Below, one piece after another: positions 1 through 41,728 of a stretch of DNA of 41,728 nucleotides. Below the pieces are notes generated by a model that was not told the origin of the DNA, did no database searches, and saw only the letters and a list, made by a program, of their open reading frames with translations. How positions within the stretch are numbered: position 1 is the stretch's first letter; the number at the start of each line of letters is the position of its first letter. The position numbers were made by a program, and so were the translations under genes. The DNA is taken from IMG/VR virus record IMGVR_UViG_3300046170_000439, positions 1-41,728 of that record. One strand, written 5' to 3'. This stretch comes from a virus.

Positions 1-1
1 C

Positions 2-604
2 ATTGATTGCGCAGGAAGTAAGCCTTGGTTCATCCAACTTGTAGCTGTAACAGCCAATGGTGTTCACTATGTTATCGATGAATATCCTGACCCAAGTCAC
101 GGAGCTTGGGCTGATATGGAAAAAGGGACGCAAGGACGACCAGGCGAAGCTTGTCAGCCTAATGGATACGGAATCAAGGATTATGCTGATGTAATTAGGC
201 AAATGACCAAGGGCTTGGACAATGTCGAAATGATTATCGACCCTCGCCTTGGATCAGCCAGCTATCAAAAGTCAGAAGGCACTTCTAACATTATCAGCGA
301 TTTGGCTGACGAAGATATCTTTGTAAATCCTGCTGAAGGCTTGGACATCGAGACCGGGCTTCAGGCAATCAATTCATTACTTTCTTACGATCCATCGAAG
401 CCCATTGGCTTCGATAATCACTCTAAGCTGATATTCAGCGACAAGTGCGGAAACACCATCCACTGCTGTTCAAACTACCAAGTAGAACATGGGCCAAAAG
501 GTGTCTGCAAAGACCCGGTTGACTGCCTTCGGTACGTCGCAGTGGGCAATTACCGCTACTACGAGGATCACGAATTAAACATCGAAGGAACAGGAGGCTA
601 CTAA
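2..604 (+). CDS. terL: Terminase large subunit, C-terminal nuclease half (partial, continues from right edge)
   Basis: The reading frame is open from base 2 and begins IDCAGSKPWFIQLVAV. This is the RNase H-like start of a terminase nuclease domain, with the first catalytic Asp in IDCAG; a second acidic motif is likely in MIIDPRLG. The N-terminal ATPase half lies at the right edge (40708-41728). Joining the two ends puts them one base out of frame, and adding one A to the TTTAA run at the join gives YVLNIDCAGS. The nuclease domain cuts concatemeric DNA during headful or site-specific packaging. The gene overlaps the next start by one base (TAATG). Family call is strong; the missing join base is inferred. 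Confidence 0.88.
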   Translation: MDCAGSKPWFIQLVAVTANGVHYVIDEYPDPSHGAWADMEKGTQGRPGEACQPNGYGIKDYADVIRQMTKGLDNVEMIIDPRLGSASYQKSEGTSNIISDLADEDIFVNPAEGLDIETGLQAINSLLSYDPSKPIGFDNHSKLIFSDKCGNTIHCCSNYQVEHGPKGVCKDPVDCLRYVAVGNYRYYEDHELNIEGTGGY

Positions 605-1095
605 TGGCTATACTAAACAAACCAATAATTAATGGCATCAAAGTCGAACTAACATGGGATGAAATCCAATTCTGCCAGCTTTACGGCAGAATGAGAACCT
701 TGATAGCTAAGGGTAATAATCTACCTGACACTAAGATGGGAGGTCAGGATGCATTTGAAGGTGATGTACTGGGCTTTATGGGAGAGTTAGCTTTTGCAAA
801 GCATTTCAACACATTCCCTGATTTAGGACTGAAATCGAAGTCAGGAAGTGCAGACGGCTTATTTAACGGCAAATACTATGATGTGAAATCGTCTTTGGTC
901 GAAAACGCAAAACTACTTTGCACGCTAAAAGATAATCCTGATGTGGACTTGTATGTCCTCGCAATTGTTAAAAGTCCGATTGTCGAAATCAAAGGCTGGG
1001 CTTGGAAAAGCGAGCTAGTCAAGGAATCCAATAAAACGGATTTAGGTCACGGCTTATCGTATGCACTAGACCAACAAAACCTTCATTTATTTTAG
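604..1095 (+). CDS. PD-(D/E)XK-type nuclease-like protein
   Basis: A 163-residue protein in the late operon, directly coupled to terL by TAATG. The middle holds a pattern typical of PD-(D/E)XK enzymes: GELAFAKHF (helix with Glu), then SADGLFNGKYYDVKSS with the acidic and Asp-x-Lys positions. The C-terminal part is beta-rich with a GWAWKSEL segment. By family logic it would bind or cut DNA, perhaps helping packaging or resolving branched DNA before packaging. The fold is inferred from motif spacing only; no close family is recognised. Confidence 0.5.
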   Translation: MAILNKPIINGIKVELTWDEIQFCQLYGRMRTLIAKGNNLPDTKMGGQDAFEGDVLGFMGELAFAKHFNTFPDLGLKSKSGSADGLFNGKYYDVKSSLVENAKLLCTLKDNPDVDLYVLAIVKSPIVEIKGWAWKSELVKESNKTDLGHGLSYALDQQNLHLF

Positions 1096-1112
1096 GAGCA
1101 AAAACATGAGAT

Positions 1113-1436
1113 ATGAAGATTTCAGGAACTAAGATAGAGAAAATACAAAAGCTACGCAGTGAAGGTAAAAGTTATGCCGAGATTGCTAAACAGACGAAAG
1201 TAAGCCGTTCATCGGTGATGAATATCATTAAGCGACAAAAGAAAGATGAAGATTCAATAACTGATGCTTGGATATACAAGACCTGTCCAAACCCAAGGCT
1301 AGTTCTGATACATTTTGGAGACAAAAGTAAGTGGGCAAAGTGTGTCGTAAAAGCAGGAGCTTACAACATTCCAAACAAACCATTGAGGGTAACCAAAATT
1401 AAGACAACAGATGAAGATTTATACAGACAGCTTTAA
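1113..1436 (+). CDS. Helix-turn-helix protein
   Basis: 107 residues. Residues about 5-38 form a resolvase/transposase-type HTH (KIEKIQKLRSEGKSYAEIAK, then KVSRSSVMNIIKRQK), followed by a basic stretch and a C-terminal domain I do not recognise. The start is uncertain: ATG 1106 has the better Shine-Dalgarno (AGGAGC 8 nt upstream) but reads only eight codons before a stop, while ATG 1113 opens this frame. Either the short frame couples translation or one base is wrong here. Its place between terL and the portal is where some phages keep packaging or late regulators. DNA binding is likely; target unknown. Confidence 0.6.
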   Translation: MKISGTKIEKIQKLRSEGKSYAEIAKQTKVSRSSVMNIIKRQKKDEDSITDAWIYKTCPNPRLVLIHFGDKSKWAKCVVKAGAYNIPNKPLRVTKIKTTDEDLYRQL

Positions 1437-1647
1437 GGAAAATAACGTCGAGAGAGCAGATAGAGTAAATGCAATGCTCAAGTCAATGATCATTGAGACA
1501 GCACTATTTTGCTACATTCATGACAAGCCGATCCCCAAGTTCACAAGAGAGCAAATATCGGAGTATTGCGGATGCTCGAAAGACTACATTGGAAGAATCC
1601 ATGATTCAGCTTTGCGAAAGATAAAATCTGCTACGGCAGAATTATAA
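1411..1647 (+). CDS. Small sigma region 4-like HTH protein
   Basis: 78 residues overlapping the previous gene by 26 nt in another frame. The C-terminal half, FTREQISEYCGCSKDYIGRI followed by HDSALRKIKSA, closely follows the sigma-70 region 4.2 pattern (EEIAxxLGVSxxRVRQIExxALRKLR). The N-terminal 40 residues are helical and unassigned. It could bind -35 elements, act as a late activator in the style of T4 gp33, or simply be a small DNA-binding packaging protein. It sits 2 nt before the portal start. HTH assignment is good; a transcription role is inferred. Confidence 0.6.
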   Translation: MKIYTDSFKENNVERADRVNAMLKSMIIETALFCYIHDKPIPKFTREQISEYCGCSKDYIGRIHDSALRKIKSATAEL

Positions 1648-1649
1648 TT

Positions 1650-3732
1650 ATGGCAGAGCAAGAGAACGAACTTTACGAACATGAATCGAAGCCGGATATC
1701 GATTTTCTCAAAAGCGATTTCGATAGATGTCGGCACAATCTTTCCTACTACCTCGATCTAGCTGAAGAGGCTAGGGACATTCGACGGAATGTTTGGGTAG
1801 GCAAATCCAAGACCGGGCGAAAAGAAGACCCTGATGCTTTTCCTTGGCAAGGTGCTTCTGACTTAGAACCAAACCTGGTAACACCATTGATTGATGGTGA
1901 CATCGCTCTTACTCAAAAGTGCAGGTTCATCGAGGCAACCTGATTGCTTCTCCAGTTGAAGCAAACGACATCACTTCATCAGCAATTGTCACTCAATTCA
2001 TGAGATGGAGACTTGGAACAATGGATGAGCTTCCTCGCGAAGTAGGGGTGGCAGCAAACTATTTATTAGAGCAAGGCTTTTGCTTTTTGGGTGTTCATTT
2101 TCGTCGTGAGGTGACTAGGGTTTTAAAGCCCATCACTCTTCAGGAGATTTCAGCTCTTTCTCCTGACATAGGTTCTGCCATAACCGACGATGATATGAAG
2201 GAGGGCATTTTGGAGGTATTCCAAAATGCCTTCCCTAATCTTTCAAAAAAGCGGATCAATAAGATGTACCGCGAATTAAAGTCAAAAGGTGAGACTGAGA
2301 TTCCACAGGAAAAAGTGGTTACCAACCGACCTACAATTCGTGCATATGAACTAGGACGCGATCTGATTATTGATAGTAATATTCTTGATCTGCAATCTGC
2401 TAGAGCAATCTACACAGTCAATTATTATACGCCGGAACAACTACGAGCAAAAGTAGTTACTGATGGATTCGACGCTAACTTTGTTGATGAAGTAATCGAG
2501 AATACTACTGGAGATTACGATCATAAGTACGAAGGTTATTCAGAAGCCATTATGTCAGGGAGAGCATGAAGCTCCTGATCATTATGATGGATTGGTTCGT
2601 TTGATTAGTTGCTACCGCAAAGAGGTAGACGAGGATGGAATTAGTGTATGCACCTACACCTGTTTTTCAGAGCAAGCTGAAGGTTATGCTAAGACTTACA
2701 CCATGTCAGTTGATGCTGGAAAATATCCGTTCGTCGCAATAACTCGCGAACACCTTTCAAGAAGACTGCTCGATAGCCGTGGATACCCTGAAATGCTTCG
2801 CAGTTATCAGATCGCAGTTAAGTCCTGCATGGACGCTCGAAAAGATCGCGAATCTCTTAGCACTTGCCCACCTGTTGAATATAGGATCGGGACACGTCCT
2901 GAGAGGATCGGAGCTGGTAGTCAGATTCCTGTGAGAAGGCGAGGGGATATTGGGATATATGGAAATTCCGCCACAGACACCAGCCAGCATGGAAGTCGAA
3001 ATGCAAATCAGGCAATTGGCTGACAAACTCACCGGGCGACCAACAAGCGAAGCTGATGCAGTAGAAGCCAACCTTGTACGTCAATCTTTGGTAAACAATT
3101 TCCTTCAAGGTTTCAGCCAAGTACTTTCCAAAATGTGGGCTTTAGACCGAGCTTATAATTCTGAAATTTGGTTCAGAGTAACCTCCAATGCTCGCGGTCA
3201 AAATATCATCATGGACGAGATGGCATCTACTTATGATTTCCATCTGACATTCAATTCAATGAATAACGACGAAGAGAAAGTCGTACAGAAGTTAGAGATG
3301 ATTGGTAAGATTATGGGGCAGTTTGATCGTCAGGGTGTAAGCCGATTTGATCAATACCTTCGTATCTTTATTGATGCTATTGATCCGAATTTATCGGATC
3401 AATTATTGATTCCCCAGCAGGAAGCCTCGACCAAAGAGATCATCGAAACCAGCAATGATATTGCTAAGATTTCGAGTGGTCAGGTGGTCAATGCCCCCCA
3501 GCAGGGAATTAACCCACAACTTAGACTTCAGGTTCTCCAGCAATATATGCAAGGAACTGAGCAAATCCCGGCTGAAGATGTACAACAGCGACTCCAGCAA
3601 GATGAGAAGTTTGCACAAAGAATGGAGACTTACATGAAACAATTACAATTTCAAATACAACAGCAGGAGAATGCGAGGACTGGAGCGTTAGGTACACCAG
3701 CAGGAAATATTCCTGCATCAGTAGCAGTATGA
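1650..3732 (+). CDS. Portal (head-tail connector) protein, three frameshifts
   Basis: Four overlapping frame segments (1650-1943, 1919-2569, about 2565-3023, 2950-3732) make one protein of about 690 residues, a normal length for podovirus portals. The N-terminus has the portal-like WQGASDLEPNLVTPLIDG. The C-terminal third is Gln-rich with amphipathic helices, as expected for crown or barrel extensions. The breaks are cured by one-base changes in short G runs: adding a G near 1924 gives KCRVHRGNLIA, removing a G near 2560 gives SGEHEAPDHYDG, and removing a G near 2955 gives DIGYMEIPP. It follows terL and precedes scaffold and capsid, the standard order. Portals form the dodecameric DNA entry channel. 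The frameshifts look like sequencing errors, not decay. Confidence 0.75.
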
Positions 3733-3734
3733 CC

Positions 3735-4004
3735 TTACTTGCTGTAAATTTTATCCAATGTTTTAGCAGAATTTAAATCGGCTACAGCCCATATACTATA
3801 TGTGTACAACCCTTGAATTTTCTTAATATTATGCGAGTTATCTTTTATCTCTGCTATCTTTACCGGAAATTTAAGACCATCCTCATTTTTGAAATATATC
3901 CATTCATCGTCAGGAGGAAAAGGATTGTCTCTTGTTAGAGGATCAATCGCAAAACCAATTATAATGCAGATTCCAATAATTATAGCGTGTTTCGTTTCCA
4001 TCAT
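3735..4004 (-). CDS. Small membrane-anchored protein, minus-strand accessory gene
   Basis: 89 residues on the strand opposite the structural operon. An N-terminal hydrophobic segment (HAIIIGICIIIGFAI, about residues 6-20) is a signal or membrane anchor, followed by a roughly 65-residue polar domain ending LDKIYSK. It is wedged between the portal stop (3732) and the next plus-strand gene (4023) and is intact although its neighbours carry indels. Position and topology suggest an accessory gene expressed independently, for example from the lysogen. No family recognised. Confidence 0.6.
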   Translation of the reverse strand: MMETKHAIIIGICIIIGFAIDPLTRDNPFPPDDEWIYFKNEDGLKFPVKIAEIKDNSHNIKKIQGLYTYSIWAVADLNSAKTLDKIYSK

Positions 4005-4022
4005 ATCCCTTTACCAACTACA

Positions 4023-4229
4023 ATGACCTTAGACAAAGCAATAAAAGCTCTACAATTTAACACCGAATGGAAGGTAATACTTGATGCTCTTCGCAAAGAC
4101 CGAGAAGCCTTAATCAATGACTTTCATTCTCCTGAAATCTTAGACAACCCACAAGCACTTGCCCGGCTAGGAGGCGAAATTGCATCTGTGGATCGAATCT
4201 TAAAATCATTCACGAATGAAACGGACTGA
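4023..4229 (+). CDS. Small conserved-style late-operon protein
   Basis: 68 residues from ATG 4023 (MTLDKAIKALQFNTEW). An upstream in-frame start at 3987 would overlap the opposing gene and is less likely. It is all-helical and charged, with two predicted helices joined by a DFHSPEILDNPQALARLGGE turn. There is no signal or membrane segment. It lies between portal and scaffold, where small head-assembly or decoration proteins are common. Function not recognised. No Shine-Dalgarno is visible. Confidence 0.6.
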   Translation: MTLDKAIKALQFNTEWKVILDALRKDREALINDFHSPEILDNPQALARLGGEIASVDRILKSFTNETD

Positions 4230-4373
4230 AGCACATAAACAATTTGAAGCATGTCATCAAGGGCTGACTTAAACCGATGGTTTGAAGAATCAGACCTTGA
4301 GGTCGAGGAACTTGCCGAGTCAGTAATTCAGGCATTAGAAGATTGGCTAGGACGAAGAAGTAGTAGGCTTTGA
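4216..4373 (+). CDS. Small acidic protein, one probable frameshift
   Basis: ATG 4216 overlaps the previous stop and reads MKRTEAHKQFEACHQG before a stop. A second frame from ATG 4251 reads MSSRADLNRWFEESDLEVEE and continues to 4373. Adding one G to the GGG near 4262 fuses them into a 52-residue protein with HQGADLNRWFEESDL at the join. If the break is real, only the 40-residue ORF 4251-4373 would be made. The product is an acidic helix ending in basic GRRSSRL. Too short for a family call; it is too small to appear among standard ORFs. Confidence 0.45.
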
Positions 4374-4394
4374 GCCGGACGAATAATTTGTTAA

Positions 4395-4937
4395 TCAATC
4401 TGCACGATCAGTTGGGCTGATATAAAAGTGTGACTTCTCATTATCTTCGTTGGTTGCTTCCACAATCAAATACTCAAGATTGTTAGCAAATAAAACATTA
4501 TTGATTCTGTAAGACTGATTACCATCTGTTTGCCCGTCTCCAAACACAAATTTATCTCCAATTTCAAATAACTGGGTATCTAGAAAGCTTGCCCGATTCT
4601 TATCATCAGGGTTATGCATTACTTTCCCTACGAATCGGTTACTGGAAAGAACTTTATTTTTTAGGATTTTTGGACCAAAAGTGAAAAAAGACATAGTCTT
4701 GTTACCCTCATAATACCCTGCAACTCTCACCCATCTGACAAAACTTCCATTATTTGCTGTTTCAAAATATAGGTAGTCATCTACTTTTGAACTGTTTGAT
4801 TCAAATTTGTAGCCCTCAGGTTCTTTTTCATCTTCGAACACATCGAAAACCCAAAGCAAAAAGATGGCAAATATTGATAGAGGAATGTAATGACCATGTT
4901 TTTCCAAAAAACTTTTTTGATCTTCAGAAGACGACAT
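4395..4937 (-). CDS. Membrane-anchored accessory protein
   Basis: 180 residues. Residues about 13-33 form one transmembrane helix (HGHYIPLSIFAIFLLWVFDV) after a short polar N-terminus, so the rest is probably periplasmic or extracytoplasmic. The remainder is beta-rich and polar (SFFTFGPKILKNK, DKFVFGDGQTDGNQSYRINN) with no catalytic motif I can see. Nine bases downstream of the 4947-5462 gene, so the two form a minus-strand pair embedded in the plus-strand structural cluster. A host-surface or superinfection role is plausible but only inferred from location and topology. Confidence 0.6.
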   Translation of the reverse strand: MSSSEDQKSFLEKHGHYIPLSIFAIFLLWVFDVFEDEKEPEGYKFESNSSKVDDYLYFETANNGSFVRWVRVAGYYEGNKTMSFFTFGPKILKNKVLSSNRFVGKVMHNPDDKNRASFLDTQLFEIGDKFVFGDGQTDGNQSYRINNVLFANNLEYLIVEATNEDNEKSHFYISPTDRAD

Positions 4938-4946
4938 TTTTGCAAA

Positions 4947-5462
4947 TCACTTTGAAAAATAAAAGGTGTATGTCCAGTCAGAGTACTTTACCGTTCCGGG
5001 ATGCTCTAACTGACCTGTTCTTTCTTTCACATCTTTGAAGGTCAATGCCCAGCCATTAGTAATTAAAGCGGTCTCAATTTGATGACCAAAATATTGAAAA
5101 CCTATTTCCTGCCGAGTAAGTTTGAAATCCTTTTTACCTGTCAAGATTGACATGGTTTTGTTGATATTCTTAAAAGCTTCTACATTGTCCTCATCTGTTA
5201 GCAAAAGAAAATAAAATCCTCCGATCACGGTTTTTCGTGCAATAGTAAGTTTAAATGTTCCTTCATTGTAAGTAATACTGCCATCTTTGCCTTTTGTAGG
5301 AATCATCTTAACATCTGACGCAAAGTTAATGTGAGATGAATTTCTTTGCTTCATCAAATCATCTTTGAATTCCATCAGATGCAAGGTAACTCTCAAGCTT
5401 TCACTAAAAACAAGTGATTGAGAAAAAAGCGTGAAGAAAATACATACGAATTTAGTTTTCAT
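4947..5462 (-). CDS. Secreted or periplasmic accessory protein
   Basis: 171 residues starting with a clear Sec signal peptide (MKTKFVCIFFTLFSQSLVFS; cleavage likely near FSES). The mature part is beta-strand rich (ITYNEGTFKLTIARKTVIGG, SDWTYTFYFSK) and has no Cys after the signal, so it is not a lipoprotein. First gene of the two-gene minus-strand pair; its promoter must lie in 5463-5638, back-to-back with the scaffold promoter. Intact frame. No family recognised. Confidence 0.62.
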   Translation of the reverse strand: MKTKFVCIFFTLFSQSLVFSESLRVTLHLMEFKDDLMKQRNSSHINFASDVKMIPTKGKDGSITYNEGTFKLTIARKTVIGGFYFLLLTDEDNVEAFKNINKTMSILTGKKDFKLTRQEIGFQYFGHQIETALITNGWALTFKDVKERTGQLEHPGTVKYSDWTYTFYFSK

Positions 5463-5586
5463 AGCCCTTCTTTAAACACCGCTCCCAACCATCGTCAAGA
5501 ATCTGCTACACCAAAAGCCTTAGGCTTCGAGCCTGAAACCTAAGATTTTCATCCGAGAAGTTTCCATTTCGGCAGAACTGCTAGTG

Positions 5587-5627
5587 GTGAACATTCCGTT
5601 CACAGCGAGAGTGCGAACTCCGATAAA
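5587..5627 (+). promoter_or_regulatory. Scaffold/capsid promoter with overlapping palindrome
   Basis: GTGAAC-ATTCC-GTTCAC at 5587-5603 is a perfect 6-bp inverted repeat. Its right arm overlaps a -35-like TTCACA (5599-5604), followed 17 bp later by GATAAA (5622-5627). The scaffold ATG is 11 nt beyond. This resembles the TTCACG-N17-CATAAT promoters at 31.3 and 40.4-40.7 kb, less exactly. The rest of 5463-5638 holds only an imperfect hairpin around 5515-5545 and presumably the divergent promoter of the 5462 gene. Confidence 0.4.
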
Positions 5628-5638
5628 CGCAGTAAAAC

Positions 5639-6618
5639 ATGGAAACACAGGATACTACCAGCGTGGCTTCCGCTGAAACTGAAGCAGACAACAGCAATGC
5701 TGACACCAATCTTTCGATGGAAGATTTGGCTTCTTCATTTATGGAGAAAGTCGAAAACGAGTCGAATGAGTCTTCTACCGAAGCAACTGATAGCACAACC
5801 GAGACTGAAGTTGTAGATGCGGAAGAAGAGGAATCAGAAGTTCTTTCCCAGTCTAACACCGAAACCGAGGACGAATCCGAAGAGGAAGAGGAAACGGATG
5901 AAGCTCAACCAAAGGGACTATCCAAAGCTCTCAAGCAAATCAATCGATTGACTGCTAGAGCAAAAGGAGCAGAAGAAGAAGTCCAGGCACTTAAAGAGCA
6001 AATCCAATCTCTTAAAACCAATCCATCTCAAGAAACAGAGAACCCAAGCCAAGCCAGCTCTAGACAAGATTAACACTCTTGAAGACTTGGAGGCTTTGAG
6101 GAAGGAAGCACTTTCTGCCAAGAAGTGGGCATTTGACCACATTGGCAAAGATTATGTTGAGATCGATGGTAAAGAGTATGAAGACAGCCAAATCCGTTCG
6201 ATTCTAAGGAAAGCGAAGAATATCTCACCGAAAAGATACCCGAACGAGCAAGGTATTTGCAGGAGAAACAAGCTTGGCAAAAGACACCGCTCAGTTGTTT
6301 CCCTACATCGCTGAAGGCGATGGAGCTGACTACGAGCAATATGTTCAAATCAGACAAGCCCCTGCATATAAAAACATACTCGATTCACTACCCAACGGAG
6401 ATTTCATCGCAGGAGTAATTACAAAAGGGATGAAGGCAATCGAGCTTGAACAAGCTAAGAAGCCAGCACCGAAAGTGAAAACTCCTCCACCAAGTGATGC
6501 AGGAGATGCAGTCGCACCTCCAGTTGAATCCAAGGAAGTTAGACAGAAGAAAGCCAAAGAGAAGATTCTAGGGTCAGGCAATGTGTCGGTAAACCAATTC
6601 GCACAATTCTTAACCTAA
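5639..6618 (+). CDS. Scaffold protein, frameshifted
   Basis: Three overlapping frames (5639-6073, about 6050-6314, 6274-6618) give one protein of about 325 residues directly before the capsid gene. The N-terminus is strongly acidic, Ser/Thr/Glu-rich and low complexity (about residues 1-90), then a coiled coil (ARAKGAEEEVQALKEQIQSL), a central globular part (AFDHIGKDYVEIDGKEYED) and a Lys/Pro-rich tail. This is typical of scaffolds that guide procapsid assembly and are then lost. Removing one C from CCC near 6043 restores PALDKINTLEDLEALRKEA. At least two further one-base changes near 6210-6290 recover EEYLTEKIPERARYLQEKQ. The call rests on composition and position. Confidence 0.65.
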
Positions 6619-6631
6619 CTTTTATACAATC

Positions 6632-7720
6632 ATGGCACAGGCAAATATTACAAATATTACATCCGTTCGTGGCGCTAGAGAGGACTTTATCCAATCAGCT
6701 TCGTCGGGTAAACCCGGAGGAGACACCTCTATATTCATTACTTCCACAATCATCCGCTCCAAAGGCGACAAAAACAGAATGGTTAGTCGATACGCTCGAT
6801 AATCCTGCATTTGCTCCATTAGCGGACGGAAAAGACCTTACATTCAATTCTGACTACACCAATGAATTGGCAAATCGCCAAAGACTTGGAAACAAGATTC
6901 AGCAGTTCCAAAGACAAGGTGCAGTATCACCGATCTCAGAAATGATCGATGTTGCAGGGCCACAAACTTCGCTTCTTGCTGCCTCAAAAGCCCGGATTTT
7001 AACCACGTTGAAAACTGACATCGAGGCTTGTATTGGAAGTAATCAAGCTCCTGCTGATGATAATGGAACAGTCTGGTTCAAAGATGGCTGGTCTTTTCCA
7101 CATATCTGATCCAACAGCAAGTGGTGCTAGTTCGTTTTTTGAAACAACTGCTAAACAAGCTTTTCGTTCAGTAAGTGGTTCAAGACATAGCTACTGGCAA
7201 TCTTACAGAATCCGCGTTCAGAGCTGTAGTTCAATCAATCTACGAAGCCGGAGGAACTTCACAGACTTACCGCTTGTTTGCAGGGCCAACCCTCATGAAC
7301 GCTCTTACAGATTTCTCAAGAGCGATCAATGTTGTTGGTGGATCAAACTCTAAATTCGATGCAAATATTCAAGGTACTAAACTTACTTTGAGTGTTGTCG
7401 AGATAGTCTCTGATTACGGAATTATCCAAGTGATACCTGACCTTTTCTTAAACAGAACTTCAGGCTCAGCTCTTGGAGCTTTGGGTAAGAAATCAGGAAT
7501 CCTTATTCCTACCGATGACAATGTCAGCTTGAAGATGCTTCAGCCGATTACTGTCCAAGACCTACCTGATGTAGGGGGTGGAGGTGAGAGATTTCTCACA
7601 AGAGCGGTTCTTACTCTCTGTGTTCTTAATCCAAGAGCATTGGGATCAATTGTCCACAACTTCCTAAACTTTAACCAACCAATGGCGAGGGCTGACCCTG
7701 ATTATCGGGGTCAGCCTTAG
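6632..7720 (+). CDS. Major capsid protein, SU10/DUF5309-like, three frameshifts
   Basis: Start ATG 6632 (MAQANITNITSVRGARED), 10 nt after the scaffold stop, with no Shine-Dalgarno. After correction it is about 360 residues. The N-terminal REDLSNQLRRVNPEETPLYS, then TKTEWLVDTL, is the signature of the SU10 major capsid family (DUF5309). Cures: drop one T in TTT near 6692, one T in TTTT near 7095 (gives WSFHISDPT), one G in GG near 7175 (gives VQDIATGNL). The C-terminal domain (about 7175-7720) reads cleanly. As the most abundant virion protein it should be highly expressed, which makes the indels very unlikely to be biological. Confidence 0.8.
7690..7716 (+). terminator. Strong hairpin at end of capsid gene
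   Basis: GGCTGACCC and GGGTCAGCC form a perfect 9-bp stem around a 9-nt loop, ending 4 nt before the capsid stop is complete. No U-tract follows. It could be a partial terminator or an mRNA-stabilising 3' structure that sets a high capsid to neck ratio. Confidence 0.5.
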
Positions 7721-7735
7721 TCGCACCTAAAAATC

Positions 7736-8686
7736 ATGCCTTTAAACATCATAGTAAAATCAGGTGGACAAAAGAAGATGAGCGATGAGGAACTTGCTCA
7801 TTACATGGCAAAGAGAAACGACGAATCTGCCATTCGTAACAGCTCCACTTACAGAGATAGATCACGCCAAATCCGCAAAGAAGCAGAAAAGCTAAAATTG
7901 CCCGATGGAATGAAAGTCAGGGCAGTCTATGACGCTAAAATGTTTCAGGCTCATGAAGAGCGAAATCCCGGCTGTATGAGTGATGAAGGTTATCTCCGCG
8001 AACTACGCAGAGATAACGATGAAATCAAAGATGTGAGGACAATTAGATACCAGGATCTTTTAGCAAAATACACTTCGATGCGAGGTGTAGACGAGTTGCT
8101 TGATGCCGAAAAAGCAGACTTTTCAAATTCGCTTAATCATCGGATCAAACAAATTTGGATAAAAGCAAAGTGGCCCGATTTAATTGTGGTAGTTCAGAAG
8201 ACAATTCAAGTTATTGATACTGAAACTCTCAAGGCTGAAAACGCTGTACGGATTGATAATGCAGACGATCTTTTTGATGTGTTCGGGGTCTATAACAAAA
8301 ACCCTTACGAGGAAACTAACGCGATACGCATTGATCATACCTTAATTGATGGCTACTTGGTTTTACCGCGTTCCAACACAGCTTCTAAGGTTTTTATAGT
8401 CGGTTCAAAAGTGCCACATGATGACTATGGCAATGGTTATTTTTCGGGACAGGGTCGTGATGATATTCCTGCATTTATGGAGTGGATGCTCCTCAGTTAT
8501 GCAATGCATGACTACCTTTTAGCTGATGGTCAGGCTGATAAAGCATTAGCAGAATTACAAAAAGCAGAGTCATATCTAGCTGATGCTTTAGAACGTTTCG
8601 AGAGAGTAGAAAGCCAAAACAAGATCACAGTAAATACTTATTCTTCTCCTTACTATAATTCTACAATTTCTCAGCGAAACATATGA
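7736..8686 (+). CDS. Neck/head-tail adaptor protein with N-terminal extension
   Basis: 316 residues, intact. Residues about 105-316 resemble phage neck adaptors: a helical start (VDELLDAEKADFSNSLNHRI then KQIWIKAKWPDLI), a beta middle (DGYLVLPRS) and a C-terminal helical bundle (PAFMEWMLLSYAMHDYLLAD). The first 105 residues are basic and helical and look like a separate small domain of unknown role. It follows the capsid and overlaps the next gene by 4 nt. Adaptors dock below the portal ring and gate DNA exit. Family call is by fold pattern and gene order. Confidence 0.6.
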   Translation: MPLNIIVKSGGQKKMSDEELAHYMAKRNDESAIRNSSTYRDRSRQIRKEAEKLKLPDGMKVRAVYDAKMFQAHEERNPGCMSDEGYLRELRRDNDEIKDVRTIRYQDLLAKYTSMRGVDELLDAEKADFSNSLNHRIKQIWIKAKWPDLIVVVQKTIQVIDTETLKAENAVRIDNADDLFDVFGVYNKNPYEETNAIRIDHTLIDGYLVLPRSNTASKVFIVGSKVPHDDYGNGYFSGQGRDDIPAFMEWMLLSYAMHDYLLADGQADKALAELQKAESYLADALERFERVESQNKITVNTYSSPYYNSTISQRNI

Positions 8687-9486
8687 TTGGATCATTTTCA
8701 GTTTGTGCAAATGACAGAGCAAAGCGTGAAGTCGCTTTACTTATCAAAAGTATTCGGCAGTTTCACGATTGCCCAGTTTTTGTATTTTGCGACCTTGAAA
8801 CTAAGTCTTTCCTTGAAAGCCTTGGGTTTGAAAATGTTGTCTACAAGCTTGAACTTGACGCAGACAAGCTTGAGAAGAAAGAACGACTTACTCGTCATGT
8901 AACTGATCAGAATGATTTCCATTCTAAGCCAATCATTCTATCTAAAATGGATTGTATTGAGTGGGCAGTTTGGGAAGCAGGAGACACTTTTTTTGTAGAT
9001 GCTGACATTGTATTTCTTAAGCCAGTTGATGAAGAAATAGACCGCACAATGGAGCTGATGCTCTCACCTCATTTTCATGTAGAAGATAAGATCAAAAGTA
9101 ACAAGACCTATGGCTCTATGAACGCAGGATATCTATGGACACGTTCATTAGATTTTCCACAAGCGTGGCGTGATGTTTATCTTACTCGATCCAAGTTCTA
9201 TGAGCAGGAAGGAATGATACATTTCTTTGAGCAATTTGATACTAAGACTTTTGGCAAAGATCATAACCTTGGATTTTGGAGATATCCAAAGAAATGGAAT
9301 CGTGGAAACCTTCTTTTGATAGAACCTTCTATTGATTGGGAAAAAGTTAAGAGTGTCCACTTTCATGCATTCCCTGAGACTTATGCTCATGCTGATTCAG
9401 GCTTGATAAAAGGTTATGATTTGTTGAAGGAATCAATTTATCCGCACTTGCCGGACGAACTTAGGAGTTTTGCCGATGCTATATAG
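8683..9486 (+). CDS. Glycosyltransferase, GT-A-like
   Basis: 267 residues. After an N-terminal Rossmann-like half (VALLIKSIRQFHDCPVFVFC) comes the metal and nucleotide-sugar binding DxD in DTFFVDADIVFLKP, then an acceptor-side NAGYLWTRS and a late His-rich segment (KSVHFHAFPETYAHADSG). It should transfer a sugar from a nucleotide donor; donor and acceptor are unknown. It is first of three coupled sugar-modifying genes between neck and fibre genes, sharing 4 nt with the neck gene and overlapping the sulfotransferase start. No signal peptide or membrane segment, so it works in the cytoplasm. Confidence 0.75.
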   Translation: MIGSFSVCANDRAKREVALLIKSIRQFHDCPVFVFCDLETKSFLESLGFENVVYKLELDADKLEKKERLTRHVTDQNDFHSKPIILSKMDCIEWAVWEAGDTFFVDADIVFLKPVDEEIDRTMELMLSPHFHVEDKIKSNKTYGSMNAGYLWTRSLDFPQAWRDVYLTRSKFYEQEGMIHFFEQFDTKTFGKDHNLGFWRYPKKWNRGNLLLIEPSIDWEKVKSVHFHAFPETYAHADSGLIKGYDLLKESIYPHLPDELRSFADAI

Positions 9487-10147
9487 CGAGCAAAATAAGT
9501 GGATGTTTATTCATGTTCCGAAAAATGCCGGAACAAGTTTACAAGCAAACTACACCGATATGGGGTATGACGATAGAGGCTTATTATCATTTGATAGTAG
9601 ACTAGAAAATCGTGTTAAAGCAAAAGTAGAGCATTACTTTCCTAAAGGAGATGTTGTTCATAACAAGTGGAGCTACTTCAAAAATAATTCAAAATTTGAA
9701 GGCTTCACACCAATAGCTTTACTAAGAAACCCTTGGGATAGAGCATTATCAATTTACACATTTAGTTTAGAGAGAGCTAAGAAAGAGCTGGGAAGCGAAT
9801 GGGCTAACTACGATCATCCAATATTAGTTAATCAAGGTTTTAAGAGAGCTTGGATGGAAGGTGGCTACTTTGTGGACAATCATGCAAAATCCACAGAATA
9901 CAACGAGGAAACTAAGAGAGCCTGGTCTTACAATGAAGATCAATATTCGTGGCTACAAGGCGAAGGACAATGGTTTCGATTGGAAGACCAACTTGAAGAA
10001 ATCTGCAAGTTCACAGGTCTAGAAAATCCACCAAAACTTAATACATCAAAACGATTGGATTATCGTTTGTACTATGATGATGAATTGGCAGAAAGAATAG
10101 CAAAGCTCTTTGCTAGAGATATTGAACTAGGAGGCTATTCATTCTGA
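9476..10147 (+). CDS. Sulfotransferase family protein
   Basis: About 223 residues from ATG 9476, which has AGGAG nine bases upstream; an in-frame TTG at 9470 is possible. The N-terminal FIHVPKNAGTSLQANY is the 5'-phosphosulfate loop of PAPS-dependent sulfotransferases. ALLRNPWDRALSIYTF is the 3'-phosphate binding RxPxxRxxS-type motif, about 75 residues later as usual. Mid-length, as in Sulfotransfer_2-type carbohydrate enzymes, with no membrane anchor. It would sulfate a hydroxyl on a glycan, using host PAPS. Flanked by two glycosyltransferases in a tightly overlapping run (TGATG to the next gene), it most likely acts on the glycan they build. Confidence 0.8.
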   Translation: MLYSEQNKWMFIHVPKNAGTSLQANYTDMGYDDRGLLSFDSRLENRVKAKVEHYFPKGDVVHNKWSYFKNNSKFEGFTPIALLRNPWDRALSIYTFSLERAKKELGSEWANYDHPILVNQGFKRAWMEGGYFVDNHAKSTEYNEETKRAWSYNEDQYSWLQGEGQWFRLEDQLEEICKFTGLENPPKLNTSKRLDYRLYYDDELAERIAKLFARDIELGGYSF

Positions 10148-10974
10148 TGAAGGTTTTAATTTATCAGGTTTATGTACCTACTAATCATCAAGGTGATCCA
10201 GTAGATTCTCCAAAGCCAAGAATTGTAAAAGAGTCAGTTGACTCTTTTACAAAGTATGCGAAGAAGCATGGTATTGACTATCTCTTTGAGGATACCCCCA
10301 CCTTTAAGAAGAACCAAATCCCAAAGGATAAGGATGGTCGGATGAGGTTTTATTGGTCGATGGCTTTGTGTCGCGATGAGCTACTCAAATACGATTATGT
10401 CATTCATGTAGACACAGATATTATAGCTCAGGAAAACGCTTCAGACATACGACCTCACCTCAAAGGTGACTTTTGTGCAGTCCGTGAATTAATTGATTAT
10501 CTAGGTCGTTGGCATAAGCCTTTGCAAGCATTACGAAGAGCGTGGGAATATCACGGAAAAGCTAAATTCTATGGTTATGACCAATACCAGTACTTCAACT
10601 CAGGAGTTTGGGCTAGTTCAGCTAAAGCTAGACTTGTAATTCGTGAAAACTGGAGAAAATGGGCATTTAGAAAATGGGAGGAAAGAACGCCAAAAAGATT
10701 TCCATTTAAAGAAAGAAGCCCTTTTGAAGGCGATCAAGATATTCTGAACGCAATCGTACACACATCAGATTTGGAATTTCACCCGTTAACATGGAACTGG
10801 AATGGTCTTTCTGATGCCCTGAAGAATATAGAACAAGCAGACTTCATCCATTACTGCGCCAAAGCTGGAAAGTTTTTATTCAAGCATCCTGAATATTTAG
10901 AAAAAACCCCTTTTACCCCTTTAGAGCTAGAGGAACTAGAAGCAGTCGCTAAACAAAACACTCAAACTATTTAA
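10147..10974 (+). CDS. Glycosyltransferase, GT-A-like
   Basis: 275 residues starting inside the sulfotransferase stop (TGATG). The nucleotide-sugar site is YDYVIHVDTDIIAQ with a DxD. YQYFNSGVWASSAKARLV resembles the acceptor loop of GT8/galactosyl-transferase-like enzymes, and FEGDQDILNAIVH is the conserved D-Q-D-xxN helix seen in such families. The C-terminus is helical. It shares architecture but little obvious sequence with the 8683 enzyme, so the pair are not recent duplicates. Three nucleotides separate it from the fibre-like gene. Likely adds a second sugar to the same product. Confidence 0.78.
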   Translation: MKVLIYQVYVPTNHQGDPVDSPKPRIVKESVDSFTKYAKKHGIDYLFEDTPTFKKNQIPKDKDGRMRFYWSMALCRDELLKYDYVIHVDTDIIAQENASDIRPHLKGDFCAVRELIDYLGRWHKPLQALRRAWEYHGKAKFYGYDQYQYFNSGVWASSAKARLVIRENWRKWAFRKWEERTPKRFPFKERSPFEGDQDILNAIVHTSDLEFHPLTWNWNGLSDALKNIEQADFIHYCAKAGKFLFKHPEYLEKTPFTPLELEELEAVAKQNTQTI

Positions 10975-10977
10975 GCT

Positions 10978-11487
10978 ATGGCGGACAGAAAAATATCGCA
11001 GTTACCGATTACAGAAACTTTTGATGCTGAGGATATAATTCCAATTGTTGATGTCAGCGAGACTAGAACAAAAAAATTAAAAATTGGTAATTTACTTACC
11101 GATCAGATGACCGCAGATGAGAAGACAAAACTTGCTGGCATCGCAGAAGGAGCAACTGCTAATCAGATAGACGCTCACTTATTAAATCGTGACAACCATG
11201 TGGGAACGATTCCAGCCTCTGTAGTATCTGATTTTAATACAGTTGTAGATGCACGAATCAGTTCATCCGACGGAGCTGGTCATGGATCGGGATCAGTAAC
11301 ACAACATAGTGATGTAACAAATGCCGGAAGCGGTGCAATTATTACAACCGCTGAACGAAATTCCATAAGCAATCTTGGAACTGCTTCAACAAAGGATGTG
11401 GCAACAACAGGAGATGCCTCTGATACCCAAGTCGTTAAAGGAAACGACTCAAGACTTACGGATGCAAGACATCCAATTCTTCCATGA
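10978..11487 (+). CDS. Tail fibre-like structural protein
   Basis: 169 residues. The start MADRKISQLPITETFDAEDI is the usual opening of phage fibre or spike adaptor proteins. Two common fibre motifs follow: TADEKTKLAGIAEGATANQI and LGTASTKDVATTGDASDTQV with GNDSRLTDARHP. It ends in that last motif without a receptor-binding tip, so it is short for a fibre and may be an adaptor carrying the 14354 fibre. Overlaps the lipoprotein gene by 4 nt. It is a plausible substrate for the adjacent sugar-modifying enzymes (inference). Confidence 0.7.
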   Translation: MADRKISQLPITETFDAEDIIPIVDVSETRTKKLKIGNLLTDQMTADEKTKLAGIAEGATANQIDAHLLNRDNHVGTIPASVVSDFNTVVDARISSSDGAGHGSGSVTQHSDVTNAGSGAIITTAERNSISNLGTASTKDVATTGDASDTQVVKGNDSRLTDARHPILP

Positions 11488-11854
11488 TTCTACTCCTGCC
11501 ATTATTCCTGCTCACAGGTTGCTCAATGAAGCAATGGTATCCTACTATGGGAGCAGTAGTAGGCGGTGGAGTTGGTTCATTAGGTGGCCCAACTGGATCA
11601 GCTCTTGGTGCTGGTAGTGGAGCTTTAATAGGGGAGGTAGCAAAAGGTAACGCTGAGATTGAAGAAGCAAGGGAGAACCATATCAGCGCTTACTCATGGA
11701 GATGTCGAAACTCTGATTGAGAAAGGTATGGAGCAACACGCTAGTGGATTTGAATCCTTTCACAACTACGATCAAACGAATCCTAATCTTTGCATTCATC
11801 GGACTGCTTTGCTATCTCGCGATTCCCAATCTTTGTCGCCCGGAGATGCAGTAA
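11484..11854 (+). CDS. Lipoprotein with C-terminal membrane helix, two frameshifts
   Basis: The first frame starts MILLLPLFLLTGCSMKQW, a type II signal peptide with a lipobox Cys, followed by a Gly-zipper stretch (GGGVGSLGGPTGSALGAGSG). A second frame adds ISALTHGDVETLIEKGMEQH. A third adds a basic turn and membrane helix, IKRILIFAFIGLLCYLAIPN, ending PEMQ at 11854. Joining them by one-base changes near 11665 and 11750 gives about 120 residues. A lipoprotein plus membrane helix in the lysis region suggests a unimolecular spanin-like or envelope-fusing protein, but the assembled sequence must be confirmed. Confidence 0.5.
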
Positions 11855-11859
11855 GTCAG

Positions 11860-11876
11860 AAGTCCAAAAAGGACTT
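11860..11876 (+). terminator. Short hairpin after lipoprotein gene
   Basis: AAGTCC and GGACTT flank an A5 loop, 5 nt after the stop at 11854. There is no U-tract, so it is only a candidate weak terminator between plus-strand transcription and the opposing 12021-12383 gene. Confidence 0.3.
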
Positions 11877-12020
11877 ACCAATCCACCATTCCCTGTTCGT
11901 CCAAGTCAAATGTCATAATAATCATGATGAGAATGTTCAACTTTTTGCCATTTAACCAGCCACTCTTTGAAGTGAATTTCATTAATTTCAATAATATTTT
12001 TAACAGCTTGAATTTCCTTT

Positions 12021-12383
12021 TCATTCTTGGAGAGAAAGCTTCGAAGTCAAAAGATCAACAAGATGGTTACTGTTCTTTTTTATTGTCCAAAGTTCGTAAA
12101 GTTCAGCTGCCAACTCATATTCTTCTATAGAAATAAAGGCATGGCCACAATCCTCTCGCCGACCAATATTCTCAATACAAAAAACAATTTCATTTTTAGC
12201 AATATAGCAGTACGGACAGATTCTTCGTTCCTTCTTGCTTTTGTAACTTCTCGTTCTTTTTTCAACAATCTCGTCACTTGGTTCAAAATCACAAACTGGG
12301 CAATAATCAATCCCCAGAGAGTAAAATTCTGCGTCCGTAAGTGCGTGACACTTGGGGCAGTCAAAAAATTCATTAAAAACCAT
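12021..12383 (-). CDS. Zinc-ribbon protein, minus-strand accessory gene
   Basis: 120 residues with CxxC knuckles at FDCPKCHALT, DYCPVCDFEP and RICPYCYIAK plus a later REDCGHAFIS. They suggest two zinc-binding ribbons, then a helical tail (ELAAELYELWTIKKNS). It opposes the lysis genes on the plus strand, separated from them at both ends, as an independently transcribed accessory gene. It resembles small zinc-ribbon proteins found in bacterial genomes. Nucleic-acid or protein binding is likely; role unknown. Confidence 0.6.
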   Translation of the reverse strand: MVFNEFFDCPKCHALTDAEFYSLGIDYCPVCDFEPSDEIVEKRTRSYKSKKERRICPYCYIAKNEIVFCIENIGRREDCGHAFISIEEYELAAELYELWTIKKNSNHLVDLLTSKLSLQE

Positions 12384-12418
12384 TCGTTGTACGAAACAAT
12401 TTTAAGGGCAAATTTTCA

Positions 12419-12536
12419 ATGAAAAATTTCAAACTACTTGCCAGACAAATACAAATCCCTAACCAAACGAGGAAAGATGATTACTTGCCTAGTCATTCTA
12501 ATACTTATCATCTTCATCGTAGATTGTTGCTGGTAA
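12419..12536 (+). CDS. Tiny membrane protein, probable one-base error
   Basis: ATG 12419 begins MKNFKLL in a frame that loses the obvious membrane helix. Adding one A to the AAAAA run gives a 39-residue protein whose tail is GKMITCLVILILIIFIVDCC W then stop, a clear transmembrane helix. Even without correction, ATG 12477 gives a 19-residue hydrophobic peptide. The stop overlaps the next start (TAATG), indicating translational coupling. Its place before the holin-like gene suggests a lysis accessory such as an antiholin; this is inference. Confidence 0.4.
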
Positions 12537-12679
12537 TGGATAGGACATTTCTAGCAGGATTCACAGGCACTTGTGCCAGCATTGGACTTGGTCAAGTTCA
12601 TGCCATAGTCGGCATCATCGCTGGTCTAGCGACTATCGTCTACATGAGCATCAAGATTTACGAGCTACTCAAGAAATGA
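12536..12679 (+). CDS. Holin-like small membrane protein
   Basis: 47 residues from ATG 12536: MDRTFLAGFTGTCASIGLGQ then a hydrophobic helix HAIVGIIAGLATIVYMSIKI and a short basic tail YELLKK. The first 20 residues are mildly hydrophobic and may form a second helix. Size, topology and charge at the C-terminus match small phage holins that puncture the inner membrane. Coupled on both sides (TAATG before, ATGA after). An upstream frame from 12419 fuses unrelated residues and is not preferred. Confidence 0.55.
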   Translation: MDRTFLAGFTGTCASIGLGQVHAIVGIIAGLATIVYMSIKIYELLKK

Positions 12680-14351
12680 CTCGCTATCGTACATATGGGA
12701 AGCTTGATGATCCGATGCGAGAAGTCGGTGACACAGGTTTTTCTGCTTTAGCTTCTAGAGACGAACCAACCCAGCTAGAGGCTGGGGTGGTGAGTGAGTC
12801 AAAAAACATTCGTTTAGATGATGGCAAGGCAACTACTCGCCTTGGATATACTACTCAAATTGACTTTGAAAGACCTGTCACTTGCGACTGAAGAAGATGA
12901 AGCCATTGTAGCAGAAGAGCGGTGGTTCACATTTACATTGATGAGCCTACTTCTAATACCTTCTACAGCGCGACTTATTTCGGAGGCATTGGAATTGAGG
13001 ATAGAAACCAAATTATCCTGGTGCAGGATGACAAACTTCTTTTCTACAATGGGACAAGCTACACAGAAAAGGAATTTGAGACCAACTATGTCTTTGATCC
13101 TATTTTACCGATCTTCCTTAGATTTTATTCTTGGGCAAAATGAATCTAGCGAGCCATTTCTCACAGGTGATCAAGTAAAGGTTGTTCAGTTTAATAACCA
13201 ATTAATTTTGCTTTCCGGCAAAGGGTCAAACCTTCCTGTTAACCTCGATTTTAAACTTGGGCAAAAAGTTCAAAAGTGGAATGGCGAAGAAACATCTGAC
13301 TTTGTAATCGATGAAAATATTCCAAACGGAGACTTCGGGGTAGTAACTGGAAACAGACTCGCGATCAAAACTTCCAATGATGTAATTTCATTCAGCGACA
13401 TTGCTAATGAATCAAATTACGATGTTCTTGCTAAGTTCACTTTCGGGGCTGGAGATGGTGATGACATCATAGGAATGTCACCTATTCCTGAAAATGCGGC
13501 GTTAGTATTTAAGAGACGATCTATTTGGGCAATAAGCGGTCTTAACAGCATTGAGAATGCTTTTATCACACAAGTCAGCAGACAAACTGGGTGTGTTTCT
13601 ATGCATTCAATACAGAATGTAGGTTCAGCCGTTTTCTTCCTTGGGGATGGTGGCGTTTATGCAATGGACATCGGATTAGATGCCTCTAATGCACTTGGTA
13701 CTTTAACTCGTTTTGATCTTCGTGATGAACCGCTATCTAAGGCAATCAACGATCAAATCCTAGCAGAAGATTTTACCGAAGCTGAAAATTCATGCAGAAG
13801 CGTATTCTTTAACAATCGTTACTATCTCTCGTTCTTAAAAGATGGTGTTTCTCATGTTTACATTTTTCAACACCCTCATGGGGGCGTGGGAAAGCCGTGA
13901 TGAATATGATTTTAGCATTCTTGATTTTGTTAGGGCGAAAACAAGAGCAGACAAAAACGAAAAATTATATGCTATCTCAAGCACCGGGAAATTATTTCGC
14001 ATGGACGATGGTCAAAGTGACGATGGCGAGTTAATCCCTTGGAGTCTCAATACTAGAGCCTACGATAACAAAAACCTAGAGATCAAAAACTTCAGAAGAG
14101 GTTATGTGAAAGTCGAATCCTTAGATTCGACTGGAACAACTAATTTGAGTGTAGCTATTTCTGATCCTGATTCCACTTCCAGTATTCAATTAAATCGCCC
14201 GAATGACGAAGGCTACATCGAGCGATTCACAATCGGCAAACGAGGTAACAGCCTCATGTACAAATTTTCAGGGACAGGACGAAATGCCATCAAGCATCTT
14301 CGTGCTGAATTTATCGAATCCCAAAATAATACAATCTCAACCAATCAATAA
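12676..14351 (+). CDS. Large virion structural protein, four frameshifts
   Basis: Start ATG 12676 (MTRYRTYGKLDDPMREVGDT). Frame segments 12676-12891, about 12870-12920, 12922-13130, 13120-13900 and 13880-14351 combine to about 555 residues. The opening SRDEPTQLEAGVVSESKNIR matches the N-terminus of podovirus tail-associated or stabilisation proteins. The rest is beta-propeller-like with repeated strand pairs (VVQFNNQLILLSGKG, VFKRRSIWAISGLNSI, AVFFLGDGGVYAMDIG, FFNNRYYLSFL). Removing one T from TTTTT near 13866 yields VYIFNTLMGAWESRDEYDF. Likely a tail tube, hub or nozzle protein. All breaks look like homopolymer errors. Confidence 0.6.
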
Positions 14352-14353
14352 CC

Positions 14354-16009
14354 ATGGCACTTACACAATCAAACAATCACACCTTTTCATCAGGCGAGCT
14401 GGTAACTGCTACCAAGCTTAATAATGTAAAAGCTGTTCAAACTGACACAGCTACTAATAACAACAATTTCACAGGTAGTGCTGGTCAATTAACATTTGAT
14501 ACTACTGCGAATAAACTCCGTGTTCATGACGGCTCGACTGCTGGTGGACTTGAGGTTGGGGCAGGAGCTGGAAGTGTCACAAGTACAGAAATAGCCTCTG
14601 ATGCAGTAACAACTGCTAAAATTAACGATAGTGCTGTAACCACAGCTAAGGTTAACGATAGCGCTATAACGACTGCTAAAATTGATGATGATGCCGTAAC
14701 AACTGCTAAGATTGCAGACAACGCAATAACAGCATCACAAATAGCTTCTAATGCTGTAGATTCTTCTGAGATTGCCTCTGATGCAGTAACAACTGCTAAA
14801 ATTAACGATAGTGCTGTAACCACAGCTAAGGTTAATGATAGCGCTATAACGACTGCTAAAATTGCTGATAGTGCAGTTACATCTGCTAAACTCGCTGATA
14901 ATTCTGTTACTAATTCCAAAATCAATATTAGTGCATTGGATGTTACAAACACTAGTGGTCTTGCTTCTATAGAAGTAGGAGCATTAACTGATTCACACAT
15001 CGATTTAAAGTCACCTGATACCGATGATTACGATTTAAGGATTATCCATCAAGGTACTACTCTAGAGAGCGTACATAATTCAAGATCAAGACTTGAAAGT
15101 AGTGGCTCACTTGGTCTTGTCGCAGGGGCTGTACCTTCTACTAGTACACCTGGTCAAGAGTTTGTAACTCTTGAAAGCAATGGAGACTTCAAAGTAGCAG
15201 GAGATGCTGACCCTATTTTAATAAACACAGACGCATCAGCAAATAATATAGGCATGGGTAAAAACCCAAGTAATGTATTTAAATTAGATGTATGGGGTGG
15301 CTCTAGCCACCCTAATATACTTAATTGCGGAGCTGATAATCCTGGTGGAGGTGTGGCAACCTATATAAGAAATAGTAGTGCAACAGGAATAGGTGCAATC
15401 TTACAATTGCTTGCTAACTCAAGTTCAACTGCTCTTACGAGTAGAATAAACCTAGACCTACAATCAGGGACAAATGAGTTTTTTCAGATAAGTTTTAATA
15501 ATCGCGATAAATGTGCGGTCAGGTTACAAAATTCAAGTAATGGTAGTAATGCAACTGGGAGCGGAGCTTTTTTCCCAGCAACCAACGGAAACCAAGATTT
15601 AGGATTAACAGGTTCTCGGTGGGATGATGTTTGGAGCAATGGTACTTTTAATGGATCAGATGGTAATTTAAAACAAGATGTTGAAGGCCTTGATGAAGCA
15701 GAAAAACGAGTTGCAGTTAAAGCCAAAGGTTTAATCAAAAAGTTTCGTTGGAAAGATGCGGTCGAGAAAAAGGGTGATGATGCTAGAATCCATGTAGGTG
15801 TAATTGCACAAGAGCTTGTTGAAGCTTTTGAAAGCGAGGGACTTGATCCATTCCGATACTCAATGCTTGGTAAAGACACTTGGTGGGAAGGAACTGACCA
15901 CAATGGTCAAAGGTCGGTACAAAATAAACCTACCGAAGGTTATACCGAAGTCACTCAGTTAAGTGTCAGGTATAACGAACTTCTTGCTTTTATTATCTCT
16001 GCACTTTGA
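14354..16009 (+). CDS. Tail fibre with S74 intramolecular chaperone
   Basis: 551 residues, intact. Residues 1-70 form the virion-attachment part (HTFSSGELVTATKLNNVKAV). Residues about 75-195 are 10-residue repeats of the type DSAVTTAKIN, likely a triple-helical shaft. A beta-rich region follows (about 200-430). The C-terminal 115 residues are a Peptidase_S74/endosialidase-type autochaperone: SDGNLKQDVEGLDEAEKRV with the Ser/Lys positions used in self-cleavage, KGLIKKFRWKD, then VGVIAQELVEAF. The chaperone trimerises the fibre and is then cut off. It is the likely host-receptor binder and a candidate substrate for the phage sugar and sulfate enzymes. Confidence 0.85.
   Translation: MALTQSNNHTFSSGELVTATKLNNVKAVQTDTATNNNNFTGSAGQLTFDTTANKLRVHDGSTAGGLEVGAGAGSVTSTEIASDAVTTAKINDSAVTTAKVNDSAITTAKIDDDAVTTAKIADNAITASQIASNAVDSSEIASDAVTTAKINDSAVTTAKVNDSAITTAKIADSAVTSAKLADNSVTNSKINISALDVTNTSGLASIEVGALTDSHIDLKSPDTDDYDLRIIHQGTTLESVHNSRSRLESSGSLGLVAGAVPSTSTPGQEFVTLESNGDFKVAGDADPILINTDASANNIGMGKNPSNVFKLDVWGGSSHPNILNCGADNPGGGVATYIRNSSATGIGAILQLLANSSSTALTSRINLDLQSGTNEFFQISFNNRDKCAVRLQNSSNGSNATGSGAFFPATNGNQDLGLTGSRWDDVWSNGTFNGSDGNLKQDVEGLDEAEKRVAVKAKGLIKKFRWKDAVEKKGDDARIHVGVIAQELVEAFESEGLDPFRYSMLGKDTWWEGTDHNGQRSVQNKPTEGYTEVTQLSVRYNELLAFIISAL
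14594..14864 (+). repeat. 91-bp direct repeat inside fibre shaft
   Basis: Bases 14594-14684 and 14774-14864 differ at one position (C/T in a GTTAA(C/T)GATAG context), 180 bp apart. They encode identical shaft repeats (SDAVTTAKINDSAVTTAKVN). The near identity indicates a recent duplication that lengthened the shaft. Confidence 0.9.
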
Positions 16010-16395
16010 TGGCAAAAATCACCGCAGATTTGGTCAAACAGGTTGTCGCACCAATCCATGAAATCATGGAGATGTACGATAACAAAGCAGACTTTGTTAA
16101 GGACTTGGAGAGTTATCTTCAAGCAGGAGTGGTAATATCCACTCCTGCGTTCTTCCTAATGGGAAAGCCTGTGGACAAGTCTGTCGATCCAAGCGGTCAA
16201 TGGTATACAAATTCCGACAAATGCGATGCTTGGTTCGTTAAGTGGGCTTCAGGAAAAGGTGCGATGCAGTACATGATGGAAACTGTTAAGCCACTCGCTC
16301 ATGTGATGTTTAGCCGATTGAAAGGCAAGGAAACTACCGACTACAAAGTTTACGATTGGAACAAATTTAAACGGAGAATCGATTATGGGAGCTAG
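16009..16395 (+). CDS. Uncharacterised late protein
   Basis: 128 residues. ATG 16009 overlaps the fibre stop (TGATG); a TTG at 16006 is also possible. N-terminal helices (KQVVAPIHEIMEMYDNKADF) are followed by a segment rich in aromatics (PSGQWYTNSDKCDAWFVKWA) and a basic C-terminus (YKVYDWNKFKRRIDYGS). No signal peptide or known catalytic motif. Between fibre and internal virion proteins, so a tail accessory or fibre chaperone is possible. Not recognised. Confidence 0.6.
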   Translation: MAKITADLVKQVVAPIHEIMEMYDNKADFVKDLESYLQAGVVISTPAFFLMGKPVDKSVDPSGQWYTNSDKCDAWFVKWASGKGAMQYMMETVKPLAHVMFSRLKGKETTDYKVYDWNKFKRRIDYGS

Positions 16396-16690
16396 AGGGA
16401 AAACAGAGACACCACCGCCAAAAATGACACCAATATTTACCGATGATAAGGGTAATATGTACAAGCAAAACCCTGAATACACGAAGAAGATGAAAAAGAT
16501 CGGGGAGAAACCTTTTGGCATGATGGCATATGGTATGCACAGAATGAATCCATCTAAGAACAAGTTTGGAACTGACAATATACCGGGCGACGACGAACGC
16601 TTCATTAAAATAAGTTCAGCAGAATCACCTAGCACACCAAAGTATGGCACAGCTAGGCGGTATAATCCTAAAACAGGAGGAGCAATCTAA
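16385..16690 (+). CDS. Small basic uncharacterised late protein
   Basis: 101 residues, overlapping the previous gene by 11 nt and the next start by one base (TAATG). Lys/Pro/Gly-rich and probably disordered at both ends (ARGKTETPPPKMTPIFTDDK, YGTARRYNPKTGGAI), with a short core EKPFGMMAYGMHRMNPSK. Such small basic proteins occur next to internal virion proteins. Function unknown. Confidence 0.6.
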   Translation: MGARGKTETPPPKMTPIFTDDKGNMYKQNPEYTKKMKKIGEKPFGMMAYGMHRMNPSKNKFGTDNIPGDDERFIKISSAESPSTPKYGTARRYNPKTGGAI

Positions 16691-18056
16691 TGGGAAGTAC
16701 AAAAGTTGAAGCACCACCGCCAAGGGACTATGCGAAGGAGACTGGCGATACTTTACGAACACAAATTGATTTAGCTCCTGAGCTTTACGAGAGTGAAGCA
16801 AAGTACCGCCCTCAGTATGCAATCTTGAAAGAGGTATAATGCTAGAGCAGTTGGGTATCGATCCCTATGGGCTTCTTGAAGCCTATGAGAGATGTAATTG
16901 CTCCATCACAGGTAATCAGCAGAAAGGAAAGCCGTTGAAGGAGATATTGCTATGCTTAAGGACTTGGGAGGCGAGTTAGTCCAAGCCCAGCGTGAAGCTG
17001 ACCCATTAGCAGAATCTTTACGGCAAAAAGTAATGACTGGTACTGGCGAGTTAGCTGATCGCATGGAAGGTGAGCTAGATGGAGATTTTATCAATTCCTT
17101 AGAAGACGGAAATGGATGGCGAAGACATTCAGCGACTTCGTGGTGATTTAGAAGGTGGTGATGTCCAAGCTCGCAGAGAAGAAGTAGATGGAGGTGATGT
17201 AGCAAGACTACGAGGCGAGATGGATGGAGCTGATGTTCAGCGACTCCGTAGTGAAATTGATGGCGGTGATGTAGCTAGACTTCGTGAAGAGATGACAGGA
17301 GGTCTAGTCGGACAGCTTCAAGATGAATACAATGCTGGAGGAGGACTTACTCAACAGGAAAGGCGAGACCTCGATCAGCAAGTCTTAGGTATGGCACAGG
17401 AGCGTGGTGCAGTCGGTCAAAATGCTACTGACTTTAATAGAATGCGTGAACGATTAACAGGTGATCGCATGATTCGCCAGCAAAGGCTTCAAAACTTGAT
17501 GGGAGCAAAACAACAAGCTCTCCAAAATTATACTGGTGTCAGGCAACAAGCTCAGGATAACTATGCTCGCGGAAAGCAACAAGCATTGCAAAATTACACA
17601 GGAGCGAGACAGCAAGCTTTACAGAATTACGGAGCTACAAAACAACAGGCTTTCCAAAATTATTCAGGAACTAAACAACAGGCTCTGCAAAACTTCCTGA
17701 CAGGAAGACAGCAGGGAATATCTAATTATGCGACTGCTTTACAAAATACCGCAGGAGCTTACCAATTAGGCGCGCAAGACCCACTTCTAGCATTAACAGG
17801 ACGTGCAAGTCGCGTACCGGGCGATGTGGCAGGGACATTTAACACAGCAGGATTCTCGTTGGATTCATCTCCAGCAATATTTAATCCCGAAAGTGCATAT
17901 GCAGGATCGTTGGCTGCTTCAAATCAGCAGAATATCATGGATGCAAGAATGGCAACTGCCTCTAATCGTGCAGGGCTTCTTAGTGGTGCATTAGGATTCG
18001 GAGGTAGTTTATTCGGTGGAATGGCAAGTGGAGGCACAGGCTTCTTCAGAGCATAG
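16690..18056 (+). CDS. Repeat-rich internal virion protein, several frameshifts
   Basis: Start ATG 16690 (MGSTKVEAPPPRDYAKETGD). At least three one-base breaks between 16830 and 17115 separate it from the long frame 17112-18056; the corrected product is about 450 residues. Two repeat blocks stand out. About 17112-17310 has five 12-residue units of type DGGDVARLRGEM. About 17490-17735 has seven 11-residue units of type TGARQQALQNY, expected to form a long hendecad coiled coil. The C-terminus is Gly/Ala-rich and could enter membranes (SGALGFGGSLFGGMASGGTG). Length, repeats and position suggest an ejected internal core protein. Confidence 0.6.
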
Positions 18057-18068
18057 GAGGATTAAGAT

Positions 18069-19274
18069 ATGGGAAGACAACCATTTTTCGGAAGTTCAGG
18101 AGCATCACCCATTGCAAAGATGGATATGTACGCGGCAACAGCTCCGGGTCGTTTTATAATCAGGCTCTTTCACAGCTTGGGGAAGCAGTTGGTGGAGCAA
18201 TCGCTAAGTATGGTGAGAATAAGAAGAAAAAAGAAACCAGCAAATTAATGAAAATGCCTTTATCGCTTTAGGTCTCAGCCCTGAAGAAGCAAAGGCAGCA
18301 TCTCGCGACCCACAGGTCGCTTCGCAAATTGCTCAGTTCAAACAAATGGGATATCGAGGGGGCAGGGGTGGTAGCCCTCCTTCGACTTTTGCGGAAGAAA
18401 GTACGATGCAGAACAACAAGAAAAAGCAGACCTCGAACAAGAATTAGACGCAGGAAATAGGTTTCTATTAGAGCGTGGCGAGGAGAGAATGCCAACTTCC
18501 GCAGAAGGTAGATATTCAGTCTTGAGAAACCTTAGAGCAGGGAAAGGAGTGACACCTCCTGCAAGAATGGTAAGGGAGGATTCACCTGTCGTTGAAGAGC
18601 TTCCTGATCATTACAAGGCATTTGGTCGCGATGTAGAAAAAGCAGTTGAAAGTGGCGAGCTATCACCAAGAGTCGGAATGAGTTTAATTCAGGAGAAGCA
18701 AGCTATGGCTCAAGCAGAAGCTACTCGCGATGCTGAGTTTAATGAAAAGATAGCTATGGAAACCTTTAAGCATAATCTGAAGAACCAGCCCGGTGAGCGT
18801 GACATGAGTGGATCAATCGTAGTGAATGACTCTATTTCAAGAGCAAACGATTTAATTGGCCCATTCACTACTGGATTTGGTTCTTACCTGAAATCAATTC
18901 CTGAAACAGATGCCAAAGCTCTTGATTCCGTGTTCACCACAATCAAAGCAAACATTGGATTCGATAAGCTTCAAGCAATGAGAGAAGCTTCTCCAACAGG
19001 TGGAGCTTTAGGTCAGGTTTCCAATCAGGAGCTTAGTTCATTACAAGCTGTATTCGGTAATCTTGACCAATCGCAGTCTGAGGAAGATTTAAAGTACAAC
19101 CTCAAAATGCTCCAACACGTTTACAATAACATCGTTCATGGAGTTGGTAATCATCCTTTCAAGCATCCGATGGATAAAACCCCAGTAGTGGCTCCAACTG
19201 CACCAGCAAGCGATGCTACGAAACAAAGGCTTCAGCAATTACAGCAAATGAAGCAACAAAGATCGCAAAGGTAA
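18069..19274 (+). CDS. Internal virion protein, several frameshifts
   Basis: ATG 18069 (MGRQPFFGSSGASPIAKMDM) follows the previous stop by 12 nt. About three one-base breaks between 18145 and 18420 interrupt pieces SFYNQALSQLGEAVGGAIAK and FIALGLSPEEAKAASRDPQV before the intact frame 18489-19274. The corrected product is about 400 residues, helical and Gln-rich at the end (RLQQLQQMKQQRSQR). It overlaps the polyvalent gene start by one base. It is probably packaged with or beside that protein. No enzyme motif seen. Confidence 0.55.
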
Positions 19275-22200
19275 TGCTCACAGAACAAGAAGCTCAGAAT
19301 CAAATAAAAGAGCTGGAAAAGGAGTTGGGTGTTAGCCCAACGACTTTGACAGAAGCTGATGCTCAGTCAGAAATAGAAGCTCTCCAAAAAGAAATGGCAT
19401 CTCTACCAATGACCATTAAAGAGTTTGCAACTAAACGGAAAGAAGATGGAGAAAAGGCATTTTCTGATAAAGCTTTGGCGTTTGGATCGACTATCGCAGA
19501 AGGATTCAAAGAACTTGGTAGGCAGGGCATGGAGGCAACTAAAGAGGCAGAAGGCTTGTTGGATTTAGATGCTTATGGCGACATCATTAATATCGGTAGC
19601 CGAGATTTTTGGAGGTTTGCAAAAACCATTGGTGGATCAATTATGGACGAGCTTGGTCATACCAATCAAGAAGAGTTGGTTCGCGAATATATGCGATACC
19701 GCCAAAACTTCGACTACTACCAAAAAGTTCGTCCGGCAATGCTGGATAGTGATGAGATTGAATACAAGAAACTCACAGACTTTGGAGCTAATTTCATTGA
19801 TCCTTTCATGGCTTTCCCGGTCGCAAAGATTGGTACATTTGCAACTAAGACCACTCTTAAAGGCGCGCAGAAAGGATTAACTGCTGGAGCTACATTATCT
19901 CGTTCTCAAGGCATGGTAAATGTGGCTAAAGGTTTTCGTGGAGCTGGTCGTGCAATTCAAAACCTGGAGCGAGGCGTAGATATTGCTGGAAAAATTGGAG
20001 CATACCCAACTGAAATGGCTTCGCGAATGACCGCCAAAGCTTTGCGTAAGGGAGCTAAAGGAACAGCACTAGTAGCTGGGTATGGTCTGAAAGGTATAGG
20101 AGCTATAGGATCAGGAACAGCTAAGGTAGCGTCAGCTCCTAGAAAAGGAATTGAAGCTGTTGTAAGTAAAGTTTCCAAGAAAGCCAAAGACTTAGGAGGT
20201 GTTACACTTGGAGGGCAAGTGGTCGGAGGTATCACAGGATCAGTTCCGGGAGCGATGGAACTTGGCATAGCAGAAGGAATCGGATTGATAGCTAAGAAAA
20301 TTGGTAAAGGGGCAGGAGAAGTCTTAACCACTCTTGCTCAACCAGCATCGAATAAGAGATTTCTCTATCGATTGGCGACTAACTCGAAAGTTAGTCCGCA
20401 AACACGGAAGTTAGCGATGCACGCATACAACTTCCGGGGACAGCTATGGGTGACGCAGTTTTCAATATGATGGCTAATGGACTAAGCATTGGAGCAATCA
20501 ATGCTGGATTAGCAGGGGTTGCCGGAGAAGATGCAGAGAATATGGGGCGTGCATTCGGAGCTGGTCTTTTAGCTGGTGGAGTAATTCCAAGCGGTCAACA
20601 AGGCATGAGAGCCGGGAAGACTGATACCGCGAGGGACATGAAATCCATTGATAATCACATGAAGTACAAGCTGACTGAAGAACAGCGAAAGGCTTTTAAG
20701 CAAATGCCAAAACCAGCTCAGGTGATGTTAGCCACTTTGAATGAGTCAGGCATTGGTTCGCCAAAATTCATGATTATGGATTCTAAGCCTTACCTAGAGA
20801 TGCTTAATGCAACTAGGCGAGAGCAGAACAAACCTGAGCTTACTAAAGCACCTAGAGGGCATTACGATCCTGTTAGCAGGACTTTCTATGCTAATAAATC
20901 AAAGCTTCCTGAAAGCTCTGCTGTTGCAATGGAAACAATCGCCCATGAGACCGGGCATGATTTTCTACATCAGATGTTAGGCAATGATCCTATGATGCTG
21001 GATTTGCTTTTGGAAAACTACAAGACCAGCAAAGAAGAAGGAACAGCTTTCTATTATGAATATGATAAAGACGGCAATCCGCTTGGAGAACCGATTTATC
21101 TAAATCAAATGGCAGTCGCGATCCGCGATGATTACGACATGAAGCAAAGAGGGCGACCAGCTACCGCTGAAGATGTCGCTAAAGGTCTTGCCCAGCGTGA
21201 AGGCGAGATGATTGGTGGAATCAAACTTGGGAACAATGCCAGCAAACTAGCTCAGGAAATTGGCGCAGATCAGTTTGCTATGATGTTCAGCAAAGACCCA
21301 AATGCCTTTAATCACTTTCATCCTACGATGAGGAATCTTTTACTCAATGCTAGTAGGAAACTTTTATCAGTTTTGGGTATGGCAGAACCTGTGACAGGTA
21401 ACCCACTCAAGAATCCTATCTCCAGGATCCAGCTCAATAATCCAGCCCTCCGTAGGCTCTATGAGAACTACGGAAGGGCTAGGGCAATTGAGCTAGATGA
21501 GAAGGGTAAGCTTGCTAAAGATGGAATGCTGATAAGACCAAAAGACGGACAAACTGGTGAAGATCGGTTTATGGAGATGATGGGTGGAAATAAGGAATTT
21601 CAATCCAATGGTCTGTCTCTGACTGAAGCTAAGAATCTTAGGATTACGAATAAGAGCCTCCAGCGTGAGATCAATAACATCAAGAAGATGTACAAGGAAG
21701 AACCGCAAGATGGATGGTCTGTCAAAAGAGGTAGACTATTTGGTAAGCGATTAACTGCTGACCTACGAACAATCTTCACACGCAATGATCCATTTGGAAA
21801 TGTTGCCACAATCTTAGATGCTCTACAGCAAGCAATCGATCAGGGAATTGGTGTTGTCTTTGGTTACCGATCAGGAACGAAAGGTAAATATCAGAATCCT
21901 TTCCGTATGAGAGATGTTGCACTTTACACATACGAAGTGTCAGGCAATTCACTAAAAGTGAATGGCTACGACCAGGCAGTAGTAAGGAATAATATCCAAG
22001 TATTAGTCGAGAATGGTTATATTGCTAAGGATGGCATCAAGGACTTTGAGCGACAACTAGCAGAGCAAGGGCAGAAAGCCCTTGCTGACCCTGAAGGCAG
22101 GATCAATCCTGATGGCGGTGCTGAGAATACTCTTATGACCGCTGTATTCGGATTGAAGGAATCAGCGGAGAATATTCGTAGCGAAGGAATCAAAGACCTA

Positions 22201-23604
22201 CTGGAAAGCGGAAAGCTAAAGAAAGCATACCGCTCCTACGATGTTGAGGCTTTGGCTGGTATTGGAAGAGGTCGCAGAAAAGCATTCACTTTCAATTACG
22301 ACAATATCCGTAATAACTACAATCCGTTCAGGCAGAGTGATGAACCGATGTTTATGCCGGATAGCGATGCTCCTATCATTGAGAGTGAAATGAGAAAGCC
22401 GTACTTGCAAAAAGTGCAAAACGCAGAAAAGGTAAGAGAAAATGAAGTATCATCAAGACAGCGAGAGTTTGATTTTACCGAAGGTTCATTTCAAGAAGGA
22501 GTCGCCAAAAGGTTACCGAATGCCTCAGAATCAGATGTATCTATCCTCACAAGACTTGATGAGGCACAACCAGTTGACTTTGAAAAAGCCTTTAACAAAA
22601 GCGATACCATCTCGTCCATCTTCAAAGACAAAGTAGAAGCTCCTTACAATAAACCTACTTCTCTAGTCGGTAAAATTGTTGAAAATCCAAACGACTTAGC
22701 TCCATTACTTGCAGCATTTCGACATCCATACCAGGAGTTTCTTGGGTGTTGTGTAGTTGATAAAAATGGCAAGATTCAGTCAGCAAACATTATCACTAGT
22801 GGAAACATCGTATCTTCTATTGTACCTTTTCAGGTCATTTTAAGAGAGGCGATGAGGATTAACGATCCTACTATTTATATTTGGCATAATCATCCGGGAG
22901 GCAATCCAACGCCAAGTGCTGGGGATTGGGGTGTTACTACTAAAATGGGTAAGCTAATCAAAGAGACTTCTAACATTACATTTGGTGGGCATATTGTGAC
23001 CAATGGCGATAGCTTTACATTTATTGACGGAGATGGAGCAACTCAGACTATCGAACTTCCTGAAAGGGACTTAGCTATTTGGGAAAAAGTTGCGAGAAAT
23101 GATCTGTACAATTTATCTGATGCTGATGTGACGGCACAAGTGGCAAGTAATTTAAGGCAGTCAGCACCTGAAGATTATATTCATGGAATCTTTTTAAATC
23201 GCAAAAATAGGGTAGTCGGTATTCAGCGGATCAATCGAAATGTTGAAAACTTGAATGAACAACTAGCAATGGGAGCTATTGATAATGGTGCAACTGCTAT
23301 TATCATTAGCGAAAATCAGCCCTATAAAACTAAGAATGATCTTTTCGCGCAAGAAGCTAGGTTAAGGCAATTCTTTGCAACTAGAGGTTTGGATTTATTG
23401 GATTATTCGCTTTCAAATATGCCAAGCTTTGCTGGTGCTGGATACGAAACGATTCTCAATAGAGATGATCAAAAGATGATTTTTTTACCTGATGGAGGTG
23501 GCATCAATAGGATGCCACCGACTATGCCATCTAGTCGATTTATGAGACCAGCCATGACTAGGACAATGGCGACCACAGAACAGCTTGATCGGTTTGTTCG
23601 TTAA
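19274..23604 (+). CDS. Giant polyvalent internal virion protein: zincin plus RadC-like JAMM domain
   Basis: Frames 19274-20470 and 20446-23604 join by adding one G to the GGGG near 20438 (NFRGTAMGDAVF), giving about 1,440 residues. The N-terminus has two copies of a roughly 23-residue acidic coiled unit (LTEQEAQNQIKELEKELG / LTEADAQSEIEALQKEM). Then come Gly/Ala-rich membrane-active stretches (19860-20320), a metallopeptidase HExxH (AHETGHDFLHQML, codons 20944-20958), a long middle region (about 21700-22350) and a RadC-type JAMM domain with HNHPGGNPTPSAGD at 22885-22926. Such fusions match polyvalent proteins injected with phage DNA to counter host defences. Metal-binding residues of both motifs are present. 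The exact substrates are unknown. Confidence 0.75.
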
Positions 23605-24045
23605 AGACCTTCCTCTCCCCAATCGGGGTCGAGCCAAGAATTTATCCGTGGATTCCGTACCTTCCCTCCCGATGAAACGCCATCACCCCATTGCCCTCCT
23701 CCTCCCTCTAGCTTTTCCGCCAAAAGAATTGGAGGAGAGGGGGCAGGACGTTTATGCCACTCCACCTCGTCGTTGACCTCGTAGTATTCGCGTTTACTGA
23801 TGCGGAAACCGTTCTTGTAGTACTTTTCCCTTCTCAACCCGTTATCGTCAAATCCGTAAGCCAACCCCCAAAATGGTTTATTCTCGTCAGGTAGATAATA
23901 TTTGCCCTCTCTTTTGACTAACGATTTTCCTACAACTTTATCCAAATTGACAACTCTGCCCATCTCCCAATCCAAGCACCTTTAAGTTCAGAGGTCAAGA
24001 GCTGGAGGGGGCGACCACAGACCAGCTTGATGGGTTTGTTTGTTA
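23568..24045. repeat. 36-bp direct repeats bracketing an inserted gene
   Basis: 23568-23603 and 24010-24045 match at 33 of 36 bases. The first copy encodes the C-terminus of the polyvalent protein (ATTEQLDRFVR) and ends with the stop of the minus gene 23601-23975. The second retains a readable remnant (ATTDQLDGFVC) and ends with the stop of the sigma-like gene at 24043. The simplest reading is that a module was inserted at the original convergent gene junction with duplication of the junction. Confidence 0.8.
23601..23975 (-). CDS. Inserted accessory protein with MORN-like segment
   Basis: Up to 124 residues. ATG at 23963 (MGRVVNLDKVVGKSLVKREG) is the likely start, a TTG at 23975 the alternative. 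The core WGLAYGFDDNGLRREKYYKN, then GFRISKREYYE, resembles MORN or YwqK-type repeats. The C-terminal 40 residues are Gly-rich, low complexity and read from unusually GC-rich DNA that resembles intergenic repeat sequence, so the original gene may have ended earlier. Flanked by direct repeats, so probably a recent arrival. Function unknown. Confidence 0.45.
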   Translation of the reverse strand: MDWEMGRVVNLDKVVGKSLVKREGKYYLPDENKPFWGLAYGFDDNGLRREKYYKNGFRISKREYYEVNDEVEWHKRPAPSPPILLAEKLEGGGGQWGDGVSSGGKVRNPRINSWLDPDWGEEGL

Positions 24046-25068
24046 GTTTTTGGAAAGATAACCAATACCCATTCTTTTCAACAAAGAGGGAAATGGTTTC
24101 CAAGAATACTTAACTCTTTGTGCAAAGAATCCTTTCAAGGTTTCTAGCAAACCATCGTCAGTGATATTCTCAAGAATCTCGTCTTCAATTTCACCGATTC
24201 GTTTTTGTATGGCTGGATGATTCTTTGCAATCTCGTCGATACAAATCACATAAAGTTCACTTCTACCATGAATGAGTGTGTTGACCCCACGCTCCATTTC
24301 AGTGCAATGCTTCTTTTGGATTTCACCGATTTGTTCAAACTTAGCTTTAGTGATTTCAGATTCGTAGTCAGGGCTGTCAGGAGAGTAATGTCCATGCAAG
24401 TCTGTGATCAAATAATCCTCGTTTTCACTATTAGTTTTAATGAGTGGATCAAAACCATAACGAAGACTCATCAAGGATTTAACATGAGCCTTTGAAATGT
24501 TTAATTTCTCGCAGATTTCCTCAATGCTGACATATCGTTTTTGCTTGTAGCTCTCTTGCTTTCTTATGTTTGAAAGCTTTTGCAAACATTCCAATCCCCA
24601 ACAAAGAGATCCTGGTAGTGAGGTTTTCATTCCGTCTTCCCCAATAAGCTCTTTAAGGTGTTTAAACACAACACTCCAAACTTTGTGTGTAAACTTCTTG
24701 TGCTTCTTGGGGTCATACTTCTCTCTTACAAATTTACCAAAAGCAAACCATGCCTCGTTACGAAAATCATCTGCTGGAATATTTGGTGGAGGAAGCTTAC
24801 GACCACTTTCGGAAACATAACCCCAATAAGTGACAGCTCTTTTGATAGCTCCTCCAATTGTGCTTCCATGAAGATCATAAAGCTCTTCGTTTAAGCGACT
24901 AATTTCCATTTTCATTTTGCGGATTTGCTTACAGTTCTCATCGCTGAAACGAAGGTTTTGTTGGCAGTCATGGCAATCTTCAAGCTCTTCAACTTGAGAC
25001 TCAAGATCACGCATACGCTGAATGATTTTAACTGATAATTCGTCTAATTCTGATTCTGATTTTTTCAT
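24043..25068 (-). CDS. Sigma-70-like transcription factor (divergent)
   Basis: 341 residues, last gene of the early operon. After an N-terminal coiled coil with a CHDCQQN motif comes a sigma region 2-like block (DDFRNEAWFAFGKFVREKYD, then PKKHKKFTHKVWSVVFKHLK). It is followed by a region 3-like helix set (VSIEEICEKLNISKAHVKSL). A degenerate region 4-like end follows, with CTEMERGVNTLIHGRS (4.1-like) and DEIAKNHPAIQKRIGEIEDE (4.2-like). Order and spacing parallel RpoD. It may redirect host RNA polymerase to late genes. The recognition helix is poorly conserved, so it could need a partner such as the 1411 protein. The assignment is by eye, not by search. Confidence 0.55.
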   Translation of the reverse strand: MKKSESELDELSVKIIQRMRDLESQVEELEDCHDCQQNLRFSDENCKQIRKMKMEISRLNEELYDLHGSTIGGAIKRAVTYWGYVSESGRKLPPPNIPADDFRNEAWFAFGKFVREKYDPKKHKKFTHKVWSVVFKHLKELIGEDGMKTSLPGSLCWGLECLQKLSNIRKQESYKQKRYVSIEEICEKLNISKAHVKSLMSLRYGFDPLIKTNSENEDYLITDLHGHYSPDSPDYESEITKAKFEQIGEIQKKHCTEMERGVNTLIHGRSELYVICIDEIAKNHPAIQKRIGEIEDEILENITDDGLLETLKGFFAQRVKYSWKPFPSLLKRMGIGYLSKN

Positions 25069-25069
25069 G

Positions 25070-25276
25070 TCAATTTAAGGATGGGTTTACAAATATTTCT
25101 CTGCCCTCAATGTAGGACTGGATGGTAGAGGGGCGGTATCTCACACCAACACCAGTGATTTGAACGCGAGGAATCTTTCCTCGTTGCTCTAATCGCTTAA
25201 CAGTGTCGGGGTGACAATTGAGCATTTCTGCTACTTGTGACCTTGTTAGTAGTGATTCGTATTTAGGCTTACTCAT
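25070..25276 (-). CDS. Excisionase-type HTH protein
   Basis: 68 residues. ATG 25276 (MSKPKYESLLTRSQVAEMLN) is preferred because GGAGG lies 7 nt upstream. The winged-helix MerR/Xis pattern is clear: RSQVAEMLNCHPDTVKRLEQ then RGKIPRVQITGVGVRYRPST with the Arg-Tyr wing. It overlaps the ATPase gene by 8 nt and is followed one base later by the sigma-like gene. It could direct excision with the integrase, or be an early regulator. Family call good, role inferred. Confidence 0.7.
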   Translation of the reverse strand: MSKPKYESLLTRSQVAEMLNCHPDTVKRLEQRGKIPRVQITGVGVRYRPSTIQSYIEGREIFVNPSLN

Positions 25277-26408
25277 GATGACCTCCATTAGCTTTAATAA
25301 ATCCAACCTCATTCTGATGAACTAGTTCCTTGGAAACTAGTTCATCGATTGCTTGTAGAAATTCTTGCTCAGAAATGCCTTTTGATCTGCATCGAGCAAA
25401 CCACTCTTGCTTGTCGATTGCATGGTTAGGAAGGCTATTTAAAGCGGTTTCTTTAGCATTGGTCTCCTCAAGACCAACTCGTCCATAAACTCTAAATTTA
25501 GTGGGATCGAGATCAGGTCGCTCTTTCACTAAAGGTGCATCTAATTGATAGCAGAAAGGCTTAGGGGTCTTGAAATTACGAGTGGTAAACTCAATAATCG
25601 CACAGTCTTCGACTTCATGTGGGCTGAGATTCATGATCACAGATGGGTAGCGACTAAATGCACTTGAGCCGGAACTGCGATCCATGCTTTCAGCATTATT
25701 TAAGTTACCTTTGCGAGTGTGGTGAACAAGCATCAAAGCACTGTCTTGTTCAACTGTTAGTTGCTCCAAAGCTGTAAGTAATCGAGTTACAGAGTGAGCT
25801 GAATTTTCATCGAACGACTCACCTCTATCCAAAACAAAAATTGGATCGACGCAGACAAAATCCATAGCTGGAAGCTCTGACAATTTTGAGCGAAGAACTT
25901 CAACAATAGTATCTAAGTCGTAGGTGTGTCTCGCTAAACTCCATAAGTGTAAATTGTCAGGCACTTTCTCGAAGCCTTTTGCATTTGCTACATGAATCAA
26001 ACGCTCCATCGCAACATCACGTCGTAATTCAAGGTCGATCATTAAGACATTCGATAAGCTGGTTTGCCTACCAAGAAAGGGTGTTCCTGAAGCTAGGCTT
26101 ACTCCAATGTTTGCTAACATGAATGACTTACCAAGCTTTGGGCGACTGGTTATCAAACAAGTGTCACCACGCTGAAGAATGTTCTCGATGAGAAAAGGTC
26201 GTACTTCTAGCTCCCATAGGGGAGGGAAGTCACCGCCTTTTACGATAGGAGGTAATGCCGATGAGGAAGGTGTTGCAGAGGAGGGTTGAGCCTCCTCTGC
26301 AACGATGTCAGCATTATCATCATCAGAACCGATGCGACTTATAACAGAAGCATCAGTGAAATATTTAACAAAGTTAGGGGAATCGTCGGACATAGTATTA
26401 TCTTGCAT
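25269..26408 (-). CDS. RepA/DnaB-type replicative ATPase (AAA, RecA fold)
   Basis: 379 residues. Walker A is CLITSRPKLGKSFMLANIGV, with the Lys-Ser of the P-loop. Walker B is likely DFVCVDPIFVLDRG. The RepA-family sensor HTRKG appears in SALMLVHHTRKGNLNNA. The N-terminal 65 residues are Ser/Ala-rich linker and the C-terminus is a small helical domain. It matches AAA_25/RepA helicase-like proteins next to phage primases and should form a hexameric ring that unwinds or loads at the fork. Start is either M at 26408 (11 nt overlap) or M at 26393. A 12-bp inverted repeat lies in its 3' end. Confidence 0.75.
   Translation of the reverse strand: MQDNTMSDDSPNFVKYFTDASVISRIGSDDDNADIVAEEAQPSSATPSSSALPPIVKGGDFPPLWELEVRPFLIENILQRGDTCLITSRPKLGKSFMLANIGVSLASGTPFLGRQTSLSNVLMIDLELRRDVAMERLIHVANAKGFEKVPDNLHLWSLARHTYDLDTIVEVLRSKLSELPAMDFVCVDPIFVLDRGESFDENSAHSVTRLLTALEQLTVEQDSALMLVHHTRKGNLNNAESMDRSSGSSAFSRYPSVIMNLSPHEVEDCAIIEFTTRNFKTPKPFCYQLDAPLVKERPDLDPTKFRVYGRVGLEETNAKETALNSLPNHAIDKQEWFARCRSKGISEQEFLQAIDELVSKELVHQNEVGFIKANGGHHE
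25316..25346. repeat. Perfect 12-bp inverted repeat within the ATPase gene
   Basis: GATGAACTAGTT and AACTAGTTCATC flank a 7-nt spacer. It encodes DELVSKELVHQ near the C-terminus of the ATPase, 40 nt upstream of the Xis-like start codon. It could be a protein-binding site or an mRNA hairpin controlling the downstream genes, or an accident of the repeated ELV codons. Confidence 0.5.
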
Positions 26409-27264
26409 AGTAAAGTACTTCTTGGACTTGATTGGTTTTGGAGTTAATGCCCCAAGGAAATCTGACCATTTGTGCTGGTCGTAAAACTGCTAAGTCACCA
26501 CCTAATGTGATGACTAAATCTGTAAATTTTTGGATGCGATCTTTGCAGGGTGTGCTGGTGTCGAATAATGCATGGAGGCTTTTGTTGCCGGATGCTGTAA
26601 CCATTACCAAGTCTAGCTCTTGTGATAAGCGATCTATCAATCCGCATTGTCCATCCCAGTCTTGTGGTCTTTCATCGGTCTCAAATACCACATATTTTCT
26701 GCGATCTACATTTTCAGCTAGTCTTCCTTTCTCTGTACCTTTGAAGACGCAAGGGCAGAAATATTGCATCCCACTCAAACCTTCATCAATCCATTGAGAA
26801 GTAGGCTTGATGGTGTCGTGGTAGATATCAGGACTGATATGTAGCAATTCATCTTCTTGATACAAATCCTTGAGTATCCACTCAGGTTTGACTGGTATTC
26901 TTCTAGAGCGTTGCTTGAGTGATTTTAAGCTCCCTTTTGATGCCCACTCGTCAATTATAGCCTGATTTCTTCTAGCACTAATGCCAGGCTTTTCGTATTT
27001 CTTCATTCCATCCATAACTGTTTTCGTTCGATATACCCAAGCGACAATTCGTTCAATTTCTCCAATGGCTGGCTTACGTCTTAAAACCTTTTCACTAGCC
27101 TCATGCATTAATTCTACGGCTTTCTTAGGATGAACCTTGTGGTCTCTTAAAATTGAAGCAGACCTAATCATCTTTTGATGGTAAGTCATTCCACCTCCAC
27201 GAATGATAGATTCATAGAGATGCAAGAACTTCTCAGCCATTGTTCTTGTCTTTAATTTAGCCAT
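26398..27264 (-). CDS. DNA primase, AEP/PrimPol-like
   Basis: 288 residues. An N-terminal helical region (about 1-120) precedes the catalytic part. YVVFETDERPQDWDGQCG carries an acidic pair like AEP motif I, TASGNKSLHALFDTS matches motif II (SxxxSxH type), and LAVLRPAQMVRFPWGINSKT matches the conserved C-terminal basic strand with RxPWGxN. A Cys pair (QYFCPCVF) may bind metal. It sits directly before the RepA-like ATPase, the usual primase-helicase pairing. It would make primers for phage DNA replication. Confidence 0.65.
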   Translation of the reverse strand: MAKLKTRTMAEKFLHLYESIIRGGGMTYHQKMIRSASILRDHKVHPKKAVELMHEASEKVLRRKPAIGEIERIVAWVYRTKTVMDGMKKYEKPGISARRNQAIIDEWASKGSLKSLKQRSRRIPVKPEWILKDLYQEDELLHISPDIYHDTIKPTSQWIDEGLSGMQYFCPCVFKGTEKGRLAENVDRRKYVVFETDERPQDWDGQCGLIDRLSQELDLVMVTASGNKSLHALFDTSTPCKDRIQKFTDLVITLGGDLAVLRPAQMVRFPWGINSKTNQVQEVLYYAR

Positions 27265-27695
27265 ATGTCGTTGCTGTAATTATCATCCTCAAACAATCCC
27301 ATCTCATCCTTAAAAATGATAAAAGTTGGGTCTTGTTTTGAAGTGGCTGCCCCTTCTTTAATCTTTCTTTCAGCACGTTGTTTAGCCTTACGAATAGCTG
27401 AATCACTGCTCCCGGTAATTTTAGCGATTTCAACGGCAGACATAGGCTTGTTAATTGATCCTGATCCCATCATTTGGGTAAGGATTTCAATTTGTAAGGT
27501 GTTGTTGCTATCGCGAGGAATCTCCTTAATCAATTGCTTAATCTTAGGGTCAGTCATGAGGCGATGCTCACGCAAACTGGTTTTCTCAATCACTTCTGAT
27601 GGGTGTTTGCAATAGCCCTTCATTAGTTTGTCATCAGGCTCAAACAAGCTGACAACAACTTCAGTTATTTTGTTACAGATGATGTTAATCTTCAT
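27252..27695 (-). CDS. HTH protein with sigma region 4-like motif
   Basis: 147 residues. A C-terminal HTH (MSAVEIAKITGSSDSAIRKA then KQRAERKIKEG) follows the same pattern as sigma region 4.2 and MarR/CsgD-type recognition helices. Upstream is a helical domain (LREHRLMTDPKIKQLIKEIP). The acidic end (DEMGLFEDDNYSNDIWLN) could contact polymerase or other proteins. It overlaps the primase start by 13 nt. Perhaps a replication initiator or regulator. DNA binding likely, target unknown. Confidence 0.55.
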   Translation of the reverse strand: MKINIICNKITEVVVSLFEPDDKLMKGYCKHPSEVIEKTSLREHRLMTDPKIKQLIKEIPRDSNNTLQIEILTQMMGSGSINKPMSAVEIAKITGSSDSAIRKAKQRAERKIKEGAATSKQDPTFIIFKDEMGLFEDDNYSNDIWLN

Positions 27696-27972
27696 AGCTC
27701 TTTATTTAGGTTCAAATCAAAGTCTTGGTTTGGATCGTCCCACATTCTTGCGAGTGTGATGATCCAGTCGTATTGAATCTCAATTTCGTCCAAGCAATCG
27801 CATCCTCTAGAGTCTCGAACTTCATGTCCTTTATTTTCCAATATGGATTGGGGGTGTGCTGATTTGCTTCGAGTGAGATCACAATTTCCTGTTTTTCGGT
27901 AATCACTGTTATTTGTTCTTTCGTGCATTTAAAAATTAGGTCACTCACGGCTCTTTTGAGAGCCGTGAGCAA
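27692..27972 (-). CDS. Small early protein, probable frameshift
   Basis: Two overlapping frames appear to be one gene. The first, from 27972, reads TVITEKQEIVISLEANQHTP and MKFETLEDAIAWTKLRF. The second, ending at 27692, continues EIQYDWIITLARMWDDPNQD. A one-base change near 27775 (AAATT) gives AIAWTKFEIQYDWIITLA, about 92 residues. The start is uncertain because the DNA at 27944-27969 forms a strong hairpin over the first codons. No family recognised. Confidence 0.4.
27944..27969 (-). terminator. 10-bp hairpin, attenuator or terminator in early operon
   Basis: CTCACGGCTC and GAGCCGTGAG pair perfectly around TTTTGA. Reading leftward, TAATTTTT follows 7 nt later, as in a weak intrinsic terminator. 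It lies at the 5' end of the 27692-27972 gene and may reduce transcription into primase, helicase and sigma genes. Confidence 0.5.
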
Positions 27973-28068
27973 CCTGACTCTTCCAACTAGGATGTTTCAA
28001 TAAGGGTGATCGTCCTCGTCTTGGCATCTCGCCAAGCACCATGTCCTTAATATAGGAAGAGTTGATCA

Positions 28069-28362
28069 TTATTTACTAAAGTTTGGGTGAAGCTCAGGGT
28101 AGGGTAGGCAAATCACAGGTTCGTGATTCTTGCGGTTACAACCTCTGTTCCACACGAAATCGAATGCATCATCGTATTCCACACCTTGCTTTTGAAGATT
28201 CTCGACGCATTTATCGAAGTCGAGAATAGCAACTGTTGGATTTGATGTGTGCATTACTATTCCCATGAAGGAATCGCTTTGTCCTTCAGGAATAAACAAG
28301 TAGTCTGATCTGCCGGAAACTCCTTTAACAAACCAATTTCTGATGTCTTCGCGTTTACTCAT
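28069..28362 (-). CDS. Small early protein, unknown
   Basis: 97 residues, start ATG overlapping the previous stop (ATGA) with GAGGAGGAAG just upstream. Mixed alpha/beta (SDSFMGIVMHTSNPTVAILD) with a Cys/His-rich end (NRGCNRKNHEPVICLPYPEL), possibly one metal site. About 95 nt follow before the next gene, which hold no clear ORF. Function unknown. Confidence 0.6.
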   Translation of the reverse strand: MSKREDIRNWFVKGVSGRSDYLFIPEGQSDSFMGIVMHTSNPTVAILDFDKCVENLQKQGVEYDDAFDFVWNRGCNRKNHEPVICLPYPELHPNFSK

Positions 28363-28727
28363 GATACTTCCTCCTCTTGTTCAGCATCATCTGATTTATT
28401 AGTTTTCCAGCGATTTTGCTCGTAGCTTGGACGATGATCCTCAACCGCTTTTGTGATAACCTTATCGACATAATCAGTCTCCTCTAAGAAATACTCGTAA
28501 TAAACATCTTCGATGGGATAGATAACATCTTGAGGTGTAATCCCTTGAAGCCCTAATTCATTCATTGTCTCACGATGCTTATTAGCGGTGTATTCCCACT
28601 TCACATAGCAGTTATGATGAGACGAATGTAGGTAGTGCTTTGAGTGTTTAAGGAAATCCTCAAGCTCATCCCATGCATCTGAATCGATCCTTTCAGATTG
28701 GATTTTATATGAAGGCTCATCGTTCAT
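28359..28727 (-). CDS. Small acidic early protein, unknown
   Basis: 122 residues from ATG 28727 (MNDEPSYKIQSERIDSDAWD). This start is chosen because AGGAGG lies nine bases upstream; a longer frame from 28760 lacks one. Rich in His/Tyr and acids (LKHSKHYLHSSHHNCYVKWE), ending EQEEEVS. Mostly helical, no motif recognised. First gene after the 270-bp non-coding gap. Confidence 0.6.
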   Translation of the reverse strand: MNDEPSYKIQSERIDSDAWDELEDFLKHSKHYLHSSHHNCYVKWEYTANKHRETMNELGLQGITPQDVIYPIEDVYYEYFLEETDYVDKVITKAVEDHRPSYEQNRWKTNKSDDAEQEEEVS

Positions 28728-28760
28728 TTTGAACAGCCTCCTGACATTGTTTTGATACAC

Positions 28761-29033
28761 TTTTATTCATGATTTTAAGATTCACCTCTTTATTAGTTAG
28801 GTGTGGCAGTTATTGACTTATCTTCTTGCCAAAGGATGATAAGTTTGATATTGGTTTTTAAATGATTGATGAGGCGTATGATTGCTTTTAATCATCTCTC
28901 GATTTCTGTTTTTCTGATCAATTTCCATGATTGAATATTACGCTGAAAAACACTTCTGAACAATGGTCAAACCCAATGTATATGCAGGTTCTGAGCAATG
29001 TGGAGCAATGTGGAGCAATGGGTGGAGCAATCA
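28761..29033. other. Non-coding gap with iterons, candidate replication origin
   Basis: No convincing gene. It is AT-rich and contains inverted repeats (CTTATC...GATAAG at about 28816-28843; ATGATT-GCTTTT-AATCAT near 28878). At its right edge are four near-perfect copies of GAGCAATG(TG) (28993-29031). Iterons plus AT-rich DNA inside the replication operon suggest an origin. Promoters for 28727 may also lie here. Confidence 0.4.
28993..29031. repeat. Tandem 10-bp iterons
   Basis: GAGCAATG begins at 28993, 29003 and 29013, exactly 10 bp apart, with GAGCAAT again at 29025. One helical turn spacing would place a bound initiator on one DNA face. The array ends just past the stop of the 29034-29300 gene. 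Confidence 0.75.
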
Positions 29034-29300
29034 TTATCTCTTACCCTTCCTTCGACCATGATTTGGTTGTGCATCAAGCCATGATTGCCATCGATTTTGG
29101 ATATCTAATGCACTTTGAAAGGTAGCAGTCTTAGTAGGAAGATTAGGCAATCCATCCTTACGGCTGAGTCTTGCTCCTATAGGTGCATCACCGAGGTATC
29201 TATTCCACACTCGAAACTCGAATCCATTTCCATCCTTTACGATGATAATCGTGCGGTCAGGAGAGGCAGGAGGAGCTGACTTTGATTTCGTGGACTTCAT
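29034..29300 (-). CDS. Small basic early protein, unknown
   Basis: 88 residues, basic at both ends (MKSTKSKSAPPASPDRTIII; PNHGRRKGKR). A central VKDGNGFEFRVWNRYLGDAP strand region precedes helix TFQSALDIQNRWQSWLDAQ. Overlaps the preceding gene by one base. Nucleic-acid binding is plausible from charge; no family known to me. Confidence 0.6.
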   Translation of the reverse strand: MKSTKSKSAPPASPDRTIIIVKDGNGFEFRVWNRYLGDAPIGARLSRKDGLPNLPTKTATFQSALDIQNRWQSWLDAQPNHGRRKGKR

Positions 29301-29491
29301 TAATCTAGATTGTATTGCTTGTTAAGCATCGCTCTATGTGCCTTACGCATGGATTCATATTTTTCCGGCTTTCCATACCAGTCATGCATTTCAGCTCTAC
29401 CTAGCTTAAAACCTAAGTCCCTGAGCCTTGATTGAAGACTGAGTTGTGGCTTTTCCTTGGACTTCCATTTAGCTGTATTTAGTCGTGTCAT
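29300..29491 (-). CDS. Small basic early protein, unknown
   Basis: 63 residues, strongly basic and helical (SLQSRLRDLGFKLGRAEMHD, ESMRKAHRAMLNKQYNLD). Overlaps the exonuclease stop by 4 nt (ATGA) and ends one base into the next gene's start. The compact coupling says it is translated with the recombination genes. Function unknown. Confidence 0.6.
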   Translation of the reverse strand: MTRLNTAKWKSKEKPQLSLQSRLRDLGFKLGRAEMHDWYGKPEKYESMRKAHRAMLNKQYNLD

Positions 29492-30264
29492 TTAGCACAC
29501 TCCTTTCGGGGATCGTAGTTCTCTGATCTTCTCCATAATTCGCAGACATGGCAGAAGGTTTCGTAGTTATGAGCCATTTCTTTTGGGTTGTAGCTGGTAA
29601 CAGCTATTTTTGATTCACCGCTATCTGTGAATTGATCCGTGCTAATGAATACATTTATTCCCCAAATCTCATGGTTCTTGATAGCCTCTTCTCCGTAATA
29701 TCCAGCTCCGTAAGCACTGACTTGTTCAGGTTGACCCGAATAAGGAGTGACTTTTCGGTTACCAAACTTGCGAGATTTCCAATCTAGAATGAATGGTTTA
29801 CCGCAAGAGGTTTTTCCGACTGCATCGCAAGTCCCTGCATACCCTTGGTTTTTATTGATTACGACTTTCTCAACATCAACAATTTGAAACTTCTTTGTCT
29901 CAAAATAACGGATGGCTGGAGCGACATATCGCCTTAGATCAGAATCCAAGTCATCAATGGTCTTTTCCTTGAGCAGAATTGATTCGATGCCGGAGTGAAT
30001 CTTTGTTCCTAAATCGGCAGCACCACCGCTGTTTTTCCAAGTGATACCTTTGACTCGCTTAACGAAGGACTGCATATCCTCCCCTTGTCGGGGAGGATAC
30101 TCGAATGCAGTTTTTAGATGCTCACCGAGCTTCCACATTTCCAATGGAGGTTTGGCGATAACCTTTTGATGTTCTGTTACGCTGAAGAATAACCCCTCCT
30201 TTTTGGCTTGAGCTGGGGTCAAACCAAAGTGGGGGTTGCAATCTTCATCATATGCATGAACCAT
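29488..30264 (-). CDS. PD-(D/E)XK exonuclease, RecB-like
   Basis: 258 residues with the RecB-nuclease pattern: LGTKIHSGIESILL (motif with His), GYAGTCDAVGKTS (catalytic Asp), FILDWKSRKF (D-x-K), and QVSAYGAGYYGEE (QxxxY motif). All catalytic positions are present. GAGGAAG lies 6-12 nt before the ATG. Downstream of the ssDNA-binding candidate and resolvase, it fits a phage recombination or end-processing nuclease role. Confidence 0.8.
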   Translation of the reverse strand: MVHAYDEDCNPHFGLTPAQAKKEGLFFSVTEHQKVIAKPPLEMWKLGEHLKTAFEYPPRQGEDMQSFVKRVKGITWKNSGGAADLGTKIHSGIESILLKEKTIDDLDSDLRRYVAPAIRYFETKKFQIVDVEKVVINKNQGYAGTCDAVGKTSCGKPFILDWKSRKFGNRKVTPYSGQPEQVSAYGAGYYGEEAIKNHEIWGINVFISTDQFTDSGESKIAVTSYNPKEMAHNYETFCHVCELWRRSENYDPRKECAK

Positions 30265-30265
30265 C

Positions 30266-30802
30266 TTAGGCTTCCTCTACTTTGAAGACATCTTCCTCAG
30301 CAGTAGGTAATTCGACTCTTCTACCACCAGGCACTTCAACACTTTCTAGCTTTGGAGCTTTATCCATTAGTTCAGAAAGCAAAGGTGAAATCGAAGCGAT
30401 GTAGTTGTAACTACGTCCCTTTTTAGACACCTTTGAAGCAACAGTAATTTGACAGGTTTGCCCAATTTCATCGCAGTAATCATACGATCCATTGAAGACT
30501 GGAGCTTCACCCTTCATGTTACTAAGGAGCTTAAATAAGGCTGATCTTTCGCCCCCCGATTGAGTCATTTCCCAACTCTTAACGAGATGAGTTTCTCCAT
30601 CGGCGTTGTAGGCGAAAAGAAATTCAGTCACATTCTTTTTCTCCATTTCCCCAATAGCTCCACCATATTTCTGCACATCCACATCGAAGTTATCTTCGAC
30701 ATCGATTAGACGAGCTGGATAAGAGCCAGTAGGGCCTTGCGTTTCTATATCAAAGCCACGAGCATCCCCGTAGCTACCACTATTATTTACTATTTTAGCC
30801 AT
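30266..30802 (-). CDS. Putative phage single-strand DNA-binding protein
   Basis: 178 residues. OB-like strands (TGSYPARLIDVEDNFDVDVQ, VTEFLFAYNADGETHLVKSW, CQITVASKVSKKGRSYNYIA) are followed by an acidic tail (PTAEEDVFKVEEA), typical of SSB-type proteins. The arrangement resembles DUF669-like proteins that travel with phage exonucleases. One base separates it from the exonuclease. It would coat ssDNA during replication and recombination. Family resemblance is by pattern only. Confidence 0.5.
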   Translation of the reverse strand: MAKIVNNSGSYGDARGFDIETQGPTGSYPARLIDVEDNFDVDVQKYGGAIGEMEKKNVTEFLFAYNADGETHLVKSWEMTQSGGERSALFKLLSNMKGEAPVFNGSYDYCDEIGQTCQITVASKVSKKGRSYNYIASISPLLSELMDKAPKLESVEVPGGRRVELPTAEEDVFKVEEA

Positions 30803-30826
30803 GTTTTTACCTTTGGTTATTGGTTA

Positions 30827-31288
30827 TTAGTTATTGTGAAATTTGTACCATGCCATGAGCAGAGCATCGCAGGTTGCTAAAGTTGGTCTGAGGGTAGGGA
30901 AGAGCCTGTTTGCATGATCGCGTAATGCTTTTTTGCGACTTGAACCTGTTAGCCCTTTCAATCCAGTTAATGGCTTTTGCCATTTCTTAGGTGAGAGAAA
31001 TTCGACAGGTATTTGTCTCGCTCTAAGCACACCTTCGATGAAGCCACAGTTGTGACCTAGTTTGAATGAGGTGTAGCTGGGTATATTTTTCCCAGCATAA
31101 GGAGGGACAGCTTCTATAACTGCGCGAACAAACCCCTTATGGGTTTGTTCAAGCTCAAGCATATTTTCTATGAAATCAGCAGAGCTATCTAGCTTATGAA
31201 GAATGATATCATTTAAGCCATTGTGGCATTCTGCATATCCTCCATTTTTGCCGGGATCGAATATTAAGTAGGTTTGATCAACTGTCAT
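30827..31288 (-). CDS. Holliday junction resolvase, RuvC-like
   Basis: 153 residues from ATG 31288 (MTVDQTYLIFDPGKNGGYAE). The upstream in-frame ATG at 31318 lies inside the promoter core and is not used here. RuvC fold positions are visible: Asp in LIFDPGKNGG, Glu in AVIEAVPPYAGKN, an SPKKWQKPL basic loop, and terminal Asp in TLATCDALLMAWY. It should resolve branched DNA before packaging. First gene of the early leftward operon, with a probable leaderless start. Confidence 0.75.
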   Translation of the reverse strand: MTVDQTYLIFDPGKNGGYAECHNGLNDIILHKLDSSADFIENMLELEQTHKGFVRAVIEAVPPYAGKNIPSYTSFKLGHNCGFIEGVLRARQIPVEFLSPKKWQKPLTGLKGLTGSSRKKALRDHANRLFPTLRPTLATCDALLMAWYKFHNN

Positions 31289-31327
31289 GATGGATATTAT
31301 GGGGAAGCAAATTTCCATCGTGAACTG
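31289..31327 (-). promoter_or_regulatory. Early leftward promoter, TTCACG-N17-CATAAT
   Basis: Reading leftward: TTCACG (31324-31319), 17 bp, CATAAT (31301-31296), then 7 nt to the resolvase ATG. A 32-nt block here matches the large-terminase promoter at 28 positions, including the spacer, and both have the same distance to the ATG. Conserved spacer bases imply a second protein also reads this DNA. Confidence 0.7.
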
Positions 31328-31359
31328 GTCGCTAAAAAAATTTACAAAAGTAAAAAGAA

Positions 31360-31389
31360 TTGGCTTAAAAGGTTAGTCTGCGGTAAATA
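31360..31389 (+). promoter_or_regulatory. Candidate rightward promoter, divergent from early operon
   Basis: TTGGCT (31360-31365), 18 bp, TAAATA (31384-31389), 6 nt before ATG 31396. It is back-to-back with the early promoter, so one regulator could control both. Hexamers are imperfect. Confidence 0.35.
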
Positions 31390-31395
31390 ATTTGA

Positions 31396-31563
31396 ATGAA
31401 AAATGCAGGAACAATTCGAGGCGTGTGTGCTTTTGCTGGGTTAATGATTTTTCTTACTATGGGAGCTTTACTTGATAGTGCTGATCCTCCGCGAGGTGTT
31501 TGGCCCTTGGGTGGCATGGGTCTTGTTGCTTGTTGTGTTATTTACAAGATGGCTAAGGAATAG
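31396..31563 (+). CDS. Small two-helix membrane protein
   Basis: 55 residues: MKNAGTIRGVCAFAGLMIFL with a first hydrophobic helix, a short loop LLDSADPPRGVWPLG, a second helix MGLVACCVIYKM and a KE end. Short, so easily missed. It is divergent from the early operon and 22 nt before the 649-residue gene, so probably co-transcribed with it. Possible roles include superinfection exclusion or a membrane anchor for its partner; neither is shown by sequence. Confidence 0.55.
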   Translation: MKNAGTIRGVCAFAGLMIFLTMGALLDSADPPRGVWPLGGMGLVACCVIYKMAKE

Positions 31564-31585
31564 TTGCAGAAGCCAAGATTGAATT

Positions 31586-33535
31586 ATGCCACAAGAGGGA
31601 GAAGTATACTTAAAGCCAGCTAAGAAGTTTAAGTGGGAAGATGATCTTCCTATTCGTGGCGTTGAAAATTTTACCTACAACGATCTAAAAGATTGGTGGC
31701 TATGGCTGGATGCTAGTTTAAGGCTTGGTGAGTTTTATAGACTTCGAGTTGTTGATGAATGGATTGAGCAAACTAAGGTCTACCAAGATGGCTTTTCTAA
31801 TCATCCTTATCACAAGCAAGTTAAGACGATTTTTGAATCTGCAATGCAGGAAGCATACAATCTTGGTTTGATATCGCTGAAAACATTCTATGAGTCTAAA
31901 GATTACAAAAGTGGGGTAGGGATAGGTGTGCCTTGGATCGAAAAACAGAAATTTTCTACAGTAGGGGAGCAAAAAGAAGATGCTTTGCCTGATGAGATTT
32001 CTGAAAAAGATTACAATGAATTTTGGTACATAAGGCACATAACTAAATTTATGAATCTAGCTGGGTATGCTGCATTATATCATGTGTGGGATCATTCACG
32101 TGGAAATGGTCACGAATTGCAGACAAACCAAGTAAGAAATCGGCATCGGAGAGCTATGCCTTCAGGGTCTAAGAAAAGACTCAAGCAACTTAAAATTCAT
32201 GCAACCACACCAGGAGAAGCTTTTACTTGGTTTGAATATATTTGGCGCTTTTTTAAGGTTAACCACGATTATCTTCCAAAGCTAGTTGCTAGTGTAAATG
32301 TAATGTCAGGGACAATTTCTGACTCTTGTAAGTTGAGTAGAGGCGAGCTTGTTAAAAAAGTAAACAGGTCAAAAGCTCCTGAGAATCTTGAGCCTGATGT
32401 AATTTCACTTTGGTCAAGATATAAGTACCTAAATGAACCTTACGATATAGCTGTAAGCGAAGATTTTAGAGAAGCAGAAACGCTCGCGATTCGTAAAAAG
32501 GTAAAAGCTAGACAATTTTTTGGTACAGTAACTATCGATTCGATCATTACTCCTGTCGGCAAGGCTACTTATTATGTTGGAAAAACAGAAGAATGGAGGC
32601 AAATGTTTGAAACCTTTAAGCCTCATATCTCAAAACCTGAAGCTATTTTGTGGGAAAGAAGATTCAAAGAGTTAAAGGTTCTTGAATATGCTTGTCAGTA
32701 TTGGTCGAAAAGACTTCATGCAATCTGTCTCCCTGATAAAAAGGTAGATAAGGAAGAAGAAGCTCAGAAAGTTGATGATTTAATTGAAGGTGTAGATAAG
32801 TTTGATACCTACAATAAAGCCAATGTTCTTAAATCGATTAGATTTTTTTACGACAAACTCAAAGATACTGAAGTTAAAGATGGAAAAGGTCTTGGAACAC
32901 TTGAGGATTTTGAAAACGATGAAGACCAAAAGAAGATAACTTCTGGAAAGAAACAGGATGCACTTACTGATGATGAAAAACTGATTGTTGAATCATTAGA
33001 GAGTTTCAGAAAAGCCTTCAATGATACTGGCGTTCACCTGAAACATTTGGCGTTCTTTTATGGTGAGACGACAAAAAAGACAGTAAAAGAATGGGGTATT
33101 GCTTCTAAAGCAGATGTAGCTAACAAATATAACCCTAATGCAACACATGAGGGTAGTAGATACTTTAAAGAAACTAAGATTGATGTACCAGTCGATACTG
33201 ATCGATTGATTCCAACTCTATTTCACACAGATCACGACGATATAGAATATTCTCCAATTTATGCACACCCGGTGTTTCAAGATTTTCTCGATCTATTTCC
33301 TAAGCATCGGAAGCAGTGGAAAGAAAAACCTAATGTAAAGGTCACTTGGGAGGAGAATGGAAAAAAGATGTCTGAAACGAAGAAGCTGAAAATGAAAAAA
33401 GGCGGTAAAGGTCAAACAGGCGAACCATCAATAAAAATTGCAAGATGGATGCTAAAGAATTTACCAACTCCAACTGAGCAAATGTTGAAAGATATGCGCG
33501 ACCAGTCAGTGGTCGATCAGTCGCTTGAAACATAA
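31586..33535 (+). CDS. Large orphan protein in the lysogeny region
   Basis: 649 residues, intact, AT-rich, Lys-rich (pI probably high). N-terminal helical domain with Trp-rich LKDWWLWLDASLRLGEFYRL. The middle has a His/Arg segment (HVWDHSRGNGHELQTNQVRN, RHRRAMPSG). Near 390-460 lies an acidic coiled region (VDKEEEAQKVDDLIEGVDKF), and the tail is Lys-rich (KMKKGGKGQTGEPSIKIARW). No Walker, nuclease or HTH motif that I can identify. It is divergent from the early operon, where temperate phages usually keep the repressor or exclusion genes, and ends at a strong terminator. Function unknown. Confidence 0.75.
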   Translation: MPQEGEVYLKPAKKFKWEDDLPIRGVENFTYNDLKDWWLWLDASLRLGEFYRLRVVDEWIEQTKVYQDGFSNHPYHKQVKTIFESAMQEAYNLGLISLKTFYESKDYKSGVGIGVPWIEKQKFSTVGEQKEDALPDEISEKDYNEFWYIRHITKFMNLAGYAALYHVWDHSRGNGHELQTNQVRNRHRRAMPSGSKKRLKQLKIHATTPGEAFTWFEYIWRFFKVNHDYLPKLVASVNVMSGTISDSCKLSRGELVKKVNRSKAPENLEPDVISLWSRYKYLNEPYDIAVSEDFREAETLAIRKKVKARQFFGTVTIDSIITPVGKATYYVGKTEEWRQMFETFKPHISKPEAILWERRFKELKVLEYACQYWSKRLHAICLPDKKVDKEEEAQKVDDLIEGVDKFDTYNKANVLKSIRFFYDKLKDTEVKDGKGLGTLEDFENDEDQKKITSGKKQDALTDDEKLIVESLESFRKAFNDTGVHLKHLAFFYGETTKKTVKEWGIASKADVANKYNPNATHEGSRYFKETKIDVPVDTDRLIPTLFHTDHDDIEYSPIYAHPVFQDFLDLFPKHRKQWKEKPNVKVTWEENGKKMSETKKLKMKKGGKGQTGEPSIKIARWMLKNLPTPTEQMLKDMRDQSVVDQSLET

Positions 33536-33539
33536 ACAA

Positions 33540-33563
33540 AAAACGCCCTCGAAAGGGCGTTTT
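33540..33563 (+). terminator. Intrinsic terminator, works on both strands
   Basis: AAAACGCCCT, loop CGAA, AGGGCGTTTT: a perfect 10-bp stem with flanking A and T tracts, 5 nt after the 649-residue gene stops. Confidence 0.9.
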
Positions 33564-33666
33564 GGTTATAAATAATTTTATGTGATTTATGACATTAACT
33601 TGTCTTTAAATGTGCTTATTTGAGGTACATATTTTTGAGTATCTTTCTCAGGGGTTAATCCTCGTA

Positions 33667-33686
33667 ATGGAACATTTGTGTTCCAT
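33667..33686. promoter_or_regulatory. 20-bp operator palindrome, copy 1
   Basis: ATGGAACA-TTTG-TGTTCCAT, perfect 8-bp arms. Same element as 33883-33902 and 40559-40578. It lies between the terminator and the att region, about 200 bp before the second copy. Confidence 0.75.
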
Positions 33687-33778
33687 TTATGCCCTAGATT
33701 GCATTCTCTAGCAGTTCTTAGTTTTTTACTTTTCTTGATAATCAACAACTTATGCTGTATTGCTGGGCTTAAACCTAA

Positions 33779-33817
<39 letters not shown>

Positions 33818-33882
33818 AAGTAATTGATTATTAGTCATTTACACCACCAAAAAATCATTTCGTTTGACTTTGATTTTCAGAA

Positions 33883-33902
33883 ATGGAACACTTTTGTTCC
33901 AT
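33883..33902. promoter_or_regulatory. 20-bp operator palindrome, copy 2, before integrase
   Basis: ATGGAACA-CTTT-TGTTCCAT, perfect arms, 60 bp upstream of the integrase ATG. A -35-like TTGACT (33864-33869) lies just before it, so a bound repressor would overlap the likely int promoter. Confidence 0.78.
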
Positions 33903-33962
33903 CGAGATGATCGTGACTCATCTCTTAAAACATCTAACGACAATAAAGGAGACATTAGACGC

Positions 33963-35231
33963 ATGAAGCAATTATGGGACATTTCTGCAATCAAAGAACC
34001 GAAGTACCTCCCATCCCGAAAGGTTTGGGAAGTGTATGGAGTTTTGCCAAAACGAGACGCAAATGGCAAACGAAAAAGACTGAGGAAAGTATTCGATACC
34101 AAGGAACAAGCTATCGCATTTCGGAAATCTCAGCAGGACGAATGGAAGGTTTATTCCTTACAAGGTAATGTAAGAAAAACGCGACTTACTGAGGAGCAGG
34201 AAAGTGACGCTATCAATTCACTAAAATTGATCCGCACTAAGTTTCCTGATTCATGGGAATCGATTAGCTTGTTCAACGCGGTCAGCTTTTACTGCAATCA
34301 ATACGATCCGAATCACAAGATCATGTTGCTGGACGATGCAATTAAGAGGTATCTCAAAAGTCCAAAAATAAGTCGAAGCTCAGACCTTCACCAAAAACAG
34401 ACTCGTAACAAGCTGGAAACATTCAGAGAGCATTTCGATAATAGAGAAGTCAGTGATTTCACCGCTGATGAAATGGAAGAATACATCTATGATGAGAACA
34501 AAGATTGGGCTGATAAAACGAGAGCCAATCATTATGCAATCCTGCACACCTTCTTTAACTTTTGTCTGAAGAAGGATTTGCTTCTCAAGAATCCTGTGTC
34601 GAAGGTCGATAAACCAGCTCCTGAAAATCTTGAGCCTGTTGCACTAAGCATTCCTGAAGTGGAGAAGCTCATGAAGATTGCTGAAGAGGTAGATGCCGGA
34701 TCAATGATTCCATATTTTGCTCTAGCTATATTCTCAGCAGTTCGACCATCTGAGATTCTTAGGCTCAGATGGGAGAAGTTTGTATGGGATGATGACAAAC
34801 CATGCTTTGTTGTGGAAGGGAAGGGCAAGCGTAGAAGATCAGTTGATATGCATGAGACTTGTATCAAGTGGATTAAACCACTTGCTCAAGAAGAGGGTGA
34901 TGTTGCCCCTGCCAATGCTAAGAAGCTATTTAACCTGATACGAGCAATCGCTGGTTACAGAGTCAGCCGTAGCTCCATTGAGATTGCAGAGGCTGAAGAG
35001 TGGGAAAGTAAGCTCCAGGATCTTGATAACGAAAAGAGACCTGAGTGGGTTAGAGATGTTATGCGTCACACAGGTATTACTTACTATCACAGGCTCATCA
35101 ATGATAAGAATCAAGTGGCAAGCTGGGCTGGTAATTCACCGCAGATTATCGATTCAAATTACCGGGCAGTTGATGGAGTGACAGCATCTACTTGCAAGAA
35201 GTTTTGGGATATAGTACCTAATCATCTTTAA
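33963..35231 (+). CDS. int: Tyrosine-recombinase integrase
   Basis: 422 residues from ATG 33963 (MKQLWDISAIKEPKYLPSRK), chosen because AAAGGAGAC lies upstream; the longer frame from 33864 would run through the operator. The N-terminal arm-binding part is basic, followed by a SAM-like core-binding domain (LETFREHFDNREVSDFTADE). Catalytic residues: Arg in FSAVRPSEILRLRWEKF, Lys in VEGKGKRRRSVDM, His-Arg region MRHTGITYYH, and Tyr in IDSNYRAVDG. The C-terminal KKFWDIVP ending recalls integrases common in Verrucomicrobiota mobile elements. It would recombine attP with a host tRNA-Phe gene. Confidence 0.85.
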   Translation: MKQLWDISAIKEPKYLPSRKVWEVYGVLPKRDANGKRKRLRKVFDTKEQAIAFRKSQQDEWKVYSLQGNVRKTRLTEEQESDAINSLKLIRTKFPDSWESISLFNAVSFYCNQYDPNHKIMLLDDAIKRYLKSPKISRSSDLHQKQTRNKLETFREHFDNREVSDFTADEMEEYIYDENKDWADKTRANHYAILHTFFNFCLKKDLLLKNPVSKVDKPAPENLEPVALSIPEVEKLMKIAEEVDAGSMIPYFALAIFSAVRPSEILRLRWEKFVWDDDKPCFVVEGKGKRRRSVDMHETCIKWIKPLAQEEGDVAPANAKKLFNLIRAIAGYRVSRSSIEIAEAEEWESKLQDLDNEKRPEWVRDVMRHTGITYYHRLINDKNQVASWAGNSPQIIDSNYRAVDGVTASTCKKFWDIVPNHL

Positions 35232-35255
35232 GAAAACTTAAAAGAGGATTGGAAG

Positions 35256-35489
35256 ATGGATGAGGAAAAAAGAATGACCGCTGAGGATGCAAAAAGGTAC
35301 TTACACCCAAAGTGTAGTGAAGTTTTTGACACTTATTTATGTATTGGCTTTAGGGCTGATGACCAAGGACTACTTGTTGTAGGTGATCCAGGCAAATATT
35401 GGAACTTAAGAAGAGATAAATTGAGAGCCTGCCTAAAAAATCTAAATGAATTGTTTGCGGACGAACAAATTGAAAGCTTTCACAAGTAA
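35256..35489 (+). CDS. Small protein downstream of integrase
   Basis: 77 residues, 24 nt after int with GAGGATTGGAAG upstream. Alpha/beta with MTAEDAKRYLHPKCSEVFDT, then a beta segment LCIGFRADDQGLLVVGDPGK, then helix LRACLKNLNELFADEQ. No HTH obvious. Co-transcription with int suggests a lysogeny role, but none is recognised. Confidence 0.55.
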   Translation: MDEEKRMTAEDAKRYLHPKCSEVFDTYLCIGFRADDQGLLVVGDPGKYWNLRRDKLRACLKNLNELFADEQIESFHK

Positions 35490-35525
35490 GTGTGGGATGG
35501 TGCTAACATGCTAAAGTGAAGCATG

Positions 35526-35717
35526 TTATTTATTTTTTGTAGCTTGCTCGGAATGATAGATAAGAAAAGCTAGGAGGCAGATAACAAATACTTGACCATA
35601 TAAGCCTATGCTTAGCATCCAAAGATTAACTAAGATAAAAATAAATGTACAACCGAATGCCTGCATTATTTTAAAACTCAGAAAAATTGCTTTGGACAGC
35701 CAACCATTATTAAAATC
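35526..35717 (-). CDS. Small two-helix membrane protein
   Basis: 63 residues from ATG 35717 (MDFNNGWLSKAIFLSFKIMQ); an earlier ATG at 35735 is possible. Two membrane helices: AFGCTFIFILVNLWMLSIGL and QVFVICLLAFLIYH, with a basic tail. It overlaps the end of the 35678-36094 gene by 40 nt in another frame. Last member of the minus-strand membrane-gene array. Confidence 0.5.
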   Translation of the reverse strand, partial: DFNNGWLSKAIFLSFKIMQAFGCTFIFILVNLWMLSIGLYGQVFVICLLAFLIYHSEQATKNK

Positions 35718-36094
35718 CATATAGCAAAAATCCACATTAGTATTTCAGTAGGCGTAAAAGGCATACTAGAATCTTTTTTTTGCCATTTCTTAATTTTTTG
35801 ATCCGCTTTTGCATTTGCTCTAGCTTGTTTTTGGGCTTCTTGTGATTGCTTCTGTGCTTCCTTGTGTGCTTGCTTCTGGGTTGCCTGTGCTTGCTTTTGT
35901 GCTGCATTCTCCTTCTTTAGGCCCTCACGAATTTCTTGCTTCATCTCTTCGACGCGAGTTTCAATATAAAGAGCTTTGCCTTTATTCTCATTACCCTCTG
36001 ACTTCGCCATACACTTGATCAGCAAACCTTGCCTAGGTGACTCAGCCAATTCTTTGGCTGATAGTTCGTAGAGCTGTTCGTCAGATTGGTTCAT
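35678..36094 (-). CDS. QSDEQ-family membrane protein, long paralog
   Basis: 138 residues. The N-terminal 30 (SDEQLYELSAKELAESPRQG, then LLIKCMA) are almost identical to the 36510-36842 protein. A long Gln/Ala/Lys coiled coil follows (AQATQKQAHKEAQKQSQEAQ), then a C-terminal membrane helix EILMWIFAIWILIMVGC. Topology suggests a tail-anchored cytoplasmic coiled coil. It begins within the stop of the upstream lipoprotein gene. Paralog identity at DNA level (79/82 over 36007-36088 against 36758-36839) shows recent duplication. Function unknown. Confidence 0.65.
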   Translation of the reverse strand: MNQSDEQLYELSAKELAESPRQGLLIKCMAKSEGNENKGKALYIETRVEEMKQEIREGLKKENAAQKQAQATQKQAHKEAQKQSQEAQKQARANAKADQKIKKWQKKDSSMPFTPTEILMWIFAIWILIMVGCPKQFF

Positions 36095-36387
36095 CTATAC
36101 ACATACGCCTCAATGGCTTCTACCGCTTCAGCATCAGCTGGTTTGTGTTTAGCCCCGCGAGTATGAGTTTTACCAACCCATACTCCTCCTTCTTTTCGCC
36201 AATTTAAGTCACTAACTTTAACACTAAACTTTTCGGTAACAACAGGGCTGTAAGTAATAGGGTCGTCACCAAAATAACCACCTGTTCTATCTCCACCACT
36301 TGTTCGAGTTACATTTATGATTTTATCGCTTGGGTCAGAACATCCGAAGCAGGCTAAAAAGCATAACAGGAGTAATAAATGTTTCAT
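36091..36387 (-). CDS. Small lipoprotein
   Basis: 98 residues. MKHLLLLLCFLACFGCSDPS is a type II signal with lipobox FGC, so the mature protein is lipid-anchored. The body has short beta strands (YSPVVTEKFSVKVSDLNWRK) and ends AVEAIEAYVYR. It starts 4 nt from the 106-bp promoter-terminator repeat and overlaps the QSDEQ gene by 4 nt. Outer or inner membrane location, role unknown. Confidence 0.68.
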   Translation of the reverse strand: MKHLLLLLCFLACFGCSDPSDKIINVTRTSGGDRTGGYFGDDPITYSPVVTEKFSVKVSDLNWRKEGGVWVGKTHTRGAKHKPADAEAVEAIEAYVYR

Positions 36388-36390
36388 TTA

Positions 36391-36496
36391 CTACACCAAT
36401 AAACTTCTAGGGCTTATCGGTGCAACACTTTCTATTGCCCCTATTGCTCTTATTGTCCTATTGGAATTTAAGGACATAAAGAAGCCCCCTCGAAAT
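36391..36496 (-). repeat. Terminator-promoter cassette, copy A
   Basis: 106 bp matching 38481-38586 at 103 positions. On the minus strand it starts with a terminator hairpin (imperfect here; the flanking GAAGCC...GGCTTC pairs) and ends 3 nt before the ATG of the lipoprotein gene. TTGCAC lies about 30 nt upstream of that ATG as a possible -35. The plus strand reads a hydrophobic LLGLIGATLSIAPIALIVLL, but without a usable start codon. Confidence 0.8.
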
Positions 36497-36509
36497 GAGT
36501 AGGCTTCTT

Positions 36510-36842
36510 TTATTTAGACCGCAGAAATATAAATAAGGTAAAAATCACAATTATACCAAGACCTAACATCAACATCCCTATTTCAGGTCTTGACATTATT
36601 TCGCCATTTTCTTCGGCTTCTTTCATAGCCTTCTTGGTGGCTTCTTTTTCTTCAGCTTGTTGCTTTCTTAACCCTTCGCGAATCTCTTCTTTCATCTCCT
36701 CTACGCGAGTCTTAATGTAAAGAGCTTTACCACGATTTTCGTCACCATCTGAGTTTGCCATACATTTAATCAGCAAACCTTGCCTAGGCGACTCAGCCAA
36801 TTCTTTGGCTGATAGTTCGTAGAGCTGTTCGTCAGATTGCAC
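36510..36842 (-). CDS. QSDEQ-family membrane protein, short paralog
   Basis: 110 residues, GTG start overlapping the stop of the 36842 gene. The same N-terminal block as the 35678 protein (SDEQLYELSAKELAESPRQG), a charged coiled coil (RKQQAEEKEATKKAMKEAEE) and a C-terminal membrane helix GMLMLGLGIIVIFTLFIFL. The conserved N-terminus with diverging C-terminus suggests the N-terminal 30 residues are the functional or interacting part. Confidence 0.65.
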   Translation of the reverse strand: MQSDEQLYELSAKELAESPRQGLLIKCMANSDGDENRGKALYIKTRVEEMKEEIREGLRKQQAEEKEATKKAMKEAEENGEIMSRPEIGMLMLGLGIIVIFTLFIFLRSK

Positions 36843-37549
36843 TAATTAAAAAAGGTATCCAAATATGTGTACGCATTTTTTTCGCGTGCTTGTATTGAGG
36901 AAAGAAGAAAGCGTTGCATTTCTACACTATCTGAAGATTTTCCTGAAGCTTTGTTCACAATAGAATCTAATCCTTCAAAGAGTTGATCGGGGACAACCTG
37001 CTGTAGTCCCTCCAAGAGATATTGCCTCATATGTTCATTTTGAAGATTAGGAAGGTCATTCTTCACAACATCAATTTGTCGATCAACAAATTTACTTGAT
37101 TCAAATTTCTCACCTTTAGCGAGAATCTGTACAATATCGCGATTTTGTTCAGCAACAAATTCTATGACCGCACGACCTGAATCTTTTAACCTTTTCTTTT
37201 CTTCTTCAGGCATCAACTTAATCCATTTTTGGATATTTCCTCTCTGAATAATTAAATCAGATTTATCAGATTCACTAAAAGTTTGGTTGGCATTCAAAAA
37301 AACTAAATGAGCAAAAACCTGAGAGTAATCTTCGTAAACTTCCTCCCATTCTTCCTCATGCCAAAAAGATTCAATAGCGAAGTAATATCCTGCTGGAAAA
37401 AAAGCTATAGACCCAACACCAGCGAACCAATGATGTTTTGAGAAGGCATGATGAACGCCATACCCCCAACCAATTATTGCTGTCCCCCATAAAGCAAGAC
37501 CAGATAGCATGACTAACATACCAGCAATAGTCTGAAGAAAGGTTTTCAT
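36842..37549 (-). CDS. Two-helix membrane protein with cytoplasmic domain
   Basis: 235 residues. Two N-terminal membrane helices (TIAGMLVMLSGLALWGTAII; HWFAGVGSIAFFPAGYYFAI) are followed by a 160-residue helical domain with NRDIVQILAKGEKFESSKFV and YLLEGLQQVVPDQLFEGLDS. No enzyme motif. In the array each such membrane gene is followed by a QSDEQ element; here the partner is complete. Possibly a phage exclusion or host-membrane protein; inferred only. Confidence 0.6.
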   Translation of the reverse strand: MKTFLQTIAGMLVMLSGLALWGTAIIGWGYGVHHAFSKHHWFAGVGSIAFFPAGYYFAIESFWHEEEWEEVYEDYSQVFAHLVFLNANQTFSESDKSDLIIQRGNIQKWIKLMPEEEKKRLKDSGRAVIEFVAEQNRDIVQILAKGEKFESSKFVDRQIDVVKNDLPNLQNEHMRQYLLEGLQQVVPDQLFEGLDSIVNKASGKSSDSVEMQRFLLSSIQAREKNAYTYLDTFFN

Positions 37550-37599
37550 TGTTTTTAAAAAGCATTTCTAAAACTGATCGTCAAATACGATTAGAAATA

Positions 37600-37667
37600 G
37601 TACTTATTTTTGCAGGAAATAAGCACAAGGACATCGCATCCTTGTGTCCCCTGTTCGTCAGATTGAA
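37600..37667 (-). pseudogene. QSDEQ-gene remnant and hairpin
   Basis: Just after the 37671-38078 stop, CTGTTCGTCAGATTG (37651-37665, plus strand) is identical to the start of the QSDEQ genes. On the minus strand it reads IQSDEQ, then departs to GTQGCDVLVLISC and stops. There is no ATG or GTG at the first position. A hairpin CACAAGGA...TCCTTGTG (about 37624-37646) follows. It looks like the 5' stub of a lost third paralog. Confidence 0.55.
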
Positions 37668-37670
37668 TGG

Positions 37671-38078
37671 TTAATCACCCCCTCCATCATTAAAACCATC
37701 ATAACCTTTTCCTCCTGCATCATCAAAGGAACTTCCCCTCTTTGAACCTGTTCTTGAGGAAGTTGTATGAGGATTGAAGGTATATCCAAGAAGTCCAAAT
37801 AAAGCAGCTATTGCAAATATACCCCCTCCAGCTATTACAAAATCTAGACCAATGTCACCAACGGAGAACATTAGGATAACTCCAATACCTGTGACCCATA
37901 GAAATAAGGTTGTTGCAAGATTAGAGATAACCGCAGCGATCTGATAAAACTTTAGATTTTTGATGTTCATCAGGTATAAGATGAAAAGCATAAATCCTAG
38001 TATCCCGAAAACAATTAAAGGTTGATTAACATTGTCCCACCAATCTTGAAAAACTCTATCAAAATACTCTAAAGTCAT
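37671..38078 (-). CDS. Multi-helix membrane protein with Gly-rich tail
   Basis: 135 residues. Three membrane helices: PLIVFGILGFMLFILYLMNI, AVISNLATTLFLWVTGIGVI and VIAGGGIFAIAALFGLLGYT. The tail is Ser/Gly-rich (SSFDDAGGKGYDGFNDGGGD). No known family. It occupies the same place in the array as the other membrane genes: upstream of a QSDEQ stub. Confidence 0.6.
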   Translation of the reverse strand: MTLEYFDRVFQDWWDNVNQPLIVFGILGFMLFILYLMNIKNLKFYQIAAVISNLATTLFLWVTGIGVILMFSVGDIGLDFVIAGGGIFAIAALFGLLGYTFNPHTTSSRTGSKRGSSFDDAGGKGYDGFNDGGGD

Positions 38079-38091
38079 TTCCGTCGTGCCT

Positions 38092-38130
38092 TTAGAGCTT
38101 TGGCTCTGTTGGGGGTATGTCAGATTGCAT
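38092..38130 (-). pseudogene. QSDEQ mini-ORF remnant
   Basis: Two bases after the stop of the 38133-38477 gene, ATG 38130 opens MQSDIPPTEPKL then stop. The first four codons match the QSDEQ genes. An AGAGC-TTTG-GCTCT hairpin covers the end. Likely a truncated fourth copy, or a 12-residue peptide. Confidence 0.5.
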
Positions 38131-38132
38131 GG

Positions 38133-38477
38133 CTAATCCGATAAAACCATATAGAAAGTAAAACCCCAAAAAGCTACACCGATAATTATCGAGAATATTT
38201 TTGCTGAGATAATTTCCTTTGTCGTGCGTACTTTTATTTTATTTTCAGCGTCTCCTTTGTAAGCATCAAAAAGACCGCTACTCTTAAAATATGAATAAAC
38301 CTCATGAGTTTCTTTGTTTTGTAAGCCTTTAAGAAAATTAACCATTTCGGCTTTACTGCCAAAACACTTACTCATCTCTTCTATTTGTGCCTCCAATTCT
38401 TCTTTAGTAAGTTCGTCAGATCGTTTCCAGTTCCCTTCTTTGAACTTTTCCCAATCAATTTGTGTGTCATTGCTCAC
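38133..38477 (-). CDS. Tail-anchored membrane protein
   Basis: 114 residues from GTG 38477 (MSNDTQIDWEKFKEGNWKRS). An acidic helical domain (ELTKEELEAQIEEMSKCFGS) precedes a single C-terminal helix AKIFSIIIGVAFWGFTFYMV and a SD end, so most of it faces the cytoplasm. It starts 4 nt from the second terminator-promoter cassette. No family recognised. Confidence 0.6.
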   Translation of the reverse strand: MSNDTQIDWEKFKEGNWKRSDELTKEELEAQIEEMSKCFGSKAEMVNFLKGLQNKETHEVYSYFKSSGLFDAYKGDAENKIKVRTTKEIISAKIFSIIIGVAFWGFTFYMVLSD

Positions 38478-38480
38478 TAA

Positions 38481-38586
38481 CTACACCAATAACCTTCTAG
38501 GGCTTATCGGTGCAATACTTTCTATTGTCCCTATTGCTCTTATTGTCCTATTGGAATTTAAGGACATAAAGAAGCCCCCTCGAAAT
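38481..38586 (-). repeat. Terminator-promoter cassette, copy B
   Basis: 106 bp, 103 identical to 36391-36496. Here the hairpin AAGCCCCC-TTATTTC-GAGGGGGCTT (about 38572-38597) is strong and ends the 38609 gene. The other end stops 3 nt before the GTG of the 38133-38477 gene. Confidence 0.82.
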
Positions 38587-38608
38587 AAGGGGGCTTTTTG
38601 TTAGACAA

Positions 38609-38878
38609 CTATCTGGCTATCAGACCAAATTCAGTTCTCAAGAATTGTTCATGAATCCATCTTGCTGCCTCTTTAACATTAGCTTTTGCCATCCCTAATT
38701 CGATAAATCTATCATACTGATAAGGTGTGATTTGTAAGTTTACGCACATCATCTTTTTGATGTTTTTCGGATTCGCTAATTTCCACACACCATTGTGCTT
38801 GAAGGCATTTTCATTCATCCAAGCAGTCGCTTCTTCAATACCTCTAGGCAATCCGAATTTAATGCATTTATTGTACAT
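38609..38878 (-). CDS. Small protein, unknown
   Basis: 89 residues with two similar-looking helical units (GIEEATAWMNENAFKHNGVW and NVKEAARWIHEQFLRTEFGL), suggesting an internal duplication of an E-A-x-x-W-M/I pattern. A central IKKMMCVNLQITPYQYDRFI segment could be HTH-like. No membrane segment, unlike its neighbours. First gene of the array region; a regulator is possible but unproven. Confidence 0.5.
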   Translation of the reverse strand: MYNKCIKFGLPRGIEEATAWMNENAFKHNGVWKLANPKNIKKMMCVNLQITPYQYDRFIELGMAKANVKEAARWIHEQFLRTEFGLIAR

Positions 38879-39040
38879 TGATTGACTTACATCGAATTGA
38901 TGACGAAACCATAAACGGAATCCACTCTCAACCCTCTACAACCATAGCTCGAAGCATTGCATCAATTCTTCTATTTCGTTCGTCCGGAGTTTCCTTTATT
39001 AGGTTGCCGACATTACTTAGATTATTATTTTTCAAATAGA

Positions 39041-39451
39041 ATGAAATTTGATCGTTATGGGTTTTTGGGATTTTGCCTTAGCATAAGCTTTGCGTTTGTG
39101 GGCAATATCGTGATGTTGATTGAAGACCTTTTTGAACTACAGTTTGAATTCACAGGTGGTTATTACCTGCTTTTTGTGGGGAGTGTAGTTTTTTCAGGTT
39201 TCTTAATTGCATCTTTGACTGAAAAATTATCGCCAATTTTCCCATTTAAACTGATACCAGTTTGCTTCGCTCTTTTTGCTAGTTCACAGATGTATTTCAT
39301 AAGAGAAACTTTTGCTAAATACATCGTGGACGGAGAATGGTTTGCTAACATGATTAGATCCGATTGGTTCTATGTTATATTTTTTTTGATTTGCTTGCGT
39401 ATTGCAGATGATCACTTGAAAGAAAAAGTTGCTGAACCAACAGAAATTTAG
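39041..39451 (+). CDS. Four-helix membrane protein
   Basis: 136 residues from ATG 39041 (MKFDRYGFLGFCLSISFAFV); a longer frame begins at 38957. Membrane helices: GFLGFCLSISFAFVGNIVML, GYYLLFVGSVVFSGFLIASL, FKLIPVCFALFASSQMYFI and DWFYVIFFLICLRI. Short loops, C-terminus KEKVAEPTEI. Lone plus-strand gene beyond the minus array. No family recognised. Confidence 0.55.
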   Translation: MKFDRYGFLGFCLSISFAFVGNIVMLIEDLFELQFEFTGGYYLLFVGSVVFSGFLIASLTEKLSPIFPFKLIPVCFALFASSQMYFIRETFAKYIVDGEWFANMIRSDWFYVIFFLICLRIADDHLKEKVAEPTEI

Positions 39452-39612
39452 ACAAGTCGGTAAAGTGGCTCTGCCTCTGCCTCTGAAAACTCTACTCGTT
39501 GAACCTTGATGGTTTTATCTCTTCGATAATTCATCCCCGGTTTTATTACGCACTTTTTTTCTTCTCTCAAATTTTTAATTCGACATAGCTATATCAAGCT
39601 TGATCAAGCATA

Positions 39613-39643
39613 AGAAACCTACCTCTAAAAGGTAGGTTTCTTC
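39613..39643. terminator. Bidirectional terminator
   Basis: AGAAACCTACCT and AGGTAGGTTTCT pair over 12 bp around a TCTAAA-type loop, with T/A-rich flanks. It separates the plus-strand membrane gene from the converging minus-strand lipoprotein and small terminase genes. Confidence 0.85.
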
Positions 39644-39664
39644 GCTTTAGGGCATAAGGAAATT

Positions 39665-39790
39665 TCATTTTTTACAGCTCTCAAAAGGGCAAGGCCCATG
39701 ATCAGGTGAACTAGGGCAACTATGATCATCGATTGGATCGTAGCAAAAGCGGATATTCGAGCATCCGCTGATAAGTGTTATAGCAATCAA
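39665..39790 (-). CDS. Tiny Cys-rich lipoprotein candidate
   Basis: 41 residues from a TTG start at 39790, 11 nt after the small-terminase-like stop: MIAITLISGCSNIRFCYDPI then DDHSCPSSPDHGPCPFESCK K. LISGC is a lipobox; four more Cys follow in the mature peptide, suggesting disulfides. The hydrophobic region is short and the start is non-ATG, so translation is uncertain. The pattern of a short lipoprotein recalls outer-membrane spanin partners. Confidence 0.35.
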   Translation of the reverse strand: MIAITLISGCSNIRFCYDPIDDHSCPSSPDHGPCPFESCKK

Positions 39791-39801
39791 ACCTAGTCAC
39801 T

Positions 39802-40314
39802 TCATTGATCTTCCTCCGTTGTTTCAGCATCGATAGCATTCTTCTTCATCTCAGCTAATTCTCGTCTTACATCATCGATGCTTACAGAGCCTTTATGTTC
39901 GATCACGCTGGTCGCTTGACCAAGGTCATTCTTCTCTTTGTCTCGAAGGATACCAAACATGATTGGTAATACTCCGGCAGGAATAGCATCTTGATCCAAC
40001 TTCTCGATGATCTTAGCGATACAAGCTTGTGATGCGTAGCTTGTAAGTCCAGCAGTCAAGCTTTGGACAGCTTCAACTGATTTGTTCTCACGCTTGAGAA
40101 TAGCAGAGACAGTCTCAGGCGAGACCTTCTCAGTCTTGGCGATTCTTCGTAGAGGTTTACCTTCGCCCAAGCCTTGAACGATTCTAGCATACTTCTCAGG
40201 ATCATTCTCAGCGAGCTTTTGACCAGTAAACAAGCTTGGACAAGTTTCTTCAGGTGTTGTCACCGCTGGAAGGTTATCAGGAATAATATTAACTCTCTTC
40301 TTCTTAGTTGGCAT
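39802..40314 (-). CDS. Terminase small subunit-like protein
   Basis: 170 residues with AGGAGG before the ATG. A basic N-terminus (MPTKKKRVNIIPDN) is followed by an HTH (GLGEGKPLRRIAKTEKVSPE then TVSAILKREN). A helical oligomerisation region (TAGLTSYASQACIAKIIEKL) and IPAGVLPIMFGILRDKEKND precede SVIEHKGSVSIDDVRRELAE. The HTH plus VLPIxFGIxxDK pattern matches small terminases that sit beside large subunits. Unusually it is divergent from terL, separated by a 390-bp control region. It would recognise the packaging site. It could also act as a regulator of that region. Confidence 0.6.
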   Translation of the reverse strand: MPTKKKRVNIIPDNLPAVTTPEETCPSLFTGQKLAENDPEKYARIVQGLGEGKPLRRIAKTEKVSPETVSAILKRENKSVEAVQSLTAGLTSYASQACIAKIIEKLDQDAIPAGVLPIMFGILRDKEKNDLGQATSVIEHKGSVSIDDVRRELAEMKKNAIDAETTEEDQ

Positions 40315-40337
40315 ATCGATAGCCTCCTAAGCTAAAT

Positions 40338-40361
40338 AGTGAGCTTCTAAGGAAGCTCACT
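40338..40361 (-). promoter_or_regulatory. Leader hairpin of the small terminase gene
   Basis: AGTGAGCTTC and GAAGCTCACT form a perfect 10-bp stem around TAAG, just upstream of the AGGAGG and ATG of the small-terminase-like gene. No U-tract follows in the leftward direction. It may modulate translation or mark a packaging site. Confidence 0.55.
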
Positions 40362-40423
40362 TCGTTAATATATCTATCAGTTTTGTGCTTTTGTATTATC
40401 ATAAGAATTATTGGTGCAAGTGC

Positions 40424-40438
40424 ATAGAAAGTTTCTAT
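40424..40438. promoter_or_regulatory. 15-bp palindrome at small-terminase transcription start
   Basis: ATAGAAA-G-TTTCTAT, perfect 7-bp arms, begins 2 nt past the -10 of the leftward promoter, so a bound protein would block initiation. Only one copy noticed. Confidence 0.45.
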
Positions 40439-40440
40439 CA

Positions 40441-40472
40441 ATTATGGTGTAGGAGATTCTGATCGTGAACTG
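40441..40472 (-). promoter_or_regulatory. Leftward promoter of small terminase, TTCACG-N17-CATAAT
   Basis: Reading leftward: CAGTTCACGATC with TTCACG at 40469-40464, 17 bp, CATAAT at 40446-40441. Identical hexamers and spacing to the early promoter at 31.3 kb, but with about 120 nt of leader before the ATG at 40314. Confidence 0.65.
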
Positions 40473-40473
40473 A

Positions 40474-40506
40474 TGGACAAAAGCAGGACTTTTAATCCTC
40501 TGTCCA
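40474..40506. repeat. Interrupted inverted repeat in control region
   Basis: TGGACA...AGGA-CTTTTAA-TCCT...TGTCCA. Two nested perfect stems in one hairpin. A longer-range repeat, CAAGTGCAT near 40417 and ATGCACTTG near 40508, surrounds it. Part of a structured non-coding segment between the divergent terminase genes. Confidence 0.55.
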
Positions 40507-40558
40507 AATGCACTTGATCCGCATAGATACTGAGATCCTGGTGCAGAATATTTTTTTG

Positions 40559-40578
40559 ATGGAACGAATTTGTTCCAT
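40559..40578. promoter_or_regulatory. 20-bp operator palindrome, copy 3
   Basis: ATGGAACGAATTTGTTCCAT, perfect outer 7-bp arms; same element as at 33667 and 33883. It lies about 95 bp upstream of the terL promoter, linking terminase control to the integrase region. Confidence 0.72.
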
Positions 40579-40593
40579 TTTGACCTTCAAGCA

Positions 40594-40607
40594 GGGGGGG
40601 AGGGGGG
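40594..40607 (+). other. G-run element
   Basis: Seven Gs, one A, six Gs in otherwise AT-rich phage DNA, 65 bp before the terL promoter. Followed by a small GCGG...CCGC stem. Could be a packaging or nicking signal, or mislead homopolymer-sensitive sequencing. Confidence 0.5.
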
Positions 40608-40631
40608 TCGATAAGTTGCGGTCTGATTTTC

Positions 40632-40700
40632 CGCGACCAGTTCGTGTAGATAAAAAAAATTTTCCAACTAGTTCACGATAGAGATTTGTTTCCCCAAAAT
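40632..40700 (+). promoter_or_regulatory. Large terminase promoter with upstream box
   Basis: TTCACG (40672-40677), 17 bp, CAAAAT (40695-40700), then 7 nt to ATG 40708. Twenty-eight of 32 bases match the early promoter. An extra box GCGACCAGTTCGTG starts at about 40633, sharing GCGACCAGTTC with the DNA just upstream of the early promoter. Confidence 0.7.
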
Positions 40701-40707
40701 AATGGGT

Positions 40708-41728
40708 ATGAGCCTTTCATGGACACCACATCCGCTTCTCGAAATCCCATCTCGCAGGGAGCAGATCGCTATGGGAGCAGAGAAGCTCTTGGAATATTGG
40801 GAAAGCCGTGAAGGTGCGATTGAGCGAGAGCAAAGCGATCCATATCGCTATGGAACAGAATTACCACATTGGAAGATGGCAGATGAGCAATTGGCTGATC
40901 ATAGCGAATTACTTATTCTCGGAGGAAACCGCAGTGGTAAGTCTGAATACTGTGCTAAACGAGTAGTCGAATGTCTCGTAAAAAACCCCGGTGCAGTAAT
41001 TTGGTGTTTCACTACTTCCGTCCAAAACAGCATCGCCCACCAACAGGCAGCAATTTATCGCTACCTTCCGAAAGAGTTTAAAAAGCTGGGTCGATCAAGA
41101 ACCTACTATCTAACATTTAGCCATAAAAATGGTTTCACAGGATCATCCTTTATTCTCCCAAACAAAAGCCAATGCGTGTTCCGTAATTTCCAGCAGGACA
41201 TACGAACAGTTGAAGGTGGAGAATGCGGATTACTCAGTGACCCTGCTGAAGGAAGTCATTCAATAGGTTGCTGGCTTGATGAGGAGTATAATCTTTCATG
41301 GCTGTCCACACTTCGCTATCGCTGTCTTACGAGAGCAGATTCCAAAGGAATCCCTGCTCGTATTATCAGTAGCTTCACAACTGTCTCAGGTTGGACAAAT
41401 GTGGTCAGCCAATATTTGACTGGAGCAAGAACACTCGAAACCAAGAGAGCCGATCTTCTTGATGAAGATGTACCGATTCTTCAGCAAAGCATCCGCAATG
41501 CTAGAATCGTCTACTTTCATACGCAGGATAATCCCTACAATTCTTGGGAAGCTACCAAGAATCAGCTCAAAGGAGCAAATCGCGATGAGATTTTAACAAG
41601 AGCCTTTGGCGTACCGACTAAACCAGCGAATACTGTGTTCAGATTGCTTGATGATCGCGTGATCATGAAACACAGCGAAATTCCTGTTATCAAAAATCCA
41701 AAGGAGAATCCTTGTATTTATGTTTTAA
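40708..41728 (+). CDS. terL: Terminase large subunit, N-terminal ATPase half (partial, continues at left edge)
   Basis: About 340 residues reach the window edge and continue at base 2. ATG 40708 (MSLSWTPHPLLEIPSREQIA) is preferred over 40702 because its distance to the shared promoter equals that of the early gene. Walker A is ELLILGGNRSGKSEYCAKRV. Walker B with catalytic Glu is GCWLDEEYNLSW. A coupling motif region SSFTTVSGWTN follows. It powers DNA translocation into the prohead through the portal. Total length after joining is about 540 residues, normal for the family. Confidence 0.88.
   Translation, partial: MSLSWTPHPLLEIPSRREQIAMGAEKLLEYWESREGAIEREQSDPYRYGTELPHWKMADEQLADHSELLILGGNRSGKSEYCAKRVVECLVKNPGAVIWCFTTSVQNSIAHQQAAIYRYLPKEFKKLGRSRTYYLTFSHKNGFTGSSFILPNKSQCVFRNFQQDIRTVEGGECGLLSDPAEGSHSIGCWLDEEYNLSWLSTLRYRCLTRADSKGIPARIISSFTTVSGWTNVVSQYLTGARTLETKRADLLDEDVPILQQSIRNARIVYFHTQDNPYNSWEATKNQLKGANRDEILTRAFGVPTKPANTVFRLLDDRVIMKHSEIPVIKNPKENPCIYVL

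Follow-up and report, generated by a model that had tools for sequence, protein, structure and literature searches.

A predicted glycosyltransferase-sulfotransferase cassette among the virion genes of a Verrucomicrobia phage lineage and other viruses

The cassette and its place in the virion operon

The stretch of DNA analyzed here, referred to as the window, is an IMG/VR virus record of 41,728 bp. Inside its virion operon, three intact genes on the plus strand form a cassette consisting of gtA (8683-9486, 267 aa), sul (9476-10147, ATG start, 223 aa) and gtB (10147-10974, 275 aa). gtA overlaps the preceding gene by 4 bp, the gtA/sul and sul/gtB overlaps are 11 bp and 1 bp, and a gap of 3 bp separates gtB from the downstream gene at 10978-11487; an alternative TTG start for sul is possible at 9470. 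An earlier note, made from the sequence of the window, had described three overlapping genes at 8683-10974, and the same positions and overlaps were found here. This arrangement leaves no space for a promoter of the cassette's own, and a promoter scan found promoter-like sites at the cassette no more than in shuffles. Late co-expression with the virion genes would fit the gene overlaps.

The major head protein gene (6632-7720, plus strand) lies upstream and is broken into three ORFs in the window record, whereas in a related provirus (L045, described below) it is intact and encodes 343 aa. It is directly followed by the virion-region gene g4 (7736-8686, plus strand), which directly precedes gtA, is present as two adjacent ORFs in relatives and is conserved together with gtA across the lineage. 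Downstream of the cassette, g5 (10978-11487, plus strand) encodes a repeat-bearing, Ser/Thr-rich, head-decoration or tail-like protein that matches phrog_2647 (E 4.7e-4), as its relative in L045 does at E 6e-15; the combined serine and threonine content is 21% in g5 and 26% in the L045 relative. A tail fibre gene follows at 14354-16009 (plus strand). The gene overlaps, the head protein gene upstream and the fibre gene agree with the earlier placement of the cassette in the virion operon. Of the claim that it lies between neck and fibre genes, the fibre part held, and the neck label was not confirmed: the product of 7736-8686 has only a weak match to a PHROG of unknown function.

This location bears on a reading in which the two glycosyltransferases attach sugars to modified bases in the phage genome and sul then sulfates these sugars. 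We know of no sulfated DNA glycans, the cassette lies outside the replication block, and the scanned ORFs of the window include no gene for a nucleotide hydroxymethylase or a comparable base-modifying enzyme. Although phage glycosyltransferases can hypermodify DNA, according to work cited in PMC12619734, DNA modification by this cassette is very improbable.

Predicted activities of the three proteins

The gtA protein did not match any family in Pfam, PHROGs or NCBIfam. However, an AlphaFold model based on an alignment of 12 relatives was of high quality (pLDDT 90, pTM 0.91), and its nearest solved structures were glycogenin, LARGE1, LgtC and UGGT, all of them GT-A enzymes. Glycogenin was the best match (E 2.4e-9) and LgtC was matched at E 1.6e-7, with TM scores of about 0.55-0.6 and sequence identities of about 12-18% to the nearest structures. 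The FVDADI motif houses the DxD residues D106 and D108, which are invariant in the 12 relatives; an N-A-G triplet, Q175 and two histidines near the C terminus are invariant as well, and we take these residues to be compatible with GT8 chemistry, with LgtC as the comparison. Structure prediction had been suggested earlier as a check on the cassette, and on the basis of the model we confidently assign gtA as a GT-A fold, GT8-like glycosyltransferase with a conserved DxD, nearest to glycogenin and LgtC. It shares the fold and the DxD with the GT8 enzymes glycogenin, LgtC and LARGE1 and lacks a Pfam match.

By sequence, gtB belongs to the GT8 family, passing the Glyco_transf_8 cut-off narrowly (24.9 bits against 24.3). 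Its HVDTDI motif contains the DxD residues D89 and D91, invariant in relatives, and a conserved D196-Q197-D198 triplet is also present. Profile searches of solved structures by sequence with gtA and gtB returned nothing useful.

The middle gene encodes a predicted PAPS-dependent sulfotransferase. The sul protein passes the cut-off for Sulfotransfer_2 (PF03567; 27.6 bits against 22) and matches phrog_3347, annotated as galactose-3-O-sulfotransferase, over its length (E 2.3e-15). Its 5' and 3' PAPS-binding motifs, HVPKNAGTS and LLRNPWDRALS, are both conserved in relatives; F11, H13, P15, G19, H62, R84 and S92 are invariant in 15 relatives, while K16, N85, P86 and R89 are nearly invariant, and H62 is a candidate catalytic base. 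All four motifs pointed out in the earlier note are thus present, with their key residues invariant or nearly so. The structure model of sul was poorer than that of gtA (pLDDT 83), and its first 41 structure matches were all sulfotransferases but weak, the best with E 2.7e-3 and a TM score of about 0.43. A profile built from the 15 relatives matched SULT7A1 at E 2.6e-4 and, weakly, heparan sulfate 6-O and 2-O sulfotransferases at E about 0.007-0.009, whereas sul alone gave nothing useful against solved structures by sequence. The PAPS-binding motifs are shared with the heparan sulfate 6-O/2-O and cytosolic sulfotransferases, although the similarity is weak, and the modeled fold of sul is less firmly established than that of gtA. 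Considering the family scores of sul and gtB, the fold of gtA and the intact, selected cassettes in other viruses described below, the cassette represents more than chance.

Recurrence and exchange of the cassette

Viral contigs were searched with each cassette gene separately, and 25 gtA loci besides the window were examined (24 viral contigs and one provirus). Including the window, these loci hold 22 distinct gtA sequences at 95% identity, 15 at 70% and 11 at 50%. A co-occurrence survey of related phages had been proposed along with the original observation, and it revealed a sulfotransferase-type gene in 25/25 loci, either downstream of gtA on the same strand, mostly overlapping, or fused to it (L039 and L040); an upstream sulfotransferase was found in none of the 25. 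Moreover, among loci of the window lineage identified through the upstream gene, all that reach far enough downstream carry gtA and a sulfotransferase there.

The sulfotransferases beside gtA are of different types, namely sul homologues, Sulfotransfer_4 proteins (L033/L052 and L038; Pfam E 4e-27 for L033 and 2e-29 for L038) and a third type, encoded separately in L054-L057, L059 and L062 and as the fusion partner of gtA in L039 and L040. Without having been trained on it, the sul profile matches the third type at E 1e-5 to 1e-8, with the exception of L040, which was assigned through its 40% identity to L039. Profile matches of L005, L013, L015, L019, L033, L036, L037 and L038 are by construction, as these sequences were used in building the profiles, and the sulfotransferase assignments of L033, L036, L037 and L038 have independent Pfam support.

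The complete gtA-sul-gtB order is present in the window, L007, L013, L015 and L045, and also in L005/L006 and L017-L019, where the surroundings are unrelated and the module lies beside the large terminase. Other loci differ in the enzymes that accompany gtA. gtB is absent from L003/L004; DUF6625, Sulfotransfer_4 and Gly_transf_sug proteins occupy the same site in L033/L052 and L038, with an additional Galactosyl_T protein in L038; a methyltransferase-like domain precedes gtB in L007; and L036 encodes a Methyltransf_24 protein and a GT25. The module also recurs next to different virion genes, following a tape-measure-like protein and other tail-like genes (L054, L062) or a fibre-like gene (L036), lying between collagen-like GPT-repeat fibres and neck-like genes (L039, L057, L060, L061, L064), or adjoining head maturation protease and connector genes (L040). 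These neighbor labels have PHROG support for L005, L020, L036, L039 and L040 and were assigned from sequence for the rest.

Comparison of L013 with L045 indicates that the cassette genes are exchanged one by one, with identities of 96% for gtA, 51% for sul, 27% for gtB and 74% for the preceding gene; dS is 0.22 in gtA and has reached saturation in sul. In the unsaturated pair L013/L015, omega was about 0.08-0.12 for all three genes, i.e. purifying selection. Between the window and the provirus, identity is about 95% at 5.5-8.0 kb and 69-79% at 8.0-11.5 kb, most of the fibre (14.5-16 kb) is not alignable, and the region at 18-32 kb is mostly 86-97% identical with gaps near 22.5-23.5 kb. From these alignments, we read the cassette and the fibre as a hypervariable block within this lineage. 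That gtA stays fairly constant while the enzymes downstream of it are exchanged suggests that the first step is shared and the end groups vary.

Outside these viral loci, gtA is uncommon. A search of 289 genomes from the phylum to which the host belongs found it once, in the provirus; a short-pattern-based scan of genome contigs found gtA only in the same provirus. Relatives of gtA were absent from 50,697 phage records (INPHARED) and gtB was not found in cultured phages, so that none of the isolates offers itself as an immediate test system, while sul has three distant relatives in cultured phages. The one-by-one exchange seen between L013 and L045 is what would be expected if the cassette were a mosaic of host-derived surface-sugar genes, each with an unrelated small role and no joint pathway. 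However, the pairing in all 25 loci, the gtA-sulfotransferase fusion, the replacement by equivalent enzymes and the rarity of gtA in hosts make such a mosaic very unlikely. Instead, the constant gtA-sulfotransferase pairing, the recurring gene order and the replacement by functional equivalents lend good support to a joint pathway that would produce a sulfated glycan, which the earlier note had put forward as conjecture.

Host, likely target and relation to known systems

The provirus relative (L045) lies on contig 22 of the single-cell genome 'uncultured Verrucomicrobia bacterium AG-908-P09', and the isolate name can be read as that of a marine cell. Compared to the window, its capsid is 90-97% identical over two aligned parts and its cassette 66-81%. 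The putative attachment-site core of the window (33780-33817, minus strand) corresponds to the 5' half of a tRNA-Phe gene. The phage part of contig 22 ends exactly at the end of the stretch identical to 33780-33817, with host genes next, and a second copy of this stretch forms part of an intact tRNA-Phe gene on contig 10, beside an integrase gene. The integrase of the window (33864-35231, plus strand) is 98.5% identical to this integrase of the Verrucomicrobia provirus. The provirus junction, the tRNA-Phe copies and the integrase identity together indicate a temperate lineage that integrates in the Verrucomicrobia tRNA-Phe gene.

The provirus host genome encodes an APS kinase, an enzyme of the PAPS pathway, and one of its contigs, 16 kb long, combines an ABC exporter with glycosyltransferases, methyltransferases and several sulfotransferases, so that the host is itself likely to produce a sulfated polysaccharide at its surface. 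This locus could equally be the target of the phage enzymes, which leads to an alternative in which the cassette acts on the host surface, adding sugars to the precursors of LPS or capsule, or sulfating sugars on them, in lysogens or at a late stage of infection; sibling phages would then fail to bind (superinfection exclusion), or released particles would not adhere to debris. The temperate lifestyle, the apparent sulfated polysaccharide of the host and the joint variation of cassette and fibre against a conserved backbone, as if tracking a variable surface, would all be in line with this. Against it, the cassette encodes no flippase or lipid-linked glycosyltransferase, no membrane-type hydrophobic segment was found in gtA, sul or gtB, the cassette lies about 23 kb away from the attachment site, it lacks the space for its own promoter and promoter-like sites above the level of shuffles, and the module recurs among virion genes of unrelated phages. 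We consider host-surface action unlikely, albeit the strongest competitor.

Phages whose gene neighborhoods are otherwise unrelated carry the module among their virion genes, and it has no membrane or lipid-linked component; this makes a virion protein the likelier acceptor, although the position in a virion operon is circumstantial. We somewhat favor a late sulfoglycosylation pathway that acts on a virion protein of a temperate, marine Verrucomicrobia phage. In such a pathway, expressed late together with the virion genes, gtA would transfer a first sugar from a nucleotide sugar onto a virion protein, gtB would extend or branch this sugar, and sul would transfer sulfate from host-made PAPS to a sugar hydroxyl. 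An exposed virion protein would thereby come to carry a short glycan with negative charge, and this glycan may either shield the phage particle or mimic the sulfated polysaccharide that the host makes. Candidate acceptors are g5, the tail fibre and the major head protein. Catalytic activity, step order, acceptor and biological role are inferred in this proposal. A coat of sulfated sugar is a probable product of these viruses, and its most likely site is the virus particle itself. As a separate observation, gtB and g5 are both absent from L003/L004/L010, which may reflect an enzyme/acceptor link or a single deletion; L033 has g5 without gtB, and the link stays a lead.

Phage-encoded glycosyltransferases are also thought to glycosylate the capsid and tail tube in mycobacteriophages Che8 and Rita (Freeman et al. 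2023, as cited in PMC11256854 and PMC12619734), similar to the cassette both in the enzymes and in having structural proteins as presumed targets. In contrast to the cassette, these reports mention no sulfotransferase, and in Maravista the glycosyltransferase genes lie close to the end of the genome and not with the virion genes (PMC11256854, PMC12619734). Marine OM43 phages carry PF13469 sulfotransferases, a Pfam family other than that of sul, with no fixed glycosyltransferase partner reported; according to the authors of that study, it is unclear what phage sulfotransferases do (PMC10580990). Closer to sul are the phage sulfotransferases of phrog_3347, given the full-length match noted above. 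Virion glycosylation and phage sulfotransferases have already been reported; in the open-licence literature, neither sulfated phage virions nor this glycosyltransferase-sulfotransferase pairing was found to be described.

Surface-sugar enzymes are carried by temperate phages in the gtrABV-type serotype-converting prophage cassettes. The window cassette differs from these in having no flippase or membrane glycosyltransferase and in its location at 8.7-11.0 kb, not adjacent to the attachment core at 33.8 kb. A broader proposal, which we put forward tentatively as a possibility, is a virus-specific sulfoglycosylation in which a glycosyltransferase family so far seen in phages and one provirus only, always paired with a sulfotransferase, builds a sulfated virion glycan in unrelated phage types, with the downstream enzymes exchanged like a serotype and possibly copying the host polysaccharide.

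The constant partner, the recurring position among virion genes and the host sulfotransferase locus turn the synthesis of sulfated glycans by some phages into a testable claim. Should such glycans be placed on virions, virion glycosylation would extend from mycobacteriophages to marine Verrucomicrobia phages and beyond, and the charged group could affect adsorption, mimicry and particle stability. Finally, the related phage sulfotransferases of L021, L023 and L027 are located in large sugar-gene clusters, which could serve the host surface.

An unbroken cassette within a diverged block

Compared with L045, a related provirus in the single-cell genome 'uncultured Verrucomicrobia bacterium AG-908-P09', the cassette and fibre gene form a diverged block within window positions 8000-16500 (69-79% or unalignable), around which the remainder of the genome is highly similar. 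Four genes of the window are in pieces, each with an unbroken counterpart in L045: the scaffold-like gene (5639-6618; one ORF of 326 aa in L045), the major head protein gene (6632-7720; one ORF, 343 aa), g6 (11484-11955; one ORF) and g7 (12571-14351; one ORF, 558 aa). These breaks look like insertion/deletion errors of the record. Unlike these four genes, the gtA-sul-gtB cassette (8683-10974) is unbroken. The gene 5' of gtA (7736-8686) is a single ORF of 316 aa in the window, but L003, L007 and L045 have two neighboring ORFs in its place, one of 99 aa and one of 219 aa.

Integration and host surface

The phage lineage is inserted in tRNA-Phe of the Verrucomicrobia single-cell genome (window 33780-35231), with both phage-host junctions recovered on different contigs (L073, L072). 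On another host contig (L048, 1-16209), several sulfotransferase genes accompany those for an ABC exporter, glycosyltransferases and methyltransferases, a gene set that probably makes a sulfated surface polysaccharide of the cell.

Related modules in other phages

Long collagen-like fibre genes with GPT repeats lie immediately 5' of the gtA-sulfotransferase modules in L039 (1712-7321), L057 (3-4058), L060 (3-4937), L061 (1-4221) and L064 (259-4305), and their Thr-rich repeats are plausible candidate glycan acceptors. Between gtA and the sulfotransferases, L060 encodes proteins (9821-10957 and 12241-13623), with equivalents in L061 and L064, whose cysteine patterns are suggestive of putative radical-SAM/SPASM domains. 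A 457-aa ORF in L007 (6670-8040) continues in frame from a methyltransferase-like domain into gtB, which may reflect a genuine fusion or a lost stop. The viral locus L020, which has no gtA, carries at 3692-7291, 3' of an HK97-type major head protein gene, methyltransferase-like and sulfotransferase genes followed by a glycosyltransferase-like ORF; this gene group may be a counterpart of the gtA-sulfotransferase module that arose independently.

Follow-up and report, generated by a model that had tools for sequence, protein, structure and literature searches.

A family of large orphan proteins beside attP, with exchanged alleles, in a temperate phage of marine Verrucomicrobia and its relatives

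What is encoded by a large gene of no known family that lies opposite the early operon of a phage, where a repressor might be sought? The gene in question is on virus record IMGVR_UViG_3300046170_000439, which was analysed over its whole length of 41,728 bases (the window). A first-pass annotation of the DNA had guessed at an undescribed defence, exclusion or lysogeny system, a guess that is plausible. The relevant part of the window, with related loci given as L numbers, is arranged as follows.

30827..31288, minus strand: RuvC-like resolvase (PHROG 1770, E 6e-15), which leads the divergent early operon
31289..31395, no strand: divergent intergenic (promoter) region, ~94% identical to that of L006; operator-like inverted repeat not found
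31396..31563, plus strand: 55-aa membrane-like protein, in the window and L006 only (two of six family phages)
31586..33535, plus strand: 649-aa orphan, from a family of six with 608-680 aa; alleles swapped between related phages
33540..33563, no strand: 10-pair hairpin, terminator-like, kept in L119 and L006; marks the end of the exchanged block
33779..33817, minus strand: attP core of 39 bp, the same as the 5' half of tRNA-Phe(gaa); L119 and L120 hold the prophage junctions
33864..35231, plus strand: tyrosine integrase, start codon uncertain

The two genes opposite the early operon

The 55-aa and 649-aa frames are separated by 22 bases, and both are on the plus strand and oriented toward the integrase. 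The pair is divergent from the long minus-strand operon led by RuvC (for which the start at 31288 is our choice, from alignment with L004), so that the divergent repressor position described for it is confirmed. The early operon runs from the resolvase to a gene without a named family and then to an exonuclease (PHROG 298, E 3e-16). Downstream of the 649-aa gene come the hairpin, attP and then the integrase. In 200 shuffles of positions 31001-34000, the longest open frame is 164 codons. Because the 649-codon frame is far longer, and because its product is under purifying selection (dN/dS of 0.16 versus L119 for residues 1-400), the 649-aa gene is a real coding gene, and the report of two open reading frames with the large one intact holds.

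Other parts of the first description held in part. The hairpin at which the large gene was said to end is present, and is also found 3' of the homologous genes in L119 and L006, but a "strong" terminator is not established for the 649-aa gene, because only its minus-strand form scored in the terminator scan; when it is read on the plus strand, the T run is part of the stem, with GG coming next. The window protein is Lys-rich as stated (12.0% Lys), but this is not a family feature, given that the L004 protein has 7.6% Lys; the pI across the family is 5.2 to 8.5. The GC content of the orphan genes is 0.37-0.40, versus 0.40-0.43 for their loci.

The small gene had been described as a two-helix membrane protein that is partner to the large one. 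Of the two hydrophobic segments in the 55-aa protein, one is clear (mean hydropathy 1.88) and the second is weaker (1.37). It is 95% identical in L006. The gene is lost in L119 along with ~190 bp, and the gaps between the orphan and RuvC in L004, L005 and L007 (110, 62 and 91 bases, measured from frame to frame as listed) are too short to hold it. Given that it is found in only two of the six family phages and is absent in the other four, the 55-aa protein is not a conserved or obligate partner, and the proposal of a two-gene system with a small membrane partner is not supported.

Elsewhere in the window, three adjoining late-region genes (8683-10974) appear by eye to be two glycosyltransferase-like and one sulfotransferase-like. 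An accessory region at 35256-39451, between the integrase and the terminase-side genes, holds small lipoprotein- or membrane-like genes that are mostly missing in relatives; two of its frames, 35678-36094 and 36510-36842, are similar and have a common N-terminus. In a comparison of seven frames within 35256-38477 to six record sets, all partial, only two matched, in one of the six records (G004).

An undescribed protein family and a temperate phage

Neither protein has a significant match in Pfam, PHROGs, PADLOC or NCBIfam, and the 649-aa protein has none to PDB sequences, where a single entry appears at E 1.9; these searches bear out the absence of a recognised family. PADLOC 2.0.0, which consists of defence rather than anti-defence models, gives no family at E 1 for the window pair and none at E 0.5 for ten slot proteins, and Pfam recognises no nuclease, kinase or ATPase motif. 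The best PHROGs match to the 649-aa protein is with a DNA polymerase family (E 0.019 over 53 residues) and is not common to other members; PHROGs matches to virion or replication profiles are at chance level, and none is common between family members. Similarity to a virion or replication protein, which would refute the first-pass guess, is not found.

Scans with the 649-aa protein as single query give no match in phage and plasmid records and no relative in bacterial genome contigs. One viral contig (L002) did match in a single-protein scan, over 57 residues of a glycosyltransferase-like protein (by eye), seeded by a common 8-mer. It was rejected as chance because the block is short, the aspartate motif that glycosyltransferase-like enzymes are expected to carry is absent, and the distant members do not match.

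Relatives come from searches with the neighbouring genes. The early-operon gene at 30266-30802, used as query, gives 14 viral loci, and a RuvC profile gives one bacterial contig, L119. The five members of the family besides the window protein have the same slot and orientation, with identities to the window protein in the alignment of 72% (L119), 44% (L006), 25% (L004), 18% (L005) and 14% (L007). The gene is divergent from the RuvC-led early operon in all six, and the integrase adjoins the orphan in five; the sixth, L119, has its integrase end on a separate contig. Shuffle tests versus the window protein give z of 26 for L004, 10 for L005 and a marginal 3.8 for L007, which scores 6.1 versus L004. 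L007 is the weakest member (z 2.8-6.1) and was accepted on its place and its profile score, from a profile that itself includes L007. The family profile matches 12 of 119 loci, which are the six phages and overlapping copies, and finds only copies and chance matches in 48 later loci (L120-L167).

A six-row profile searched against 387 genomes of the phylum gives a convincing match in the prophage genome only, and three further genomes at E 0.001-0.01 were dropped from the family. L126 and L127, in which the same frame is matched, were rejected given that it is an AraC-type regulator by eye, and L128 and L129 were left out without reading. Terminase-side and RuvC profile searches of 372 and 384 genomes, which overlap with the first set, produce no new member in the loci read. 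The six-row alignment has 13 invariant columns, including a His-Pro pair, another Pro and a Gly near the C-terminus. Hydropathy finds no transmembrane segment in the six large proteins (highest 19-residue mean 1.37), and a literature search on the family found no description. In short, the 649-aa protein family is coherent and, within the searches made here, undescribed.

Prediction with AlphaFold from the six-row alignment results in two models of low confidence (pLDDT 55.5 and 50.4; pTM 0.34 and 0.32), alongside which Pfam at E 0.5 finds no DNA-binding domain in the six members. Helices dominate the models, in which two short strands precede a helical bundle (about residues 310-426 in the window protein). 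Because both models are too poor, the family is not placed by fold, and as modelled it gives no support for calling the fold new. Foldseek with the first model, at a threshold of E 0.001, finds no match in the PDB or among viral structures. A plant resistosome domain aligned with the central helical bundle (VIA: Z 10.7, rmsd 3.0, 102 residues; Z 9.4, rmsd 5.0, 117 residues) was set aside as below the stated noise level for helical bundles.

L119 is from the single-cell genome AG-908-P09, an "uncultured Verrucomicrobia bacterium", for which a literature search by name found no paper. It is 93% identical to the window over 24010-31356. In the direction of the host, L119 consists of the RuvC operon, the orphan, a 39-bp stretch identical to the 5' half of tRNA-Phe, and genes that by eye are host-like. 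The second prophage end is on another contig of AG-908-P09 (L120), where an integrase 98% identical to that of the window is beside an intact tRNA-Phe(gaa) gene. Because the prophage is integrated in the tRNA-Phe of a verrucomicrobial single-cell genome and both of its ends are present, the phage is temperate, as the first-pass setting had implied; it is a temperate phage of marine Verrucomicrobia. AttP is between the orphan and the integrase, and in a lysogen no other phage gene separates the orphan from the chromosome. The att core begins ~240 bases past the stop codon of the 649-aa gene (core 33779-33817, gene end 33535), and the reading frame of the orphan is uncut by integration in the L119 prophage.

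A conserved stretch, AATTTTATGTGATTTATGAC, is at 33574-33593 of the window, ~190 bases from the att core, and also occurs with small changes just 3' of the orphan in L119, L006, L004 and L005. It could be an arm-type integrase site.

Allele exchange, and the same slot in more distant phages

The window and L006, the phage fragment closest to it, are nearly identical in their neighbouring proteins (95-98% identity) and in the promoter region, but the 649-aa protein is only 41-44% identical. The divergence spans the gene from its start codon to the terminator hairpin. In 100-base blocks, DNA identity to L006 is 0.91-0.99 over 30900-31499, falls to 0.36-0.70 over 31600-33499, is 0.78-0.79 in the two blocks of 33500-33699, and is 0.86-0.99 over 33700-35199; by blastn, similarity beyond the gene picks up again at 33539, the base next to the hairpin. 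Synonymous sites in the 649-aa gene are saturated (pS 0.79), versus a dS outside it of 0.22 for RuvC, 0.25 for the integrase and 0.08 for the small gene. Given such old divergence between young flanks, the alleles have been exchanged, with the protein still under purifying selection (dN/dS 0.16-0.20 where measurable). On this comparison of sequences, the gene is evidently swapped and not merely fast-evolving.

Exchange occurs inside the gene as well. The L119 protein is 84% identical to the window protein in residues 1-400 but only 52% in residues 401-649, and in residues 401-520 L119 is nearer to L006 than the window is, which points to a breakpoint near residue 400-440. In the phage of L004 (G003), the 649-aa protein is 24% identical, versus 65-87% for the integrase, RuvC, the 30266-30802 gene, the exonuclease and two terminase-side genes. 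The exchanged block is the variable stretch between the conserved RuvC and attP/integrase.

A second early gene also diverges strongly. The sigma-factor-like protein at 24043-25068, minus strand (PHROG 351, E 3e-4), is 93% identical in L119; in G003 it is 26% identical, versus 61-70% for the genes around it.

Operator-like inverted repeats are absent from the intergenic stretches of the window, L006, L119 and L005. The intergenic stretch of L004 has a 14-bp palindrome, present once in the 40 kb of that record, and that of L007 has one hairpin-like repeat. The 12-mers of the window intergenic region do not recur more often than those of random stretches (6 versus 3-6).

More distant phages were reached with a terminase-side profile, which gives 41 loci. 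Four of the proteins opposite RuvC in these phages are large orphans, and several of the other slots hold small genes.

L105:4187-6544, minus strand: slot orphan of 785 aa, opposite RuvC (copy in L140)
L144:11031-13205, minus strand: slot orphan of 724 aa, opposite RuvC
L150:11063-13129, minus strand: slot orphan of 688 aa, opposite RuvC
L154:11894-13249, minus strand: slot orphan of 451 aa, opposite RuvC
L008:8615-9300, L146:2190-2408 and L152:8385-8606: small slot genes, some ribbon-helix-helix-like

The L105 and L144 orphans are related to each other (z 6.9). None of the four is demonstrably a member of the 649-aa family; hhalign probabilities are 0.2% for L105 and 0.1% for L150. Shuffled z versus the six members is -0.7 to 2.0 for L105, -0.3 to 1.5 for L144, 0.5 to 3.8 for L150 and -1.0 to 2.2 for L154, where pairings with a control protein give -1.1 to 3.0. 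Short motifs in L105 that resemble the family by eye are unsupported by hhalign and by the shuffle tests. None of the L105/L144, L150 and L154 orphans matches PADLOC. The L144 record has its integrase ~8.5 kb from the slot orphan, which means that slot and integrase are not simply linked. For the integrase searches, only results with the window integrase as query were used, given that it found integrases in phages for which PF00589 gave none; PF00239 finds none in 11 phages.

In L008, L010, L012, L146 and L152, the slot holds small genes only, and four such genes were scanned. The plus-strand slot gene of L008 is ribbon-helix-helix-like (PF20605, E 5.5e-6, 26.9 bits versus a cut-off of 27.2). 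On the minus strand, the L146 and L152 genes have a weak RHH_1 match (E 0.11 and 0.074), and that of L008 has no match. The small slot genes of these sister phages are possibly a repressor pair.

Beside the slot orphan of L105, at L105:1455-3935 on the minus strand, two adjoining genes have the same GGSW/GNVWEW-like motifs; by eye, these are sulfatase-modifying-factor-like domains.

Exclusion, repression or another function

The reading favoured here, with a probability of roughly 0.38, is that the 649-aa protein would be a soluble exclusion or defence protein expressed from the prophage; a repressor is the next choice. Recurrent replacement of alleles under purifying selection is expected where difference pays, as in immunity, exclusion, defence or counter-defence, and the swap of a gene among near-identical phages suggests a role in conflict between phages or between phage and host. 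A replacement bounded by start codon and terminator, with near-identical flanks and further exchange within the gene, fits this reading, as do the saturated synonymous sites inside versus low dS outside, the place of the gene beside attP at the edge of the chromosome, its own hairpin and orientation, separate from the early and late operons, and a GC content slightly under that of the phage. Defence blocks are known beside prophage integrases: variable ones adjoin cos or the integrase in P2-like prophages, P4-like satellites and a K139-like Vibrio prophage, the last with an antiviral hotspot between cI and the integrase (PMC9122126). The window slot is like these hotspots, one of which is beside the integrase, in being a small stretch that varies while the phage genes around it are conserved; it differs in that the hotspots hold many unrelated systems, several of them recognisable (PMC9122126), whereas the six phages here all have, in a single orientation, alleles of one family that is not recognised. 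Also against exclusion or defence are the empty PADLOC and Pfam searches, the small regulator-like genes that occupy the same slot in some sister phages, and the variation of further genes of these phages.

Those small genes are the best argument that the 649-aa protein could instead be an immunity repressor or lysogeny regulator, of a kind both new and large, acting to silence the early operon opposite it, since the ribbon-helix-helix-like genes, in a divergent pair, give the slot of those phages the look of a place for regulators. The gene is opposite the early operon in every member, and no other repressor is recognised among the window proteins scanned. Operators normally change along with the repressor. 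The neighbouring operator should therefore have changed with the protein, but the promoter block is ~94% identical between the window and L006 and holds no repeat in either or in L119, and this is why exclusion or defence is the first choice; the comparison covers the adjacent region, so that operators elsewhere, or an unchanged operator, are within the repressor reading. No member has a DNA-binding domain by Pfam. Large phage repressors do exist, such as repressor c of phiC31 (AJ006589), which at 683 aa is similar in length but has an hhalign probability of 0.4% to the family and a shuffled z of 0.1 with the window protein (-0.7 to 3.6 with nine slot proteins). Immunity repressors diversify among related cluster A mycobacteriophages, where repressor binding sites change with the repressor (PMC6550527), and mycobacteriophage BPs has attP inside its integration-dependent repressor gene (PMC4557955). 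The likeness to cluster A is that of a diversified lysogeny protein among related phages, but in these phages the adjoining promoter region has hardly changed, and a repeated site is not found. As in BPs, the gene has the integrase for a neighbour and attP nearby, but here attP is past the stop codon and the gene is left uncut. On balance, a repressor is unlikely.

Some other phage function, for example as a helper of integration or excision, as a replication protein or as part of the virion, is a doubtful candidate but one to be taken seriously. The gene is <250 bp from attP, and some other early genes diverge strongly between these phages; against this, there is no significant virion or replication family match, the gene is transcribed apart from the late and early operons, and the L144 slot orphan has no integrase beside it, although its homology to the family is unsupported by the shuffle tests. 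It is rather improbable that the protein serves in anti-defence or host takeover early in infection, varying with the defences of different hosts. The start of the gene is beside the early promoter region, opposite the early operon, and swapped alleles suit an arms race between phage and host, but the protein is large compared with anti-defence proteins as generally known, it matches no Pfam or PADLOC family (the latter holding defence models), and the gene adjoins attP rather than being inside the early operon.

If the protein does act in exclusion or defence, then transcription of the 649-aa gene in the lysogen would start in the divergent promoter region and end at the hairpin. The protein may recognise a variable component of competing phages or of the host, such that a changed allele would result in a changed spectrum. 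The largely helical prediction would, as guesswork, suit a single-protein sensor-effector. A tentative and somewhat doubtful extension is that these proteins might be a new class of single-protein prophage exclusion determinants, for which phages of marine Verrucomicrobia would keep a dedicated slot beside attP, with the allele setting the exclusion specificity of each lysogen.

For a defence or exclusion protein, the allele swap would be a natural experiment in which the window, L006 and L119 alleles are directly comparable for spectrum, and the breakpoint near residue 400-440 would point to modular specificity. A repressor, by comparison, would be unusually large and would lack a recognised DNA-binding domain. 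Either way, these phages have a conserved slot, occupied by a family that is missing from the databases searched, and the kind of host in which they reside is known.
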